NCBI GenBank assembly: GCA_029260595.1
Contig: JAJDCY010000010.1
Coordinates: 483,675-547,674 of the forward strand
Direction of reading: 5' to 3'
Source: Phycisphaeraceae bacterium
GTDB taxonomy: Bacteria > Planctomycetota > Phycisphaerae > Phycisphaerales > Phycisphaeraceae
DNA length: 64,000 nucleotides
Shown: positions 1 through 64,000 of the stretch, piece after piece
Layout: each line of letters begins with the position of its first letter
How positions within the stretch are numbered: the stretch's first letter is position 1
Program-made: the position numbers and the translations under genes
The notes under the pieces: model-generated
Seen by the model: the letters and a program-made list of their open reading frames with translations, nothing else
The model's database searches: none
Told to the model about the DNA's origin: nothing

Positions 1-90
1 ACGCTCCCCGCCGTGCCCGAACCGTCCTCCCTCGCGCTGTTGGCCGTCGGACTCACCCTGGCTGCCCGGCGTCGTCGGTCAGGTTCTTGA
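1..90 (+). CDS. C-terminal end of a PEP-CTERM sorted protein (5' truncated)
   Basis: Frame 1 is open from the window edge to TGA at 88-90. The 29 residues read ...VPEPSSLALLAVGLTLAARRRRSGS. This has the three parts of a PEP-CTERM tail: a Pro-Glu-Pro motif, a hydrophobic stretch of about 15 residues, and an Arg cluster at the very end. Such tails are known to be recognised by exosortase (EpsH/XrtA-type), which removes them during export to the cell surface. The rest of the protein lies outside the window, so its function cannot be judged. Confidence 0.8.
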   Translation, partial: TLPAVPEPSSLALLAVGLTLAARRRRSGS

Positions 91-106
91 TCCGCCGTCG
101 CCCGAT

Positions 107-1681
107 TCACGCCGTAGCGGGCGCGAGGCTCTGTTGACGCTGCGTCAGGAACTGCTTCGCCGGCATCGGGAATAGGATTAGCAGCAGCAGGTCGCGGTGG
201 GATTGGATCAGGTCGGCGTTGTCTTTGTAGATTGCTTGCAGGTCGGTGTCTTGGACGTAGTCGGCCGGGCGCTGCGTGGCCGGTTGCTCGCCGCGCGAGA
301 CGGTCTCGAGCACATCGGGGTCGGGCGGGCCGGGCAGCCGCCCATACTTGCCCATCAACAGGTCGCGAAACGGCTCAGAGACAAAGCTGTAAGGCTTGCC
401 CTGGATCACATTGAACGCGGCCTGCGTGCCGACGATCTGACTGGTCGGCGTCACCAGCGGGACGTAGCCGGCGGCTTTGCGGACGCGCGGGACCTCTTCG
501 AGGATCTTGGGCAGTTGCTCGAGCTTGCCCTGTTCTTTTAGCTGGTTGTGCAGGTTCGACAGCATCCCGCCGGGGACCTGGGCGTCGAGCTGGGCGCGGT
601 CGATTTTGGGGTAACCCTGCGGAACCAGGATCTGGTCTTCGATAATCGCGATCGCCTGGTCGAGTGATTCGCGGTCGCGTTTCTGGATCAGCTTGGCCGC
701 CTGCTTGATGAGCGGGCGCATCTCGGCTGTCGGTTCAGCCGGCCAGGGGTTGCCCATGTGCTCGGGGTCTTTGTCGATGTCGGCCAACTCGCCGCGTGCC
801 TTGCGAAGCGCCGCATCGATCTTGGGCACCAGCGACAGGTCGGCGTTGATCGGGATATCCAACTCGCGTGCGAAATACGCCAGCAACTCGACCGGCGGTT
901 GCGATGTCGCGCCCGCCATCGGCCCATAACACGTATCCAGGTGATCCACCCCCGTAAGCATCCCAACGATGTACGCCGTCACCGCCAAGCCGTTGGTGCA
1001 GTGCGAGTGCAGCGTCAGCTCGGTCGTCGGGAACTCTCTTTTCAGTGCTTCGATTAGTTCATTCGCATCAACGGGGTGCAGCAGCCCGGCCATGTCCTTG
1101 ATGGCCAGCGAGTCGGCGCCTGAGTCGATCGCGGCACGTGCGAACTCTAAAAAGTGGTTCAGATCGTGGACCGGACTGGTGGTGTACGACAGCGCGGCTT
1201 CCGCATGCCCGTTATAGGTCTTGGTCGCCATGATCGCGGTGATGAGGTTACGCGGATCGTTGAGCGCATCGAATACCCGCATTCGGGTTGAGCCGGACCG
1301 CACCGCGACCTTGAGGAACTCGACGACCACGTTGTCCGGGTAGGGCGTGTATCCGAACAGGTTCTGGCCCCTGCACAGCGAGCGGATCGTCACGCCCCCG
1401 TCGGCCGGGTCTCCCAGTGTCTCGCGGAACCGGTCCAGCCGATCAAACGGGTCATCGCCCGTGAACCGCAACGCCGAGTCCAGCGTCGCCCCGCCCCACA
1501 ACTCGAGGATCGAATACCCGCTGTCGCGGAGCATCGGCAGCACGGCCATACACTGGTCCGTGCTCATCCGCGTGGCCAGCAGCGACTGGTGCCCATCGCG
1601 GAGCGAGCAATCGATAAAGTCCACCCCGCGGGGGCGGTGCGGCGTCGCTGCCGGGGCGTTATGATCCTGAGCGGTTGTCAT
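107..1681 (-). CDS. Carboxyltransferase subunit of pyruvate carboxylase / oxaloacetate decarboxylase type (PycB/OadA-like, 5S)
   Basis: This 524-residue protein moves a carboxyl group between carboxybiotin and a 2-oxoacid such as pyruvate/oxaloacetate. The N-terminal HMGL-like TIM barrel shows the signature FIDCSLRDGHQSL, a conserved Lys in LAIKDMAGLL and the metal-binding histidines in LHSHCTNGLA. The second half is the PYC_OADA domain (PGGMLSNLHNQL, then a C-terminal conserved region). There is no C-terminal biotinyl domain with an (A/V)MKM motif, so the biotin carrier must be a separate protein; none is in the window. The frame is open to 1804, but the ATG at 1681 is preferred because the residues upstream look non-coding and overlap the divergent gene's leader. 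The exact substrate is uncertain (pyruvate or methylmalonyl-CoA/oxaloacetate transcarboxylase). Confidence 0.85.
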   Translation of the reverse strand: MTTAQDHNAPAATPHRPRGVDFIDCSLRDGHQSLLATRMSTDQCMAVLPMLRDSGYSILELWGGATLDSALRFTGDDPFDRLDRFRETLGDPADGGVTIRSLCRGQNLFGYTPYPDNVVVEFLKVAVRSGSTRMRVFDALNDPRNLITAIMATKTYNGHAEAALSYTTSPVHDLNHFLEFARAAIDSGADSLAIKDMAGLLHPVDANELIEALKREFPTTELTLHSHCTNGLAVTAYIVGMLTGVDHLDTCYGPMAGATSQPPVELLAYFARELDIPINADLSLVPKIDAALRKARGELADIDKDPEHMGNPWPAEPTAEMRPLIKQAAKLIQKRDRESLDQAIAIIEDQILVPQGYPKIDRAQLDAQVPGGMLSNLHNQLKEQGKLEQLPKILEEVPRVRKAAGYVPLVTPTSQIVGTQAAFNVIQGKPYSFVSEPFRDLLMGKYGRLPGPPDPDVLETVSRGEQPATQRPADYVQDTDLQAIYKDNADLIQSHRDLLLLILFPMPAKQFLTQRQQSLAPATA

Positions 1682-1793
1682 GGGGCGGCCTTGGTTAGTG
1701 GTCCGGTCGCCGGCTGCGTGGCCGGCGGGCCCGTGCGTCCCCGCAATGTACTTTCTGCGGGCATCGAGCGCAACCCGGATTGTTGGAGCAACA

Positions 1794-2432
1794 ATGATGG
1801 GCAACAGCTTACACAGGTGGCAGTGTATGGGTGGCTATCGAAGCGCGTTGATAGCCATGGCGATTTTGGCGAGTGCGATGGGCTCGGTGAGCCCCGTCCA
1901 TGCCGAACCGGAGGTTAATCTGGCTGGCGAAGTTCCGCGCATCACCGGCGACCCGTTCGACCAGGGCAGTTGGGTGTATCACGGATATGCGTCCGCCGCG
2001 TTCGGCGACCACGCCGGCGAGATCTACACTGCGCACGCCGGGCTAGGGTATTACTTCAGGGATAACCTCTCCGTGAACGGCGAGCTGCTCGGCGGCGGGA
2101 TTGTGATCGAAGACGGCCCGGACGACGACGCCAGCGCCGTCGGGATCAACATCCTCTTCCGATGGCACTTCATGGAAGGGGAGGACTGGACCGTTTACCT
2201 GGACGGCGGCGCCGGGCTGCTCCAAACCAGCGAGACGTTTCCTGCCAGCGGGACGCACTTCAATTTCACTCCCCAGGGCGGCATCGGTGGAACCTTAAAA
2301 CTCCACGGCCGATCGCACCTGATCGGCGGTGTGCGCTGGTATCACCTTTCGAACAACGACAAGAACGGCGGCGTGCGCAACCCCGGCTACGATTCCGCCC
2401 TACTCTACGCTGGCCTGATCGTGCCTTTCTAG
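1794..2432 (+). CDS. PagL-like acyloxyacyl hydrolase (lipid A 3-O-deacylase family), outer membrane
   Basis: This protein of about 212 residues has an N-terminal signal peptide (GGYRSALIAMAILASA, probable cleavage after PVHA). The remainder alternates short beta-strand-like segments, as expected for an 8-stranded outer-membrane barrel, and ends in an aromatic residue (LIVPF). The strand segment RWYHLSNNDKNGG...NPGYD matches the PagL family motif, in which a His-x-Ser pair precedes an NPG turn; these residues are catalytic in the known enzyme. The usual acidic third catalytic residue is not certain: the Asp after NPGY is a candidate. Start: ATG at 1794 (or the next ATG, 1797) has GGAG at 1785-1788; ATG 1827 is a weaker alternative. 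kdsB follows immediately, which fits a role in LPS lipid A remodelling. Confidence 0.6.
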   Translation: MMGNSLHRWQCMGGYRSALIAMAILASAMGSVSPVHAEPEVNLAGEVPRITGDPFDQGSWVYHGYASAAFGDHAGEIYTAHAGLGYYFRDNLSVNGELLGGGIVIEDGPDDDASAVGINILFRWHFMEGEDWTVYLDGGAGLLQTSETFPASGTHFNFTPQGGIGGTLKLHGRSHLIGGVRWYHLSNNDKNGGVRNPGYDSALLYAGLIVPF

Positions 2433-2490
2433 ACGTCCATGGCTGCATCACGGTGCGGCCGACGAGGCCCCCAACGGATCACCCGGAAAC

Positions 2491-3321
2491 GTGGCCCTAA
2501 CCGACGCCAAACTCACCCATTCCCCCAACGCCGACCGCGGCGCTATCGCCGTGATCCCCGCCCGGTTCGCTTCCTCGCGTTTCCCCGGCAAACCCCTTGT
2601 CGATCAGACCGGCAAACCCCTCATCCAACACGTCGTCGAGCGCGTCCGACAGGCCCGGCGCGTTGACCGCGTGATCGTCGCGACCGACGACCAGCGGATC
2701 TTTGACGCGACGATTGCGTTCGGCGGCGACGCCGTGATGACCCGCGGCGACCACCCCAACGGCACCAGCCGTATCGCCGAGGTGGTCGAAGCGATCGACG
2801 AAGCCGACCCAACGCGGATTATCGTCAACGTCCAGGGCGACGAGCCGGAGATCGAACCGAACGTGATCGACCAGCTAATCACCGGCCTCGAAGCCGAGCC
2901 TGACGACAACGCCGCCCCGATGGCGACGTTGGCCAGCGACTTTAGCGAAGGCGAAGACCCGCGCGACCCCAACATCGTCAAGATCGTCGTTGCGTGGGGC
3001 CCCGCCCGCGACCGCGGCCGAGCGCTGTACTTCTCCCGTTCACTCGTGCCGTACGACCGCGACGGCAAGAGCGAAGTCGCCCCGCTCAAACACCCCGGTT
3101 TGTATGCGTATCGCGCCGGATTCCTCCCACGGTACGCGGCCATGAGCCCAACCCCGCTCGAGCAGGCCGAACGACTCGAACAACTACGCGCCCTCGAACA
3201 CGGCGTCGCGATCGCCGTCGTCAAAGCTGCCGTCCGCCACCACGGGATCGACACGCCCGAGCAATACGCGGCCTTTGTGCAGCGCATCAAGCACGGCACA
3301 GCCGCGACGCCGGCGAAATAA
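2491..3321 (+). CDS. kdsB: 3-deoxy-manno-octulosonate cytidylyltransferase (CMP-KDO synthetase)
   Basis: KdsB activates KDO with CTP to CMP-KDO, the donor for the LPS inner core; it is cytoplasmic. The nucleotide-binding signature IPARFASSRFPGKPL lies near the N-terminus, followed by VIVATDDQRI, MTRGDHPNGTSRIAEV and NVQGDEPEI, all typical of the family. YFSRSLVPYDR and LKHPGLYAYR are present in the second half. At 276 residues it is slightly longer than usual, with about 15 extra N-terminal residues. It starts with GTG at 2491; no ATG lies early enough in the frame. It sits 58 bp after the PagL-like gene and converges on gmhA, making a small LPS locus. Confidence 0.93.
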   Translation: MALTDAKLTHSPNADRGAIAVIPARFASSRFPGKPLVDQTGKPLIQHVVERVRQARRVDRVIVATDDQRIFDATIAFGGDAVMTRGDHPNGTSRIAEVVEAIDEADPTRIIVNVQGDEPEIEPNVIDQLITGLEAEPDDNAAPMATLASDFSEGEDPRDPNIVKIVVAWGPARDRGRALYFSRSLVPYDRDGKSEVAPLKHPGLYAYRAGFLPRYAAMSPTPLEQAERLEQLRALEHGVAIAVVKAAVRHHGIDTPEQYAAFVQRIKHGTAATPAK

Positions 3322-3328
3322 TCTCAAC

Positions 3329-3901
3329 TCAGCCAGATCGGTCAGCCAGACGGGCTTCGACGTCCTCAAGCAGTGCGTGGATCAGCACCGCGTGCGCTTC
3401 CTGGATCCGCGCGGTCGTTTCGTCCGCAACGATCAGATCGACCGTCGCCAACCCCTTTGCCGGGCCGCCGTCGCGCCCGAGCAACGCGATACTCTCGATC
3501 CCGGCACACCGCGCCGCGTCGAGCGCTTTGATCACGTTCGACGACCGCCCCGACGTTGAGATCGCAACCAGGACATCGCCCGGTTGCGCAAACGCATTAA
3601 CCTGTCGGGCAAACACCTCGGCAAACTCATAATCATTGCCCGCCGCCGTCAGTGTGCTGCCTGAGTCCGAAAGCGCGATCGCCGGGTAAGGCCGGCGCTC
3701 CCGATCGAACCGCACCACGAACTCCGTCGCCAGATGCGCCGCATCCGCCGCACTCCCGCCGTTCCCACACGCCAGCAACTTCCGCCCGCCCGCAAGGCAG
3801 TCGGTGATCAGCCCGGCCGCACGCGTGACCCCGCTCTCCAGTCCGCGGAGCGATTCCACAGCGGCGACGCTGGCCGTGATTAGTTGCTGGTAGGGGCTCA
3901 T
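3329..3901 (-). CDS. gmhA: Phosphoheptose isomerase (sedoheptulose 7-phosphate isomerase), SIS domain
   Basis: This 190-residue protein consists of a single SIS domain. It converts sedoheptulose 7-phosphate to D-glycero-manno-heptose 7-phosphate, the first step to the ADP-heptose used in LPS core. The motifs ACGNGGSAADAAHLATEFVVRF and VLVAISTSGRSSNVIKAL bind the sugar phosphate; the C-terminal QEAHAVLIHALLE carries the conserved His of the active site. Length matches the family. It is convergent with kdsB, 7 bp between the two stop codons, and the next gene upstream (pyrG) is divergent. Confidence 0.92.
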   Translation of the reverse strand: MSPYQQLITASVAAVESLRGLESGVTRAAGLITDCLAGGRKLLACGNGGSAADAAHLATEFVVRFDRERRPYPAIALSDSGSTLTAAGNDYEFAEVFARQVNAFAQPGDVLVAISTSGRSSNVIKALDAARCAGIESIALLGRDGGPAKGLATVDLIVADETTARIQEAHAVLIHALLEDVEARLADRSG

Positions 3902-4029
3902 GTTCGCGCTTCTTGTGCAGGACGACCCGCGAGGCTCCGCATCAACCTATCGTTGCCTATGCGCCGCCCGCAAGTCGATCGACCATCTCGGATACTTGTG
4001 TTCCGACGCCGACCGTGATACGGTAGGTC

Positions 4030-5988
4030 ATGCTCAACAGACATCAAGAAGCCTCTGATGTCGGGTCGAACCACCCACCACAAATCCATATTGCATCAGG
4101 ACTGACGCCGCCAGAACCGAATCAGCAGCAGGGCTCGACGAGTCGCGATGCCCGTGGCTCGCAGCAGCTCCTCGCCGACACCGGCCACGCCACGCAGGAG
4201 TCCGAGTTCTACAACCCGATCCCACCCGGCTACACCCCGGGCCGCCACAAGTACGTCGTTGTCATGGGCACCGTGATGAGCGGCCTAGGCAAGGGCATCC
4301 TCTCCAGCTCGCTCGCCAAGCTGCTCAAAGACAAAGGCCTGGTCGTCGCCCCGATCAAGATGGAGGGGTACCTGAACATCGATTCGGGCACGCTCAATCC
4401 TTACCGCCACGGCGAGGTCTTCGTCCTTGACGACGGGATGGAAACCGACATGGACCTGGGCACCTACGAGCGCATGCTCGACCAGGACCTCACCCGCGAC
4501 AACTACGTCACCAGCGGGCAGGTGTTCCGCCGCGTGCTCGACAAGGAGCGCCATGGCGGCTACCTCGGCCGTGACGTGCAGATGATCCCGCACGTCACCG
4601 GCGAGGTGAAGTACATGATCCGCAACCTCGCCGTGCAGCGCAAAGCGGATGTGGTGTTTGTCGAGGTCGGCGGGACTGCGGGCGACTACGAAAACGGTTT
4701 CTACATCGAGGCCTTGCGTGAGTTGGCATTTGAAGAGGGACCCGGCAGCGTCTGCTTCGTCGCGCTGACCTACATCATCGAGCCGAACGCCCTGGGCGAG
4801 CAAAAATCCAAAGCCGCCCAGCTCGGGCTGAAAAAACTCATGGAAGCCGGGATTCAGCCGCACCTGGTCGCCTGCCGCGCCCAACACCCGGTCAGCGACT
4901 CGGCCTGCCAGAAGATCGCGATGTTCAGTAACGTCCCGATCAAGCGCGTGTTCTCGATGCACGACCGCTCGTCGATCTACACCATCCCCGACGCGATCCG
5001 CGATGCCGGACTGGACCGCGAGACACTGAGCATCCTCAACCTGCACGACCGCGTGAACCAGGTCGCCGAGGACCGCGCCCGCGAGCAGTGGGGCGGCTTC
5101 GTCTCGCGCCTCACCGGCGAGCGGCGGTACAGCGTCTGCGTCGGGATCACCGGCAAGTACACCGCGCTTCGCGACGCCTACGCATCAATCGACAAAGCCC
5201 TCGAACACGCCGGCGCCCACCTCTCGGCCAAACTCGAAGTCCGCTGGATCGACACCACCGAGATCGACGCTGCCCAGCTCGATCGCAAGGACACCGGCGG
5301 CGGCATCGCGCAGCTACTCGACGGGATCGACGCGGTGATCGTCCCCGGCGGCTTCGGCCACCGCGGCACGGAAGGCAAGATCGGCTGCATCCGCCACTGC
5401 CGCGAAACCGGCCTGCCCTACCTCGGCATCTGCATGGGTTTCCAGATGGCTGTCGTCGAATATGCCCGCCACGTCTGCGGCCTCGACGGCGCTGGCAGCA
5501 CCGAGTTCGACCCGCAGTCCGCCCACCCCGTCATCGACGTGCTGCCTGAACAGAAAAAGATCGAGGGCCTGGGCGGCAACATGCGCCTGGGCGGACACGA
5601 CGTGCAGGTCCACGTCCGCACGCTCGCCTCGTTCTTATTCGATAAGAAGGCTTCGGTCCGCCAACGCTTCCGCCACCGCTACGAAGTCGATCCCAAGTAC
5701 ATCGACCAGCTCGAAAAGCACGGCCTGATATTCAGCGGCCGCCACCCGCAACAACCGATCATGCAGATCCTCGAGTTGCCGGGCTCGGTCCACCCTTACT
5801 TCATCGGCGCGCAGTTCCACCCCGAGCTCACCGGCCGCCCGCTGCGCCCCCACCCCATGTTCCTCGGGCTGGTCGCCTCCGCCATCCGCCGCGCACACCC
5901 CGACGAGCCCGCGGACAAGATTTCCAAGCGTTGGCTGCCTAAAATCACAGTGGTGAGCAAAGCCGACGCCCCGGCCCCATCAAAGTAG
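4030..5988 (+). CDS. pyrG: CTP synthase, divergent form with N-terminal extension
   Basis: This enzyme makes CTP from UTP, ATP and glutamine. The synthetase domain begins near residue 76 (KYVVVMGTVMSGLGKGI, the P-loop region), followed by NPYRHGEVFVLDDGMETDMDLG with the Mg-binding Asp. The class I glutaminase domain spans about 365-630, with nucleophile Cys468 in LGICMGF and His597/Glu599 in FHPEL. At 652 residues it is about 100 longer than usual. The extra N-terminus (76 residues, Gln/Ser/Pro-rich) cannot be trimmed: no ATG, GTG or TTG lies in frame between 4030 and the ATG at 4264, which is already inside the P-loop strand. The canonical GGVVSSLGKG and DPYxNVDPGTM motifs are altered to GTVMSGLGKG and EGYLNIDSGTL. 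Overall identity as CTP synthase is clear; whether feedback control or UTP binding differs is unknown. Confidence 0.93.
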   Translation: MLNRHQEASDVGSNHPPQIHIASGLTPPEPNQQQGSTSRDARGSQQLLADTGHATQESEFYNPIPPGYTPGRHKYVVVMGTVMSGLGKGILSSSLAKLLKDKGLVVAPIKMEGYLNIDSGTLNPYRHGEVFVLDDGMETDMDLGTYERMLDQDLTRDNYVTSGQVFRRVLDKERHGGYLGRDVQMIPHVTGEVKYMIRNLAVQRKADVVFVEVGGTAGDYENGFYIEALRELAFEEGPGSVCFVALTYIIEPNALGEQKSKAAQLGLKKLMEAGIQPHLVACRAQHPVSDSACQKIAMFSNVPIKRVFSMHDRSSIYTIPDAIRDAGLDRETLSILNLHDRVNQVAEDRAREQWGGFVSRLTGERRYSVCVGITGKYTALRDAYASIDKALEHAGAHLSAKLEVRWIDTTEIDAAQLDRKDTGGGIAQLLDGIDAVIVPGGFGHRGTEGKIGCIRHCRETGLPYLGICMGFQMAVVEYARHVCGLDGAGSTEFDPQSAHPVIDVLPEQKKIEGLGGNMRLGGHDVQVHVRTLASFLFDKKASVRQRFRHRYEVDPKYIDQLEKHGLIFSGRHPQQPIMQILELPGSVHPYFIGAQFHPELTGRPLRPHPMFLGLVASAIRRAHPDEPADKISKRWLPKITVVSKADAPAPSK

Positions 5989-6048
5989 CGTCGGCCAATC
6001 CCGGTGAGGTGAGAGTGTGATTTCGTCTTCCTTTTGAGAGGTATCGTT

Positions 6049-7200
6049 ATGCGCACACACACCTTGAGATCGATCGCGATCCTTGCCGGTTTGACGCTTG
6101 GTTTGGGGGCCCCCGTATATGGCGGGCCGGTGGCGGCGGGCAACGCGGCGGACGATTACGCCAAGGCCTTCAAGTTCCTACGGGCACAGCCTGAATCACT
6201 CTGCGAGAACCTTTGGGATTGGAAAAACATCCTTGTTTGTGAGCACTCCATCTCGATCGTCGATCACCTGCGCCCGGCACTGGATCTTGTCGCACGCGCA
6301 GCGGCGATCGATCACTGTGACTGGCAATGCGACTACGACGCGCCCTTCCACAACGGGGTATTCGACCCGGTCTACCCCGATGCCGGGGTCTTGGACGTCG
6401 ACAGCTTCAAAAATCTGCGTAACGCACTGCTCCTCCGCGCGAGAATCCACCAACACCACGGCCGGATGGACGAGGCCATAACGGACCTTCTCACGCTGCG
6501 CACCATGGCGCGGCACGTTGCCGGCGTGAACCTGGAGTGGGCCGGTTTGTGTGGCATGGCCGCCGAGCTATCTGCCATTCAATTGTTGGCACACTGGCTG
6601 CCCGACCTTGCCCCGGACCAACTCCGAAGGATACGCGACCACGACCTTCCCGATCGCGCCGACTTTCGTCAGATGATGATCAACGAGAAACGCTTGAAGG
6701 TTGATTGGTTGATCCGGACAGCAAACGCGAAGGATTACGATGAGCTAAGCCGTCGCCGGGTCTTCGAGTGCCTTGGCAACCGAGATCATTTCCCTAAGGA
6801 GGCGATCCCTAGAACGCTGATCCTGTTCAACAAACAATTCAATGATGCGGACCGTCATTTCACGGAACTGATCGAGGTTAGCGACGCCCCCTGGCCCCAG
6901 CTTCGCAAGAAGAAAAAGTGGTTGAGCCTCGCGCCGGACGGCTATGGGGGGCTCGTCGCTCCACGCATCTTGAGCAACCGGCGAATGTCTGAGATGGAGA
7001 TTGCAAAATCTGTGATGCTCGAGGCCTCCATCGCGATGCTGCTAGACGGCGAGGAGGCCTTCGCGAAAGTCCCGAACCCGCACAGCAATCAGCCGTTCCA
7101 GATCAGGTGGATCGACGCCGGGTTTGAGGTCGTCTCCGTACGGCTCGCAGAGTCGGACGATCAACCCCTCACGCTCAAGGTAGGCCTGCCACAGGAGTAA
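6049..7200 (+). CDS. Secreted protein of unknown function
   Basis: This protein of about 383 residues has a clear signal peptide (RTHTLRSIAILAGLTLGLG..., Ala-Gly-rich cleavage region). ATG 6049 is chosen over 6034 because GAGAGG lies just upstream at a normal distance. The mature part is mostly helical, with a pattern resembling a helical-repeat fold (for example LLRARIHQHHGRMDEAITDLLTL, TPR-like) and several Cys and Trp residues (NLWDWKN, DHCDWQCDYD). I recognise no catalytic motif. It lies alone between pyrG and the PfpI gene, both on the same strand. Exported planctomycete-specific proteins of this layout are common, but no function can be given. Confidence 0.75.
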   Translation: MRTHTLRSIAILAGLTLGLGAPVYGGPVAAGNAADDYAKAFKFLRAQPESLCENLWDWKNILVCEHSISIVDHLRPALDLVARAAAIDHCDWQCDYDAPFHNGVFDPVYPDAGVLDVDSFKNLRNALLLRARIHQHHGRMDEAITDLLTLRTMARHVAGVNLEWAGLCGMAAELSAIQLLAHWLPDLAPDQLRRIRDHDLPDRADFRQMMINEKRLKVDWLIRTANAKDYDELSRRRVFECLGNRDHFPKEAIPRTLILFNKQFNDADRHFTELIEVSDAPWPQLRKKKKWLSLAPDGYGGLVAPRILSNRRMSEMEIAKSVMLEASIAMLLDGEEAFAKVPNPHSNQPFQIRWIDAGFEVVSVRLAESDDQPLTLKVGLPQE

Positions 7201-7283
7201 TCGGTGTCGGTTATGATAGAGACTGTGTGCATGCGGGCATGCCGATCGATCCCATGCCCACCAACGTTGAAGGAGTGTCGGTC

Positions 7284-7826
7284 ATGCAGCCGCTTCAAGG
7301 CAAACACTTCCTGATCTTTGTCGGTGACGGCTACGAAGACCTCGAGTTGTGGTACCCCAAGTACCGCATGATCGAAGCCGGCGCCGGCGTCACCGTCGCG
7401 GGGCACGAGGGTGGAGCCAAATACACCGGCAAGAACGGCTACCCCTGCGTCAGCGACGCCGCGATCGAGCTGATGGAGTCGGCCGACTTCAACGGCGTGA
7501 TCGTGCCCGGCGGGTGGATGCCCGACAAACTCCGGCGTGACGACAAGGTGAAGGAGCTTGTCCACGAGTTCGCCGGCGCCGGCAAGCTCGTCGCCGCAAT
7601 CTGCCACGGCGGGTGGATCCCGATTTCCGCAGGCGTATACCCCGGCATCCGCGTCACCGGCTCACCGGGCATCAAGGATGACCTGATCAACGCCGGCGCG
7701 GTCTGGGAGGACGCGCCCGTAGTCGTCGACGGCCACTTCGTCTCCAGCCGCAAGCCGGACGATCTGCCTCAATTCTGTGAAGGGATCCTCCAGGCGATGG
7801 GCGTCGCGACCGCCGGCGCCGCGTAG
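7284..7826 (+). CDS. DJ-1/PfpI family protein (class I glutamine amidotransferase-like; deglycase/protease)
   Basis: This 180-residue single-domain protein contains the DJ-1/PfpI elements: an acidic residue after the first strand (GDGYEDLELWYP), VIVPGGWMPDKLR, and the nucleophile elbow AAICHGG with Cys107. The C-terminal SSRKPDDLPQFCEGI is also typical of the PfpI/YhbO branch. Members are reported as cysteine peptidases or as glyoxalase/deglycase-like stress proteins; which activity applies here is not visible. ATG 7284 is preceded by AAGGAG at 7270-7275. An upstream in-frame ATG at 7227 lacks a comparable site. The protein is probably cytoplasmic, as no signal peptide is seen. Confidence 0.88.
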   Translation: MQPLQGKHFLIFVGDGYEDLELWYPKYRMIEAGAGVTVAGHEGGAKYTGKNGYPCVSDAAIELMESADFNGVIVPGGWMPDKLRRDDKVKELVHEFAGAGKLVAAICHGGWIPISAGVYPGIRVTGSPGIKDDLINAGAVWEDAPVVVDGHFVSSRKPDDLPQFCEGILQAMGVATAGAA

Positions 7827-7850
7827 ATTCGCTCCCCTCGATCGATCGAA

Positions 7851-8354
7851 TCAAACCCGCGATAGCGCGAACCGCCGTGCATACGTCAGCGCGATCGCCA
7901 GCGCATCGGCCACGTCGGGCGGGCTCGGCAATTCAGGCAACCCGAACTGTGCCTGGATCGACCGCTGCACCTGCTGCTTAGACGCATGCCCGTATGAGGT
8001 GACAGCCTTCTTGACCTCCGTCGAGGGGAGATGCTCCACCGCCATCCCTCGCTGCTTCGCGGCCAGCAGGATCACCCCGCGCGCATGGGCCATCAAGATC
8101 GCCGTTCGCGGATGCTTGTAATGCGCATACAGCTTCTCAACAACGATGCAATCCGGCTTGTGCTCGTCGATCACGCCGCACAAATCGTCGTGGAGTTGCA
8201 CCAGGCGAGATTCGACATCCGCCTTAGCATCCAGCCGGATCACCCCGGCCTCGACGATCGTCGGGTCCGCCAATGCGCTCGCCGCTGTGTCCGCCAGGGC
8301 CAACACGCCGTAGCCGGTCAACCTCAACCCCGGATCAATACCAAGCACACGCAT
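7851..8354 (-). CDS. ruvC: Crossover junction endodeoxyribonuclease RuvC
   Basis: RuvC resolves Holliday junctions with RuvAB. The 167-residue product begins MRVLGIDPGLRLTGYGV (Asp7 is the first catalytic acid), carries CIVVEKLYAHYKHPRTAI (second acidic residue and DNA-contacting loop), and ends with PPDVADALAIALTYA, the catalytic Asp cluster. Length is normal. The frame stays open upstream to 8699, but that stretch overlaps the divergent topoisomerase gene and has no homology-like character. ATG 8354, or the adjacent ATG 8357, is therefore the start. ruvA and ruvB are not in the window. Confidence 0.93.
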   Translation of the reverse strand: MRVLGIDPGLRLTGYGVLALADTAASALADPTIVEAGVIRLDAKADVESRLVQLHDDLCGVIDEHKPDCIVVEKLYAHYKHPRTAILMAHARGVILLAAKQRGMAVEHLPSTEVKKAVTSYGHASKQQVQRSIQAQFGLPELPSPPDVADALAIALTYARRFALSRV

Positions 8355-8526
8355 CATCCCAACTAGGTTAAGCCACCCACGATCAGGTGTATACCCACCG
8401 CATCGCGGGTCTCGTCGCGCCAGCGTTGTCAGTAGGGGGGTTCTGGCATAAGTTGCTTCGGCCCCGCGTGGGGCGATGGCTTGCCGGTGTATTCCGTAAC
8501 CCCGGCTAACTGGGAGGGCCGAGTCC

Positions 8527-10956
8527 TTGGCCAAACGCCGCAGTAAAACCGCTGAAAAAACGCTGTTCGAGGCCGCTGAGCCCGGCGGCAGTGCCGGCGG
8601 TGGCGCGCCCGTCGATCCCAGCGGTCCCCACGCCGGCGACAGCAGCGGCAACGGCCAGGTCGTCGCCCTGCACGAAGCCGCACAGGAGCGGTACCTCAAC
8701 TACGCCCTGTCCGTGATCACCAGCCGAGCGCTCCCCGACGTGCGCGACGGGCTCAAGCCGGTCCAGCGACGCATCCTCTACACCATGTGGCAGCAGCGGC
8801 TGACCTTCGACGCCAAGCACCGCAAGTGCGCCAAGGTCGTCGGCGACGTGATGGGCAACTACCACCCGCACGGCGACTCAGCCATCTACGACGCGCTAGT
8901 GCGTATAGCACAGCCGTTCTCCGTCCGCGCCCCATTGGTCGATGGCAGCGGCAACTTCGGCTCACTCGACGGTGACCCCCCGGCCGCGATGCGATACACG
9001 GAGTGCCGCCTCGCGCGCATCTCCGACGAGATGCTCACCGAGATCGGCCAGGCCACTGTCGACTTCCGCCCCAACTACGACGGAACCAAGAGCGAGCCAG
9101 CCGTCCTCCCGGCGCGCATCCCCAACCTGCTCGTCAACGGCGCAACCGGGATCGCCGTCGGGATGGCGACCAACATCCCACCGCACAACCTCGGTGAAGT
9201 TTGCACCGCACTCGTCAAGCTGCTGGATGACCCGGAGCTCAAGACGCATCAACTTTGCCGTTACGTCAAGGGCCCCGACTTCCCGACCGGCGGCCGCATC
9301 TTTAACACCCCCGACGAGCTCAAAGCCATCTACCAGGATGGCACCGGTGTCGTCCGCGTCCGCGCAACACACGAACCGGGCACCGTCGGCCGTACATCCA
9401 AAACGCTTTACATCACCGGGGTCCCCTACGCCGTCAACAAAGCAACCCTCGTCGAGCGGATCGCCGAGATTGTGATCGGCCGCAAGCTGCCTCCACTGTT
9501 GGATGTCACCGACCTGTCCACCGACGACGTGCGTATCGCGCTCGAGCTTAAAAAAGACGCCGACGAGCAGATGGTGCTTGCCTACCTATTCAAACACACC
9601 CCGCTGCAAGTCAACTTCAACGTCAACCTCACATGCCTGGTCCCGACGGAGAACCCGCAGGTCTGCCGCCCCGAACGCCTCGGCTTGCGCGAGATATTGT
9701 GGAACTTTTTGTTGTTCCGCATGCGCGTCGTCACCCGCCGACTCGAGCACGAGCTCGACACACTGCGAAAACGTGTCCACGTGCTCGAAGGCTTCGAGAC
9801 AGTCTTTGATGCGCTCGACGCGATCATCAAGATTGTCCGCAAGTCCGACGGCAAAGCCGACGCGGCCAAGACCATCATCACCAAGTTCAAACTCGACGCC
9901 GAACAGACCGACGCAATCCTCGAACTCAAGCTCTACCGCCTGGCCAAACTCGAAATTCTGGTGATCCGCGAAGAGCTGAAACAGAAGCGAGCCCGGATCA
10001 AACAGATCGCCGGCCTGCTTTCCAGCGAGAAGGAACGCTGGGCTATCGTCCATGAAGAGATCCTGGCCGTCCAAAAGCAATACGGCAAGCCCGACCGTCG
10101 GCGAACCGTGATCGAGGCCGTACAAGAAGAGCCGCAGTTCTCGGCCGACGACTTCATCGTCGCCGAAGACGCCGTGGTCATCGTCACGCGCGACGGGTGG
10201 GTCAAACGACAGAAGGAAGTACGCGACCTGAGCACCACTCGGCTTCGTGAGGGCGACCGCGTCCTCGCGGCGCTCGCGGGCAGCACGCGAAGCACCGCTG
10301 TGTTCTTCTCGGATTTCGGAACGGCGTACACCTGCCGCATAGCCGACATCCCCGCGACAACCGGGTACGGCGAGCCAATTCAGAAGCTGTTCAAACTCAA
10401 AGATGGTGAGCACATCGTCGGTGCTGTGAGTTTGGACTATCGAGTCATGGCTGGGATTGATGCGGGCGACGACGAGGTTCCGCCAACCCACGCTGTGGCG
10501 GTCACCAGCGATGGGTACAGCCTGCGGTTCGGGCTGCAGCAGCTCGTTGAGCCGAGCACACGAAACGGGCGGCGATACGCCAAGCCGGTAAATCAGGCCC
10601 GAGTAATCGGCGTCGCGGTGATCGGCGGCGAGGAAACCATGATCGTTGTGACCCGCCAGGCCCGCGCGATCCTGTGTGCAATCGAAGAGATCAACTACCT
10701 CAGCGGCCCGGGCAAGGGCGTGATCCTGATTAAACTCGGCAATGCCGACAGCGTGCTGGGTTTTGTCGCTTCAAAGGGCGACCGCGACTTGCTCACCGTC
10801 GCGACCAGCCGTGGCGGAAACCAGAACGTCAGCACCGCGCGCTACGAAGTCACCAGCCGCGGCGGCAAGGGCCGCGAGTTGCTCAAGCGCGGGTCATTGG
10901 TGCAGATCATCGAGGCCGACCCGGTTGTGCCCGACCTGCCAGAGACCAAAAAGTAG
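8527..10956 (+). CDS. parC: Type IIA DNA topoisomerase subunit A (ParC/GyrA family)
   Basis: This is the DNA-cleaving subunit. It starts with TTG (GGAGG at 8513-8517), followed by about 40 low-complexity residues, then the winged-helix/tower core ([24 protein letters not shown]) with the catalytic Tyr157 in AMRYTEC. The coiled-coil domain lies at about 390-500, and a C-terminal beta-pinwheel begins near 530 ([12 protein letters not shown]). The first blade lacks the GyrA-box QRRGGKG needed for negative supercoiling by gyrase. A similar sequence ([10 protein letters not shown]) occurs instead in the last blade, near residue 780. Together with the ParE-like partner 51 bp downstream, this points to topoisomerase IV-like relaxation/decatenation, but a gyrase role cannot be excluded. 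Confidence 0.85.
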
Positions 10957-11007
10957 CGCACGCGCCGATCTAGCTAGATAAACGCAACAGCGACCGCGAC
11001 AGACACT

Positions 11008-12930
11008 ATGACTCCGACCTACTCCGCAAAAGACATCGCTGTGTTGGAAGGCCTCGAGCCCGTGCGCAAGCGGCCGGGGATGTACATCGGCGGTGTCGGC
11101 TCAGCCGGGCTGCATCACCTGGTGTGGGAGGTCCTCGACAACGCCGTCGACGAAGCCATGAACGGTCACGCGACGGAGATCACCCTGACGCTCCACCGCG
11201 ACGGCACGAGCATCACCGTGACCGACAACGGCCGCGGGATCCCCGTCGACCGCCACCCAACGCACAAGAAACCCGCGCTGGAAGTGATCCTCACCACCCT
11301 GCACGCGGGCGGGAAGTTCGACGATGGCGGTAGCGGATACAAGACGTCCGGTGGGCTGCACGGCGTGGGCGCGAGCGTCGTCAACGCGCTGTCGAAGCAA
11401 CTAGTCGCGACCGTGAAGCGCGACGGGTTTACCTGGGAACAGAAATTCGGCCTCGGTAAGCCGCTCGGCAAGCTCAAGAAACTCAAGCCCGCACGTGGGA
11501 CCGGCACAACTATTTATTTCCACCCCGATCCGACGGTATTCCCCAAGACCGAGTTCGATGCCGAGACGATCTGCCATCGGTTGGAAGTGGTCAGTTACCT
11601 GCACCGCGGCGTGCGCGTTACATTCGAGAATCAAGTGAGCGGTGAGAAGCACGCGTTTCAGCACGAGCGCGGCGTTGTGGATTACCTCGAAAAGATCGAA
11701 GGCGACCGCGTCGGCCGGCCGGTTCACGATACGCCGTTCACCGTGAATCGCGAGCACGGCAACGGCGGCGGAGCCCGAGTCGACCTGGCCATGCGCTGGA
11801 CCGAGGCGACTGACGAGCACATCCGCAGCTACGTCAATGGGATTCCGACCGGGTCAGGCGGCACGCACGAGAACGGCCTGCGCGCCGGGATCGGCAAAGC
11901 CATCCGCAACTACATCGAGACACACACCCTGTCGCCCAAGGGCGTCACGCTAACCGGCGACGATATCCGCGAAGGGCTGGTCGGTGTCTTGTCGGTTTTC
12001 ATTACCGACCCACAGTTCCAAGGCCAGACGAAGGACCGGCTGAACAACGCCGAGTTACAGGCACAGATCGATTCGGTCGTCCGCCCGACGCTCGAGCAGT
12101 GGCTGAACCAGAACGGCACTGCCGCCGAAGCGATCGTCGCGCGCATCATCCTCGCCGCCCGCGCTCGCGAGGCGTCACGCGCCGCGCAGCAGGTCACCCG
12201 CAAGAGCGCGACGTCGGCGCGCCTGAACCTGCCCGGCAAGCTCAGCGACTGTTCCGACCGTGGCAAGGCCAACAGCGAATTGTTCATCGTCGAGGGGGAC
12301 TCGGCCGGCGGGTCCGCTAAGCAGGGACGCGATCGGCGGCGTCAGGCGATCCTCCCATTGCGAGGAAAGGTGCTGAACACCGAGCAGGCGACGATGACGA
12401 AGATCCGGGAAAACAAGGAGCTTTCCGATCTCGTCACCGCGCTCGGCTGTGGGATGGGGCGTGACCTTGATGTGTCAAAAATGCGTTACGGGCGTGTGAT
12501 CCTGTTGGCTGACGCGGACTCCGATGGGCACCACATCACGACGCTTCTGCTGACATTTCTCTACAGGCACATGCAGGAACTGATCCGCGCCGAGCGTGTC
12601 TACCTCGCCCAACCACCGCTCTACCGCATCAACATCGGCAAAGAGACGTACTGGGCCAAGGACGATCCGGACCGCGACGCGATCCTCGCCAAACACGGCA
12701 ACGGCCGAGCCAACGCCGAGATCACCCGCTTCAAAGGCCTCGGCGAGATGATGCCTAAGGTGCTGTGGGAAACCACACTCAACCCCGCGACCCGCCGCCT
12801 ACTCCGCGTCGAGATCTCTGATGCGTTGCAGACCGACCGTGTGATCTGTGGGCTGATGGGCAAGGACGTATCCGAGCGCCTGCGTTTCGTCACCGAGCGT
12901 GCCGAACAGGCCGAAGCGCTCGATCTGTAG
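11008..12930 (+). CDS. parE: Type IIA DNA topoisomerase subunit B (ParE/GyrB family)
   Basis: This 640-residue ATPase subunit pairs with the upstream A subunit. The GHKL ATP-binding motifs are present: EVLDNAVDEAMNG, VTDNGRGIPVD and GGLHGVGASVVNALS. The transducer domain follows, then the TOPRIM domain with FIVEGDSAGGSAKQGRDR and DADSDGHHITTLLL (metal-binding acids). It ends FKGLGEMMPKVLWETTLNP, as expected. It lacks the roughly 170-residue insert found in some proteobacterial GyrB. DSDG in the TOPRIM metal motif, rather than DVDG, resembles ParE. Co-transcription with the A subunit is likely, as they are 51 bp apart on the same strand. Confidence 0.88.
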   Translation: MTPTYSAKDIAVLEGLEPVRKRPGMYIGGVGSAGLHHLVWEVLDNAVDEAMNGHATEITLTLHRDGTSITVTDNGRGIPVDRHPTHKKPALEVILTTLHAGGKFDDGGSGYKTSGGLHGVGASVVNALSKQLVATVKRDGFTWEQKFGLGKPLGKLKKLKPARGTGTTIYFHPDPTVFPKTEFDAETICHRLEVVSYLHRGVRVTFENQVSGEKHAFQHERGVVDYLEKIEGDRVGRPVHDTPFTVNREHGNGGGARVDLAMRWTEATDEHIRSYVNGIPTGSGGTHENGLRAGIGKAIRNYIETHTLSPKGVTLTGDDIREGLVGVLSVFITDPQFQGQTKDRLNNAELQAQIDSVVRPTLEQWLNQNGTAAEAIVARIILAARAREASRAAQQVTRKSATSARLNLPGKLSDCSDRGKANSELFIVEGDSAGGSAKQGRDRRRQAILPLRGKVLNTEQATMTKIRENKELSDLVTALGCGMGRDLDVSKMRYGRVILLADADSDGHHITTLLLTFLYRHMQELIRAERVYLAQPPLYRINIGKETYWAKDDPDRDAILAKHGNGRANAEITRFKGLGEMMPKVLWETTLNPATRRLLRVEISDALQTDRVICGLMGKDVSERLRFVTERAEQAEALDL

Positions 12931-12951
12931 AGTACCGCGACCTCGCGTTCG

Positions 12952-14199
12952 CTAACTCTCATCCGCGATCTTCTCGATGTGCGCACAGGCCTCGTCGATC
13001 GGGTTGGTGCCCTCAATTCGGCCGGCAACATTGCGGCAGTTCTCCGCAACATCCGGGTTGTCCAGGATCCGATGCAGCGACTCGGCGAGCTCCTTGCGAA
13101 ACCGCTTGGGCGGCAGCCAATCACCCACGCCCAGGCGTGCGATCCGTTCGGCGTTGTCAGGCTGATCAAACCCCATCGGCATGAGTAGTTGCGGCGTCCC
13201 AGCCGCGAGCGCCTGGGCCGTTGTACCGATACCGCCGTGGTGCACCAGTGCAGCCGCACGTGGCAGCAACTGGCTAAGTGGGACATAGTCAAAGTGGCGG
13301 ACCGTGTTTGGCAGGTCTGCCGGCAGGTGGTCGCGGTACCGCGTCAACAGGATGCCACGGCGATCGAGTCGATCACATGCCGCCACCGCCGCGTCGAAGA
13401 ACGCTCTCCCATGCCGCATCGCGGACCCCGGCGTGAACACAATAGGCGGTGTGCCTGCGTCTAGGAAGCCTTCAACGGCTTGGTCCACCGGTTCGACACC
13501 GCGCTCGTCCCACAGCGGAAATCCCGTTAGAAATGTGTTCGGCGGCCAATCGGGTTGTGGCGGCGCGAACCACGGTGGGAACAGCCCGATCACACACTGC
13601 GGTGAGTGCCACCAGCGATCCAGCGCCCGCTTCACTGGGGGCAAGCCCAACTCGGCGCGAAACCGATTGATCGGTGGTGCCACAACCCGATCGATCACTG
13701 CCGCATCCATCATCCAGTACAGCAGGCGGGTGTACCACCGCGGCGACCCCTGCGGCATCCACACAGCCGGCATGCGTGGTGGTGCGGTGACGCTGCGGAA
13801 CACGGACGGTTGGAGGTGGATGGTCGCCAGAGAAATGCCCAACCTCTCGTGTGCGATCCTGGCGCCAAACGCCAACGCCGACGACACCAGCGTGATCGGC
13901 TCGCGCGAATGGTACTCGGCGACGAGCTGATACGCGTCGGGTACGACCCCCAGCACCCGATCCATAATCTTTGCGAACCCACGTGTCGGGTGCCAAAGGT
14001 CCGGGTCCGTCAGCATCGTGTCGTACTCATCGGCGGTGCCAAACTCAACGAAGTCCAGCCCGACGCGTTGGATCAGCGGCCCGAAGTGACCATTGGCCAC
14101 GAAGGACACTCGGTGGCCGCGAGCGCGCAGCGCGAGGCCCAACGCGATGAAAGGGTGGACGTCGCCGCTGCTACCGACAGGCGTAAGGAGTGCGTGCAT
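12952..14199 (-). CDS. GT1-family glycosyltransferase (UGT/macrolide glycosyltransferase-like)
   Basis: This protein of 415 residues has the two-domain GT-B fold of nucleotide-sugar glycosyltransferases acting on lipids, sterols or natural products. The N-terminal half begins MHALLTPVGSSGDVHPFIALGLALRARGHRV, the classic acceptor-domain glycine-rich start. The C-terminal nucleotide-sugar site is HHGGIGTTAQALAAGTPQLLMPMGFDQPDNAERI. ATG 14199 is preferred over 14235, which would add 12 unlikely residues. No biosynthetic partners are adjacent; the neighbours are the topoisomerase pair and the end of the secretion cluster, so the acceptor is unknown. Confidence 0.85.
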   Translation of the reverse strand: MHALLTPVGSSGDVHPFIALGLALRARGHRVSFVANGHFGPLIQRVGLDFVEFGTADEYDTMLTDPDLWHPTRGFAKIMDRVLGVVPDAYQLVAEYHSREPITLVSSALAFGARIAHERLGISLATIHLQPSVFRSVTAPPRMPAVWMPQGSPRWYTRLLYWMMDAAVIDRVVAPPINRFRAELGLPPVKRALDRWWHSPQCVIGLFPPWFAPPQPDWPPNTFLTGFPLWDERGVEPVDQAVEGFLDAGTPPIVFTPGSAMRHGRAFFDAAVAACDRLDRRGILLTRYRDHLPADLPNTVRHFDYVPLSQLLPRAAALVHHGGIGTTAQALAAGTPQLLMPMGFDQPDNAERIARLGVGDWLPPKRFRKELAESLHRILDNPDVAENCRNVAGRIEGTNPIDEACAHIEKIADES

Positions 14200-14279
14200 A
14201 CCGAGACTCGTACCGGGTGCGGGTCTGAGCCTCATATTCTATGGGGAGTCAGTCGCGATGAGTGCCGCGAGCCCGTAGA

Positions 14280-15506
14280 TCAGTTGCCCGCCATGACTCG
14301 GCCAACGCTGAAGATGGGCATGAGCATGGCTACCGCGACGAACCCGATGATCGAGCCCATCACGACGACCATCAGCGGTTCAATGAATTGTGTTGTGGTC
14401 TTGACCGCGTCGTCGAACTCCTCTTCCGTGACGGTCGCGACGCGGGACATGACCTGGCCGAGACGCCCGGCCTTCTCGCCACTATAGATCATCTGGGCGA
14501 TCGACCGCGGGATCAGGCGCGACTGAAAAAGCGGCTCAGATAGTTGGGCTCCCTGGCGAAGCCGATCATCGACGCGCTCCCACAGGTCATCGTAGTAGAC
14601 GTTGCCCGTGACGTACCTGACGATCGAAACCGAATCGAGGATTGGCACGCCTGCATCGATCATCGTCCCCATGGTCCGGCAGGCCCGGCTAAGGTAAAGG
14701 CTCGAGAATAGATTTCCAATAACTGGGGTTTTCAGTTTCAATCCGTCGAACAACCGACGACCCAATGCCGTGCGGACCAGCAGCATGAACCCGATCACAG
14801 CGGTAATGCTCAACACAAGCCAGTAGTACCAGTAGTGAACAGCTCCGGAGCTGGCCGAGAGCAGCGCCTGGGTTGGCAGTGGCAGCACGGCGTTGCGCGT
14901 TTCGTAGATCGTGCCGAAGCGCGGCAGAACAAACATGAGCAGGAACACCGTGACACCGATCGTCATGAACAGCATAAACAACGGGTATGTCAGCGCGCCG
15001 CGGGCCTGGCGCAGGATCTGTTGCTCCTTTGCCAGGTACTCCGAGATACGCCCGAGCATTGGGCCCATCGTTCCGCTAGCTTCGCTCGCGCGGACTAGCC
15101 CGGTCATCACTTTCGGGAAGACCTTGGGAAATCTTTTCATAGCCAGAGAGAGTTCACCGCCGGCCTGAACAGTCGCGGAGATGTCCTCAAGGACTGCTTT
15201 GAAATTGTCGTTACCGACCTGTCTGGTCAGACAATCCAGCGCCTCACTCATCGGGACCCCTGTCTCGATCATGATCGCCAATTGGTGTGTGAAGTAGATC
15301 ACCTCCGCACGCTTGACGCGCTTGGCTCGGGTCTCGATCGGGATCAGGTCGCCGTCGAGATCGTCGTCGGCCACCTCGGTGAGCTTGGTGACGAACTTCC
15401 CCTCGGTATGAAGGATCTGACTGGCCTGGTCCACACTCTGCGCGGAAACCTGACCCGTGAGCAGGGTGCCCTGGCCATTGCGAGACTGGTACGTATATCG
15501 TGGCAT
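14280..15506 (-). CDS. gspF: Type II secretion/type IV pilus inner-membrane platform protein (GspF/PilC)
   Basis: This 408-residue polytopic protein forms the platform that the assembly ATPase turns to insert pilins. It begins MPRYTYQSRNGQG, the family start (Y.Y.a.d..G). It carries two repeats of the T2SSF domain, each with the F-type loop (FTHQLAIMIETGVPMSEALDCL and ACRTMGTMIDAGVPILDSV). Hydrophobic segments lie around 170-240 and at the C-terminus (QFIEPLMVVVMGSIIGFVAVAML). It is the last gene of the minus-strand cluster and is separated from the ATPase gene by 180 bp, unusually long for this otherwise overlapping operon. Confidence 0.95.
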   Translation of the reverse strand: MPRYTYQSRNGQGTLLTGQVSAQSVDQASQILHTEGKFVTKLTEVADDDLDGDLIPIETRAKRVKRAEVIYFTHQLAIMIETGVPMSEALDCLTRQVGNDNFKAVLEDISATVQAGGELSLAMKRFPKVFPKVMTGLVRASEASGTMGPMLGRISEYLAKEQQILRQARGALTYPLFMLFMTIGVTVFLLMFVLPRFGTIYETRNAVLPLPTQALLSASSGAVHYWYYWLVLSITAVIGFMLLVRTALGRRLFDGLKLKTPVIGNLFSSLYLSRACRTMGTMIDAGVPILDSVSIVRYVTGNVYYDDLWERVDDRLRQGAQLSEPLFQSRLIPRSIAQMIYSGEKAGRLGQVMSRVATVTEEEFDDAVKTTTQFIEPLMVVVMGSIIGFVAVAMLMPIFSVGRVMAGN

Positions 15507-15564
15507 GGATTCGAGATCCGTTGGCCCACTCCGTCACCCCGCGGCGTCCGCGCGAGTCGCTAGG

Positions 15565-15699
15565 CCGATAGAGTTATCGGCATTCTGACGGTCAGACCGA
15601 ACATACCGGTCGACCGGTACCGGCGTATTGTAACGGTGGTAGGGGTTGTAACGACTGACAGTCGGCGTTGGCTGTCACTTGGCGCATCAGTTGACAGCC
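15565..15699. repeat. Palindrome-dense spacer between ATPase and platform genes
   Basis: Four inverted repeats are packed here: CCGATA-gagt-TATCGG (15565-15580), CGGTC-a-GACCG (15589-15599), the perfect 16-bp palindrome TACCGGTCGACCGGTA (15604-15619), and GGCTGTCA/TGACAGCC (15670-15677 and 15692-15699) around the ATPase stop codon. None is followed by a T-run on the minus strand, so they do not look like simple intrinsic terminators. They could be operators or RNA-processing structures. Confidence 0.6.
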
Positions 15700-17441
15700 G
15701 TAGCGGTGATCACTTCCTCGGCGGTGGTCAAGCCAGCACGGATCTTCGCGATCCCGTCTTCCAACAGAGTGGTGTAGTCGCCCGGCTCCAGCAAACGCTT
15801 CATCTCCTGGACCGTATCCCCACGGGTAATCGATTCCAATACCGCATCATTGGGGGTGAACAGTTCATAAATCCCGACGCGACCAGCGTAGCCTGTGTTA
15901 TGACACTTGACGCAGCCTGTGCCGCGATAGAGTGTTTCGAACGGTGGGCTTGCGTGCTCAAGTAGTTGTGAGATGCGCGGATTGTCGCTAGTCGGCGGGA
16001 CGGTGGTTTTGCAATTGCTACAGATGCGACGGATCAGGCGCTGAGCGAGGATGCCTTTGACCGACGCCGCCACGAGGAACGGTTCAACCCCGATGTTGAT
16101 CAGGCGGGTGATCGCACTCATCGCGTCATTGGTGTGCAGCGTTGACAAGACCAGGTGCCCGGTAAGCGCCGCCTGCGACGCGATCAGCGCCGTCTCCGGG
16201 TCGCGCACCTCGCCGACCATCAGAATGTCCGGGTCCTGCCGCAGCAATGATCGCAGCGCACTGGCAAAGGTGAACTTCGCCTTGTCATTAACTTGGAATT
16301 GATTCACCCCGGTGACATTGTTCTCGACGGGGTCTTCCACCGTACAGATGTTGACTGATTCGTTATTGATCTCATTAAGCGCCGCATACAGCGTCGTCGA
16401 TTTGCCGCTCCCGGTCGGGCCGGTCACGAGAACGACCCCGTTCGGCTGGCGGATCAACCCGCGGAACCGCTCGAGCAGCGTGGGCGGGAACCCGAGTTGT
16501 TCGAGCGTGGCCATGCCCGACCGGTTGTCGGTGACACGCATCACGACCTTCTCGCCGAACTTGCCCGGCATCGTCGACACGCGAAGGTCGATTGGTCGGC
16601 CCTGGATCATGACCGTGATCCCACCGTCCTGGGGCTGGCGCCGTTCCGAAATATCCAGCCCGGACATGATCTTGATCCGGCTAACGATTGCCGGCGCGAG
16701 TTGGACAGGCGGCTGCAACTTCTCGAATAGCTTCCCGTCGATTCGGAACCGGATGCGCAACGATTGGTTGCCTGGCTCTATGTGTATATCGCTGGCGCCT
16801 TCGCGCACCGCGGTGTGGATCGTGTAGTTCACCAGTTTGATCACCGGCGAATCACTCGCCGCGGACTCCAGGTCCGTCAGGCTTGCCAGCGGGTTTTCGA
16901 CGATCGCGAGGTCGTCCGCGTGCAGATCATCCACGATGTCATCGATCACGAAAACGTTCGCGTCAGACAGGTATGTCTGAAGCGTCTGTCGGATATCGTT
17001 GAGTGTCGCGACGACCAGTTGCACCGAGTGGCCGGACAGCCGCTCGAGCTCTTCGAGGAGAAAAACATTCGCCGGCTCGTGCACCGCGACGGTCAGCTTG
17101 CCTTCGACCAGAAACAGCGGCAACACACCTTGCTGGTCTACGAACTCGCGCGGGAGCAGCTCGATGACAACCGGGTCGGCAACCTTGGGCGTGATCCGCG
17201 CGAACGGTAGGTCGTACGCCTTCGCGACCGCCTGGACAACCTGCTCTCGTGTGACGAAGTTCATTTCGACGAGGATCTCGCCGAGCAGCTTCCTCTTCCC
17301 GCGGTCTCGCTGGTACGACAGTGCCTGATTGATTTGTTCACGCGTGATCACCCCCTGGTCAAGCAGAAGATCACCCACGCGGATCGGGGCGGCGTTGTCG
17401 CCGTCGGCCGGTCGTGTTGGCTTGGTCGTTGCTAGTGTCAT
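15687..17441 (-). CDS. gspE: Type IV pilus/type II secretion assembly ATPase (GspE/PilB) with MshEN-like N-terminus
   Basis: This 584-residue hexameric ATPase powers pilin polymerisation from the cytoplasm. Residues 21-44 form a 24-residue motif (R-V-G-x-x-L-x-x-x-G ... I-x-x-x-L-x-x-Q) that matches the c-di-GMP-binding MshEN consensus. A second, more degenerate copy follows at about 52-75 (Gly replaced by Asn61, final Gln by Ala). Walker A is GPTGSGKST at 341-349, the Asp box is around 367-374 (TVEDPVE), and Walker B is ILMVGEVRDPE around 406-416. Zinc-binding cysteines are Cys474, 477, 510 and 513. Its ATG overlaps the STAS gene's stop by 4 bp (ATGA). No PilT-type retraction ATPase is present in the window. 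Confidence 0.95.
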   Translation of the reverse strand: MTLATTKPTRPADGDNAAPIRVGDLLLDQGVITREQINQALSYQRDRGKRKLLGEILVEMNFVTREQVVQAVAKAYDLPFARITPKVADPVVIELLPREFVDQQGVLPLFLVEGKLTVAVHEPANVFLLEELERLSGHSVQLVVATLNDIRQTLQTYLSDANVFVIDDIVDDLHADDLAIVENPLASLTDLESAASDSPVIKLVNYTIHTAVREGASDIHIEPGNQSLRIRFRIDGKLFEKLQPPVQLAPAIVSRIKIMSGLDISERRQPQDGGITVMIQGRPIDLRVSTMPGKFGEKVVMRVTDNRSGMATLEQLGFPPTLLERFRGLIRQPNGVVLVTGPTGSGKSTTLYAALNEINNESVNICTVEDPVENNVTGVNQFQVNDKAKFTFASALRSLLRQDPDILMVGEVRDPETALIASQAALTGHLVLSTLHTNDAMSAITRLINIGVEPFLVAASVKGILAQRLIRRICSNCKTTVPPTSDNPRISQLLEHASPPFETLYRGTGCVKCHNTGYAGRVGIYELFTPNDAVLESITRGDTVQEMKRLLEPGDYTTLLEDGIAKIRAGLTTAEEVITATAVN

Positions 17442-17782
17442 GGTGTGCTGTTCAGGCTGGCATGCGATGCTTCGACCGTGTCACAACAGATCAGTCGCCC
17501 GCGCAGGCGCGTCATCTCGAGGACCGTATGGATGTTTTGTGTCGACCCGGCCAGGCGGATCTCGCCAAGATGATCAGCGCAGGTTGTCTGGATCCACAGA
17601 AGCGTTTCGAGACCTTTCGAGTCAATCGATTCCAACTCGCTAGCGTCGATAACGATGTCGCGGACAGACTGGCTCGTCAGATTCAGAACGGTTTTACGTA
17701 TCCGGTCTGTCTGGTCGGCGCCGAGGTCGCCGCTGAGCTTCATTACCGCGAAGCTACCGTCAGTGGTACAATTAATATTCAT
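17438..17782 (-). CDS. STAS-domain protein (anti-sigma-factor antagonist type)
   Basis: This 114-residue protein consists of one STAS domain (SpoIIAA-like). The segment DIVIDASELESIDSKGLETLL contains the conserved strand and the Asp-Ser pair; the Ser in DSKG is at the position phosphorylated by partner-switching kinases. Such proteins act by binding a kinase or anti-sigma partner, not by catalysis. The gene overlaps the HD-GYP gene by 11 bp upstream and the ATPase gene by 4 bp downstream, so it is translationally coupled to both. No RsbW-type kinase or PP2C phosphatase is present in the window. Confidence 0.88.
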   Translation of the reverse strand: MNINCTTDGSFAVMKLSGDLGADQTDRIRKTVLNLTSQSVRDIVIDASELESIDSKGLETLLWIQTTCADHLGEIRLAGSTQNIHTVLEMTRLRGRLICCDTVEASHASLNSTP

Positions 17783-19454
17783 CGGTCAGGTCTTCCGCTG
17801 AGCCGGCCTGCGCCTGGTGCTCGGCGAGCATCTTAAAAAATGGATCAAAGTCGAGGTGTACGAACAGCTCCGCCAACTGCGGGTCGAACTGGCTCCCGGC
17901 GCAACGCTCGATCTCCACGATCGTCTTGTCGTGGGTCAATGAGCTGCGGTACGTCCGGTTTGAACTCATCGCGTCAAACGAGTCGGCCAGGCAGATCAGT
18001 CGGCCGAAGATCGGGATGTTCTCACGCTCCAGCCCGTGGGGGTACCCGCGCCCGTCCCACCGCTCGTGGTGGTAAAGCACGCCGGGGATCAGATCCTGCA
18101 TCTGTCGGATGTCTGAGAGAATCCCCGCGCCGATGAGAGTGTGCTGCTTAATCAGATCGAACTCGTCGTCGGTCAGCGGCCCGGCTTTGCACAGAACCGA
18201 TTCGGGCACACCGATCTTCCCCACATCGTGTATCAGGGCCGACAGGTAGACGCGATTGACGGCAGTCGCATCTAGCCCGGCCGCCACCGCGAGCTGTTTC
18301 GACAGCTCGGCGACGCGCTCGGAGTGACCGTGGGTGTAGCTGTCCTTCGCGTCGATCGAGGCGGTCAGCGCGTGCAGCGTGCCCATGAACATCGCCTGCA
18401 TATCGTCGAAGTGGATGGCGTTTTCCAGGAAGATCGACAGGCTGCTGCCCAGCGACCCGCTCAGCGTCGAGTCGATGCTGCTGATATGCGATCCGTCGAG
18501 TTTATCCCCGCCGAACAGAATCCCGACCGTTCGGCCGTTGATCCGCAGCGGGACGATCAGCAGCGTCCCGGCGATCTGTTCCAGGCTGGCGATCCCAAGC
18601 TTGCGTGTGTCGTTGATTACGGCGGGAAATGCCGGCTCGGGGTTTAGTTGCCGCAGCATCAGCTCGTCACCGATCCGCCGGATCTGCTCCGTGTCGCAGC
18701 CGATTGTCCCAGCAGTAAACACCGCACCGGCCAACTCATTGAGACGCGGCTCGGTGGTGGTAAGCACCAACGCCATCCATCGCAGCCCGACGACCTGCCG
18801 CAACTCCCGACAAGCCTCGGTGAAGAAGCTCGCCGGCGTCTGTTTGACGGTCATCCCGGCGGATAGCTTGTACAGCAGGCTCATCTCTTCGTACGACTCA
18901 CCTAGTTGTAGGCTCATCGTGTACAGCTCAGCCGTCCGCCGCTTGATCTCGGTCGCGTCCTGCTGCATCCAATCAAGCAGCGCTGCGACGCGGCCGGCCT
19001 CCGCCGGGCTCACCAGGCAGTCGGGTTCGATCCGATCGACCACCGATAGATGGTCAATCTGGTTTGTGTCGCAAAGAAGCGTCAGCCACTCGCTGTCCAG
19101 AAGATCACGTGTCAGAACGATTACGACCTCGAATGTCCCGTGTTCGCCGGGTGGGTTGTCATGGTCCCAGCGTCCCGGCGTGAGCGGCACCAGCCAGACG
19201 CCTTGCCAGACCTGCACCGCGCCGCCTTGCGAATTGCGAAGCGCCGAAAGGTGTTGTCCCACCACGGCGGCAAACTGTGGAGAATCAGTGATCAATCGCT
19301 CGATCCAGCGCGACGGACCGTGCGCCGTGACCCAGCCATCCGACGCAACGGATGCGAGCGTCAGGCCGAGTGTCTCGAGCCGGTGTCTGATCGGATTCGC
19401 AGGGCTCGCAGGGCTGTATTGGCTCGTGGCTGCGGTCAAGACGCTTCTTTCCAC
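17772..19454 (-). CDS. GAF and HD-GYP domain protein (cyclic di-GMP phosphodiesterase)
   Basis: This protein of up to 560 residues has a poorly characterised N-terminal region (1-190), a GAF domain (about 195-350) and an HD-GYP domain (about 365-535). All HD-GYP residues are present: HSERV (376 onward), HDVGK at 409-413, the His in KQHT, HHERWDGRGYP at 462-472, and DSFDAM...RTYR. It should therefore hydrolyse c-di-GMP to pGpG/GMP. No membrane segment is seen, so it is cytoplasmic. Two starts are possible: GTG 19454, or TTG 19439, which overlaps the receiver gene's stop as TTGA and has AGAAG upstream. It lies between the receiver and STAS genes in one overlapping block with the assembly ATPase. 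Confidence 0.92.
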   Translation of the reverse strand: MERSVLTAATSQYSPASPANPIRHRLETLGLTLASVASDGWVTAHGPSRWIERLITDSPQFAAVVGQHLSALRNSQGGAVQVWQGVWLVPLTPGRWDHDNPPGEHGTFEVVIVLTRDLLDSEWLTLLCDTNQIDHLSVVDRIEPDCLVSPAEAGRVAALLDWMQQDATEIKRRTAELYTMSLQLGESYEEMSLLYKLSAGMTVKQTPASFFTEACRELRQVVGLRWMALVLTTTEPRLNELAGAVFTAGTIGCDTEQIRRIGDELMLRQLNPEPAFPAVINDTRKLGIASLEQIAGTLLIVPLRINGRTVGILFGGDKLDGSHISSIDSTLSGSLGSSLSIFLENAIHFDDMQAMFMGTLHALTASIDAKDSYTHGHSERVAELSKQLAVAAGLDATAVNRVYLSALIHDVGKIGVPESVLCKAGPLTDDEFDLIKQHTLIGAGILSDIRQMQDLIPGVLYHHERWDGRGYPHGLERENIPIFGRLICLADSFDAMSSNRTYRSSLTHDKTIVEIERCAGSQFDPQLAELFVHLDFDPFFKMLAEHQAQAGSAEDLTDEY

Positions 19455-19843
19455 TCTGGGCTGACACGCTGCGCGACTAGTTCTTGCACGCGGGCGAGTA
19501 CCTCTCTTGGGCTGAACGGTTTGGTGATCACGCTCGTGATGTTGGCTTGATCGAGGTATGCCGACGTGAGGCTCGCCCCGCGCGCGGTCAACAACAACAC
19601 CGGTGTCTCACGCGTCTCCGGATAAATCGCAAGTTGTTCGGCCAACTCGATCCCGGTTACGTACGGCATTTGATAGTCGGTGATGATGACACTGGGGCGT
19701 TCGCGGCGCGCGATCTCGAGCGCATCGCGTCCGTTCGCCGCGGTTACCACCAGGTAGCCGGCGTTGTGCAGCTTCAGCCCGAGGACGTGGAGGATATGCA
19801 CCTCGTCATCGGCGATTAGGATCAAGGGTTTCTCACCCGCCAT
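19436..19843 (-). CDS. Response regulator receiver protein (CheY-like)
   Basis: This protein of 135 residues is a stand-alone REC domain: ILIADDE (acidic pocket), phosphoacceptor Asp in VIITDYQMP, a Thr in LLLTARG and Lys in ITKPFSP. It has no output domain. ATG 19843 follows GGGGAGG at a good distance; a GTG at 19854-19864 in the same frame is less likely. It overlaps the HD-GYP gene and may feed phosphorylation signals to it or to the ATPase. The cognate kinase is not adjacent; a hybrid kinase exists at 46638-49112 but there is no evidence linking them. Confidence 0.9.
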   Translation of the reverse strand: MAGEKPLILIADDEVHILHVLGLKLHNAGYLVVTAANGRDALEIARRERPSVIITDYQMPYVTGIELAEQLAIYPETRETPVLLLTARGASLTSAYLDQANITSVITKPFSPREVLARVQELVAQRVSPEWKEAS

Positions 19844-19864
19844 CGCTGGGTCCTCCCCGACCAC

Positions 19865-20018
19865 GTAAACAATAAACCTCTGTTTATATGTCGGTTATCT
19901 GCGGGCGCGGCGTGAGGGACGACCGGCTTGGTTGCGGGTTAGGTGGCCTCGCAGACCCGGTTGAGAGACTTGAGGCTCTTGAGTTGTTGAGATGCTGTCG
20001 GTCCCTGAGGCCTGATCC
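19865..20018. other. Intergenic spacer inside the secretion cluster
   Basis: This 154-bp stretch lies between the TPR lipoprotein and the receiver gene. It contains a small AT-rich inverted repeat ATAAAC-ctct-GTTTAT (19872-19887) just upstream of the receiver start. It may hold a promoter for the signalling/ATPase block, but no convincing -35/-10 pair was found. Confidence 0.35.
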
Positions 20019-21239
20019 TCACTCGCCTTCTATGCTGATGGACACCGCCGTGAGCAGTTGTCGAGCGCGTGCATCATCCGGGTTGCGGCGTAAGGCCTCG
20101 TTGTACGCGTCGGCCGCGTCGGAGGCACGCCCGGCTTCTTCCAAGGCAATCCCCCGCAGCAGGACCGGTGCGGCGCTATCGGGCGCCAGACTCGCCGCTT
20201 GCTCGTACATCTCCAATGCTCGGTCGATCTGCCCGCGCTGATACCAAACCATTCCGGCCAGCAGGAACCCTTCGTGGCGCGACGAATCAAGTTCTTCAAT
20301 ACGACCGGCAGCCAGCAGCGCCCCCGTGGTGTCACCTTGCTCCCACGACAGTTGGCCCAGGCTGACCCAGGACTGAATGTCGTTTGGATCGTCGTGCGTA
20401 AGTTTGATGTAGATCGCGCGTGCGTCAGCCGACAGTCCGGCTCCCTGATACGCACACGCCAGCGCCCGCTTCAGGTCCAGCCGCGTCGAGTGCCCCGGCT
20501 CAGAACCCAGGCGACGCAGGTTCTCAATCGCGTCTCGGTACCGCCCGGCCGCGACCTGCGCCAGCGCAAGATCCTCGAGAATCTGGAGATCCTCAGGCTG
20601 CAGCAGCGCCGCTTCCTCGAAGTACTCCGTAGCCTTCTTGAAGTCGCCCTTGATGCCGTACAGATGTCCGACAGCCGTCCGGATCCCGGCGTTCTGATCG
20701 AAATATACAACCCGGTCGACCAGCAGCTTGAGTGCCTCATCTTCCCGGTCCAGTGCGACGAGCATCTCAGCAGTTGCGAGTAGATAGCTCACGTTGTCCG
20801 GTGCCTGGTCGTATGCGGCTCGGTATTTTTCGAGCGAAGCATCGAACCGGCTCCATCGCTGCAGAATGATCCCCTGGAAGTAGCTCGCTGTCGGAAGATC
20901 AGTCTCCTGCGCCATATCGAGCGCCGCTTGGAACCGGTGGTAGCTACGCTCGAGCTGTCCGCGCTCCAGGGCGACCCGACCCGACAACACCAACAGATGG
21001 GGGTTCTTCTGGTCGACACTGATCGCCGATGCGAGTGTCTTCTCGGCTTGGTCCAGATCACCGGCTTCGAAGTGCTGCTGCGCGACCTTGGCCATGGACG
21101 CCGATCGGACGTTGTTCCAGCGGTTGTTGGCGTCATCGATGTTTTTGGCGTGTTGACGCTGGGCGGCTTCGCACCCGGTCAGGCCAAAGACCACCAGACC
21201 AAACACGGACATCTTCAGGAATGCGGCTAGTCGATTCAT
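20019..21239 (-). CDS. TPR-repeat lipoprotein, probable pilotin/assembly factor (PilF/PilW-like)
   Basis: This 406-residue protein has a lipoprotein signal (VFGLVVFGLTGC, lipobox LTGC), so it is anchored in a membrane, probably the outer one. The rest is a solenoid of tetratricopeptide repeats, for example HFEAGDLDQAEKTLASAISV, DLALAQVAAGRYRDAIENLR and AADAYNEALRRNPDDA. In type IV pilus systems TPR lipoproteins assist secretin assembly; its place immediately after the secretin gene supports that role by inference. ATG 21239 is taken as the start, with GGAG upstream; an in-frame TTG precedes it. Confidence 0.85.
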   Translation of the reverse strand: MNRLAAFLKMSVFGLVVFGLTGCEAAQRQHAKNIDDANNRWNNVRSASMAKVAQQHFEAGDLDQAEKTLASAISVDQKNPHLLVLSGRVALERGQLERSYHRFQAALDMAQETDLPTASYFQGIILQRWSRFDASLEKYRAAYDQAPDNVSYLLATAEMLVALDREDEALKLLVDRVVYFDQNAGIRTAVGHLYGIKGDFKKATEYFEEAALLQPEDLQILEDLALAQVAAGRYRDAIENLRRLGSEPGHSTRLDLKRALACAYQGAGLSADARAIYIKLTHDDPNDIQSWVSLGQLSWEQGDTTGALLAAGRIEELDSSRHEGFLLAGMVWYQRGQIDRALEMYEQAASLAPDSAAPVLLRGIALEEAGRASDAADAYNEALRRNPDDARARQLLTAVSISIEGE

Positions 21240-21262
21240 CAACGCGTTCTCCAGGCTTTCTC

Positions 21263-21319
21263 ACCTACCCGGGGCATTGATAAGGCGGGGCCGGGCACAA
21301 CCCGGCCCCGTTCGTAGGT
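21263..21319 (-). other. Stable hairpin between secretin and TPR lipoprotein genes
   Basis: A perfect 10-bp GC stem CGGGGCCGGG / CCCGGCCCCG (21286-21295 and 21301-21310) has a 5-nt loop. An outer pairing ACCTAC / GTAGGT (21263-21268 and 21314-21319) extends it. No T-run follows on the minus strand, so it is more likely an RNA-stabilising or processing hairpin, or a weak/Rho-assisted terminator, than a standard intrinsic terminator. Confidence 0.55.
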
Positions 21320-21322
21320 CAA

Positions 21323-23959
21323 TCAGTCGATATCGCCGACGGGGACCTCCGCCGTGCTGGCCGAACCGTCAGCCTCGGCGCTGTCCTCGGGGAACCATTC
21401 CTCAATGGAACTCGAAGCGTCAGCCGACTCCGTATCGCTCGCGTCCGCCGCGGCATCGCTGGCTTCTTCCGTAGGATCACTCGAATCCGCCGTAGCATCA
21501 GCAACGTCTGCAGTGGCATCGCTCTCGGCCGAAGCGTCAGCGTTGTCGGCCGCCGCCGTCTGGTCCGCGTCCACCGCGTCACCAAAGCCCGCGTCCGAAG
21601 CGAACTCATCGGACTCGCCCTCGGCCGCCGCAACCTCAGCGGCATCGCCCGCATCAAAAGCCTCGTCACCGGCTTCTTCTGCAGCTTCGTCCGTCGTCGC
21701 GGCGAAGTCGCCGGCCTGCTCGTCACCCTCAGGCGATGCCGGGCCCGTGCTGATCGGCACACCATCAATCAAGATGGCTTCTTCAGTGTGTCCAGGAGCC
21801 TGCGGAGCAATCGGGTCGGGATCAACTTCATCGTCGTTGAAACCGATTGCGTCGTCCGCCGGGTCGATGGCTTCGATGTGGGCGACTTCGTTGCCGAACG
21901 CCTCAGCCGTTTCGCCGTTGGTGTCTGAGTCGGCAACAGTGTTAGTAGCGTCGGCGATAGTCGCATCAGCACCCGCCTCGGCATCGTCAGCCGCATCGGC
22001 CGCAGCCGTGGCGTCTTCAGCCGCCTGTTCGTCGAGCGGCCAATCCACCGCCACCGTGTCGCCTGCATCGGCATCCGCGTTGGTGTCTGCGTCAGTATCC
22101 GCCGGCGTCCGGGCCGAAGCCGTTGCCGCCGGGGCAACCGGTCCGGACTGACCACTGGCATCAGCCATGCCACCTTCGAGCTTCTTCTCGATGATCTGGT
22201 CGACCGCTTCGATCAGGCTGCTGCGGTGCGGCCAGAAGATCCGCTCGCCGGTGATCTTCTCTTTGATCTGACGGGCATCGCGGTGGTTCGGGTCGAGCGT
22301 TAGCGCGATGTTGACCCACCACAGAGCCTTCTTCATGTCGCCTTCGTTGTAGTACTTCAGGGCGTACCGCACATGGCTGGCCGTCATCCGAGTGCGTGAC
22401 CAGGGCAGCAACCCTTCGCGGGCACCCAGCCGGGTCATCTCGATGTAGTCCGCGGCGCGATCACCCTGGGCGTACAGCACCTCATCGTTCATGATCGTCG
22501 GCTTAATCAGGAAGATCACCTCTGACCGCTCGTTCTTGTCGTCATAGCCCTTGAACGCGGCGCCCAGCAGCGGGATGTCGCCGGCGATGGGCACCTGCTC
22601 GCGTGAGATCTCGGTGTCTTCCTTAAACAGACCACCCAACACGACCGTTTGGCCGTTTCGAACCAGGATGTTGCTGGTCATCTCCTGCGTCGTCTGGTTC
22701 GGGATCACGATGCCCGAGATCGCGGTCGTCGTGCCGTCCGAGATCGACGGGCGGATCTCCAAGCGGATGAACTCGTCCTGGCTAACAAACGGCCGCACGG
22801 AAAGCTGCGTACCAACCTCCAGGAAGTTCACCGTTTGCGTTGTCGTCGATTCGGTCGCGGTCGTGCTCAGGTAGCCGAGCTTGGCACCGACGAGCAGGTC
22901 GGCACGCTGGCGGTTGAGAACGAGCAGCTTCGGATTCGCGATCACAGTCGTGTCTGCGACGCGGTCCAGTGCACGCATGAACACGGCGAAGTCTTCCTGG
23001 ATGATGCCCAGCTTGAAGCCCGCATCACCGGTAAGCGTGCTACCCACCGTGCTCTGCAGCCCTTCGCCGGTCCCGGCCGCACTGACGATCGGAGTTGCCG
23101 GCGAGCCAACAACAGATCCGGAGATCAGCGTGTCGACCACATTCAGCGGACGAAGGAAGTTGCCCAGCTCGTAGTCGATCAGGATGCTGAAGTCGACGCC
23201 GAATGCGTTGGCCTCGTCGAGTTGTGCCTGCAGAACGCTGGCTTCGATCAGAACCTGCTTGGGCTTGATATCCAGTTCTTTGATGACGGCCAGGATCTCA
23301 TCGACGTTCTCGGGGTAGTCGCGGATGATGACCATGTCGCTGTAGGCATAGGTGTTTTCACCGGCATCCGAGATGCTCGGCTGAATGCCCGCGGCCGGCG
23401 CGGCGCTCATCGATATTGAACCCGCGGGCGACAACAGCGGCGATACAAACGTCGAAATGTCTTCGGCCGACATGTAGTTCAGCCGGACGATCTTGTGCAC
23501 CAGGCTACGCTCGGCTTCCTCGATCGCCTGGATCTCAGCCGTCGTGTAGACGTAAACAAAGTTGCCCTTCTCGCGGTATCCGAAGCCGTTCGGCTGCAGG
23601 ATCGCGTCAAGAGCCTCGTAGAAGTCGACTCCGTAAAGGTCAGCCGACACCGACCCGGCCACATTGCGGCTGGCGACGATGTTGCGCTGCGACTGAATGC
23701 TCAGCAGTTGGAGGACCCGCGACAGCTCGAGGTCTTTGACGTGCAGGTCAATCTGGCCGAACGACCCGACATTCACTGTCTGGTCGGCCGAGATGCCTTC
23801 GTCGCCAATCGTGGCGGCGTCCTCGGCGAACAGATCGGTCTCTGTCTCACTGTCGCCCGTGTCGGCGGCGCCGTCAGCCCCGATTACCGGACCGGCACAG
23901 ACCCACCCTGTCAGGCAAAAAAAAACGATCCACCGAAGATTCTTGCTGTTGCTAAGCAT
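21323..23959 (-). CDS. gspD: Secretin (GspD/PilQ family) with long acidic C-terminal tail
   Basis: This 878-residue outer-membrane channel has a signal peptide (RWIVFFCLTGWVCAGPVIGA), an N0/STN-like domain (INLHVKDLELS-type strand pattern, about 50-125), an N1-like domain (IVRLNYMSAEDISTFV to IIRDYPENVDEILAVI), and the secretin core (about 330-500). The core includes VPIAGDIPLLGAAFKG, the family signature near the C-terminal gate. After the core comes a short TPR-like helical pair. The last 261 residues follow: rich in Asp, Glu, Ala, Ser and Thr, with no Lys or Arg at all. The start ATG has AAAGGAG upstream. It is the outer-membrane exit of the machine encoded at 14280-28515. Confidence 0.93.
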   Translation of the reverse strand: MLSNSKNLRWIVFFCLTGWVCAGPVIGADGAADTGDSETETDLFAEDAATIGDEGISADQTVNVGSFGQIDLHVKDLELSRVLQLLSIQSQRNIVASRNVAGSVSADLYGVDFYEALDAILQPNGFGYREKGNFVYVYTTAEIQAIEEAERSLVHKIVRLNYMSAEDISTFVSPLLSPAGSISMSAAPAAGIQPSISDAGENTYAYSDMVIIRDYPENVDEILAVIKELDIKPKQVLIEASVLQAQLDEANAFGVDFSILIDYELGNFLRPLNVVDTLISGSVVGSPATPIVSAAGTGEGLQSTVGSTLTGDAGFKLGIIQEDFAVFMRALDRVADTTVIANPKLLVLNRQRADLLVGAKLGYLSTTATESTTTQTVNFLEVGTQLSVRPFVSQDEFIRLEIRPSISDGTTTAISGIVIPNQTTQEMTSNILVRNGQTVVLGGLFKEDTEISREQVPIAGDIPLLGAAFKGYDDKNERSEVIFLIKPTIMNDEVLYAQGDRAADYIEMTRLGAREGLLPWSRTRMTASHVRYALKYYNEGDMKKALWWVNIALTLDPNHRDARQIKEKITGERIFWPHRSSLIEAVDQIIEKKLEGGMADASGQSGPVAPAATASARTPADTDADTNADADAGDTVAVDWPLDEQAAEDATAAADAADDAEAGADATIADATNTVADSDTNGETAEAFGNEVAHIEAIDPADDAIGFNDDEVDPDPIAPQAPGHTEEAILIDGVPISTGPASPEGDEQAGDFAATTDEAAEEAGDEAFDAGDAAEVAAAEGESDEFASDAGFGDAVDADQTAAADNADASAESDATADVADATADSSDPTEEASDAAADASDTESADASSSIEEWFPEDSAEADGSASTAEVPVGDID

Positions 23960-24010
23960 CGTGAACTCCTTTGGGCCTCCCGGCCGACCTCCGTCTTGAC
24001 CGAACCCGGT

Positions 24011-24565
24011 CTACATCTCGAGCCAAACTTCAAATCCCATCTTTCTCAGGAGCACCCGCCGGTTCATTACGCGAACCAGGGTGAACCCGTCGATTTCCTG
24101 TCCCACGGCAAGCAGCCTTCCGCTGATCACCGCTCGTTCCCGCCCGTCGTGAAGCGTTGAATGCAGCCGAAGCGCGGCCGCTTGCTCAACAATCTCTCGG
24201 GCCTTTGGCACTTCATCGGTCGCATCGGGTCGCGACTTTTCTACCACTTCGGGAAGTGGGGCAGGATTCCCGCGAGAGGGGTATCGGCTGGCATCTACTG
24301 CAAACAGATCCCGCCCGATCAACGCCGGTAGGTCCAGCTCTATCGGCTGTAGGGGTTCGGCGGTCTGACGCTCTGACAGCGGATCGCGTTGCGGCAGCAC
24401 GTCGAGGGCCACTTGTTCCGGCGTTGCGACAGCCGTACGCGGCACCTGCTTAAGAAGAAGCCTCCCCCACATCAGCAGGGCGACCATCACCAGGCAGAGC
24501 ATGGTCGAGAACTTGCCCTTCTCCGCCATCATCCGCCGCAGGAGCTTCCGTGCCCGCGCCTTCAT
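24011..24565 (-). CDS. Small membrane-anchored pilus/secretion protein (GspC/PilP-like)
   Basis: This 184-residue protein has a short basic N-terminus, one transmembrane segment (MLCLVMVALLMWGRLLL) and a periplasmic part. The part ends in a beta-rich module (AVISGRLLAVGQEIDGFTLV, RVLLRKMGFEVWLEM) resembling the HR/pilot domain of GspC or PilP, which contacts the secretin N0 domain. Its start overlaps the stop of the PilO-like gene by 4 bp, and the secretin gene follows 51 bp later. The assignment rests on position and fold pattern rather than a strong motif. Confidence 0.65.
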   Translation of the reverse strand: MKARARKLLRRMMAEKGKFSTMLCLVMVALLMWGRLLLKQVPRTAVATPEQVALDVLPQRDPLSERQTAEPLQPIELDLPALIGRDLFAVDASRYPSRGNPAPLPEVVEKSRPDATDEVPKAREIVEQAAALRLHSTLHDGRERAVISGRLLAVGQEIDGFTLVRVMNRRVLLRKMGFEVWLEM

Positions 24566-25107
24566 GGCCCACCCCCGGTCTCCGGGATGAAGAATGCAGA
24601 CAGATCGATACTGATCTCGAGCAATGGATCGCTTTCTCGCATCGGTCGGCGGACCTGTACGTGATTGATCTGCACCAGCCGCTGTATCGCTTCAACACGC
24701 TGCAAATAATCGTGGACCTGAGTGAACGACGCACGGAACCTTTGCTTGACCGGGATCACCCCGTATTGCGGGCCGATGACCGGCGGCTGTGTCTCCGTGA
24801 TCACACTCTGCGCCTCAATTTCGGCAAGGCTTGTACTGAGCGACCGCAGCAGATCCGCGAGATGATCGCCTTCGGGCACGTACTTTTCAGCCTGCGCGGC
24901 GGCGTTCTGGAGTTGCACCACCTGCCCCGCCAGTCGGATCAGCCCGCTCCCGCCCATGTCGCTTTGCTCGACGAGCTGCTGTGACTGCTCGACCGCTCGC
25001 CACAGGTGATTCTCGCGTGCCTTGCGCGGCATCCAGAATCCGATGATGAACGCGGCAACGAGCCCGCACACCACCGCTAACATCTTGGCTTGGTCGCGAT
25101 GGAGCAT
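24562..25107 (-). CDS. PilO-like inner-membrane alignment-complex protein
   Basis: This 181-residue protein has one N-terminal transmembrane helix (LAVVCGLVAAFIIGFWM), a helical linker (QQLVEQSDMG ... QNAAAQAEKYVPEG) and a ferredoxin-like periplasmic domain (VKQRFRASFTQVHDYLQRVE, LEISIDLSAFF). This is the PilO/GspM layout. It lies between PilN and the GspC/PilP-like gene, in the standard MNOP order, with a 1-bp overlap upstream and a 4-bp overlap downstream. Confidence 0.75.
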   Translation of the reverse strand: MLHRDQAKMLAVVCGLVAAFIIGFWMPRKARENHLWRAVEQSQQLVEQSDMGGSGLIRLAGQVVQLQNAAAQAEKYVPEGDHLADLLRSLSTSLAEIEAQSVITETQPPVIGPQYGVIPVKQRFRASFTQVHDYLQRVEAIQRLVQINHVQVRRPMRESDPLLEISIDLSAFFIPETGGGP

Positions 25108-25772
25108 CAGGGGGATTGCTCCTGCACGGCAGTGGTCGTGACGACCGGCCGATCAAGCCGGACCCGCGCGTCCACGCGGAACCGACGCGCGACGAACGTG
25201 TCGTACGAGACCTCCTTGGTGTAGGGAAGATTTACACTCTTGAAAAGCGGGTGATCGCTTAGAGTGCCAATCAACTCGGCGATCACTAGATCGTCCGATG
25301 CCAGCCCGTCGATCTGAACATCGATCACGGGTTGTCGCAGGTCGCCTACCGCCGGATGTTTCGTCGCCGCGGGCGCCGCTTCGCCTTTGTCGGCATTGGG
25401 GTTCGGCGTAGGTGCTCTCAGCGAGACCCCGGTCATCGCGATTCCATCCGGCATCGCCTGTGCGATACACCCGAGCACCTGCGACGCTCGCACAGGCGCT
25501 GCGAGTTGCTTTCTGACCCGAGCATGATTGGCCAGCGTGTGATACTCGCACTCCAGCCTCGCCATTTCCTCCAGACGATCTCGCGCCGCGTTGCTCTGCT
25601 CAGTTAGATGCGACGCGTACGCTTCGAGTGACGTTAGCTGCGCATTCGCATACAGGTGCCCTCCGAAAAGGCTGCAAACCATCAATACCGTAAGCATCAC
25701 TTGCCGAGTGACCCGGCGCCGCCTCGCGTACTCGTCCAACAATGACTGGGGCAGGAAGTTGATCTCGTTCAT
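25107..25772 (-). CDS. pilN: PilN-like fimbrial assembly protein
   Basis: This protein of 221 residues starts MNEINFLPQSLLDEYARRRR. The short cytoplasmic N-terminus with INFLP is the conserved PilN peptide that docks on PilM. A transmembrane helix follows (VMLTVLMVCSLFGGHLYANA), then a coiled-coil (LTEQSNAARDRLEEMARLE) and a periplasmic ferredoxin-like domain. The longer reading frame up to 25835 is rejected because ATG 25772 gives the family start and a 4-bp overlap (ATGA) with pilM. Confidence 0.85.
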   Translation of the reverse strand: MNEINFLPQSLLDEYARRRRVTRQVMLTVLMVCSLFGGHLYANAQLTSLEAYASHLTEQSNAARDRLEEMARLECEYHTLANHARVRKQLAAPVRASQVLGCIAQAMPDGIAMTGVSLRAPTPNPNADKGEAAPAATKHPAVGDLRQPVIDVQIDGLASDDLVIAELIGTLSDHPLFKSVNLPYTKEVSYDTFVARRFRVDARVRLDRPVVTTTAVQEQSP

Positions 25773-26893
25773 GCCGCGCCCCGCTTCGCGTTCCCGTGGA
25801 TCTGGCGCATCGAGAGCCCGACGGCGACCGCCCACTTGCCGATCCCCATGCCTGTCCCGCTCTCCTTAGAAACCGCCCCGAGGTCGAGCCCTGTGACCGG
25901 TGCGTTGGCATCCAGTTCGAACGACAGGTTGTCCCCGAGCGTCCGCACCAAAATCGGATCATGGGCTTGTCCGCCGAAGACCCGCGCAACGCCCGGACGC
26001 GAGCCGCGGAACGTCACGTTGAAGTAACGCAGGCAGAGATTGATCTCGTTGGCGAGTTGCTCGACTGGGCGTTTGATCGCATCGACCACCGCATCCTTAG
26101 CGCTCACGGGGTCAACGCTGCCGTCGTCAGGGATACCGACGCCGCCCCGACCGGCGCATGACTGACGCACCCGCGACGCGATACCCGGCGAGATACCGAG
26201 CCATTCCGCGACCGCCTCGTCGAACACCCGCCCGCCGATCTCGATCAACTTGAAGAAAAGAACCCGCCCATTGCGCGTGATCAATACTTTTGAACAGGTG
26301 TGCCCGATGTCGATCGCCATGTCGGCCTGATCGTTCAGGTCTTCCGTGCGGCGCGACGTGATGCAGCGGGCCAAGGCTCCCGGCACAGCGTCGACCGCGG
26401 CCGGGATCAGCCCACACTTTTGTATGACATGGACGTGCTCGTCCACCAGCCCGGGCGGTGCGCCCATAAGGATCACCTCACGGCGAAGGTCCTCGCCCTG
26501 GCGGACATCCCCCGCGTCGAAGTACTGCACCTGACCCCCGTCACCGCCTAGCAGCAACCGATCCTTGGCCTCCCAGGCCACCGCCGCGCGCAGTTCATCG
26601 TCCGGCATGGCCGGCAGCCGTAGATTCTTGTACTGGAGGGACCCGGCCGGGAGGCAGCTTACCACCTGTCGCCCCTGGAACGATCCCTCGTCCAGCAGCC
26701 CACGGATCAGTTTAGCCAATGCGGTTGTTCGCTCTGTGCGATCGGTGGGAATGTCGCCGGGGATCTCGGTGTGCGCAGCCGCGACGGGTGCCCAACCGTT
26801 CTGGACATGTCGCAATTGGAGCATCCGGATCGAGTGGCTGCCAACGTCCAGCCCGATCGGTTGCCTACCGCGAAGAAATTTGCCTCCGAGCAC
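25769..26893 (-). CDS. pilM: Type IV pilus assembly protein PilM (actin-like ATPase)
   Basis: This 374-residue cytoplasmic protein has the actin/FtsA fold of PilM. Motifs include IGLDVGSHSIRMLQL (phosphate 1), AMPDDELRAAVAWEAKD (the PilM SHS2-like segment) and MAIDIGHTCSKVLI (phosphate 2), and VFGGQAHDP near the adenosine site. PilM binds PilN at the inner membrane and links the alignment complex to the ATPase. It starts with GTG, preceded by GGGAG at about 6 nt. The usual E(I/L)xR motif in the PilM core is not obvious. Confidence 0.9.
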   Translation of the reverse strand: MLGGKFLRGRQPIGLDVGSHSIRMLQLRHVQNGWAPVAAAHTEIPGDIPTDRTERTTALAKLIRGLLDEGSFQGRQVVSCLPAGSLQYKNLRLPAMPDDELRAAVAWEAKDRLLLGGDGGQVQYFDAGDVRQGEDLRREVILMGAPPGLVDEHVHVIQKCGLIPAAVDAVPGALARCITSRRTEDLNDQADMAIDIGHTCSKVLITRNGRVLFFKLIEIGGRVFDEAVAEWLGISPGIASRVRQSCAGRGGVGIPDDGSVDPVSAKDAVVDAIKRPVEQLANEINLCLRYFNVTFRGSRPGVARVFGGQAHDPILVRTLGDNLSFELDANAPVTGLDLGAVSKESGTGMGIGKWAVAVGLSMRQIHGNAKRGAA

Positions 26894-26956
26894 CGCTTTC
26901 TCCCTGGTGCCGCCCGGTGTACTTGATTCGGTTCGTCGTGTCCCCCAATTGGCCGC

Positions 26957-27493
26957 TTACGGCTCCTCCGGTTCCTCAACAATCTCCGCGATCGTCACCC
27001 TGCCGGTGAACGGCGCGACCGAAACCCGGAAGCGCTGCTCCCCAGCCGTCAGCTCCAGCGACCCGCCGTCGCTCGTCGGCGTGCCCAGCGCGTCGAACTC
27101 CAGGATCAACGGTGTGTCGTCGTCGAAGTCGACGTTGGCGAGCGCTACACCGTCGAACCGTGCATCGTTGGCGAAGTCGATGATGTAATTCCCGCCCGCG
27201 GTCGGCGCCTTCCAGGTGACATTGAGCGTGTTTCCACTCCCGTCGGTGACCCGGTACCGGTTATTCGTCGTGTCGAAAACCACTCGCCGCACTTCCTGCT
27301 GGGCGATGGCTTCGTTCTGAGCGATCAGGATGTCTGAGATGACCATACGGCCCGCGGCCTGAACCCCCAGCGTCCCGGCCTGCATCATGTGTGGCACGAG
27401 CACCGCCCCGGCCAACCCCATGATCGCGACAACGATCAGGACTTCGACCAGCGTAAACGCCCGCTCGCCGGGCAACCGACTTGATACGTGCAT
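26957..27493 (-). CDS. Minor pseudopilin (GspH-like) with type IV prepilin signal
   Basis: This 178-residue prepilin has the N-methylation/cleavage signal GERA-FTLVEVLIVVAIMG: the residue before the cleaved Phe is Ala rather than the usual Gly, and Glu5 is present. The hydrophobic helix is followed by a beta-rich head ending in an acidic tail (IVEEPEEP). Processing needs a prepilin peptidase, which is not in the window. It lies 64 bp before pilM and is probably part of the same transcript. Confidence 0.88.
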   Translation of the reverse strand: MHVSSRLPGERAFTLVEVLIVVAIMGLAGAVLVPHMMQAGTLGVQAAGRMVISDILIAQNEAIAQQEVRRVVFDTTNNRYRVTDGSGNTLNVTWKAPTAGGNYIIDFANDARFDGVALANVDFDDDTPLILEFDALGTPTSDGGSLELTAGEQRFRVSVAPFTGRVTIAEIVEEPEEP

Positions 27494-27525
27494 ACATTTC
27501 TCCCCGTCACCCCGGCTGTTGGTGT

Positions 27526-27786
27526 TCAGCCTCCGTCGAGCCGCACACGCGCCTGACCGGACTCAAAGAGCTTCGTCAGCGCGTCGAGCTGCTGTGATTG
27601 CCGCTTGAGAAGATCAACCATCTGCTGACGCTGGGCGCCGGCATTGGGGATCCCGCTTGCGTACGCCGGGGTCGCCACACTCGCCGTGGTGTCCGCCGGC
27701 CCACCGGTCCACGAGGTCCATAGCTGAAACGCGAGCAATATCGCCAGCACGGTCAGCACAGTGTTCAGGTAACGCAGCGCACCCAT
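27526..27786 (-). CDS. Small single-pass membrane protein of the pilus cluster
   Basis: This 86-residue protein starts at ATG 27786 (AGGAG about 7 nt upstream). One membrane helix (LNTVLTVLAILLAFQLWTSW) is followed by a flexible linker and a helical, Gln-rich C-terminus (RQQMVDLLKRQSQQLDALTKLFE) with coiled-coil character. No named family is recognised. Its position between the two pilin genes suggests an accessory role in pilus assembly, by context only. Confidence 0.7.
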   Translation of the reverse strand: MGALRYLNTVLTVLAILLAFQLWTSWTGGPADTTASVATPAYASGIPNAGAQRQQMVDLLKRQSQQLDALTKLFESGQARVRLDGG

Positions 27787-27957
27787 AATCGTTCTCCTTG
27801 CTGTCTCACCCCACCCTGTGGCTGAGCCCGGCACCCGCCGATGGTCGGCAGACTGCCCGGACGGAGTGTTTCACTCTTATCGGCTCTATCCCGCCACCAC
27901 TTGTGCGAGCGACCCACCGCTTCCAGTTGCGTCTCTGAACCCGCCGCCACACACCTA

Positions 27958-27994
27958 AAAAAAAAGTCACCCGGGCCGTTAGGCCCGGGTGACT
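27958..27994 (-). terminator. Rho-independent terminator after the major pilin gene
   Basis: A perfect 13-bp stem AGTCACCCGGGCC / GGCCCGGGTGACT with 4-nt loop lies at 27965-27994, followed on the minus strand by eight T's (27958-27965). It sits 18 bp past the pilin stop codon and before the remaining cluster genes on the same strand. It probably gives high pilin and lower downstream expression. Confidence 0.9.
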
Positions 27995-28011
27995 GTACTA
28001 AGCGTTGTGGA

Positions 28012-28515
28012 TTAGGTGCCACCGCCTGAGAAGGTCTCGACGTCATCGGAGTCGAGGCCGACGTTGGCCAGATCGATCGCATCGCTCATCGCGATCAGCA
28101 GCACGCCGGTGGCCTCGTCGTAAGACCAGCCGTCGGTCGAAGCCGCGCTACCCGCGTCACCAACGAGCGAGCTGTTCGTGAAAGGATTGACCGGGGCCTT
28201 CTGCAGGTACGGGCCGAACGGGTTACCCGTTCCGGTCGCACCGGCGGCGTCGGTCTCGAGCGTAAGTACTTCCCAGTCATCCGTGCCCTGCTGCATCAGC
28301 GTCAGAGTCGGGTAGTTACCGTTGTGCTGAACCTGGTACAGCTCAAGCTGGCTGCGGATGGTCTGCAACTGCGAAACCACACTGCTGCCCTTGGCCGTCT
28401 CACTGGCACTGGTGAACTGCGGGATGACGATCGCGGCCAAAATGCCGAGGATCACCACCACAATCAGGATTTCAACCAAGGTGAACCCTTGATTCTTACT
28501 TCTGCGAGTCATCAT
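28012..28515 (-). CDS. gspG: Major pseudopilin/pilin (GspG-like)
   Basis: This 167-residue prepilin starts at ATG 28515 with GAGGAG just upstream. The signal NQG-FTLVEILIVVVILGILAA has Gly at -1 and Glu at +5, the classic class III signal for prepilin peptidase. The helical stem continues as QTIRSQLELYQVQHNGNYPTL, which is the typical GspG (T2SS) continuation. A short, acidic, Gly/Ser-rich head follows. It is first in the minus-strand cluster and is followed by a strong terminator, as expected for the most abundant subunit. Confidence 0.92.
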   Translation of the reverse strand: MMTRRSKNQGFTLVEILIVVVILGILAAIVIPQFTSASETAKGSSVVSQLQTIRSQLELYQVQHNGNYPTLTLMQQGTDDWEVLTLETDAAGATGTGNPFGPYLQKAPVNPFTNSSLVGDAGSAASTDGWSYDEATGVLLIAMSDAIDLANVGLDSDDVETFSGGGT

Positions 28516-28934
28516 GCTTACTCTCCTCAAAAAAGAACTGAACCAAACCCGTTTTGTCTGCGCGGGTCCACACGGACTCCGACCACTTCAATACCGCTTC
28601 GCTGGCCAAACTTCCGCTTGGCCTGTCCGGTCGCCTACTCTCTGTGCGGGCCCGCAAACAGAGCATTGACGCCATGTCCTACCCGGTGTTCCATCGTCCA
28701 GTCCCGACCGCGACTTTACCGATCCCTTGAGGCATCGGCGTCACAGACCCTTTTGAGGGCGGACAACCTGTCACCGCGTGTGCCCGGTAAACAAACGATT
28801 CGGATCCGTGAAACGCAAGCCGATGGCGTAAGAATTGTCAGTTCAGGCCGATATGTGCCGCTTGGGCGCCGTCACAACCGGACTCGCCACTGTCTCTTTC
28901 CAACCCGCCCCACCCTCGACCGCCGAAATGCCCG
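28516..28934. other. Intergenic region upstream of the pilin gene
   Basis: These 419 bp lie between lepA's stop codon and the pilin start, both on the minus strand. The region should hold the promoter for the pilus cluster. I found no convincing -35/-10 or -24/-12 pair and no RNA gene. A plus-strand frame across it (28324-28938) overlaps the pilin and has no recognisable character. Confidence 0.4.
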
Positions 28935-30725
<1,791 letters not shown>

Positions 30726-30908
30726 AGATCGCCTTGCCGCTGCCTGCCCCTCACTCCGGTCAGGTGGGTTGTTGGGCGGGAAGTCTATCTTAGATCGATT
30801 CCCTCGCCACCGTATCGCCTCCCGCATATCGCCCCGCTATTATTGCGGCCGTCACCGCGTGTGAATATGATTCACGCGACGAATCAAAGCCTTTCGAGCC
30901 CGAGACCC

Positions 30909-31661
30909 ATGGCCACCGACTACCAGCTCGCGACCTACGCCGCCGCCCACTTCCCCGACATCCCCGACCGCAAGCAGCGCGAGCACGCCGCCGAGACCGA
31001 CCTGACCCACCTGTTCTTCGCCCGGCGATCAAACGGATTTTTCGTCGAAGTCGGCGCCTACCACCCCACCGTCTCCTCACAAACCTGGGGCCTCGAGCAA
31101 GCCGGGTGGACCGGCTTACTCGTCGAACCCACGCCCTCCCTCTGCGATCTTCTCCGCGAGAAACGCCCGCGCTCGACCGTTGTCCAAGCCGCCTGCGGCG
31201 CGCCCGACTCGCCGCCCGTCGCCAAGTTCTACCTCTCCGCAGCCGGCAGCCAGTCCACCCTCGCCCCCGACCGCCTCAACTTCAAGACCGAAGTCCAGGA
31301 TGCGATCGAAGTCCAGGTCAAAACCCTCGACCAGATCCTTGAAGATGCCGGCTCACCCGAACTGGACTTCCTATCGATCGATGTCGAAGGCCTGCAACTC
31401 GACGTGATGCGCGGATTCTCGCTCGACAAGCACCGCCCAAAGCTGCTGCTGATCGAGGACCACCTGCTCGGGATCGAGACCCACCGCTACATCACCCGGC
31501 GCGGCTACCGCCTGGTCAAACGCACCGCGTTGAACAACTGGTACGTCCCCGAGGGCACCTGCTTCACGATGACCGGCCCGCTCGAGAAACTCAAGCTCTA
31601 CCGCAAGGTCTGGATCGGCACCCCCTGGCGCGCCCTGCGCGCATCACGCCGCCGTCGGTAG
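30909..31661 (+). CDS. FkbM family SAM-dependent methyltransferase
   Basis: This protein of 250 residues matches the FkbM pattern: GFFVEVGAYHPTVSSQTWGLEQ (SAM-binding loop), WTGLLVEPTPSLCDLLREKRP (acidic residue binding the ribose), TLDQILEDAG and FLSIDVEGLQLDVMRGF. FkbM proteins methylate sugars or other small molecules, often in surface polysaccharide pathways. ATG 30909 is preferred; an in-frame ATG at 30867 would add 14 residues. It is divergent from lepA and convergent with the reductase gene. Confidence 0.88.
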   Translation: MATDYQLATYAAAHFPDIPDRKQREHAAETDLTHLFFARRSNGFFVEVGAYHPTVSSQTWGLEQAGWTGLLVEPTPSLCDLLREKRPRSTVVQAACGAPDSPPVAKFYLSAAGSQSTLAPDRLNFKTEVQDAIEVQVKTLDQILEDAGSPELDFLSIDVEGLQLDVMRGFSLDKHRPKLLLIEDHLLGIETHRYITRRGYRLVKRTALNNWYVPEGTCFTMTGPLEKLKLYRKVWIGTPWRALRASRRRR

Positions 31662-31682
31662 CTCGCGACTTGCTGCGCTATC

Positions 31683-32687
31683 TCACCCGTCCAGCCCACC
31701 CACGATGCGCCCACGAACCTGCCCCGCCAGGATCTTGTCGATCCAACCATCAAGCTCATTCAGCATGCACCGCGTCGTGATCGCATCCATCAACCCCTGA
31801 TCCCACGAAGCGGCAAGCCGATCCCACAACATCAGCCGCGTCGCCATCGGGCACTCAGCGGACGCCACACCCAGCAGCGCCACCGCCCGCAAAATCTGGG
31901 GATACACCGTCGTCACCAACTCTGCCGACTCCACCATCCCGCAACACGTCACCGCCCCGCCAAACCGCGTCGACTTGAGCGCTGTATTCAGCGTCTCACC
32001 ACCCACCGTGTCGACGACCCCCGCCCACCGCTCCGCCAACAATCCCCGCCCACTCGTATCACGAACGTCTTCCCGCCCGACCACCTCCGCCGCGCCGAGC
32101 TGTTTCAGATACGCCGCTTCGGCTACCTTCCCCGTCGCCGCGACCACCCGATAACCCGCTCGCGCCAACAACACCACCGCCAAGCTCCCAACACCACCCG
32201 TTGCCCCCGTGACAAGCACGGGCTCGCCGCCCGCCTCGACCCCAACCTCACACAGCCGGTGCACACACCACGCTGCCGTCAGCCCCGCCGTCCCTAACAC
32301 CATGCACTGTTCCAGCGACAGCCCAGCCGGCTTCGCCACCACCCACTCGCTCGGCACTCGGATGTATTGCCCGAACCCGCCCGCCGTGTTCATCCCCAGG
32401 TCGTACCCCGTCACCACCACCTCGTCGCCGGGCCCGAACCGATCACCGCCGCCGGCCTCAACTACCCCAGCCGCGTCGATGCCCGGCGTGTGCGGATACT
32501 TGCGGGTGATCCCGCGGTGCCCCGTCGCCGACAGCGCATCCTTATAGTTCAGCGACGAGTACCGCACCCGGATCAGTGTGTCCCCCGCCGGCAGCTCGTC
32601 GACGCACCGCTGTTCGATCTGTCTCGAATACGACACACTGCCCGGCCGACGCCTCACCACCAACGCCTCAAATGGTTCACCACTCAT
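31683..32687 (-). CDS. MDR-family oxidoreductase, AcuI/YhdH type (acrylyl-CoA reductase-like)
   Basis: This protein of 334 residues is a zinc-free medium-chain dehydrogenase/quinone reductase. It shows SSLNYKDALSATGHRGITRKYPHTPGIDAAG, the YhdH/AcuI N-terminal signature, and the NADPH-binding VLVTGATGGVGSLAVVLLARAGY. Family members reduce acrylyl-CoA to propionyl-CoA with NADPH. ATG 32687 is preferred over 32750. The tRNA-Asp gene lies upstream on the other strand. The exact substrate cannot be read from sequence. Confidence 0.88.
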   Translation of the reverse strand: MSGEPFEALVVRRRPGSVSYSRQIEQRCVDELPAGDTLIRVRYSSLNYKDALSATGHRGITRKYPHTPGIDAAGVVEAGGGDRFGPGDEVVVTGYDLGMNTAGGFGQYIRVPSEWVVAKPAGLSLEQCMVLGTAGLTAAWCVHRLCEVGVEAGGEPVLVTGATGGVGSLAVVLLARAGYRVVAATGKVAEAAYLKQLGAAEVVGREDVRDTSGRGLLAERWAGVVDTVGGETLNTALKSTRFGGAVTCCGMVESAELVTTVYPQILRAVALLGVASAECPMATRLMLWDRLAASWDQGLMDAITTRCMLNELDGWIDKILAGQVRGRIVGGLDG

Positions 32688-32808
32688 CCCCGGTAAACTA
32701 CCCGATCGATACGGCCGACACAGCCTGTTCCGGCCCCCGCCAGTTGACAATGGCGGTGCGGGGGCTTAATTATTCGTTCCCCCGGACGAGGGGCCGACCG
32801 ATGGCCTT

Positions 32809-32882
32809 GGGGGTGTAGCTCAATTGGTTAGAGCACCGGACTGTCGATCCGGAGGTTGCGGGTTCGATTCCCGTCACCCTCG
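32809..32882 (+). tRNA. tRNA-Asp (anticodon GTC)
   Basis: A complete 74-nt cloverleaf. The acceptor stem GGGGGTG pairs with CACCCTC (one G-T pair), with discriminator G at 32882. The D arm is TAGCTCAATTGGTTAGAGCA. The anticodon stem CCGGA/TCCGG encloses loop CTGTCGA with anticodon GTC (Asp), and the T arm contains GGTTCGATTCC. The 3' CCA is not encoded. Confidence 0.97.
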
Positions 32883-32915
32883 TTTGCAGTAATCCTCGCA
32901 CAGGCTCGGGACCGC

Positions 32916-35900
32916 TCAGACCCCTGCAACTACGCCTCGGCGCAGCATGACCACTCCGCCGACGCTCATCAATGCCAAGGTCGCCGGCTCCGGTGTTGCC
33001 GTCAGCGGCAAGCCGATGCGGTCGGCCAACTCGCCTACGGTTAGCCCCAAGGGGTCTGACGACGGCGATAGCCCGAAGTTCGCCGCCATCAGCGCGAGGT
33101 CATCGGCGTCGATCACCGCATCCATATTGAAATTGCCCCGCCGCCAGTCGCGCGGGTCCGCCGCGTCTAAATAGTTTGCCGCCAGGGCCACCAGATCGTC
33201 CAGGCCGACGGTCCCGTCCAGGTTCGCGTCCCCGTCGAGCGCGCCGGCAATAATTGTCAGGCTGTTCTCGTCGTAAATCAGATCGAAAACCAACCCGCGC
33301 AGACCCTCATTCGCCACGCCGACTGCCGCGAACTTGGTCTGGCCGAAGTTGCTGGCCCAGGTCATGATCTTGAAGTCGTCCGTCGGGATGATCTGATCGT
33401 CGAACCGGGCCAACACATCGATCGTCAGCTCCCCGTCCAGCGCTACGTTCCCGGTGATATTGACCTGATCGAAGTCCTGCCCCGCGACCTGCCCGGCCCC
33501 GGCCAGTTCGATCACAAGCCCCCCGGATTCAGCGAACTCGATATTGCTAGCGGTCACCGCAGCCGTGCTGTTGCCCGGGCTCAGTTCGCCTTCGTACACC
33601 ACCGTTCCGCTGCCCGTAACCGTACCCGCGCCGTTCACCGCGTCGATGAAGCGCACGGTATGTCCGAACGGCAGGTGGACCTCACCGTTGTTGGTCGTCG
33701 GGCCGAACACCGCCAGTTTGTCCGCGTCAACACTCAGCCGCCCGTCGATGACCAGCCCCGCTGTCGTGGCGATCCGGCTGTCGACTTGTCGGATCGACAC
33801 CTCAGCAGTGGGCTCGACGCGGATGTTGCCTTGCTCGATCGCGTCGGCGGCCAGGCTCGAACCCGCCTGGATAACCGTGTGCCCGACACCCGTGAGTTCG
33901 GCCAGGTCGACCGCGATACCGTCCTTGAGGTTCAGCGTATTTGTGCTGTTGTTGATGACGGTGACCTGCGCGGCCGGGTTGCTTGAATCCTGGAAGGGAT
34001 CGACGTCGCCCGCGACCGTCAGTGTCGCGCCGGGATCGATCGTGAGCGTGGGCGTGTGGTTGGGGCTGACGGAAACGGTGGTGTTCGCCCCCAACGCGAT
34101 GGACAGCACCCCGGCCGCTTCGCCCTCGAGCGTCAGGTCCGTATCCCCAACCCATTCGATCAGCGTGCTGTTGTTCTCGGTAATGATGCCCGCGCTGTGG
34201 GTGCCGTGATCGATGGCTCCGGCCGCGAGGTGTAACGCTTGGCGGACCAGCAGGTCACCGTTCTGAACGAACGAAGTCAGCGAACCCGTGTCGAGCGTCA
34301 CGCTATCGATCTGCGCACGCGACGCATCAACGTTGAGCTGCCCACCGATCCGGACATGCTGGTTCTCGACACTCGGCACCCCCGAACCGGGCTGGTTCAG
34401 GTTCAACACCCCGGCGGGAAGCGTGCCGCCCGCGATCGTCCCGGCCGTCGGGACCGCCCATTCGGAGTTGGTATTGACGATCAGCCGACCGCCATCGACG
34501 TTAATCGTCCCGCGGTAATCATTGGCGGGCGTCCCGGTCCCGGTCGAGTTGACCGTGAACACCACCCCCTCATCGACCGTCAGCGTCGTCGCGCGATTCT
34601 CCGCTGCGCTCGTGATGCTGTTGCCCCAATCAAACGTCGTCGTATCGATACCGGTATCCGCCGTCACGTGGATATCACCGTGTTGTGCGAGCGTCCCGTT
34701 GCCGACAATCTTGCCGCCCGCGAATGTGCCTGTGTTTTTCTCCAGCACCAACACATCGTTCGATCCATCAACGTTGATCTGCCCGGATGCGCGGACGGTG
34801 ATATCGGCATGAATAAAACTCGTCCCGCCCTTGGCCACCACGGTTCCGTCGACCGTGACCGGTTGGCCGCGCAGGTGGGCGGTCCCCGCGCCATCGGGTT
34901 TCTGCAAAGTAAGCTGGCCGAAACTGTCCGGGAACTGCTCGCTGAGGACCCCGGGCAGCAGCCACGGCCCGGCCATGTTCACCGTTAGCGTCCCCCCGTC
35001 GAGCAACACCACCCCACGGTACGGGTTTTCCGCTTCGCCGCTGCCCGACGCATTTACCACCAACTCACGCTCAGCATGAACCGTGATCTGGTGGAGTGAC
35101 TCCTCAACACCGTTGCCCCAGTCGAACGTGACGCTGTCGATCGTCGTGTCCTCAACAACATCAATGTCAGCGCCCTGCACCAACGACCCATCCCCGGTAA
35201 ACGCAGCACCGGCAAACTCGCTGTGACCGGTCAGAAGAATCATATCGCCAGCGTTCGGTACCCGGACATCCGCCGTGCCCGTGAACACCGTTGGCGAACG
35301 AAACTCCCCCGCCCCGTCAGCCGTCACCGCACCCCCGATCGTCACCGTCCCCCCGGCGATCACCGCGGGGCTGTCCGCCGTGCCATTCAGCGCCACGTCT
35401 CCGTCCGCGCCCACCTCCCAATCCTGCGTGAACGTGAACTTCCGCCCCGCCCCCACCGTGAGCGTGCCATCAAACGCATCCGCCAGCGTGCCCGCCCCGA
35501 ACCGGACATCGCCGAGCACCGCCTCGATCCGCCCGTTCTCCAGGCTGCCGTCGATATCCAGTGTGTTGAACCCCACCGAACTGATGAACAACTCGTCCGC
35601 ACCGCCGGTGCCCTGGATCAAACCGTTGTTAATCAGCAGATTCGGCCCGAAAACCAGCAACACCTGCCCATGCCCCTTGACGGTGCCCTCGGCGAACGTG
35701 CCCAGCAACCCGTCCACACGAACATCCCCGCCCGACAGGTTCAGGATGCCGGCCGGCTGGACGAACACGTCGCTGCGCGCAAGCAACAACCCGCCGCTCG
35801 AAACCGACAGCGTCGACACATCGTTCTCGATCAACGAGTTGCCCTCAATAAACACGTCGCCGAAAACCTCGATCGTGTTCGCCAGCGTCAGCACTGTCGC

Positions 35901-36971
35901 CCCGTCGCTGCTGCCCTCCAATCCCACTCGGAAATCCTCGGTCTGGATCGAGCCAGTCGTGGCCAGGCCGACACCGCTGATCACATACGCGTCGCGGGCG
36001 GGGTTCGGCTTGCGCCCACCGATCCATCGGCTGTCATCAGCCAGGTCGCCGCTGATGAAGTAGCGCGCACCCGGCAGATCGACCTGCGTCGGGTCGAAAC
36101 TCGACGCCGACACCACGGCGAAGACATCCGTCGCCGTAATCAGCTCGCGCCTGCCATCCGGGAATCCCGCCGCGTGCATCAGCGATTCATTGGCGATATG
36201 GGCCCAGTCCCTCGGATCACCCGGGTCGTTGTCCTCCCCAAAAGTTCGAACAGCCATCGATTGCCCACCGACCAGAGCGGACGGGACGTCGTAGTCGAAA
36301 TCGTTCTGTGTCTCGACCAACGCCGGAGTCGACATCGAACCGAGCAGGTTGCTCATGCCCAGAGCGTGCCCCAACTCGTGCAGCATGACACTGAATACAT
36401 CCCAGCCATCCTCTGCAGCCGTTTGTCCCGGCTTCGCATTGCCGACGTGCGCAACCTCCAAGCCAGCCGGGACATTGCCGTTGAAGTACTCGGTTTGCGT
36501 TTCTGCATCGAGCCCGGCGTAGAGGTTCGTTTCGAGGTCGTACTCGCTGTGGTCCGTCGGGGTGGGGTCGAAAAACAACTCATACTCGCCGCCGCCCCCG
36601 TCGAATACCGCCAGTTCGATGGTTGCGAACAGCGGTTTCCCGACAGCGATCTGTTGCAGATTTGTCTCGGCACCCCCGGCGTGGCCGGTGGGAAAATAGG
36701 AAACGGTGACCTGCAGGTTCCACGGTTCCTGAATGATCTGTTCCCACGCGTTCGCAGCCGCGTCCGTGATCGCGACGAGTTTGGTCAACCCCAGGTCCTG
36801 AGCCGGGTGCCCCGAAAGAATAAGGTCCGGCACCACCGTGATATTCAACGCGGTCGCCGGTGTGACCAACCCCCAAACAGCGACCGCGAGCACCGCGGTG
36901 AGCACGCCGGGCCTGCCCGCGGCGACATTAGATTTGCAGGTCGTGCGAACGCGGACTGGCTGACGATTCAT
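32916..36971 (-). CDS. Large secreted metalloprotease-like protein with beta-helix repeats, dockerin-like repeat and PEP-CTERM tail
   Basis: This 1351-residue protein has a signal peptide (VLTAVLAVAVWGLVTPATA). The N-terminal domain (about 45-280) carries the zinc motif HELGHALGM at 198-206. The third metzincin ligand position (residue 208) is Asn rather than His or Asp, so activity is uncertain. The middle (about 300-1200) is made of Gly/Asn/Asp-rich beta-strand repeats (for example GNGTLAQHGDIHV, DSVTFDWGN), like autotransporter passenger helices. Near the C-terminus are two Ca-binding dockerin-like segments (DGDANLDGTVGLDDLVALA and GNFNMDAVIDADDLALMA), then TPEPATLALMSVGGVVMLRRG, a PEP-CTERM sorting tail. 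It is therefore a surface-anchored or released protein. No operon partner is visible. Confidence 0.85.
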   Translation of the reverse strand: MNRQPVRVRTTCKSNVAAGRPGVLTAVLAVAVWGLVTPATALNITVVPDLILSGHPAQDLGLTKLVAITDAAANAWEQIIQEPWNLQVTVSYFPTGHAGGAETNLQQIAVGKPLFATIELAVFDGGGGEYELFFDPTPTDHSEYDLETNLYAGLDAETQTEYFNGNVPAGLEVAHVGNAKPGQTAAEDGWDVFSVMLHELGHALGMSNLLGSMSTPALVETQNDFDYDVPSALVGGQSMAVRTFGEDNDPGDPRDWAHIANESLMHAAGFPDGRRELITATDVFAVVSASSFDPTQVDLPGARYFISGDLADDSRWIGGRKPNPARDAYVISGVGLATTGSIQTEDFRVGLEGSSDGATVLTLANTIEVFGDVFIEGNSLIENDVSTLSVSSGGLLLARSDVFVQPAGILNLSGGDVRVDGLLGTFAEGTVKGHGQVLLVFGPNLLINNGLIQGTGGADELFISSVGFNTLDIDGSLENGRIEAVLGDVRFGAGTLADAFDGTLTVGAGRKFTFTQDWEVGADGDVALNGTADSPAVIAGGTVTIGGAVTADGAGEFRSPTVFTGTADVRVPNAGDMILLTGHSEFAGAAFTGDGSLVQGADIDVVEDTTIDSVTFDWGNGVEESLHQITVHAERELVVNASGSGEAENPYRGVVLLDGGTLTVNMAGPWLLPGVLSEQFPDSFGQLTLQKPDGAGTAHLRGQPVTVDGTVVAKGGTSFIHADITVRASGQINVDGSNDVLVLEKNTGTFAGGKIVGNGTLAQHGDIHVTADTGIDTTTFDWGNSITSAAENRATTLTVDEGVVFTVNSTGTGTPANDYRGTINVDGGRLIVNTNSEWAVPTAGTIAGGTLPAGVLNLNQPGSGVPSVENQHVRIGGQLNVDASRAQIDSVTLDTGSLTSFVQNGDLLVRQALHLAAGAIDHGTHSAGIITENNSTLIEWVGDTDLTLEGEAAGVLSIALGANTTVSVSPNHTPTLTIDPGATLTVAGDVDPFQDSSNPAAQVTVINNSTNTLNLKDGIAVDLAELTGVGHTVIQAGSSLAADAIEQGNIRVEPTAEVSIRQVDSRIATTAGLVIDGRLSVDADKLAVFGPTTNNGEVHLPFGHTVRFIDAVNGAGTVTGSGTVVYEGELSPGNSTAAVTASNIEFAESGGLVIELAGAGQVAGQDFDQVNITGNVALDGELTIDVLARFDDQIIPTDDFKIMTWASNFGQTKFAAVGVANEGLRGLVFDLIYDENSLTIIAGALDGDANLDGTVGLDDLVALAANYLDAADPRDWRRGNFNMDAVIDADDLALMAANFGLSPSSDPLGLTVGELADRIGLPLTATPEPATLALMSVGGVVMLRRGVVAGV

Positions 36972-37208
36972 GGCTCACCCCAATCAGCAGGCAACCGATA
37001 GGTAACGCCGCGTGGTTGGCGGCTAGTCGAGCCGAATGCGGCATTCAAGATTGCCACAACTAGTATTGTACCGCGAGATGGGAGATATGAGCCGTTTCTT
37101 TGTATCTGCTTATTCTGGCAAGAAATAGACGCGCGGACCTGTCACGCCGAGTCACGCAGCATTCCCAAGGCTGCCTTCGAAGGCATCGCTGAGATCATTC
37201 GTCCAATA
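36972..37208. other. Upstream region of the metalloprotease gene
   Basis: This stretch of about 240 bp is more AT-rich than the coding DNA around it. On the minus strand a TACAAT box (37065-37070) could be a -10 element, but no good -35 lies at 16-18 bp from it. Nothing else is recognised. Confidence 0.3.
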
Positions 37209-37243
37209 GAAAACCGGCCGACTCTCGCGAAGAGCCGGCCGGT
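37209..37243 (-). terminator. Intrinsic terminator of the porin gene
   Basis: The stem ACCGGCCG-a-CTCT / AGAG-c-CGGCCGGT (37213-37225 and 37231-37243) has one mismatch and a 5-nt loop CGCGA. On the minus strand it is followed by TTTTC. It lies 38 bp past the porin stop codon. Confidence 0.85.
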
Positions 37244-37280
37244 CTGATAATCCAATTGTGATCGCTGGTTTCACAGACGC

Positions 37281-38693
37281 CTAGAACAACACTTGATACT
37301 GCGCCCGCAACGCGGTCTGGTTGTTGTTGCCCGCGATGTCGGTGAGCAAGCCCAGGCCGCTGCTGCCACCAATCACGCTCAGCGTGCCCGACGGCACCCA
37401 CACCACGTCAACGGTCAGCTTGGCGTTGTGCTTGTTCATGAAGTAGTTCGCCCCAGCCGTGACCAGGTGCACCTCATCCGTGAACGACGGGTCGATCCAC
37501 TCCCAGCGCACAAACGGCTCGAGCACGTCCGGGATCAGCATGTACCCGCCCTGGACCACGACGCCGTAGTTGTCGCCGCCGGGCACCGCCCCCGTCCCGT
37601 CGGTATGCACACCGACCGCGGCGAAGTACACGTTGGCCCCGTTCTGCTTGCACGACCCGTCGACGGTCCACATGAAGAACTGGTCCACGCCCGCGACGAT
37701 CGGCGCCGCCCCCAGCGACGCGATCTGGTTGTCGCCCGTCTCAGCCGACTCGTAGTGCACAGCCGCACCGAGGAACGCCGCGTGCTCCTGGTCCGACCAC
37801 GCCGAGAACTCCTTCCACTGCCGCCACGACCCGGCCAGCTTAATATCCACACGCGCCGTGATCGCGATGTCCGCCCGGTCGCTGGCAAAGTTCTTCGTCG
37901 TGCCCGCGACACCGCCGACACCGGCGACGATCGCATCACCGCTCTCGCCCGAGCCCACACCGTCGCTGATCGCGATGTGGTACTTGACCTGGTCGTTCGG
38001 CTCGATGATCGCCCAGATACCCTGGATCTTCCCGACCGTGAAGAACTCGTTCATCAGCGACCGCTCGACGGTCAGTTGCTTCGAGCTGCTGATCATCTCT
38101 TCACGCAGGAACGGGCCCTTGGCCTCACCGCCCTGGATCGTCACCTGCTCGTTGAGCTGGTACCCGATGTACGCGTGATCGGCGAAGACCGTCTGCGTGT
38201 TGCGATCGACCGACAGCCCGACCGAGTACGCGATCCGCGGGTTGCCGACGTGCCCGGCGAACGTCAGCTTGGTCCGTCTAAGCTCGAACCCGTACTCCTC
38301 GTCGTCCGTCCCGATCGGCCCAGCCGCGTTGGCACCGCTGCGGTTGTTATAGATGTAGCGGAACTGGACCTGCCCCTTGACATTCATCAGGAACTGCCCG
38401 TCGGCGCTGGCCAGGAAAAAGTGCTTCCCGTCGTGCCCGGCCGAGACCCCCCGATCCAGCATGCTCGCCCGCATATCCGCATCAGCCAGCACCTCGCGGA
38501 TCAGCCCCTTGACCTCCTCGGCCCGCCGTTCATTCAGCCAGGTCGCATTCTCTTTCGCCTCCAACTCCGCGATCCGTGCCCGCAGAGCGTCCAGCTCGGC
38601 CCGGACCCGGTCCTGCTCAGCCGACGCTGCCGCAGGCACGATCGTCATCAGTCCCATCACCCCCAAAATGATCCATCTGTTCTTGATTCCCAT
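37281..38693 (-). CDS. Outer-membrane porin with N-terminal coiled coil (OprP/O-like)
   Basis: This protein of about 470 residues has a signal peptide (GIKNRWIILGVMGLMTIVPAAASA), then a coiled coil (DRVRAELDALRARIAELEAKE) likely to reach the cell wall. The long beta-rich barrel includes FLMNVKGQVQFRYIYNNRSG, EYGFELRRTKLTFAGHVGN and FVRWEWIDPSF, and ends in Phe (RAQYQVLF), as outer-membrane barrels do. The pattern fits phosphate-selective porins O/P and the porins common in planctomycetes. ATG 38693 has AAAGGAG upstream; the frame continues to 38768 without support. Confidence 0.85.
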   Translation of the reverse strand: MGIKNRWIILGVMGLMTIVPAAASAEQDRVRAELDALRARIAELEAKENATWLNERRAEEVKGLIREVLADADMRASMLDRGVSAGHDGKHFFLASADGQFLMNVKGQVQFRYIYNNRSGANAAGPIGTDDEEYGFELRRTKLTFAGHVGNPRIAYSVGLSVDRNTQTVFADHAYIGYQLNEQVTIQGGEAKGPFLREEMISSSKQLTVERSLMNEFFTVGKIQGIWAIIEPNDQVKYHIAISDGVGSGESGDAIVAGVGGVAGTTKNFASDRADIAITARVDIKLAGSWRQWKEFSAWSDQEHAAFLGAAVHYESAETGDNQIASLGAAPIVAGVDQFFMWTVDGSCKQNGANVYFAAVGVHTDGTGAVPGGDNYGVVVQGGYMLIPDVLEPFVRWEWIDPSFTDEVHLVTAGANYFMNKHNAKLTVDVVWVPSGTLSVIGGSSGLGLLTDIAGNNNQTALRAQYQVLF

Positions 38694-38938
38694 GGGCCGC
38701 GTCTCCTTTAAATAAATGAGGACCCCGCAAGCACCGGCGTCCGCCGGCCGCGATCGAAACGACGCCAAGGGCCACGCACCCCAAGGCGGAGAAGGCTTCG
38801 TAGACCCCGACGTCCACGCCGATAAAAGATGGCTCGCTAACCCTGATCGAGCCGATCCCGCCGAGCCGATTGATCCGGCCCGACGTCCCTAACGCCAGCA
38901 TTGTCAACAGATCACCAACCGCGTCAAGTGGCTCGCTC

Positions 38939-38974
38939 GGCTGGGGGCCGATCGACGGCGGTCGGCCCCCAGCC
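38939..38974. repeat. Perfect 13-bp inverted repeat
   Basis: The arms GGCTGGGGGCCGA (38939-38951) and TCGGCCCCCAGCC (38962-38974) are exactly complementary, with a 10-nt loop. No T-run follows on either strand. It may be a protein-binding site, a transcription-blocking structure between divergent genes, or an RNA hairpin in a leader. Confidence 0.7.
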
Positions 38975-39072
38975 AGCCATCAGGCCTCATGGCTGCGATG
39001 GCACACCTGTGCCGGGCCACCTTCTCCGGTGTTGCAACCGGGCCAAGCCGGGGAACATAAAATTAGTCAAAA

Positions 39073-39110
39073 TAATGCTTTCATGGCTAGACATTAGTAT
39101 AATTAATGCT
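39073..39110 (+). promoter_or_regulatory. Candidate LysR operator and promoter upstream of the LysR-gltBD operon
   Basis: Two copies of TAATGCT lie at 39073-39079 and 39104-39110, exactly 31 bp apart (about three helical turns). The second overlaps CATTA-N7-TAATG (39092-39108), which satisfies the T-N11-A rule of LysR-type sites. A perfect TATAAT lies inside that repeat (39098-39103), about 80 bp before the LysR start. No good -35 was found at standard spacing, which is common at activator-dependent promoters. Confidence 0.5.
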
Positions 39111-39178
39111 ATGATGCCTTGATTCGGCCGCTTCTCGGCCGGATTCCGTCGCGGGATATGTCTCTCAAAGACCTGATA

Positions 39179-40141
39179 ATGAATGATTTGCGTCTATATT
39201 TTGATGTCGCTCGCTGCCGGAGCTTCAGCCAAGCGGCCGCCGATCACGGCATCACCCAATCCGCAGCCAGCCAACGCGTCGGCCACCTCGAGAAGCGATT
39301 GGCCGTCAAATTGATCGATCGATCCGTCCGCCCCCTGGCCCTGACCGAAGCCGGCGAGGTCTTTCTTCGCGGCTGTCAGGAGATTCTGGGCCTTTATGAG
39401 ACGGTCGAATCCAGCATCGCCCGATTCCGCTCCCCCGCTGATACCACCATCCGCATTGACGCGATCTACTCGGCCGGGATCGACCTGCTCAATCAGGTCA
39501 AAGAGCAGTTCGAGGCCAAACACCCCAATATCAGGGTTGTCCTCGAGTACAAACACCCCGACCAGGTCCACGACGCCGTCCGCCACGACCGCTGCGACCT
39601 GGGCATCGTCTCCTACCCCGACCGCCTGCGCGACGTCCAGGTCATCCCCCTCCGCGACGAGCCCATGGCCGTCGTCTGTGCCCCCGACCACCCCCTGGCC
39701 GGCCACGAGCAGGTCGATGTGTCCACATTGGACGGCCTGGCGATGGTCGCCTTCGAGCCCAGCCTGCCCGTGAGCCGGCGAATCCGGGCCTACCTGCGCG
39801 AGCACGGGGTCAAGCCCACCGTCGCGTCGGTTTTCGATAACATAGACACCATCAAGAGCGCCGTGGCTGCGACCCACGGCATGGCCATTGTTCCCAAACG
39901 GACCGTTCTGCCGGAGGTGGCCGCCGGCACACTAACCGCTGCGGAGCTCGAACCGCCGCTAACCCGGCCGATGGGTGTGATCCATCACTGCCGATCCGGC
40001 AAGGGGTTCCGCCCCGCGATCCAGGCGTTCGTCGACCTGCTGCTCAAGCAGGCGGGCCCGCAAGGCCACACCGCACCCGGCGGATCGCACAGCCTTACCG
40101 AAGCGGGCGCCGCGGCGCCACAACCGATCGGCAAGACATGA
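39179..40141 (+). CDS. LysR-family transcriptional regulator, probable regulator of gltBD
   Basis: This protein of 320 residues has an N-terminal winged helix-turn-helix ([36 protein letters not shown]) and a C-terminal periplasmic-binding-like effector domain ([21 protein letters not shown] ... [14 protein letters not shown]). The start is ATG 39179, with 39158 as an alternative. Its stop overlaps the gltB start by 4 bp (ATGA), so it is the first gene of the glutamate synthase operon. Bacillus GltC, also a LysR protein, controls gltAB from a divergent gene; here the regulator is inside the operon. Its effector is unknown. Confidence 0.9.
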
Positions 40142-43100
40142 GCCAGCAACCCAAGGACGACCAAGCGATGCACAGCGAACAAAAACCAGGGTTCCGCGGC
40201 GGACTCCCCGTGAAGCAGGGCCTCTACGACCCCGCCAACGAGAAGGACTCCTGCGGCGTCGGCTTTATCGCCCACATCAAAGGCCAGCCCAGCCACGAGA
40301 TCGTCGAGAACGCCTTGACCATGCTCCAGGCCATGGACCACCGCGGCGCCTGCGGCTGCGAAGCCAACACCGGCGACGGAGCCGGCATCCTCACCGCACT
40401 CCCACACCGATTCCTGGTCAAAGTCGCCAAACGCGACGCCGACCTCGACTTGCCCGACCCCGGCCAATACGGCGCGGGCCTCGTCTTCCTGCCCGACGAC
40501 GACCAGCAGCGCTTCCGCTGCGAGCAAGCGCTCGAGCGCATCGTCCACGAGCAGGGCCAGGTGTTCCTCGGCTGGCGCGACGTCCCGCAGGACAACTCGA
40601 CCATCGGCCCGACCGCGCGCTCGACCGAGCCCAAGATGCGCATGGTCTTCATCGGTGCCCCCGAGGGCGAAGACCCCGAGGCGCTCGAACGCCACCTCTA
40701 CATCATCCGCAAACGCGTCACGTTTGAGCTGCGCAACAGCGACATGGAACTGGCCGACCGGTTCTACATCTGCAGCCTGTCGACGAAGGTGATGATCTAC
40801 AAAGGCCAGCTCACCAGCCACCAGGTGCGCGAGTATTACGAGGACATCCGCGACCCGGACTACCTCAGCCACCTGGCCATGGTCCACTCACGCTTCAGCA
40901 CCAACACCTTCCCGTCGTGGGACCGCGCCCAGCCGATGCGCTTCATGTCCCACAACGGCGAGATCAACACCCTCCGCGGCAACATCAACTGGATGCACGC
41001 CCGCGAGTCGATGTTCAAGAGCGACCTTTTCGGCGAAGAGATCCACAAAATATTCCCCGTCTGCGAGCCCGATACCTCCGATTCCGGCACGTTCGACAAC
41101 TGCCTCGAAATGCTCCTGCACACCGGCCGCCCACTGCCGCACGCGGTGATGATGATGATCCCCGAGGCGTGGCAGAACCACGAGGCGATGGATGCCAAGC
41201 GCCGCGCGTTCTACGAGTATCACTCGTGCATGATGGAGCCGTGGGATGGCCCGGCGTCGATCTCTTTCACTGATGGGCATGTGATCGGTGCCGTGCTCGA
41301 CCGCAACGGGTTGCGGCCCAGCCGGTACTACGTCACGAAAGACGACCTGGTCATCATGGCCAGCGAGGTCGGTGTGTTGCCGGTCGATCCCGAAAACGTC
41401 GTGGTCAAAGGTCGCCTCCAGCCCGGGCGCATGTTCCTGGTCGACTTCGACCGCGGCCGCATCGTCAACGACCAGGAGCTCAAAACCGAATACGCCAACG
41501 AGCACGACTACGAAGCCTGGCTGCGCGAGCAACGCATAACCCTCGACGAACTGCCCGCGCCCGATCCGTCCGATGTCCCCGGCCTGAATATGGACACCCG
41601 GATGCTGCGCATGCAGTGCAGGGGCTACACGCACGAAGAAGTCCACAAGCTGCTGATCCCCATGGCCACCGACGCCTACGAGGCCACCGGCTCGATGGGT
41701 AACGACGCGTCGCTGGCGTGCCTGAGCGATCAGCCGCGGATGATCTACGACTACTTCAAGCAGCTATTCGCGCAGGTGACCAACCCACCGATCGACCCGA
41801 TCCGCGAAGAGTTGGTCATGACGCTCGAGTGCTACATCGGGCCCGAGCGCAACCTGCTCGACGCACAGCCCGAGCACGCGCACCGGATGCTGATCCCGCA
41901 GCCGATCCTGACGAATGACGAGTTGGCCCGGCTCAAGCATCTCGATCACCGCGGGTGGAAGACGAAGGTCATCGACATCCTGATGTCGCGCCACTGCGAC
42001 GGTGGGCTGACCGGCGCGATGCGCAACGCGCTCGACCGCATCAGCCGCGAAGCCAGCGCCGCGATCCGCGACGGTTACAGCCTGATCGTGCTGTCGGATC
42101 GTGGGATCGACGCCGACCACATCGCGCTGCCGACACTGCTGGCCTGCGGTGCCGTGCACCACCACCTGGTGCGCGAGGGCACACGCACACAGATTGGGAT
42201 CGTGGTCGAGTCCGGCGAGGCGCGCGAGATCCACCACCACTGCCTGCTGGTCGGCTACGGGGCCGACGCGATTAATCCATATCTGGCGTACGAAGCGCTG
42301 TGGGGCCTGACGCGCGACGGAACGCTTAGCGACGAAAAATTCAGCGACGACAAGCTCGTCCGCAACTACATCAAAGCCGTCGGCAAGGGGATGCTCAAGG
42401 TCATGAGCAAGATGGGGATCTCCACGATCCAAAGCTACAAGGGCGCACAGATCTTCGAAGCTGTCGGCCTCAACTGCGAGGTGATCGATCACTGCTTCGC
42501 CTCGACGCCGTCGCGCCTCGAAGGCGTCGGGTTCGAGGCGCTCGCGGCCGAGGCCGCCCGACGACACGCCATCGGCTTCCCGCTCCGCCCGGAGACGCGC
42601 CGGCTGACCGTGTTGCCCAGCGGCGGGCAGTACCAGTGGCGCGCCGACGGCGAGAAGCACATGTACAACCCGCAGACGATCGCCAACCTCCAGCAGGCCA
42701 CGCGCATCAACAGCCCGGAGGTATTCGAGCGCTTCACACGGATGATCGACGATGAATCCGCCCAGCGCTGCACGCTCCGCGGCCTGCTCGAACTCAAAGA
42801 AGGCAGCCCCGTCCCGATCGAGGAGGTCGAGCCCGCCAAAGAAATCGTCAAGCGGTTCTGCACCGGCGCGATGAGCCTCGGGTCGATCTCGACCGAGGCG
42901 CACGAGACGCTCGCGATCGCGATGAACAAGATCGGCGGCAAGAGCAACACCGGTGAGGGCGGCGAGGACCCGCGACGCTTCCACCCCGACGCGGACGGTG
43001 CGCTGCGGCGATCCGCGATCAAGCAGGTCGCGTCGGCGCGGTTCGGCGTGACCAGCCACTACCTGACCAACGCCGACGAGTTGCAGATCAAGATGGCTCA

Positions 43101-44832
43101 GGGTGCCAAGCCTGGCGAGGGCGGACAACTGCCCGGCCACAAGGTCGATCGCTACATCGGTTGGCTGCGTCACTCGACGCCGGGCGTGACGCTGATCAGC
43201 CCACCGCCGCACCACGATATCTACTCGATCGAGGACCTGGCGCAACTGATTCACGACCTGAAAAACGCCAATCCGTCGGCGCGTGTCAGTGTGAAACTCG
43301 TCGCCGAGGTCGGTGTCGGCACCGTCGCAGCCGGCGTTGCCAAGGCGTTCTCCGACCATATTCTGATCGCCGGGCACGACGGCGGGACCGGCGCGTCGCC
43401 GCTGACCAGCATCAAGCACGCCGGGCTCCCGTGGGAACTCGGTTTGGCGGAAACGCATCAGACTCTCGTGCTCAACGACCTTCGCTCGCGCGTCGTCGTG
43501 CAGACCGACGGCCAACTCAAGACCGGCCGCGATGTCGTGATCGGCGCCCTGCTCGGTGCCGAGGAATTCGGCTTCTCCACCGCCCCGCTGATCACCATCG
43601 GCTGCATCATGATGCGCGCGTGTCACCTGAACACCTGCCCGGTCGGTATCGCGACGCAAGACAAGGAGCTTCGCAAGAAGTTTGAAGGCAAGCCCGAGTC
43701 GGTGATCAACTTCTTCTTCCTGCTCGCCGAGCAGGTCCGCCAGCACATGGCCCGCATGGGCTTCCGCACCTTCAACGAGATGATCGGGCGTTCCGACATG
43801 CTCGGCGTGGGCAAAGCCATCGACCACTGGAAGGCCCAGGGCCTCGACCTGACTCCGATCCTCGCCGCGGCGCACAAGCCCCACGCCAAGGTCGATGTCT
43901 ACTGCACGATGAAGCAGGACCACGGCTTGGAGAAAGCGCTCGATAACGAGCTGATCCGCATGGCCCAGCCGGCGCTCGAACACGGCACGCCGGTCAAAAT
44001 CGAGATGCCCATCAAGAACACCAACCGCACCGTCGGCGGGATGCTCAGCCACGAGATCTCCAAGCGCCACGGCGCGGACGGGTTGGCCGACGGGTGTATT
44101 CAGGTGAAGCTCGCTGGGTCCGCCGGACAGAGCTTCGGCGCCTGGCTTGCACGCGGCGTGACGCTCGAACTCGAGGGCGACGCGAACGACTACGTCGGCA
44201 AGGGCCTTAGCGGCGGACGCGTGGTCGTCTACCCCTCCAAGTCCGCGGTCGACGCCGGCTTCGTGCCCGAAGGCAATATCCTGATCGGCAACGTCGCGCT
44301 CTACGGGGCGACCGATGGGCAGGCATTCTTCCGTGGTATCGCCGGCGAGCGGTTCGCGGTTCGCAACTCCGGCGCGACGACCGTCGTCGAGGGCGTCGGC
44401 GATCACGGCTGCGAGTACATGACCAACGGCCGTGTTGTGATCCTCGGGCCGACCGGCCGCAACTTCGCCGCGGGGATGTCCGGCGGGATCGCGTATGTCT
44501 ACGACCCGCGCGACGAGTTCCTGCCCAAGTGCAACCTCGGCATGGTCGAGCTCGAGCGCGTCGAGCAGCCGGAAGACACAGCCGAGCTGCGCGACATCAT
44601 CGAACAACACCACCGCCTGACCGGCTCCACCGTCGCCAAGTCGATTGTCGATCACTGGGCGACCACGATAACGAAGTTCCACAAGATCATGCCCAGCGAT
44701 TACAAGCGGGCATTGGCCGAGATCGAGGAAGAAAAACACATGGCGTCCGCGTCGACCGACGGCGACGTGGTGGACCTGCCCGGCGGCGTGGTGGTGCCCG
44801 AGGAGACGGCTAGCAAGGGATTGGTTTCGTAA
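40138..44832 (+). CDS. gltB: Glutamate synthase large subunit
   Basis: This 1564-residue subunit transfers the amide of glutamine to 2-oxoglutarate. The class II amidotransferase domain begins at Cys39 (EKDSCGVGF), which becomes N-terminal after removal of a 38-residue propeptide. The central domain and FMN-binding synthase barrel ([59 protein letters not shown]) follow. The 3Fe-4S cysteines are Cys1156, 1162 and 1167 (spacing x5, x4). The C-terminal GXGXG beta-helix domain includes [11 protein letters not shown] and GGRVVVYP. Length is normal. gltD follows 51 bp later. An internal ATG at 40168 is possible but less coupled to the upstream gene. Confidence 0.97.
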
Positions 44833-44883
44833 GAACCTTCACCGCGGCGCGCCGCGACGGCGTGCCGGCAACGGAGCGACACG

Positions 44884-46368
44884 ATGGGTAAGCCGACCGG
44901 CTTCATGGAATACACCAGGGTTCTGCCGGAGGACCGATCCCCCACCAAGCGGATCGAGGACTGGCAGGAGTTCCACAAGCACATGCCCGAAGCCGATCTG
45001 CGGTCGCAGGGCGCGCGGTGCATGGACTGCGGCGTGCCGTTTTGCCACACCGGCGAGTTGATCGAGGGCATGGCCGCCGGCTGCCCGATCCACAACCTCA
45101 TCCCCGAGTGGAACGATCTGGTCTACCACGGGCACTGGCGCGAGGCCATCGATCGGCTGCACAAAACCAACAACTTCCCCGAATTCACCGGACGCGTCTG
45201 CCCCGCCCCGTGCGAAGGTTCGTGCGTGCTCGGCATCAACGACCCGCCGGTGACGATCAAGAACATCGAAGTCTCGATCATCGACCGCGCGTTCAGCGAG
45301 GGCTGGGTCACGCCCCTCATCCCCGCTCAACGCACCGGCAAAAAGATCGCCGTGATTGGATCCGGCCCGGCGGGTTTGTCCTGCGCTGCGCAGCTCAATC
45401 AAGCTGGGCACGACGTGACCGTCTACGAACGCGCCGATCGCGCGGGCGGCCTGCTGATGTACGGCATCCCGAACATGAAACTCGACAAAGCGGTCGTGCA
45501 GCGGCGCGTCGATTTGCTCGCGGCCGAGGGTGTGAAGTTCATCACCTCCACCCACATCGGCGTTGACCTACCCGCCGAAAAGCTCGTCAAAGACAACGAT
45601 GCAGTGGTGCTCTGCTGCGGCGCAACCAAGCCGCGCGACCTGCCAATCCCCGGCCGCGACCTCAAGGGAATCCACTTCGCGATGTCGTTCCTGCACGCGA
45701 ACACCAAGAGCCTGCTCGACTCGAAGCACGGCGATGGGAATTACATCGACGCGGCTGGCAAGGACGTCGTCGTGATAGGCGGCGGCGATACCGGCACGGA
45801 CTGCGTCGGCACATCAATGCGTCATCACTGCAAGAGCCTGGTTCAGTTCGAGATCATGCCTAAGCCGCCCGGCGAGCGCGCCGAGAACAACCCTTGGCCA
45901 CAGTGGCCGAAGGTCTACCTGCTCGACTACGGCCAGGCCGAAGCGGCCGCCAAGTTTGGCGACGATCCGCGCCAGTACTGCATCATGACCAAGAAGTTCG
46001 TCGGCGACGACGATGGGTACGTCAAAGAGCTGCACACTGTGCTGATCGAGTGGGTCAAGGGAGACGACGGCCGCTTCGCGCCCAAGGAGATCCCCGGCTC
46101 CGAGAAAGTCTACCCGGCGCAGCTCGTGCTGCTGGCGATGGGTTTCCTCGGCCCGGAGGAGACGATCGTCAAATCACTCGGGCTCGAGACCGACCAGCGC
46201 TCGAACTTCAAAGCCGAGTACGGCCAATACGCCACCTCGGTCGAAGGCGTCTTCGCCGCCGGCGACTGCCGACGCGGCCAATCCCTGGTCGTCTGGGCCA
46301 TCAACGAGGGCCGCGAAGCCGCCCGCGAGTGCGACCGCTACCTGATGGGCGTTTCCTCACTGCCCTGA
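44884..46368 (+). CDS. gltD: Glutamate synthase small subunit (NADPH-dependent)
   Basis: This 494-residue protein passes electrons from NAD(P)H through FAD and two 4Fe-4S clusters to GltB. The N-terminal cysteines include Cys46, 49 and 54 (CMDCGVPFC), then [10 protein letters not shown] and CPAPCEGSC. The FAD motif [17 protein letters not shown] and the NADPH motif [16 protein letters not shown] are intact, and [19 protein letters not shown] closes the FAD site. It is in the same operon as gltB, with CGGAG upstream of ATG 44884. Confidence 0.96.
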
Positions 46369-46637
46369 CCAGGCCCCCCTTACACCAGCGCCCCACAAGA
46401 CATTATCGGTCCCACTTGTCGGCACTAGGTACTCTTCGCTCTGCATCACCGGAACACTCTGGCCGATAAACCCTTGTACGGGGGTACGAGGATCCTTTCA
46501 TCGGCCCTTGGCCACGGTGACGCGAATACACCTGGCCGGCTATCGGCACACGTATTGTGTGGCTGTCAGATAGGCGTTTCCACCGGGTCGGCCACCAAGC
46601 CCCCGGTTCGCCTTGATGGTACGCACGGGGGATACGC

Positions 46638-49112
46638 ATGCTCGGGCGAACCGATCACGAATCGCTGCCACGGGGCACACCGAAATCAGTCAGCGACCGG
46701 ACGCTCGTGTGGAAACTGACCGTCCTGCTGCTGCTTCCCATCGCAGGCTCGGCTATCGCCTTGGTCGGTTTCGTGCTCTATCTGAACATGCACGCCGGCA
46801 CCGACCACTTCATCAACTTCGTCGGCGGCGAGCGGATGCTGGCCGAGCGCATCGGCAGAGTCGTCGATCAGTCGTTCGCGCAACCCACCGGCGATCATGG
46901 CGACGCGCTCGACGATTTGATCGCACTATACGATCGGCGGCTTACCGCGCTCCAACACGGCGGTGTCCTCAACGGACAGACTTTGCCGCCACCCACGCCC
47001 GACATCCACGTCATCCTCACCCAGTGGGATGAGCAGTGGCAACGCCTCGAGCCGCTGCTGCTGAAGGTCGTTGATCCCGAGCTGCGCCAGGCCACCGACG
47101 GGCGGGATCACCAGGCGATCAACACCGCGCTCGAAGCCCTGATCGAGCACGCCGACCGCGCGATCGAACAACGCGGCCTCGCGCTGGCGAGGATGCGCAA
47201 AGCACTATTGGGTGTGTTGGCGGGTTGTTCGCTGCTGACCCTGATGACGCTGGCCTTCGGCGTGGTTGTCGTACGCGGTTACGTTACGGAGCGCCGGCAT
47301 GCCGACCGAGCGCTGCGGATGCGAGTCGCCCAGCAACAAGCCATGACCGAGCTCGGTCAATGCGCCCTTGCCGGCGACACAGTCGATCAGCTCATGGCGT
47401 CGGCACTGTCGTCGATCCGTGAGTTGATGGGGTTGGACTTCGCTCAGATCCTTGAGTTGCTCCCGGGCGGGCGCGAGTTCCGCGTTCGGGCATCACTCGG
47501 CGGTGACGGAGTCGATCGCGACTCCAAGATGCCGATGGATTCGTATGCCGGATACGCGCTCAAGGTCGATGCCCCGGTCATCATCGAGTGCCTGGACACG
47601 GATGTCCGCTTCCCGGGCTCATCTGTGCTTAAGGACCAGGGCGTCGCCAGCGGGATTTTGGTCACGATCAGAACCGGCACTCAGCCCTACGGCGTGGTCG
47701 GTGTGTTCTCGAGAACACCGGCGCACTTCTTGCGGGACGATGCGCGATTTATTACCGCCGTCGGGACGGTCCTCGCCGGCGCGGTCTGCCAGCGCGCCGC
47801 TGAGCAGATGCTTCTCAAGCAGACCGAGGACCTCACGCTTGCCCGTGACGAGATCACCGAACACGCCGAGATGCTGACGGCCAATTCGCGGCAGCTCGAA
47901 GAGGCACGCGTCGCCGCCGAATCCGCCACCAAGGCCAAGAGCGACTTCCTGGCCAATATGAGCCACGAGATCCGCACACCCATGACCGCGATCCTCGGTT
48001 ACACCGACCTGCTGTTATCCCCGCAGCAGGCCGCCGAAGATCGCAGCCGCGCGATCCAGGCGATCCACCGCAACGGTGAGCACCTGTTATCCATCATCAA
48101 TGACATCCTGGACATCTCGAAGATCGAGAGCGGCCTCCTCAGCGTCAGCCCGGTGGTCTGTTCTCCCAACCAGATCGTGTGTGAGGTCGTCTCGATGATG
48201 CGCCCGCGTGCAGCCGACAAATCGCTGTCCCTGGACCTCGAGTTCCTTGGCCCTATCCCGGCGACGATCCGCAGCGATCCAAACCGGGTGCGGCAGATCC
48301 TGACCAACCTGGTGGGTAACGCGATCAAGTTCACCGAGTCCGGCGGGGTCCGCATCGTGATGAAGCTGATCGATGGTCCGGGCGGCACGCGTCTCGCCTT
48401 CGAGGTGATCGACACCGGCATCGGGATGAGCCCCGACAGTGTCGACGAGGTCTTTACCGCGTTCAGCCAGGCCGACACGACGATGTCCCGGCAGTTCGGC
48501 GGGATGGGGCTTGGGCTGACGATTACCAAACGCCTCGTGGACATGCTCAGCGGGCAGATCACGGTGCAGAGCGAACCGGGCGAAGGCAGCGCGTTCCACT
48601 TTATGATCGAGACCGGCGCGCTCGATGGTGTCGCGATGATTCAGCAGCCGACCGAGGCTTTTTTCGCTGACACCGGGGCACAGACGCTCGATGGGACACA
48701 AACCAGCTGTGAGGCGCGCGTCCTGCTCGCCGAGGACGGCCCGGACAATCAGCGCCTGATCAGCTTCCACCTGCGTAAAGCGGGCGCCCAGGTGTCGGTG
48801 TGTGAGAACGGTCAAATCGCCTATGAGCGCGCTGCCGAGGCGTGGCGTGCGGGAGAGCCCTTCGACGTGATCCTGATGGACATGCAGATGCCGGAGATGG
48901 ATGGGTATAGCGCCACCAGCCTGCTCCGCAGCGACGGATATACCGGGCCGATCGTCGCGCTGACCGCACACGCGATGAAGGGTGACCGCGAGCGGTGCAT
49001 CGCTGCGGGTTGCGACGATTACGCGACCAAGCCGATCGATCGACAACAACTCATCGCGCTCGTCGCCGAGCACGCCGGCAAATCAAAATCGGTGATCGCC
49101 GCAGCTGAGTAA
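46638..49112 (+). CDS. Membrane-bound hybrid sensor histidine kinase
   Basis: This 824-residue protein has two transmembrane helices (about 25-48 and 188-212) enclosing a roughly 140-residue helical periplasmic sensor that includes GGERMLAERIGRV, similar to NarX/PilJ-type type IV sensors. A GAF domain follows (about 230-385), then the HisKA domain with His443 (FLANMSHEIRTPM), HATPase with N, G1 and G2 boxes (LVGNAIKFTESG, IDTGIGMSPD, GGMGLGLTI) and a C-terminal receiver with Asp748 (ILMDMQMPEMDG). No DNA-binding partner is adjacent, so the target is unknown. Its signal is probably periplasmic or at the inner membrane. Confidence 0.92.
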   Translation: MLGRTDHESLPRGTPKSVSDRTLVWKLTVLLLLPIAGSAIALVGFVLYLNMHAGTDHFINFVGGERMLAERIGRVVDQSFAQPTGDHGDALDDLIALYDRRLTALQHGGVLNGQTLPPPTPDIHVILTQWDEQWQRLEPLLLKVVDPELRQATDGRDHQAINTALEALIEHADRAIEQRGLALARMRKALLGVLAGCSLLTLMTLAFGVVVVRGYVTERRHADRALRMRVAQQQAMTELGQCALAGDTVDQLMASALSSIRELMGLDFAQILELLPGGREFRVRASLGGDGVDRDSKMPMDSYAGYALKVDAPVIIECLDTDVRFPGSSVLKDQGVASGILVTIRTGTQPYGVVGVFSRTPAHFLRDDARFITAVGTVLAGAVCQRAAEQMLLKQTEDLTLARDEITEHAEMLTANSRQLEEARVAAESATKAKSDFLANMSHEIRTPMTAILGYTDLLLSPQQAAEDRSRAIQAIHRNGEHLLSIINDILDISKIESGLLSVSPVVCSPNQIVCEVVSMMRPRAADKSLSLDLEFLGPIPATIRSDPNRVRQILTNLVGNAIKFTESGGVRIVMKLIDGPGGTRLAFEVIDTGIGMSPDSVDEVFTAFSQADTTMSRQFGGMGLGLTITKRLVDMLSGQITVQSEPGEGSAFHFMIETGALDGVAMIQQPTEAFFADTGAQTLDGTQTSCEARVLLAEDGPDNQRLISFHLRKAGAQVSVCENGQIAYERAAEAWRAGEPFDVILMDMQMPEMDGYSATSLLRSDGYTGPIVALTAHAMKGDRERCIAAGCDDYATKPIDRQQLIALVAEHAGKSKSVIAAAE

Positions 49113-49163
49113 CCCGCAACTGTAGCTGCTTCAGCGCGCTACCGATGTGCGAAGACGGCGGGA

Positions 49164-49541
49164 TCAGGTTTCGGTCTGAGCCTTAGTGTGAGTCTTAGGA
49201 TCGGTCGGTGTGGGCACGGGGCGATCCTGCTCGAGGATTGCGACGATTTGTGTCAGCGTCGCGATCTGCCGGTCCTGCACGCTGACGATCGAGAGCAGTT
49301 GAAACAACACCATCAGCACGAACGCCGCCAGGCAGAGCACCATGATAGTCGGCTTTTCGATGCCGAGTGTGCGCTCGAGAAAAACGATCCCGTCCGGCCA
49401 AACCGCCAGCACGAGGAACGGCAAGCCCGTCAGGAAGAACAGCAGCGCGTACCGCTCTTTGAGTCGCATCGCCCGCAGGCTGCGCAGCGCCATCAGCAGC
49501 AGCGACCCGCCGACGATGAGAAGGAACAAGGACCGGATCAT
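49164..49541 (-). CDS. DUF2304 family small membrane protein
   Basis: This 125-residue protein has three hydrophobic segments (FLLIVGGSLLLMALRSL, YALLFFLTGLPFLVLAVW, IMVLCLAAFVLMVLFQLLSIV), then a cytoplasmic tail QDRQIATLTQIVAILEQ. This is the DUF2304 pattern. Such proteins are often encoded next to polyprenyl-phosphate GT2 glycosyltransferases, as here, where the two genes overlap by 4 bp. It may help membrane placement or flipping of the glycolipid; the function is not established. Confidence 0.82.
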   Translation of the reverse strand: MIRSLFLLIVGGSLLLMALRSLRAMRLKERYALLFFLTGLPFLVLAVWPDGIVFLERTLGIEKPTIMVLCLAAFVLMVLFQLLSIVSVQDRQIATLTQIVAILEQDRPVPTPTDPKTHTKAQTET

Positions 49542-50254
49542 GACGCGGCCAACTCCTCGGGCGGCCAGGGCTCGCGGATCATGTCCAACACGAGGCAGCC
49601 CGCGACCTTGATAACATAAAACAGCCCGCCCAGCAGTGTGATGCTCGTCCGACCGCTGACCCGCGGGTCCATACGCACGGGTGTCTCGATCACACGAAAA
49701 CCAGCGCGGTGCAGCAGGGGGATCACCTCCGGCTCCGGGTAATCTTCCGGGTACCAGTGGGCGAACGCCCGGATCACCGACGCGTTGGCCACACGAAACC
49801 CGCTGGTGCAGTCCGTGTACGTCCGCCCCGTCAACGCGCGGATCAGCAACCGGAGCACGCCGCTGCCAAGCCGCCGGGCGAATCCCTGGTCGTACCGCTC
49901 GCCACCGAGGAACCGCGACCCAACAACCATATCCGCCTTCTGTGCGACCAACGTATCGATTAACAGATTGATTTCCGACGGCGGGTGCTGCCCGTCGCCG
50001 TCGACCTGCACCGCCAGGTCGTACCCGTGCAGCGCCGCGTAACGGTACCCGGTCTGCATCGCCGACCCGATGCCCAGATTAAAGGGCAGCCGCAGCACCA
50101 CCGCGCCCGGCGGGACGTGTTGCGATGTCGCGTCCGTCGAGCCGTCGTCGATCACAACGATGTCCAGTTGTGGGGTGCACCGCTGCAACTCGCTGACCAG
50201 TGGGCCGACCGAACCGCGTTCATTAAACGCCGGGACGATCGCCAGACACCGCAT
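49538..50254 (-). CDS. GT2 family glycosyltransferase (dolichyl/polyprenyl-phosphate sugar synthase-like)
   Basis: This protein of 238 residues is of the GT-A type. The nucleotide-sugar start is CLAIVPAFNERGSVGPLV, followed by IVVIDDGSTDAT, VQVDGDGQHPPSEI (the DxD metal motif region) and VGSRFLGGERYDQGFARRLGS, typical of DPM/GtrB-type enzymes. Its C-terminus is mildly hydrophobic (GGLFYVIKVAGCLVL). ATG 50254 gives the family start; ATG 50281 is an alternative. It is coupled to the DUF2304 gene and probably makes a lipid-linked sugar for envelope glycosylation. Confidence 0.87.
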   Translation of the reverse strand: MRCLAIVPAFNERGSVGPLVSELQRCTPQLDIVVIDDGSTDATSQHVPPGAVVLRLPFNLGIGSAMQTGYRYAALHGYDLAVQVDGDGQHPPSEINLLIDTLVAQKADMVVGSRFLGGERYDQGFARRLGSGVLRLLIRALTGRTYTDCTSGFRVANASVIRAFAHWYPEDYPEPEVIPLLHRAGFRVIETPVRMDPRVSGRTSITLLGGLFYVIKVAGCLVLDMIREPWPPEELAAS

Positions 50255-50281
50255 GTCGCCGGTTTGTCCGCGGTGATCCAT

Positions 50282-50350
50282 AGGTCGTTGAAGTTGCCGA
50301 CGGCCCGTCGGGTGCTAGGCCGTCGGATGCCAGGCCGTCACATCCGTGCG
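50282..50350. repeat. Short imperfect 15-bp tandem repeat
   Basis: CGTCGGGTGCTAGGC (50306-50320), CGTCGGATGCCAGGC (50321-50335) and the partial CGTCACATCCGTGCG (50336-50350) follow one another in the glyA-GT2 spacer. The repeat differs at two positions between full copies. No function is evident. Confidence 0.5.
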
Positions 50351-51655
50351 CTAGTGGGCGATCGGGTACTGCTTGCACAGCCCAACCACTTGCTCACGCA
50401 CCTCGCGCGTCACCTTCTCGTCGCCGCCGCTGGCCACGATCCGATCGATCCAATCGGCGAGCTGGCCCATCTGCGGCTCGGTCAGCCCGCGGGTGGTCGT
50501 CGCGGGCGTGCCCAGCCTCAGCCCGCTGGTGACGCGTGGCGGCCTGGGGTCCTGCGGGACCCCGTTCTTGTTGGTAATGATCCCCGCCGCTTCGAGCCAG
50601 TGCTCGGCATCGACGCCGGTCACGTCGGCGTTTCGTGCGCGCAGGTCGACCAGCATCAGGTGCGTGTCCGTGCCCCCGCTGACCAGCCGATACCCCTTCT
50701 CAACCAGCGCCCCTGCCAGCGCCTTCGCATTGGCCGCGACCTGCTTCGCATACGCCTTGAAAGCCGGCTGCAACGCCTCATTAAAACACACCGCCTTCGC
50801 GGCGATCACGTGCATCAGCGGGCCGCCCTGCAACCCGGGGAAGACCGCTTTGTCGACTTTCTTGGCGATCTGTTCGTCGTTGGTCAGGATCATCCCGCCG
50901 CGCGGGCCGCGCAGTGTTTTGTGCGTCGTTGTCGTGACGATGTCGCAGTGCGGGAACGGCGACGGGTGCACACCGGCGGCGACCAGGCCGGCGATGTGCG
51001 CGATGTCGGCCATGAGCAGGGCGCCGCATTCGTCGGCGATCTCACGGAAGCGGGCGAAGTCAATCGTTCGCGGGTAGGCCGAGTAGCCACAGAGGATCAT
51101 CTTGGGCTTGTGCTCGCGGCAGACCGTGCGCACAGCATCAAAGTCGATCTGCTCGTACCCGTCGGCGTCCTGGTCGTATCGCAGCGGGTAGTGGACGGGC
51201 TTGTAATACTTGCCCGAGAGATTGATCTTCATCCCGTGGCTGAGGTGCCCTCCGTCGGCTAGCACCAGGCTGGCGAAGGTGTCGCCCGGGTTGAGCAGGG
51301 CGAAGAACGCGGCCGCGTTGGCCTGCGCACCCGAGTGCGGCTGCACGTTGGCGTGCGCACAGCCGAACAGCTTCTTCGCGCGGTCGCGGGCGTGGTCCTC
51401 GATCCCGTCGACGAACTTGCAGCCGCCGTAGTACCGGGCGCCGGGATATCCCTCGGCGTACTTGTTGGTCAGGCAGGTGCCCATCGCAGCCATCACCGCG
51501 CGGCTGGCGTGGTTCTCGCTTGCGATCAGTTCGAGCGTGTGTTCCTGTCGCTCCTGCTCGGCGCGGATCAGGCGCCAGACCTCCTGGTCCGTGCTGGCGA
51601 TAGGGTTATCCAGAGGGTCTGCCGTTGGGGATACATCCACTTCGCTGATACTCAT
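50351..51655 (-). CDS. glyA: Serine hydroxymethyltransferase
   Basis: This 434-residue PLP enzyme interconverts serine and glycine with tetrahydrofolate. Motifs include [38 protein letters not shown] and [22 protein letters not shown], and the PLP-lysine region [17 protein letters not shown]. It starts at ATG 51655 with AGGAAGG upstream. Length and motif order are normal for bacterial GlyA. It is probably transcribed alone. Confidence 0.97.
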
Positions 51656-51792
51656 CGGCCTTCCTCAACCGGGGTGACGGGGCGTTGGTTGCGTCCGGTC
51701 AACACACCGGCTCGCAGGCGATTTCCAAGCCGCGCATAGTATCCGATCACAGGGGCCGCGTGGGTTGCGTTGGACCGATCGACGGCCTACGT

Positions 51793-51824
51793 AAAAAAAG
51801 GGCGGTCCGTTGAGAACCGCCCTT
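51793..51824 (-). terminator. Intrinsic terminator of the PEP-CTERM propeller gene
   Basis: The stem AAGGGCGGT / ACCGCCCTT (51798-51806 and 51816-51824) has a 9-nt loop and is followed on the minus strand by T's (51793-51799). It lies 32 bp past the stop codon of the gene at 51856-53484. Confidence 0.88.
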
Positions 51825-51855
51825 CGAAGGCAACTATCGAGTTTTGATTGCGACT

Positions 51856-53484
51856 TTAGTTGGCCCGGCGTCGTCTCGGCAGGGTCAGCAGGCCGAGCAA
51901 CCCGGCAACCGCCAGTGTGCTTGGCTCGGGGGTGACCGCCACGTTGGCGTCGCCTCCGCCGCCGACGAAGGGGTCGAGCACAAGATCGCCAACCGTGACC
52001 TGGATAATCTGGTCACGGCCGATGTCATAGATATCCGTTACCGGGCCGTTCGCCAGCGGCAGTGCCAGGTCGTGGAACTCTTCGGCGTCCTCAAGCGTGA
52101 TGAACAGGTCGCTGCCGACCGCCACGATCGATCCAAGCCCGTAAGCCAGCGGGAAACGATCGGACAGTGTGACGCCCGCGCTGACTTCCGGCTCGAACTC
52201 ACGGAAGCTCGCTTCGGAGAAGTCGTCGGTGTCGACGTAGAGCACCGTCATGTCCGTGCGGTTGGTTACGAAGAGGATCTCTTCGCCATCGATACTGGCG
52301 ACGGTCAGGTGGTGCGGCTCAACCGAGTCGGCGAACACGTCACCGACCCCGTCGTTGAGGTGGATCTGAGAGATCACCGCGGTATTGTCCGGGTCCGCGA
52401 TCCGGATAATTCGTTGCCCACCCAAGTCGGCGATGTATACCGTTCCGTCCGGCGCGACGGTGACGCCGCGGAGGCTCGGGAAGTAGTTGATGCCGGGGAA
52501 AGACCCGATCGGGCTGGGGATCGCCAACGATCCGTTGGTGCCGAATCCCAGGTCGACGACCGGCGGGTTCACGGTGCCCAGGGACGAGCTGCCCGGCCTG
52601 GCGGTGATGTCGTACCGGAGCAGACGCGGGTCGTCTTCGTTGCGGCTGGTCGCGTAGAGCACCTCGTCGCCCGTGTCACGATCGCCGAACGTGGCCAGCC
52701 CTTCCGGGTTGGGGACGTTGGCCAAGGTTTGGGGCTTAGGGGGTGTGTTGTCGAAATCGCCATCAACGTCGACTGTCCCGAAGCTCGGCGAGTTGGTGCC
52801 GAAGTAGACCGGGCCGTTGCCGTTGAGTGTTGCCGGGTAGATAAAAATATCGTTGAACGCGGGCGGTGCCGAGTTGACGAACGCGCCCTGGAGAACGGAG
52901 GAGTAGACGACCCCATCGCTGTCGATCGCCACCGATTTAGGCTGCGATTGCGTGTCCTCGAAGCGGGAATCGAAGCGGGCGTGCGGCTGATCGTTGGCTG
53001 CGCCGAACCGCGCGGTGACGTCGCGGAAGTCTGACGTCGCGCCAACGGACGTGGTGCCCTGCAGGTCGGTTAGCTCGTGCCTCACGATCCAGCGGCTGCC
53101 GAAACCGTGCAGCCAGCTTGAGTACATGTAAGTACCCGTCGGGTCGATCTGTAGGCCACGAAGGCTGTAGTAGGCCGAGTCTTCCTTGTCCTCAAACGTA
53201 GACGTTGGGCCGATGCTTGGCAGCGGGAAGCCGGGGGAGGGCAGGGGGGGTTGTCCGGGAGTGAGGTCCACGCCGACGATGTTGTACGGCGGGTCGGGGC
53301 TGTCGGTGCCCATCGGCCGGACGAACGTGTCGAATGCGATGTGGTCAAACGCGGTCCGAAACGCGGTCACGCCCAGCGAGACCTCGGCTTGGGCGACACC
53401 CACGGGGGCAAGCAGCACCGCGCCGGTGGCGATCAAGCCAAGCGCTTTGTTTCTCAGTGACCGATGATTGTTAGAACCAAGCAT
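51856..53484 (-). CDS. Secreted PEP-CTERM protein with predicted beta-propeller
   Basis: This 542-residue protein has a signal peptide (GLIATGAVLLAPVGVAQA) and repeated propeller-like segments: LRGLQIDPTGTYMYSSWL, PKSVAIDSDGVVYSSVLQG, LRGVTVAPDGTVYIADLGGQRIIRIADP (NHL/SMP-30 type) and PHHLTVASIDGEEILFVTN. The C-terminus TPEPSTLAVAGLLGLLTLPRRRRAN is a full PEP-CTERM signal. Surface anchoring or release through exosortase is expected. No catalytic residues are recognised. The start ATG has a purine-rich GGAGGAAGGAG upstream. Confidence 0.85.
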   Translation of the reverse strand: MLGSNNHRSLRNKALGLIATGAVLLAPVGVAQAEVSLGVTAFRTAFDHIAFDTFVRPMGTDSPDPPYNIVGVDLTPGQPPLPSPGFPLPSIGPTSTFEDKEDSAYYSLRGLQIDPTGTYMYSSWLHGFGSRWIVRHELTDLQGTTSVGATSDFRDVTARFGAANDQPHARFDSRFEDTQSQPKSVAIDSDGVVYSSVLQGAFVNSAPPAFNDIFIYPATLNGNGPVYFGTNSPSFGTVDVDGDFDNTPPKPQTLANVPNPEGLATFGDRDTGDEVLYATSRNEDDPRLLRYDITARPGSSSLGTVNPPVVDLGFGTNGSLAIPSPIGSFPGINYFPSLRGVTVAPDGTVYIADLGGQRIIRIADPDNTAVISQIHLNDGVGDVFADSVEPHHLTVASIDGEEILFVTNRTDMTVLYVDTDDFSEASFREFEPEVSAGVTLSDRFPLAYGLGSIVAVGSDLFITLEDAEEFHDLALPLANGPVTDIYDIGRDQIIQVTVGDLVLDPFVGGGGDANVAVTPEPSTLAVAGLLGLLTLPRRRRAN

Positions 53485-53969
53485 GCATCAACTCCTTCCT
53501 CCGGACGCCAAAGCTCACAAGCTTTCGAATCGCCCGTTCGTCTTGCGATAGGTCGTGCCCGCCACATCGGAAATCAAGCATTTGAGCCTGATATCTCCTC
53601 CATTGACAGGCCTGTTCTCTCCCTACTACCTGTAACCTGCTGAGCGCTACCGCCCCTGCGTACACTTTGCCGGTACGTCTGAGCCAGACGAACCGCACTT
53701 TTCACGCTATAAATTACCCTGTCGGGGCCCGTAATGCAAGAGAAATATGCATCAATAATATAATCGATACAATCGGAATCTGGGTAAACAGCGTCGTAAG
53801 AACTATTTACGGCAAATAAAAAATTCCGACCGCCGGATCGGTTTGGGCCAGGATGGGAAACTGGGGTATCCAGACCAACCCCGACCGGCGAGCAGTAGGG
53901 GCGTCCGATAAGCCCGGCCGCGGTCACTGCGGGCATCTGCGGCCAGTATTGCGTTGTAACTCGCTTTCC
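53485..53969. other. Intergenic region with AT-rich segment
   Basis: This 485-bp stretch lies between the PEP-CTERM gene and the large PQQ/TPR gene. The part at about 53700-53830 is clearly AT-richer than its surroundings. A short hairpin AAAGCT-caca-AGCTTT (53510-53525) lies in the probable leader of the PEP-CTERM gene. A 120-codon minus-strand frame (53574-53936) is considered spurious. No RNA gene is seen. Confidence 0.45.
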
Positions 53970-56900
53970 TCACTGCATATGTGACGGACCATGCAGAACC
54001 AGCGTCGACCGACCCATGCTCAGGATCAGGGACTGGTCGACGATCATCCCGTGTCGGGGAAGCAGGGGCTCGGGCAGTGGGCCGATCAGGTGCTCAGCGA
54101 TCAGGACGCCGCTGTGGCGATCCAACAGCCGCAGGGCGTACCAGTAGCCATTCTTAGATGTGACGCGGTGTGCGGGCACCTGGGGGGCCTGTGCGTCCAA
54201 CGGCAAGGCCGCCAGCTTCGGCAGGGTCTGCGTCGGCTCGCGGCCACTGGCGATCTGCTCGACCACCGCGACCACGGACTCGCCCGTCAGGCAGGTGCGG
54301 GTGTTGCTGTTCGCGACCCCGCTGATCGCGTCCGTCCAGAGCACGTCGCCGCCGGGCGAAACGCTGATGAGTGATGTGTCTGACTGGAGATACGCGTGTT
54401 CACCGATCCATTGGACCGCCGGGGGGTGGTGTGGCTGTGCGATGGTCGCCGCGACGCGGCTGATTGGTGTGCCCGAGCGGTGATCGATCAGAACCAACGG
54501 CTTATTCGACCCGAGCATCTGGAGCAGCAGCGTCTTAGGCCCGATCCACCCGTGCCCGCCGTGGCGGTGGCCGGGCAGGTCGATCCGCCAGGGCGGGTCC
54601 GCAGAGTCGATCGCGATGCCCGACAGTGCGTTCGAAGTGGTATAAAATATTTTGTCTTCATGGCTTAGGCCGATCCACCGAATGATATCCTGGCCTTGAG
54701 CGGTGGTCAGCAGCGGTCGGCCGGTGCTCGCGTCGTAGGCGTGGATCTCCCACTGTCGGGTCGTCGCCAGTGATTGTCGCATCCCCGTGAGGGCCACGAT
54801 GGTGCTGCTGATCTGCGGCAGGCGGGCCTGGTCCAAACCGGTTCGTCGGCCCCAGAGCACCTGGCCGGTGTGCCGGTCGACCATGACGATCCGCCCGGCA
54901 TTGTCGACGATCCCCGCGGCTGTCTCGCTGACAAGTAGCCTGTTCGCCAGGGCGGCCGTGGCCACGCGTGCGCGGACGGCCGGGTCGATCATCTCGGGCT
55001 GACGCAGTGCCGCGGGTACGCCGGGGCCGTCCGCACCCTTGCCGGTCACGGTGTGCAGCAACTCGGCGAGTTCGACGGTCGGCCAGAGCGGTTGGCCCGT
55101 CCGGGTGTCCAATGCCAGCAGGTAGCCGGGCTCGATCGTGGGCCTGGCCGGCGGTTGGCCCCGGCGGCTGCGTGGCTGAGCGTGCTGGTGGGCACGGTTC
55201 GGGTCGATCCAGAACAGGGCCTGCTCGGGTGTGAGCGACAGTAGCTGGGCGTGGCCGTTGGGCCGGGGCACACGCCAGCGTTCGAGCAGCGCCGGCCCGG
55301 ATCGCAGGCTGATCGCATCGGAGCCCTGCAACACCAAAAGGTCAGTCGGCCAATCCTCACGCGGCTGCTCGGTGGGCACCATCGCCTGGCCGGGGAAGAT
55401 CACCGCGCGATGGATCGGTAGCCGGATCGAAGACAACGAGATCACGCGGTTCGGATCGGCGGCGAGGTCGGCCAGCCACCGGGTGACGGATTCGGGTCGC
55501 CCGTCACGCAGCGGCCTGAGGCCGGGGTGATCGGACCGCAGGCGCGTCAGCCAGTTGCGGGCGTGCCGAGTGCGGTCGGCTTGGAGGTTCAACTCAACCA
55601 GCCGGCCGACGATCCGTTGGAGTGATGCGGCCTCGCCGGTGTTGCGATAGGCACGCTCGAGCTGGCGGATCGCGGCGAACAGTTGCCCGTGGTCCGCCAG
55701 CGCCTCAGCCGCGGCGATCATGGCGGCGGGCGCCGAGCGTGAGACCGGGAATTGCCTGGCCAGCGCCCGCAGCGAGGCTAGATCGGCACCGGGCACGGAC
55801 CCGAGTTCGACCAGTCGCTGTGCGGCCTGGGTGTCGTATCGCTGGTAAATCTGTCGCCCGTGCTCCTCGATCAACTCGGTGAGGCGGTGGGTGGCCTCGG
55901 TCGCGGCCTGCACGGACCCGTCTGCGTAGGTGTACAGCTCAGCCGACAGTTGCCGGTCGAGCAACACGGCCTGGTAACGCTCGACCGCTTCGGCCGGCTT
56001 GCCGGCCTCGACCAGAAACGCACCGAGCTCGAACTGATACGCGACTTCGTTGGCCGGGCCGGTCGTCGCTTTGGCCAGGCGATCGAACAGCTTTCGCCGC
56101 AGCTTCAGGTCGTCGGTCCGCTCCGGGTGCACCAGGCGTAGAACCTGATCGAACACCTGCTGCCGCAGCGACCCGTGCTCGGCTGTCGCCTCGGGGTTGT
56201 CCGGTTTGTCGATCTCGACCCGCAGGGTCAATGCCTCGAGCGCCTGATCGACCCCTTCGAGGACGGCTTTGGGCCGCCCGGCCGCCATCGAGACATGCGC
56301 CAACGCCAGTGCCGGGCCGGGGTCCAGCGGGTCGTGCGCGATCTGACGCGTGAGGTGTTCATAGGCACGTGCCCACGCGAGGTAGCTGCGCACCGAGTGG
56401 TTGTCGATCACAATCAACTGGTCGGGCAGGGGGGCGATGTTGCCCGGGCGGCTAAGGCGGTGGCTGTCGACGACCGAACCGTCGGCCAGGTCCAGCACGA
56501 TCAGCCGGGTTCGCGTTGGGATCAGCACCCGATCGCCGGTGACGGCGCCGCGGCCGAATGGGTCGACGTTTTGCGTCTCGCCGAGTGTGCGCGTCCACGC
56601 GGCGGTCAGCCCGGGTCCTCGCAGATATTGAACCGTCCGTCCGACGGTGATGACGCCGTTTTCAGTCGGTAGTAGGTAGGCGGTATCGCTCCAGTACGGC
56701 CCATCGAAGCGGCGTAACTCACTGCCCGATTCGGCGTCGAGCAACAGCCCCGTCGAATCGCTCCCGGCCGAGGTCAGCAGCAATAGCCCCGCGCCGGTCA
56801 TCACCAGGGCAGGCCCGCGCCCGGGTTGGGGCGTTTGACGCGCACGCGCCGCTCGCTGGTCGAACTCCTGCGGCTCGCGCGGGCCGGTCGGCTGGACCTT

Positions 56901-58388
56901 CATCCAACGGACCGATCCGTTGCGACCGTCGAGGCAGGCGACGGTCGATCGATTGTCGCAGGCGAACAGCCGCCCCCGGTCGACGATCAACGCGATTTGA
57001 CGCGGCTGGGCCTGGTGGTCGGCCGCAACGCTGGACAGGTGTCGCCGCCAGCGCATCTCGCCGTTGCGCGGGTCGATCGCAACGATGTACACGTCATGGA
57101 ACCCGGCGACCTGCATCCGCGATGCGACGGTGTACACCATGCCTTGGGTCTGGACCGGCGTGCCGACGAAATCGGCGCGGGTAAGTGTGTCGTCCAACTC
57201 GCCGGGCTCGACCCGCCACAGCGGTTGGCCGGTGTCTCGGTCAAGACAAACCAGCGAAGTCAGCGACCGCTCGTTGCGCCTGCCGGTGAAATACCCGATG
57301 CCGTGCCCGACCACGGCGACGATCCGATTCCCACGGATCAGCACCGCGCGGTGATCGGCGGCGACCGCCTGGCCGCGGCGGGCGAGTTGCTGTGCCTGGG
57401 TGTTGTCGTCGGAATCGGACCCCGCGTAGGACCACAGCAACCGCCCGGAGATCGGGTCGAACGCGACGATGTTGTCGGTGATATTCAGGAACAACCGGTC
57501 GCCGTCCGTGACGGGCAGCGGCCTGTAGAAAGGCAGCGAGCCGGCGAAGCTAAGCCCCGCGGTCTGATTTCGATGGCGGGTGTGGCGGACGACCGGTTGG
57601 GGCGGCGGTTGCTCGCGAAAAGCGGTTTGCCAAAGCGGCTCGTCGAGTTTCGACGGCAGGGCGATCTCGGGCGGCGTGGCCAGCTCTGAGGTGGCGCTGT
57701 GTGGCTCAGGGTGCCGCAGCGTCGCCGCTTGAGCCATGAGGCGATCCGCCATGCGGTTCGCGCCCAGTGCGCGCAGGGCGAGGCTCTGATCTTCGAAGGC
57801 GTCGGCGTCATTAAGGATCATCGCGGCCGTCGCCCACAGCTCGTGGCATCGTCGTGCGTAGCGGTCGAAGTCCGGGTGGGCTTGAAGGTCGTCAAGCACC
57901 GTCAGCGCGTTCGAGGCGTCGGCTTGTTCGAGGTAGACCCCGGTCAGCCGCAAGGCAGCTTCCATGCCGCTTTCGCACAGCGCGTACCGGGCGACGATTG
58001 CTTCGAGCGCGTCCGGGTTGTTCAGCGGATCGGTCACGAGCGCGAGCGCCCGCTGGCAGGCGATCTCGTGCTGGTCGCGGTAGGCGGTGAGCAACTCCTG
58101 ATCGCCGCGCATGCGACGTTGGACCCACAGCCCGGCGTCGATGCGCAGCCCGTCGCCGGTGGGCATGAGGCGTCGGCCGTACTCCTCGATGATCTGCTGG
58201 TACAGCCTCGCCGCCTCGGCCAGCCGGCCCTGGTCGCGCAGCATCGCGGCCCGGTCAGCCATGTCCTGTGCGACCGGCGAATACTCGGTGTACACCGGCG
58301 TCTGTGGCAGCGGGGCGGCACTGACCAACAGCCCGACCGCCCCCAGGCACAGGGCTAAACTCCATCGTGGTGCGCGGTTCATATCCAT
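53970..58388 (-). CDS. Very large exported TPR / PQQ-like beta-propeller protein
   Basis: This 1472-residue protein has an N-terminal hydrophobic export signal (WSLALCLGAVGLLVSAAPL). Helical TPR-like repeats (about 35-230: MLRDQGRLAEAARLYQQIIEEY, LTGVYLEQADASNALTVLDDL) precede a PQQ-like propeller (about 280-700) with typical blades such as NIVAFDPISGRLLWSYAG, LVCLDRDTGQPLWRVEPG, VYIVAIDPRNGEMRWRRHL and VACLDGRNGSVRWMKV. A second TPR-rich section follows (about 700-1000), then more propeller blades (YLLALDTRTGQPLWP, IVMVDRHTGQVLWGRR, IHAYDASTGRPLLTT). This layout is seen in planctomycete proteins without known function. It likely acts as a periplasmic or surface scaffold; no cofactor-binding triad is evident. 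Confidence 0.8.
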   Translation of the reverse strand: MDMNRAPRWSLALCLGAVGLLVSAAPLPQTPVYTEYSPVAQDMADRAAMLRDQGRLAEAARLYQQIIEEYGRRLMPTGDGLRIDAGLWVQRRMRGDQELLTAYRDQHEIACQRALALVTDPLNNPDALEAIVARYALCESGMEAALRLTGVYLEQADASNALTVLDDLQAHPDFDRYARRCHELWATAAMILNDADAFEDQSLALRALGANRMADRLMAQAATLRHPEPHSATSELATPPEIALPSKLDEPLWQTAFREQPPPQPVVRHTRHRNQTAGLSFAGSLPFYRPLPVTDGDRLFLNITDNIVAFDPISGRLLWSYAGSDSDDNTQAQQLARRGQAVAADHRAVLIRGNRIVAVVGHGIGYFTGRRNERSLTSLVCLDRDTGQPLWRVEPGELDDTLTRADFVGTPVQTQGMVYTVASRMQVAGFHDVYIVAIDPRNGEMRWRRHLSSVAADHQAQPRQIALIVDRGRLFACDNRSTVACLDGRNGSVRWMKVQPTGPREPQEFDQRAARARQTPQPGRGPALVMTGAGLLLLTSAGSDSTGLLLDAESGSELRRFDGPYWSDTAYLLPTENGVITVGRTVQYLRGPGLTAAWTRTLGETQNVDPFGRGAVTGDRVLIPTRTRLIVLDLADGSVVDSHRLSRPGNIAPLPDQLIVIDNHSVRSYLAWARAYEHLTRQIAHDPLDPGPALALAHVSMAAGRPKAVLEGVDQALEALTLRVEIDKPDNPEATAEHGSLRQQVFDQVLRLVHPERTDDLKLRRKLFDRLAKATTGPANEVAYQFELGAFLVEAGKPAEAVERYQAVLLDRQLSAELYTYADGSVQAATEATHRLTELIEEHGRQIYQRYDTQAAQRLVELGSVPGADLASLRALARQFPVSRSAPAAMIAAAEALADHGQLFAAIRQLERAYRNTGEAASLQRIVGRLVELNLQADRTRHARNWLTRLRSDHPGLRPLRDGRPESVTRWLADLAADPNRVISLSSIRLPIHRAVIFPGQAMVPTEQPREDWPTDLLVLQGSDAISLRSGPALLERWRVPRPNGHAQLLSLTPEQALFWIDPNRAHQHAQPRSRRGQPPARPTIEPGYLLALDTRTGQPLWPTVELAELLHTVTGKGADGPGVPAALRQPEMIDPAVRARVATAALANRLLVSETAAGIVDNAGRIVMVDRHTGQVLWGRRTGLDQARLPQISSTIVALTGMRQSLATTRQWEIHAYDASTGRPLLTTAQGQDIIRWIGLSHEDKIFYTTSNALSGIAIDSADPPWRIDLPGHRHGGHGWIGPKTLLLQMLGSNKPLVLIDHRSGTPISRVAATIAQPHHPPAVQWIGEHAYLQSDTSLISVSPGGDVLWTDAISGVANSNTRTCLTGESVVAVVEQIASGREPTQTLPKLAALPLDAQAPQVPAHRVTSKNGYWYALRLLDRHSGVLIAEHLIGPLPEPLLPRHGMIVDQSLILSMGRSTLVLHGPSHMQ

Positions 58389-58537
58389 GGGATTCTAAGC
58401 AGCGTCGCCCCGCCGGGCGCGTTCGTCGGCCCGCGCGCCGCCAGCGTACCCGACGCGCCGCGTGATCCACGGCTATAATGCCCGGCTTTTTTAAATGGCC
58501 GCCTTACAGTCCCGCGGCCAGATGCCCGGAGGTCAAC

Positions 58538-59614
58538 GTGTCAGCCAACGCAGTCAGTACCCCCAATGTTGCGATCGTCGGAGCGACCGGCGCGGTGGGC
58601 CAGGAGTTTTTACGCGTCCTGGCCGAGCGCAAGTTCCCCATCGGCAAGCTCGTCCCGTTGGCCAGTGCGCGCAGCGCCGGTAAGCGTGTGAACTTTCAGG
58701 GCGCAAACTACACGGTCGAGGAACTGACCGACGACAGCTTCAAGGGCATCGATCTGGCCCTGTTCAGCGCCGGCGGCGGGATCAGCAAGCAGTTCGCCCC
58801 AATCGCAGCCCAGGCCGGCGCGGTCGTGGTCGACAACAGCTCCGCGTTCCGCATGACCGACGGCGTCCCGCTGGTCGTGCCCGAGGTCAACCCCGAGGCG
58901 ATCGACGGCTGGCGGCTGGGCCGGCGATCGGCCGACGGCAGCGCGGGGATCATCGCCAACCCCAACTGCTCGACGATCATCATGCTCGTCGCGGTAACAC
59001 CCCTGCACCGCGCCGCCGGTGTCGAGCGCATCGTCGTGAGCACCTACCAGGCCGCGAGCGGCGCCGGCGCGGCGGCGATGCTGGAACTAGAAAGTCAGAC
59101 TCGCCAGGTGCTCGCCGGCGACCCGCCGACCTGCGACGTGTTCCCCTGCCAGTACGCATTCAATCTGTTTAGCCACAACTCCGCGATCGAATCGAACGGC
59201 TACAACACCGAAGAGATGAAGATGGTCCGCGAGACACACAAAATCTGGGGCCAAAGTGACGGCGAAGGCAGCGCCAAGCGCGTGGGGATCACCGCGACCT
59301 GCATCCGCGTACCCGTGATGCGCGCCCACGCCGAGAGCATCAACCTGACACTGCGCAACCCGCTCGACGCGGCCGAGGCCGAACGGCTGCTTCGTAACGC
59401 GCCCGGCGTGAGTGTGATCAACGACAACGACAACAACCGCTTCCCCATGCCGCTTGATGCGTCCGGGAACGACGACGTGCTCGTCGGCCGCATCCGCGCG
59501 GACATCAGCCGAAACGGCGGCCCAGGCGGCGGATTGGATCTGTTCGTGTGCGGCGACCAACTGCGCAAAGGCGCCGCCCTCAACGCCGTGCAAATCGCGG
59601 AGATGCTGATCTAG
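58538..59614 (+). CDS. asd: Aspartate-semialdehyde dehydrogenase
   Basis: This protein of 358 residues reduces aspartyl phosphate to aspartate semialdehyde for the lysine, threonine, methionine and diaminopimelate pathways. The NADP site is VAIVGATGAVGQEFLRVL, the active-site Cys is in IIANPNCSTIIM, and the substrate-binding region is STYQAASGAGAAAM. GTG 58538 is chosen as the start because GGAGG at 58528-58532 fits it; the open frame from 58478 adds an unlikely N-terminus. The presence of asd fits a diaminopimelate-containing envelope. It is convergent with plsY, overlapping by 4 bp. Confidence 0.95.
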   Translation: MSANAVSTPNVAIVGATGAVGQEFLRVLAERKFPIGKLVPLASARSAGKRVNFQGANYTVEELTDDSFKGIDLALFSAGGGISKQFAPIAAQAGAVVVDNSSAFRMTDGVPLVVPEVNPEAIDGWRLGRRSADGSAGIIANPNCSTIIMLVAVTPLHRAAGVERIVVSTYQAASGAGAAAMLELESQTRQVLAGDPPTCDVFPCQYAFNLFSHNSAIESNGYNTEEMKMVRETHKIWGQSDGEGSAKRVGITATCIRVPVMRAHAESINLTLRNPLDAAEAERLLRNAPGVSVINDNDNNRFPMPLDASGNDDVLVGRIRADISRNGGPGGGLDLFVCGDQLRKGAALNAVQIAEMLI

Positions 59615-60354
59615 GCCGGCTGGGTCGGCTGGTCCTGCGCGGGCTCGGGTGTCGTAGACGCGCGATCCGCCCGCTCACCGATGCGCGGCTCGTTCCCCAC
59701 GATCAGCCGCCGGACGTTCCCGCGGTGGCGGAAGATCACGAGCACGGCCATCAGCCCGGTTGCGATGATGAACGGTTGTGCCTGCGCGACGTCCTCTTGC
59801 CGCAACACTGTGATCGCCAGCAGCATCAACGGGATTGCCGCCGCAGCCGTCATGCTCGCGAGGCTGACGAAGCGCGTGACCGTCGCGATCACAATCCACA
59901 CCACCGCCGCCGCGAGCACCGGCCAAGTGAGTGTCGGGTAAACCCCCAGCAGCGCACCGAGCCCGGTCGCGACGCCCTTGCCGCCCTTGAAGCGCAGCCA
60001 CACCGGGAATACGTGCCCGAGCAACGCGCCCGCCGCCACGCCCAACCAACCCCACACCTGGGCGACTTGCGCGGCCTGGGCGGCCTGTGTAGCCTGCGCG
60101 GATGTCGGCACCTGCTCGAACATCCCCAACGCGATCCCCGCCGCGAACACCGGGACAAAACCCTTGAGCAGGTCGAGCACGAAGCACAGCCCGCCCCAGC
60201 CCTTGCCGAGCACCCGCACCGCGTTGGTCGCGCCCAGGTTCCCGCTGCCGTGGCGGCGCAGGTCCACCCCGCGCGCCCACCCGATCAGCAGCCCGAACGG
60301 CACCGACCCGCTGGCGTACGCGACCGCCGCCCAGAAATACCATTGGTCCGTCAC
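59611..60354 (-). CDS. plsY: Acyl-phosphate:glycerol-3-phosphate acyltransferase PlsY
   Basis: This 247-residue integral membrane enzyme makes lysophosphatidic acid from acyl phosphate and G3P. The three PlsY motifs are present: HGSGNLGATNAVRV, FKGGKGVATGLGALLG and HRGNVRRL. The hydrophobic helices fit the usual topology. It starts with GTG 60354. Odd points: an Ala/Gln-rich insert (SAQATQAAQAAQVAQV) between helices near residue 90, and a polar tail of about 30 residues (ERADRASTTPEPAQDQPTQ). Confidence 0.93.
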   Translation of the reverse strand: MTDQWYFWAAVAYASGSVPFGLLIGWARGVDLRRHGSGNLGATNAVRVLGKGWGGLCFVLDLLKGFVPVFAAGIALGMFEQVPTSAQATQAAQAAQVAQVWGWLGVAAGALLGHVFPVWLRFKGGKGVATGLGALLGVYPTLTWPVLAAAVVWIVIATVTRFVSLASMTAAAAIPLMLLAITVLRQEDVAQAQPFIIATGLMAVLVIFRHRGNVRRLIVGNEPRIGERADRASTTPEPAQDQPTQPA

Positions 60355-60452
60355 GGGCGTATCGTAGCAGAGCGGCCGCGTGGCCCGGCGAACTGTTTAA
60401 CGATCGCCCACAACGGATTTACACCCTATCGCGGCTGGCGTATCATCGCCGC

Positions 60453-60635
60453 ATGGGATTGAAGAACGCCGCGACCGTCGTCTGCGTACTGCTGGTGGTA
60501 ACCGGCACGGCGTCCGCGCAGATCGAGCCGGCACCGACAGTCAGCAAAGTCATGGCCTACGCCGTGGCGATCCTGCTGATCGCGTTGGTGTTGACCGCGA
60601 GCATGATCAGCTCGAAACGCGGCCACCGCGACTAG
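60453..60635 (+). CDS. Small exported/membrane protein of unknown function
   Basis: This 60-residue protein has a signal-like segment (ATVVCVLLVVTGTASAQ), then a second hydrophobic helix (VMAYAVAILLIALVLTASMI) and a basic end (SSKRGHRD). It is first of three small same-strand genes before bioB. No family is recognised. The coding call rests on its hydrophobic structure and the similar neighbours. Confidence 0.6.
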   Translation: MGLKNAATVVCVLLVVTGTASAQIEPAPTVSKVMAYAVAILLIALVLTASMISSKRGHRD

Positions 60636-60678
60636 TCCGCACCCGCCGGATGGGTACACTCTCGGAAGGAGACATCGC

Positions 60679-60957
60679 ATGAACAGAGGGTCTCTCGGAG
60701 CGCTGCTGGCGCTGAATGTCGGGCTGCTGATGGCGCTGGTGATGATGGGCAACCACGCCCAGCCGGCGTCCGCACAACTCGGGGCACAGGGCGACTACGT
60801 CATGATCGCCGGGGCGGTCACCGGCCGAGAAAACCAGGCCGCGGTCTACATCCTCGACCTGCGATCGCAGACGATGGTCGCGGTGACGTACGACTCGCGC
60901 AACGGCGATCTCGAACAGCTCGCCCGCCGCCCGATCGCAAAGGATATCCGTAAGTAA
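60679..60957 (+). CDS. Small membrane-anchored protein, paralogue of the next gene
   Basis: This 92-residue protein has AAGGAG upstream of ATG 60679. A transmembrane anchor or signal (LLALNVGLLMALVMMG) is followed by a short beta-rich domain (DYVMIAGAVTGRENQ, AAVYILDLRSQTMVAVTYD) and a basic end. The core strand resembles one blade of a propeller. It is similar to the gene at 61023-61343 (QALFVLDSFNEKLLIY in the matching place), so the two look like a tandem duplication. Function is unknown. Confidence 0.75.
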   Translation: MNRGSLGALLALNVGLLMALVMMGNHAQPASAQLGAQGDYVMIAGAVTGRENQAAVYILDLRSQTMVAVTYDSRNGDLEQLARRPIAKDIRK

Positions 60958-61022
60958 TCAGCCGCCCGTTGCCCGGTCGCGCGACCCGCGGCCGGCCTTG
61001 CCGGACCTGAAAGGTAGATGCC

Positions 61023-61343
61023 ATGAACCGAATCCAATTAGCGTGCTGGTGCCTGACCGCGTCGGCATTCGTCCTCGGCGGGCTGGTCATGACCCGCGTC
61101 CAGGCGCCGCTGACCCCGACCGCATACGCCGACCTCGTGGTCGACCGCCAGGGCTTCTCGATGCTCACGACCCGCACCCGCGAGGATGAGCAGGCGCTGT
61201 TCGTGCTCGACAGCTTCAACGAGAAACTGCTGATCTACCGGCTGGACGTCACGAAAAAGCGGCTGGAGCTCGCGACCACCGCGGACCTGGGGCGCCTGAT
61301 GGGCACCGGCGGGCAAGGCGGCGACGGGCGGCGGTCACGCTGA
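61023..61343 (+). CDS. Small membrane-anchored protein, paralogue of the previous gene
   Basis: This 106-residue protein has AAAGG upstream of ATG 61023 and an N-terminal hydrophobic anchor (CLTASAFVLGGLVM). Next come LVVDRQGFSMLTTRTRED, then EQALFVLDSFNEKLLIYRLD, which lines up with the preceding protein (NQAAVYILDLRSQTMVAVTY). It ends in a Gly/Arg-rich tail. No enzyme motif is seen. It lies 73 bp before bioB on the same strand and may be co-transcribed. Confidence 0.75.
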   Translation: MNRIQLACWCLTASAFVLGGLVMTRVQAPLTPTAYADLVVDRQGFSMLTTRTREDEQALFVLDSFNEKLLIYRLDVTKKRLELATTADLGRLMGTGGQGGDGRRSR

Positions 61344-61415
61344 AGATAAGTCAGCCGAATCGAGCGTGAATCACGACTGTATTGATAACGCAGCCAGCCA
61401 ACCTCTCATCGAGCA

Positions 61416-62519
61416 ATGATGGTCATTAATCACACCGGGACCGTTGACGAGCGCATCGCGGCCATCGCACAGCGCGTCTTGGCAGGCGAGCCACTGGACC
61501 GCGACGAAGCACGTGAGCTCTGCCGGGTCGAGGGCGATGACCTCTACGACCTGTTCTTCTGGGCCAACAAGATCCGCATCCGCCACGTCGGCCGGCAGGT
61601 CAAGTTCTGCTCGATCCTCGCCGCCAAGGTCGGCGCCTGCAGCGAAGACTGTGGGTATTGCTCACAGTCCAAGCATTTTCAGACCGACGTGACCCCCACC
61701 AAGCTCAGCGTAGAAGACATGCAAGCCGCCTCCGACGAGGCCATGAAAAACGGCGCCAGCAGTTTCGGGATCGTCAACTCCGGCCGTGGCCCGACCGAGC
61801 GCGAGTTGGATTGGCTGGAACCGTTCTTTAAGAAAACCGCCGAGGAGGGCAGCATCCGCCCGTGCGCGACGCTCGGGGAACTCACCGCCGACCAGGCCGA
61901 ACGCCTCAAGTCGATGGGCGTGCTGCGGGTCAACCACAACCTCGAGACCAGCCGACGGCACTTTGGCAATGTGGTCACGACTCATACCTACGACGACCGT
62001 GTGCGCACACTCAAGGTCGCCAAAGCCGCGGGCTTGTCGCTGTGCAGCGGCGGGATCTTCGGGATGGGCGAGCAGTGGGAAGACCGCCTGGACATCGCGT
62101 TCGAGCTACGCGACATCGGCGTGGATGTCGTCCCGATCAACTTCCTCAACGCGATCCAAGGCACGCCGATGTACGGCAAGCAGCCCGACCTCGCGCCGAT
62201 GCAGGCATTGAAGATCATCGCGATCTTCCGGTTCATCCTCCCGGACCGGGAGCTGAAGATCGCCGGCGGACGCGAAAAGATCCTGCGTGACATGCAGAGT
62301 TGGATCTTCTTCGCCGGCGGGTCGAGCTTCCTGATCGGGAATTACCTCACCACGTTCGGCAGGGAGCCCGGCGACGATCTGCAGATGCTCCGCGACCTGG
62401 GCTTGCCGTATCTGACCTTCGACGAGGTCGAGCACGAGGCCACCGCCCCGGCCACCCCGGTACGCATCGAAGTCAACGCCGAGGGCGGCGTAGCACTGCC
62501 TGTTTTGGGCGGCGCATAG
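61416..62519 (+). CDS. bioB: Biotin synthase
   Basis: This 367-residue radical-SAM enzyme inserts sulfur into dethiobiotin. The SAM-cluster cysteines are Cys75, 79 and 82 (CSEDCGYC). The 2Fe-2S ligands lie in RPCATLGEL and LCSGGIFGMGE, and NFLNAIQGTPM matches the substrate site. Two ATGs (61416, 61419) are adjacent. No other bio gene is nearby. Its 60-residue N-terminal region with WANKIRIRHVGRQVKFCSI is typical of BioB. Confidence 0.95.
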   Translation: MMVINHTGTVDERIAAIAQRVLAGEPLDRDEARELCRVEGDDLYDLFFWANKIRIRHVGRQVKFCSILAAKVGACSEDCGYCSQSKHFQTDVTPTKLSVEDMQAASDEAMKNGASSFGIVNSGRGPTERELDWLEPFFKKTAEEGSIRPCATLGELTADQAERLKSMGVLRVNHNLETSRRHFGNVVTTHTYDDRVRTLKVAKAAGLSLCSGGIFGMGEQWEDRLDIAFELRDIGVDVVPINFLNAIQGTPMYGKQPDLAPMQALKIIAIFRFILPDRELKIAGGREKILRDMQSWIFFAGGSSFLIGNYLTTFGREPGDDLQMLRDLGLPYLTFDEVEHEATAPATPVRIEVNAEGGVALPVLGGA

Positions 62520-62724
62520 GCACCTGCGATCGCGACTAGCCGTCTCGCTGTGGCAAAGAAATCGTTTAAAGAGCCTTAAATCGGATTGGGTCGGCTGGCG
62601 ATGGGGATAGAACTGCTACAGGGTTGATCCAAAACCCACGAATCCTCCCCAACGCCCCCTTCGGGCCGGTGTTGCGACCCTCATCCGCAACGCGACGTCC
62701 TGCAAGGGTTTGGCCTAGCCGGGG

Positions 62725-62752
62725 TTGACGCCGAGCGATCCGCCGCTATCCT
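62725..62752 (+). promoter_or_regulatory. Candidate sigma-70 type promoter for fusA
   Basis: TTGACG (62725-62730) and TATCCT (62747-62752) are separated by 16 bp, close to the consensus. Transcription would start near 62760, giving a leader of about 190 nt before the ATG at 62947. Confidence 0.5.
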
Positions 62753-62905
62753 TACGCATCTTTTTCCACAGGCGGGGCGGGTATCGCCGCCGGTGGAGGG
62801 GTTGGCATTGCGGGGCCGCTTTTCACGCTTCGGGCGGGCGATACCCGAAATTCACCGAACGAACCAACCGATAAGTCGCCAGTGTAGGTAGACCCTTGGC
62901 TGGAA

Positions 62906-62938
62906 GGGGTTTCGCAAAACCCCGCCGCCCGGGAGGAG
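62906..62938 (+). promoter_or_regulatory. Hairpin next to the fusA ribosome binding site
   Basis: The 7-bp stem GGGGTTT-cgca-AAACCCC (62906-62923) ends 7 nt before a strong Shine-Dalgarno GGGAGGAG (62931-62938), itself 8 nt before ATG 62947. Such placement could affect ribosome access. Confidence 0.4.
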
Positions 62939-62946
62939 ACAGGATC

Positions 62947-64000
<1,054 letters not shown>

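Follow-up and report, generated by a model that had tools for sequence, protein, structure and literature searches.

The secretin encoded by a Phycisphaeraceae bacterium (contig JAJDCY010000010.1) ends in a long acidic tail, a feature that is genuine and recurs among the secretins of its order. Tail length and acidity are not conserved among relatives, whereas a short motif at the C-terminus tends to be kept, and a gene for a TPR lipoprotein lies directly downstream of the secretin gene in 115 of 125 loci. We tentatively favor, with some way to go before confidence, the explanation that the tail is a flexible, S-domain-like linker that would end in a docking peptide for a periplasmic partner. 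All positions given here refer to the window, i.e., the complete stretch of 64,000 nucleotides that was analyzed, and the genes and protein features described lie on its minus strand.

The secretin, its operon and its acidic tail

Judged by its gene content, the locus is a type IV pilus or type II secretion-like operon with the order pilin-type genes, PilM, PilN, PilO, a protein in the position of PilP, secretin, TPR lipoprotein, a receiver-like protein (named from its sequence and not by a family search), a GAF-like/HD protein, an ATPase and a PilC/GspF-like protein. The pseudopilin or pilin genes (26957-27493 and 28012-28530) are recognized by the Pfam N_methyl family, and the latter reaches 67.1 bits for GspG, for which the NCBIfam cut-off is 88.85. 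PilM (25769-26893), PilN (25107-25835) and PilO (24562-25107) are likewise assigned by Pfam. The protein in the PilP/GspC position (24011-24565) matches no Pfam or NCBIfam family; a PilP role is suggested by its position, and many relatives encode homologues upstream of their secretin. The PilC/GspF-like protein (14280-15506) and the PilB/GspE-like ATPase (15687-17441) are named after their best NCBIfam matches, both of which remain under the curated equivalog cut-offs.

The secretin itself (21323-23959, 878 residues) is of the PilQ/GspD type (Pfam Secretin, E-value 1.8e-39), and PDB matches to PilQ extend as far as residue 495. Its β-barrel domain (residues 330-490; 22490-22972) scores 135.5 bits for PF00263 against a cut-off of 27.5, while the matches to Secretin_N (27.5 bits, cut-off 28.2) and STN (21.5 bits, cut-off 28.4) stay below the Pfam thresholds. 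The best NCBIfam score is that for PilQ (TIGR02515, 219.7 bits), under the cut-off of 284.35, and GspD (TIGR02517) follows with 202.3 bits, under a curated cut-off of 351.35. The barrel ends at about residue 495 and gives way to a helical, TPR-like module of roughly 100 residues (approximately 502-596; 22172-22456). Pfam calls no family in this module; residues 532-564 match the consensus TPR protein CTPR390 in a PDB comparison (E-value 7.6e-5), and the AlphaFold model of the secretin places helices at residues 502-514, 523-538, 542-555, 560-570 and 580-596. This model was calculated from two sequences and is otherwise poor (pLDDT 33.0), and it therefore supports nothing on tail disorder or docking. 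On visual inspection, comparable modules were seen in the secretins of more distant planctomycetes, and since several of these proteins terminate shortly behind the module, it seems to be older than the tail.

The tail proper starts near residue 599 and runs to the C-terminus (residue 878; 21326-22165) with a single arginine, R617. This is the last lysine or arginine of the protein, and the 261 residues behind it (21326-22108) contain neither, just as the earlier note had reported. They comprise 70 Ala, 50 Asp, 29 Glu, 20 Thr, 18 Ser, 17 Gly and 13 Pro and carry a net charge of -79; with 72% Asp, Glu, Ala, Ser and Thr, the description of the stretch as made up mostly of these five residues was accurate. 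No other run free of lysine and arginine in the window comes close: among stop-to-stop frames of at least 100 residues the next one is 105 residues long. At the combined lysine and arginine frequency of the secretin body (0.0836), and assuming independent residues, the probability of such a run is 1.3e-10. An alternative frame of the same DNA is rich in arginine (ORF 21319-21768), which places the depletion at the level of the protein. In the 125 loci fetched for comparison, 32 of the 39 lysine- and arginine-free runs of at least 120 residues (2594 stop-to-stop ORFs of at least 150 residues) fall in the secretin, and because the loci were chosen for this gene, the count compares it with its neighbors only and not with whole genomes.

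The tail is low-complexity sequence and not a repeat array. The DADxD/AADA-type repeats of the earlier note did not hold up: DADxD does not occur, AADA occurs twice, and Tandem Repeats Finder returned no array at a score of 30. The looser pattern D-x-[DN]-x-[DN] is present four times. A tail that binds calcium or other cations is very improbable. It would fit the abundance of aspartate (50 of 261 residues) and one partial DxDxDG site, but regular expressions for the EF-hand loop and RTX patterns detected no complete motif of either kind in the window tail, and DxDxDG-like sites recur in only 3 of 124 tails in the order. Close to the end of the protein lies a hydrophobic patch, SSSIEEWFPED (residues 849-859; 21383-21415), which was noticed by eye, as were similar patches in relatives; a motif search gave no confirmation that relatives share it. 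The window tail had no match in plasmid records, and no description of it was found among the titles and opening abstract lines of openly licensed papers on secretins, their pilotins and S-domains, planctomycetes and acidic C-terminal extensions.

Tail length and charge across relatives

A search of 151 genomes yielded a match in 150, and 125 loci, the window included, were used. Left out were the genome without a match, eight with weak matches only and two with split genes, and 15 were not fetched. The tail counts exclude one gene cut by a contig end (G001) and include another that is incomplete at its start and whole in its tail (G017). Across the resulting 124 complete secretins of the order, tail length varies from 0 to 484 residues (median 174.5) and net charge from +3 to -132. 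The value of 0 (G066) stems from an apparent frameshift, with acidic sequence going on in another frame downstream, and the next shortest tail has two residues; G066 was kept in the tail, adjacency and co-occurrence counts and taken out of the charge correlations and the comparison of order and class. With lengths of 2 to 484 residues and charges spread over this range, neither length nor acidity of the tail is conserved.

Negative charge is nevertheless the rule among longer tails: 103 of the 108 with at least 40 residues are net negative, 37 of them carry at least 0.2 net negative charges per residue, and 7 are entirely devoid of lysine and arginine. The window tail holds rank nine for negative charge. 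Tails in the order are also more negative than those of class members outside it (median -21, n = 123, vs. -4.5, n = 40; Mann-Whitney p = 1.5e-7, uncorrected for relatedness). Acidity is thus a trend and not a requirement, as near-neutral relatives make plain. The secretins G006, G016 and G021, 54%-56% identical to that of the window in the body, have tails of 70, 93 and 128 residues with net charges of -6, -3 and 0; in G024 and G015 the tail measures 2 and 25 residues. In all five, the TPR lipoprotein adjoins the secretin. The closest relative found, G009 (64% identity), has a tail of 301 residues with a net charge of -31. The interpretation in the earlier note, which looked to the length and negative charge of the tail, is partly supported: tails are usually negative, but their length and charge vary in homologues. 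It had also reasoned that close homologues without the tail in an otherwise identical, functional machine would indicate a lineage-specific expansion with no conserved role; as far as length and charge are concerned, such homologues exist, the working of their machines being assumed.

The idea that a negative tail is merely a genome trait was considered and abandoned: across 101 genomes, tail charge shows no overall tracking of the TPR lipoprotein's charge (rho = 0.04; 0.50, 0.26 and 0.36 within the families f2, f1 and f3, respectively), and hence it does not simply reflect genome-wide acidity. It does correlate with the body charge of the secretin (rho = 0.56, 101 genomes). In the genus g8, represented by six species, 12.8% of the tail columns are invariant compared with 72% of the preceding 500 columns and 36% of the last 14, and besides the tip, islands such as EAPWRVELTG and IFEFV are kept.

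These observations bear on two readings that do without any recognition by the tail. According to one of them, the tail is a neutral or nearly neutral expansion that drifts unconstrained behind the module, shares the acidity of an acidic protein and is simply harmless. The wide range of lengths and charges, the correlation with body charge, the low conservation within g8, the near-neutral tails at 54%-56% identity and the lack of the C-terminal motif in the closest relative are all in line with it, but the predominance of negative tails, the missing overall link to lipoprotein charge (f2 apart) and a cross-validated motif that persists even in the short tails of four relatives from one genus argue against it, and we consider it rather unlikely. 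The other reading sees an electrostatic or entropic brush that would repel neighbors, clear the surroundings of the channel or space the machine from the peptidoglycan. With a net charge of -79 per subunit and 13-15 copies, a stoichiometry taken from other secretins, about 1000 negative charges would gather on the periplasmic side of the pore, and the frequency of negative tails in the order as well as their excess over the rest of the class would suit such a role. Relatives manage with short or near-neutral tails, however, and the conserved tip would be left unexplained, so that a brush appears unlikely.

A motif at the C-terminus of the tail

The last residues of the tail are a different matter. 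The window secretin carries the sequence TAEVPVG at residues 869-875 (21335-21355), three residues from its C-terminus, which corresponds to a motif with the approximate consensus T-[AT]-[ES]-V-[PDE]-[TV]-[DE] (11.6 bits with the position weight matrix, in-sample). The earlier note did not pick up this motif. The minimum tail length in the motif searches was 20, 30 or 60 residues, and the tails had been made non-redundant (96-99 tails). An expectation maximization search of 96 such tails, given no positional information, returned xxxTAEVPTD with a log-likelihood ratio of 194.8 compared with 134-138 in three shuffled sets, and 45 of its 93 matches are found no more than 15 residues from the C-terminus. 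The simpler expression V[PDE][TV][DEGN], which was written after inspection of the tail ends, matches the last 18 residues in 36 of 116 tails (shuffled: mean 3.4, maximum 10) and 23 of 1058 segments of equal length elsewhere in the tails.

Cross-validation was performed by training on one set of families and scoring the last 25 residues in the others at thresholds of 4 and 6. The motif trained on family f1 was found in 17 of 64 tails of other families at the lower threshold (shuffled 5.1 ± 2.1) and in 10 of 64 at the higher one (2.0 ± 1.3); when trained on the other families, it was found in 19 (6.4 ± 2.2) and 18 (2.7 ± 1.6) of 35 f1 tails, respectively. None of 400 shuffles equaled or exceeded any of these four counts, which are to be read with the proviso that shuffling preserves composition and not relatedness, of which the family split covers a part. 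Matches in internal 25-residue stretches were far rarer (43 and 9 of 406; 31 and 14 of 177 at the two thresholds).

The motif can be retained where the rest of the tail is almost gone. Four relatives (G030, G040, G044 and G047) with tails of only 33-35 residues and net charges of 0 to -3 keep it at 10.2-12.6 bits; they belong to one genus and therefore count as one event. G006, G016 and G021, whose tails are near-neutral, have it as well (7.4-11.4 bits with the in-sample matrix). The motif is thus separate from tail length and acidity. In the order as a whole, 81 of 124 tails reach at least 5 bits with the in-sample matrix, and the motif ends 0-17 residues before the C-terminus (median 4). It is missing in a minority, among them the closest relative, G009 (-3.4 bits).

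A search for patterns of seven residues in whole tails returned a diffuse Trp/Leu/Pro pattern (125 vs. 90-100 in shuffled sets), with 7 of 70 matches within 15 residues of the C-terminus. A common amphipathic helix ahead of the tip, suspected by eye, was discarded. In a search with the last 14 residues masked, in f1 the score of 161 (shuffled 111-128) came from the EAPWRVELTG island, which belongs to one genus with five species in the f1 set, and from stretches rich in Ala, Pro and Glu, and in f2 (178; shuffled 140-154) the only common pattern was GALxLDWPLS in three genomes.

The neighboring TPR lipoprotein and possible docking

The gene directly downstream of the secretin (20019-21242) encodes a lipoprotein with TPR repeats recognized by Pfam. 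One of the 10 loci in which it is not found at this place is interrupted by a contig end. The lipobox cysteine, Cys24, is present in 99% of a weighted alignment of 115 relatives, and a regular expression that also considers the signal peptide context recognizes 89 of the 115. Its structural model (pLDDT 90.5) is helical throughout and forms a TPR superhelix, the best PDB match of which is the superhelical TPR domain of O-GlcNAc transferase. The scores for the curated pilotin models, 72.3 of 154 bits for PilW (TIGR02521) and 29.2 of 225 bits for Tgl (NF033762), fall short of the cut-offs. Residues R89, E93, Y121, Q/E128, R129 and E159 are near-invariant. Positions 2, 5, 9, 12 and 13 of a TPR repeat face the groove, and, with helix limits taken from the model, the conserved residues sit on such positions in repeats 2-4 (permutation p = 0.0003, for repeats picked after the conservation had been seen; with all nine repeats the contrast is 0.41 vs. 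0.34). On this basis the modeled lipoprotein likely has a conserved TPR groove.

The earlier note had proposed this lipoprotein as a candidate partner of the tail, a suggestion that gains from the very strong adjacency and loses in that a long tail is not needed for it. The gene is present beside 14 of the 16 shortest-tailed secretins, one of which (G066) has the apparent frameshift, and also next to L176, a tail-less member of the class. Co-occurrence of motif and TPR adjacency is not significant (p = 0.13-0.30). Moreover, all 26 lipoproteins beside motif-less secretins keep the six groove residues (R/K, D/E, Y/F and Q/E exchanges allowed), and the groove is therefore conserved for a different or an additional purpose.

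The pilotin of type II secretion systems is a small lipoprotein that is not known as a TPR protein. The secretins of these systems agree with the earlier note, which described a short S-domain as the end of known secretins, and bind their pilotins through a C-terminal helix of that domain, α-12, as described for PulD-PulS and EpsD-EpsS (PMC6532946). The secretin of the window shares with them an extension behind the barrel, which in pilotin-dependent systems docks an outer-membrane lipoprotein (PMC6532946); unlike theirs, it contains no recognizable folded domain of that kind but a TPR-like module followed by the low-complexity tail. It resembles the type IVa pilus secretin PilQ in its best-scoring family, in the PilM/N/O operon and in the TPR lipoprotein, and differs from it in having a helical module of about 100 residues and a tail of 280 residues after the barrel, where PilQ from Pseudomonas aeruginosa has eight (PMC10499894). 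Pilotin recognition by type IV pilus-type secretins that lack an S-domain is unsettled (PMC10499894; PMC10653833).

One answer is provided by models in which the type IVa pilotins Tgl, PilF and PilW sit on the β-lip of the secretin (PMC10653833). Applied to the window, the TPR lipoprotein would be a pilotin bound to the β-lip or barrel, the tail would be irrelevant, and the motif, if functional, would serve another partner. Besides these models, the lipoproteins beside short-tailed and tail-less secretins and the conservation of groove residues regardless of the motif are in favor of this arrangement. It leaves the C-terminal motif without a partner, though, and the Tad secretin RcpA is an example of a C-terminal tip used by a TPR pilotin: its last residues, behind a disordered S-domain, bind in the groove of TadD (PMC10499894). 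Overall, we regard β-lip binding as somewhat unlikely.

RcpA and TadD offer a parallel to the linker and docking peptide that we favor. In that pair, too, the partner is a TPR-repeat lipoprotein and the tip of the disordered S-domain is the required part; the S-domain measures about 35 residues, the last four of which are essential (PMC10499894), in contrast to a mostly acidic linker of up to 484 residues in the order studied here. TadD holds the very C-terminus, whereas here the putative docking motif usually ends a few residues earlier. From the pattern of conservation we infer the following mechanism. The tail would be a fast-evolving and probably disordered periplasmic linker, analogous to an S-domain, with the docking peptide T-[AT]-[ES]-V-[PDE]-[TV]-[DE] in most cases no more than 10 residues from its end. 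An acidic composition poor in lysine and arginine may keep the linker soluble and extended and would be set by loose compositional selection without any specific site. The peptide would bind a periplasmic partner during targeting or assembly of the secretin, and by analogy with RcpA and TadD the best candidate for this partner is the adjacent outer-membrane TPR lipoprotein.

It is doubtful, yet worth considering, that this represents a new mode of docking, with a TAEVPTD-type peptide on a linker of freely evolving length and charge, up to hundreds of residues long, being captured by the TPR lipoprotein or another protein of the envelope. In that case, recruitment or tethering of the pore in the planctomycete envelope would span a greater distance than is possible with the S-domains considered above. 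A secretin family with free linker length and charge and a tip motif that tends to stay amounts to a natural deletion series, which separates composition from recognition. It also yields a short peptide open to direct experiments, and it is this conserved tip that merits them.

In a search of the class, 145 of 198 genomes were matched at an E-value of 1e-50, and 40 loci from outside the order were fetched. A TPR lipoprotein, detected with the same HMM, is encoded downstream of the secretin in 37 of these 40. The motif trained on the order fails to carry over to class members outside it (5 of 39 tails vs. 2.5 in shuffled sets, one tail of less than 20 residues being left out), although class tails on their own give a weaker motif signal (110 vs. 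77-94 shuffled) and 8 of 12 fetched tails of the family f84 carry, by eye, the sequence [TNK]ELP[VAMI] near their end. A search of the phylum yielded a match in 148 of 149 genomes; in 24 loci that were examined (L160-L183), two of them without room downstream of the secretin, the TPR HMM had a downstream match, in some cases a weak one, in nine.

Divergent and conserved stretches in the acidic tails

In the secretin of one relative (L245, genome G318), the tail comprises 407 residues with a net charge of -72 and, in contrast to the other tails, contains cysteine and DxDxDG-rich sequence at its end, similar to thrombospondin type 3 repeats. Within a single genus of the order (g8; L101, L102, L016, L017, L018 and L021), the islands EAPWRVELTG, VEVxDPDQLFADDQ and IFEFV are kept within otherwise variable tail sequence. 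The secretin of another relative (L064, genome G066; locus positions 1859-2581 and 2520-4355) ends early, and acidic sequence containing a long run free of lysine and arginine goes on downstream in a different frame, an arrangement that points to an apparent frameshift within the tail.

The post-barrel module and the protein at the PilP/GspC position

A TPR-like helical module (window 22172-22456, residues ~502-596) immediately follows the secretin barrel. By eye, such a module is also discernible in distant planctomycete secretins with a short or absent tail, for example at loci L161, L163, L164 and L166-L168. The protein at the PilP/GspC position (24011-24565) found no match in Pfam and NCBIfam, and many relatives encode homologues at the same operon position.

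Possible control by cyclic di-GMP

A PilB/GspE-like ATPase, an HD_5-domain protein (PF13487; its GAF match fell below the cut-off) and a receiver-like protein are encoded together in the operon (15687-19864). Within the ATPase lies a cyclic-di-GMP-binding domain related to MshE (NF053729; score 58.7 bits versus a cut-off of 38). This combination suggests that cyclic di-GMP controls the machine.
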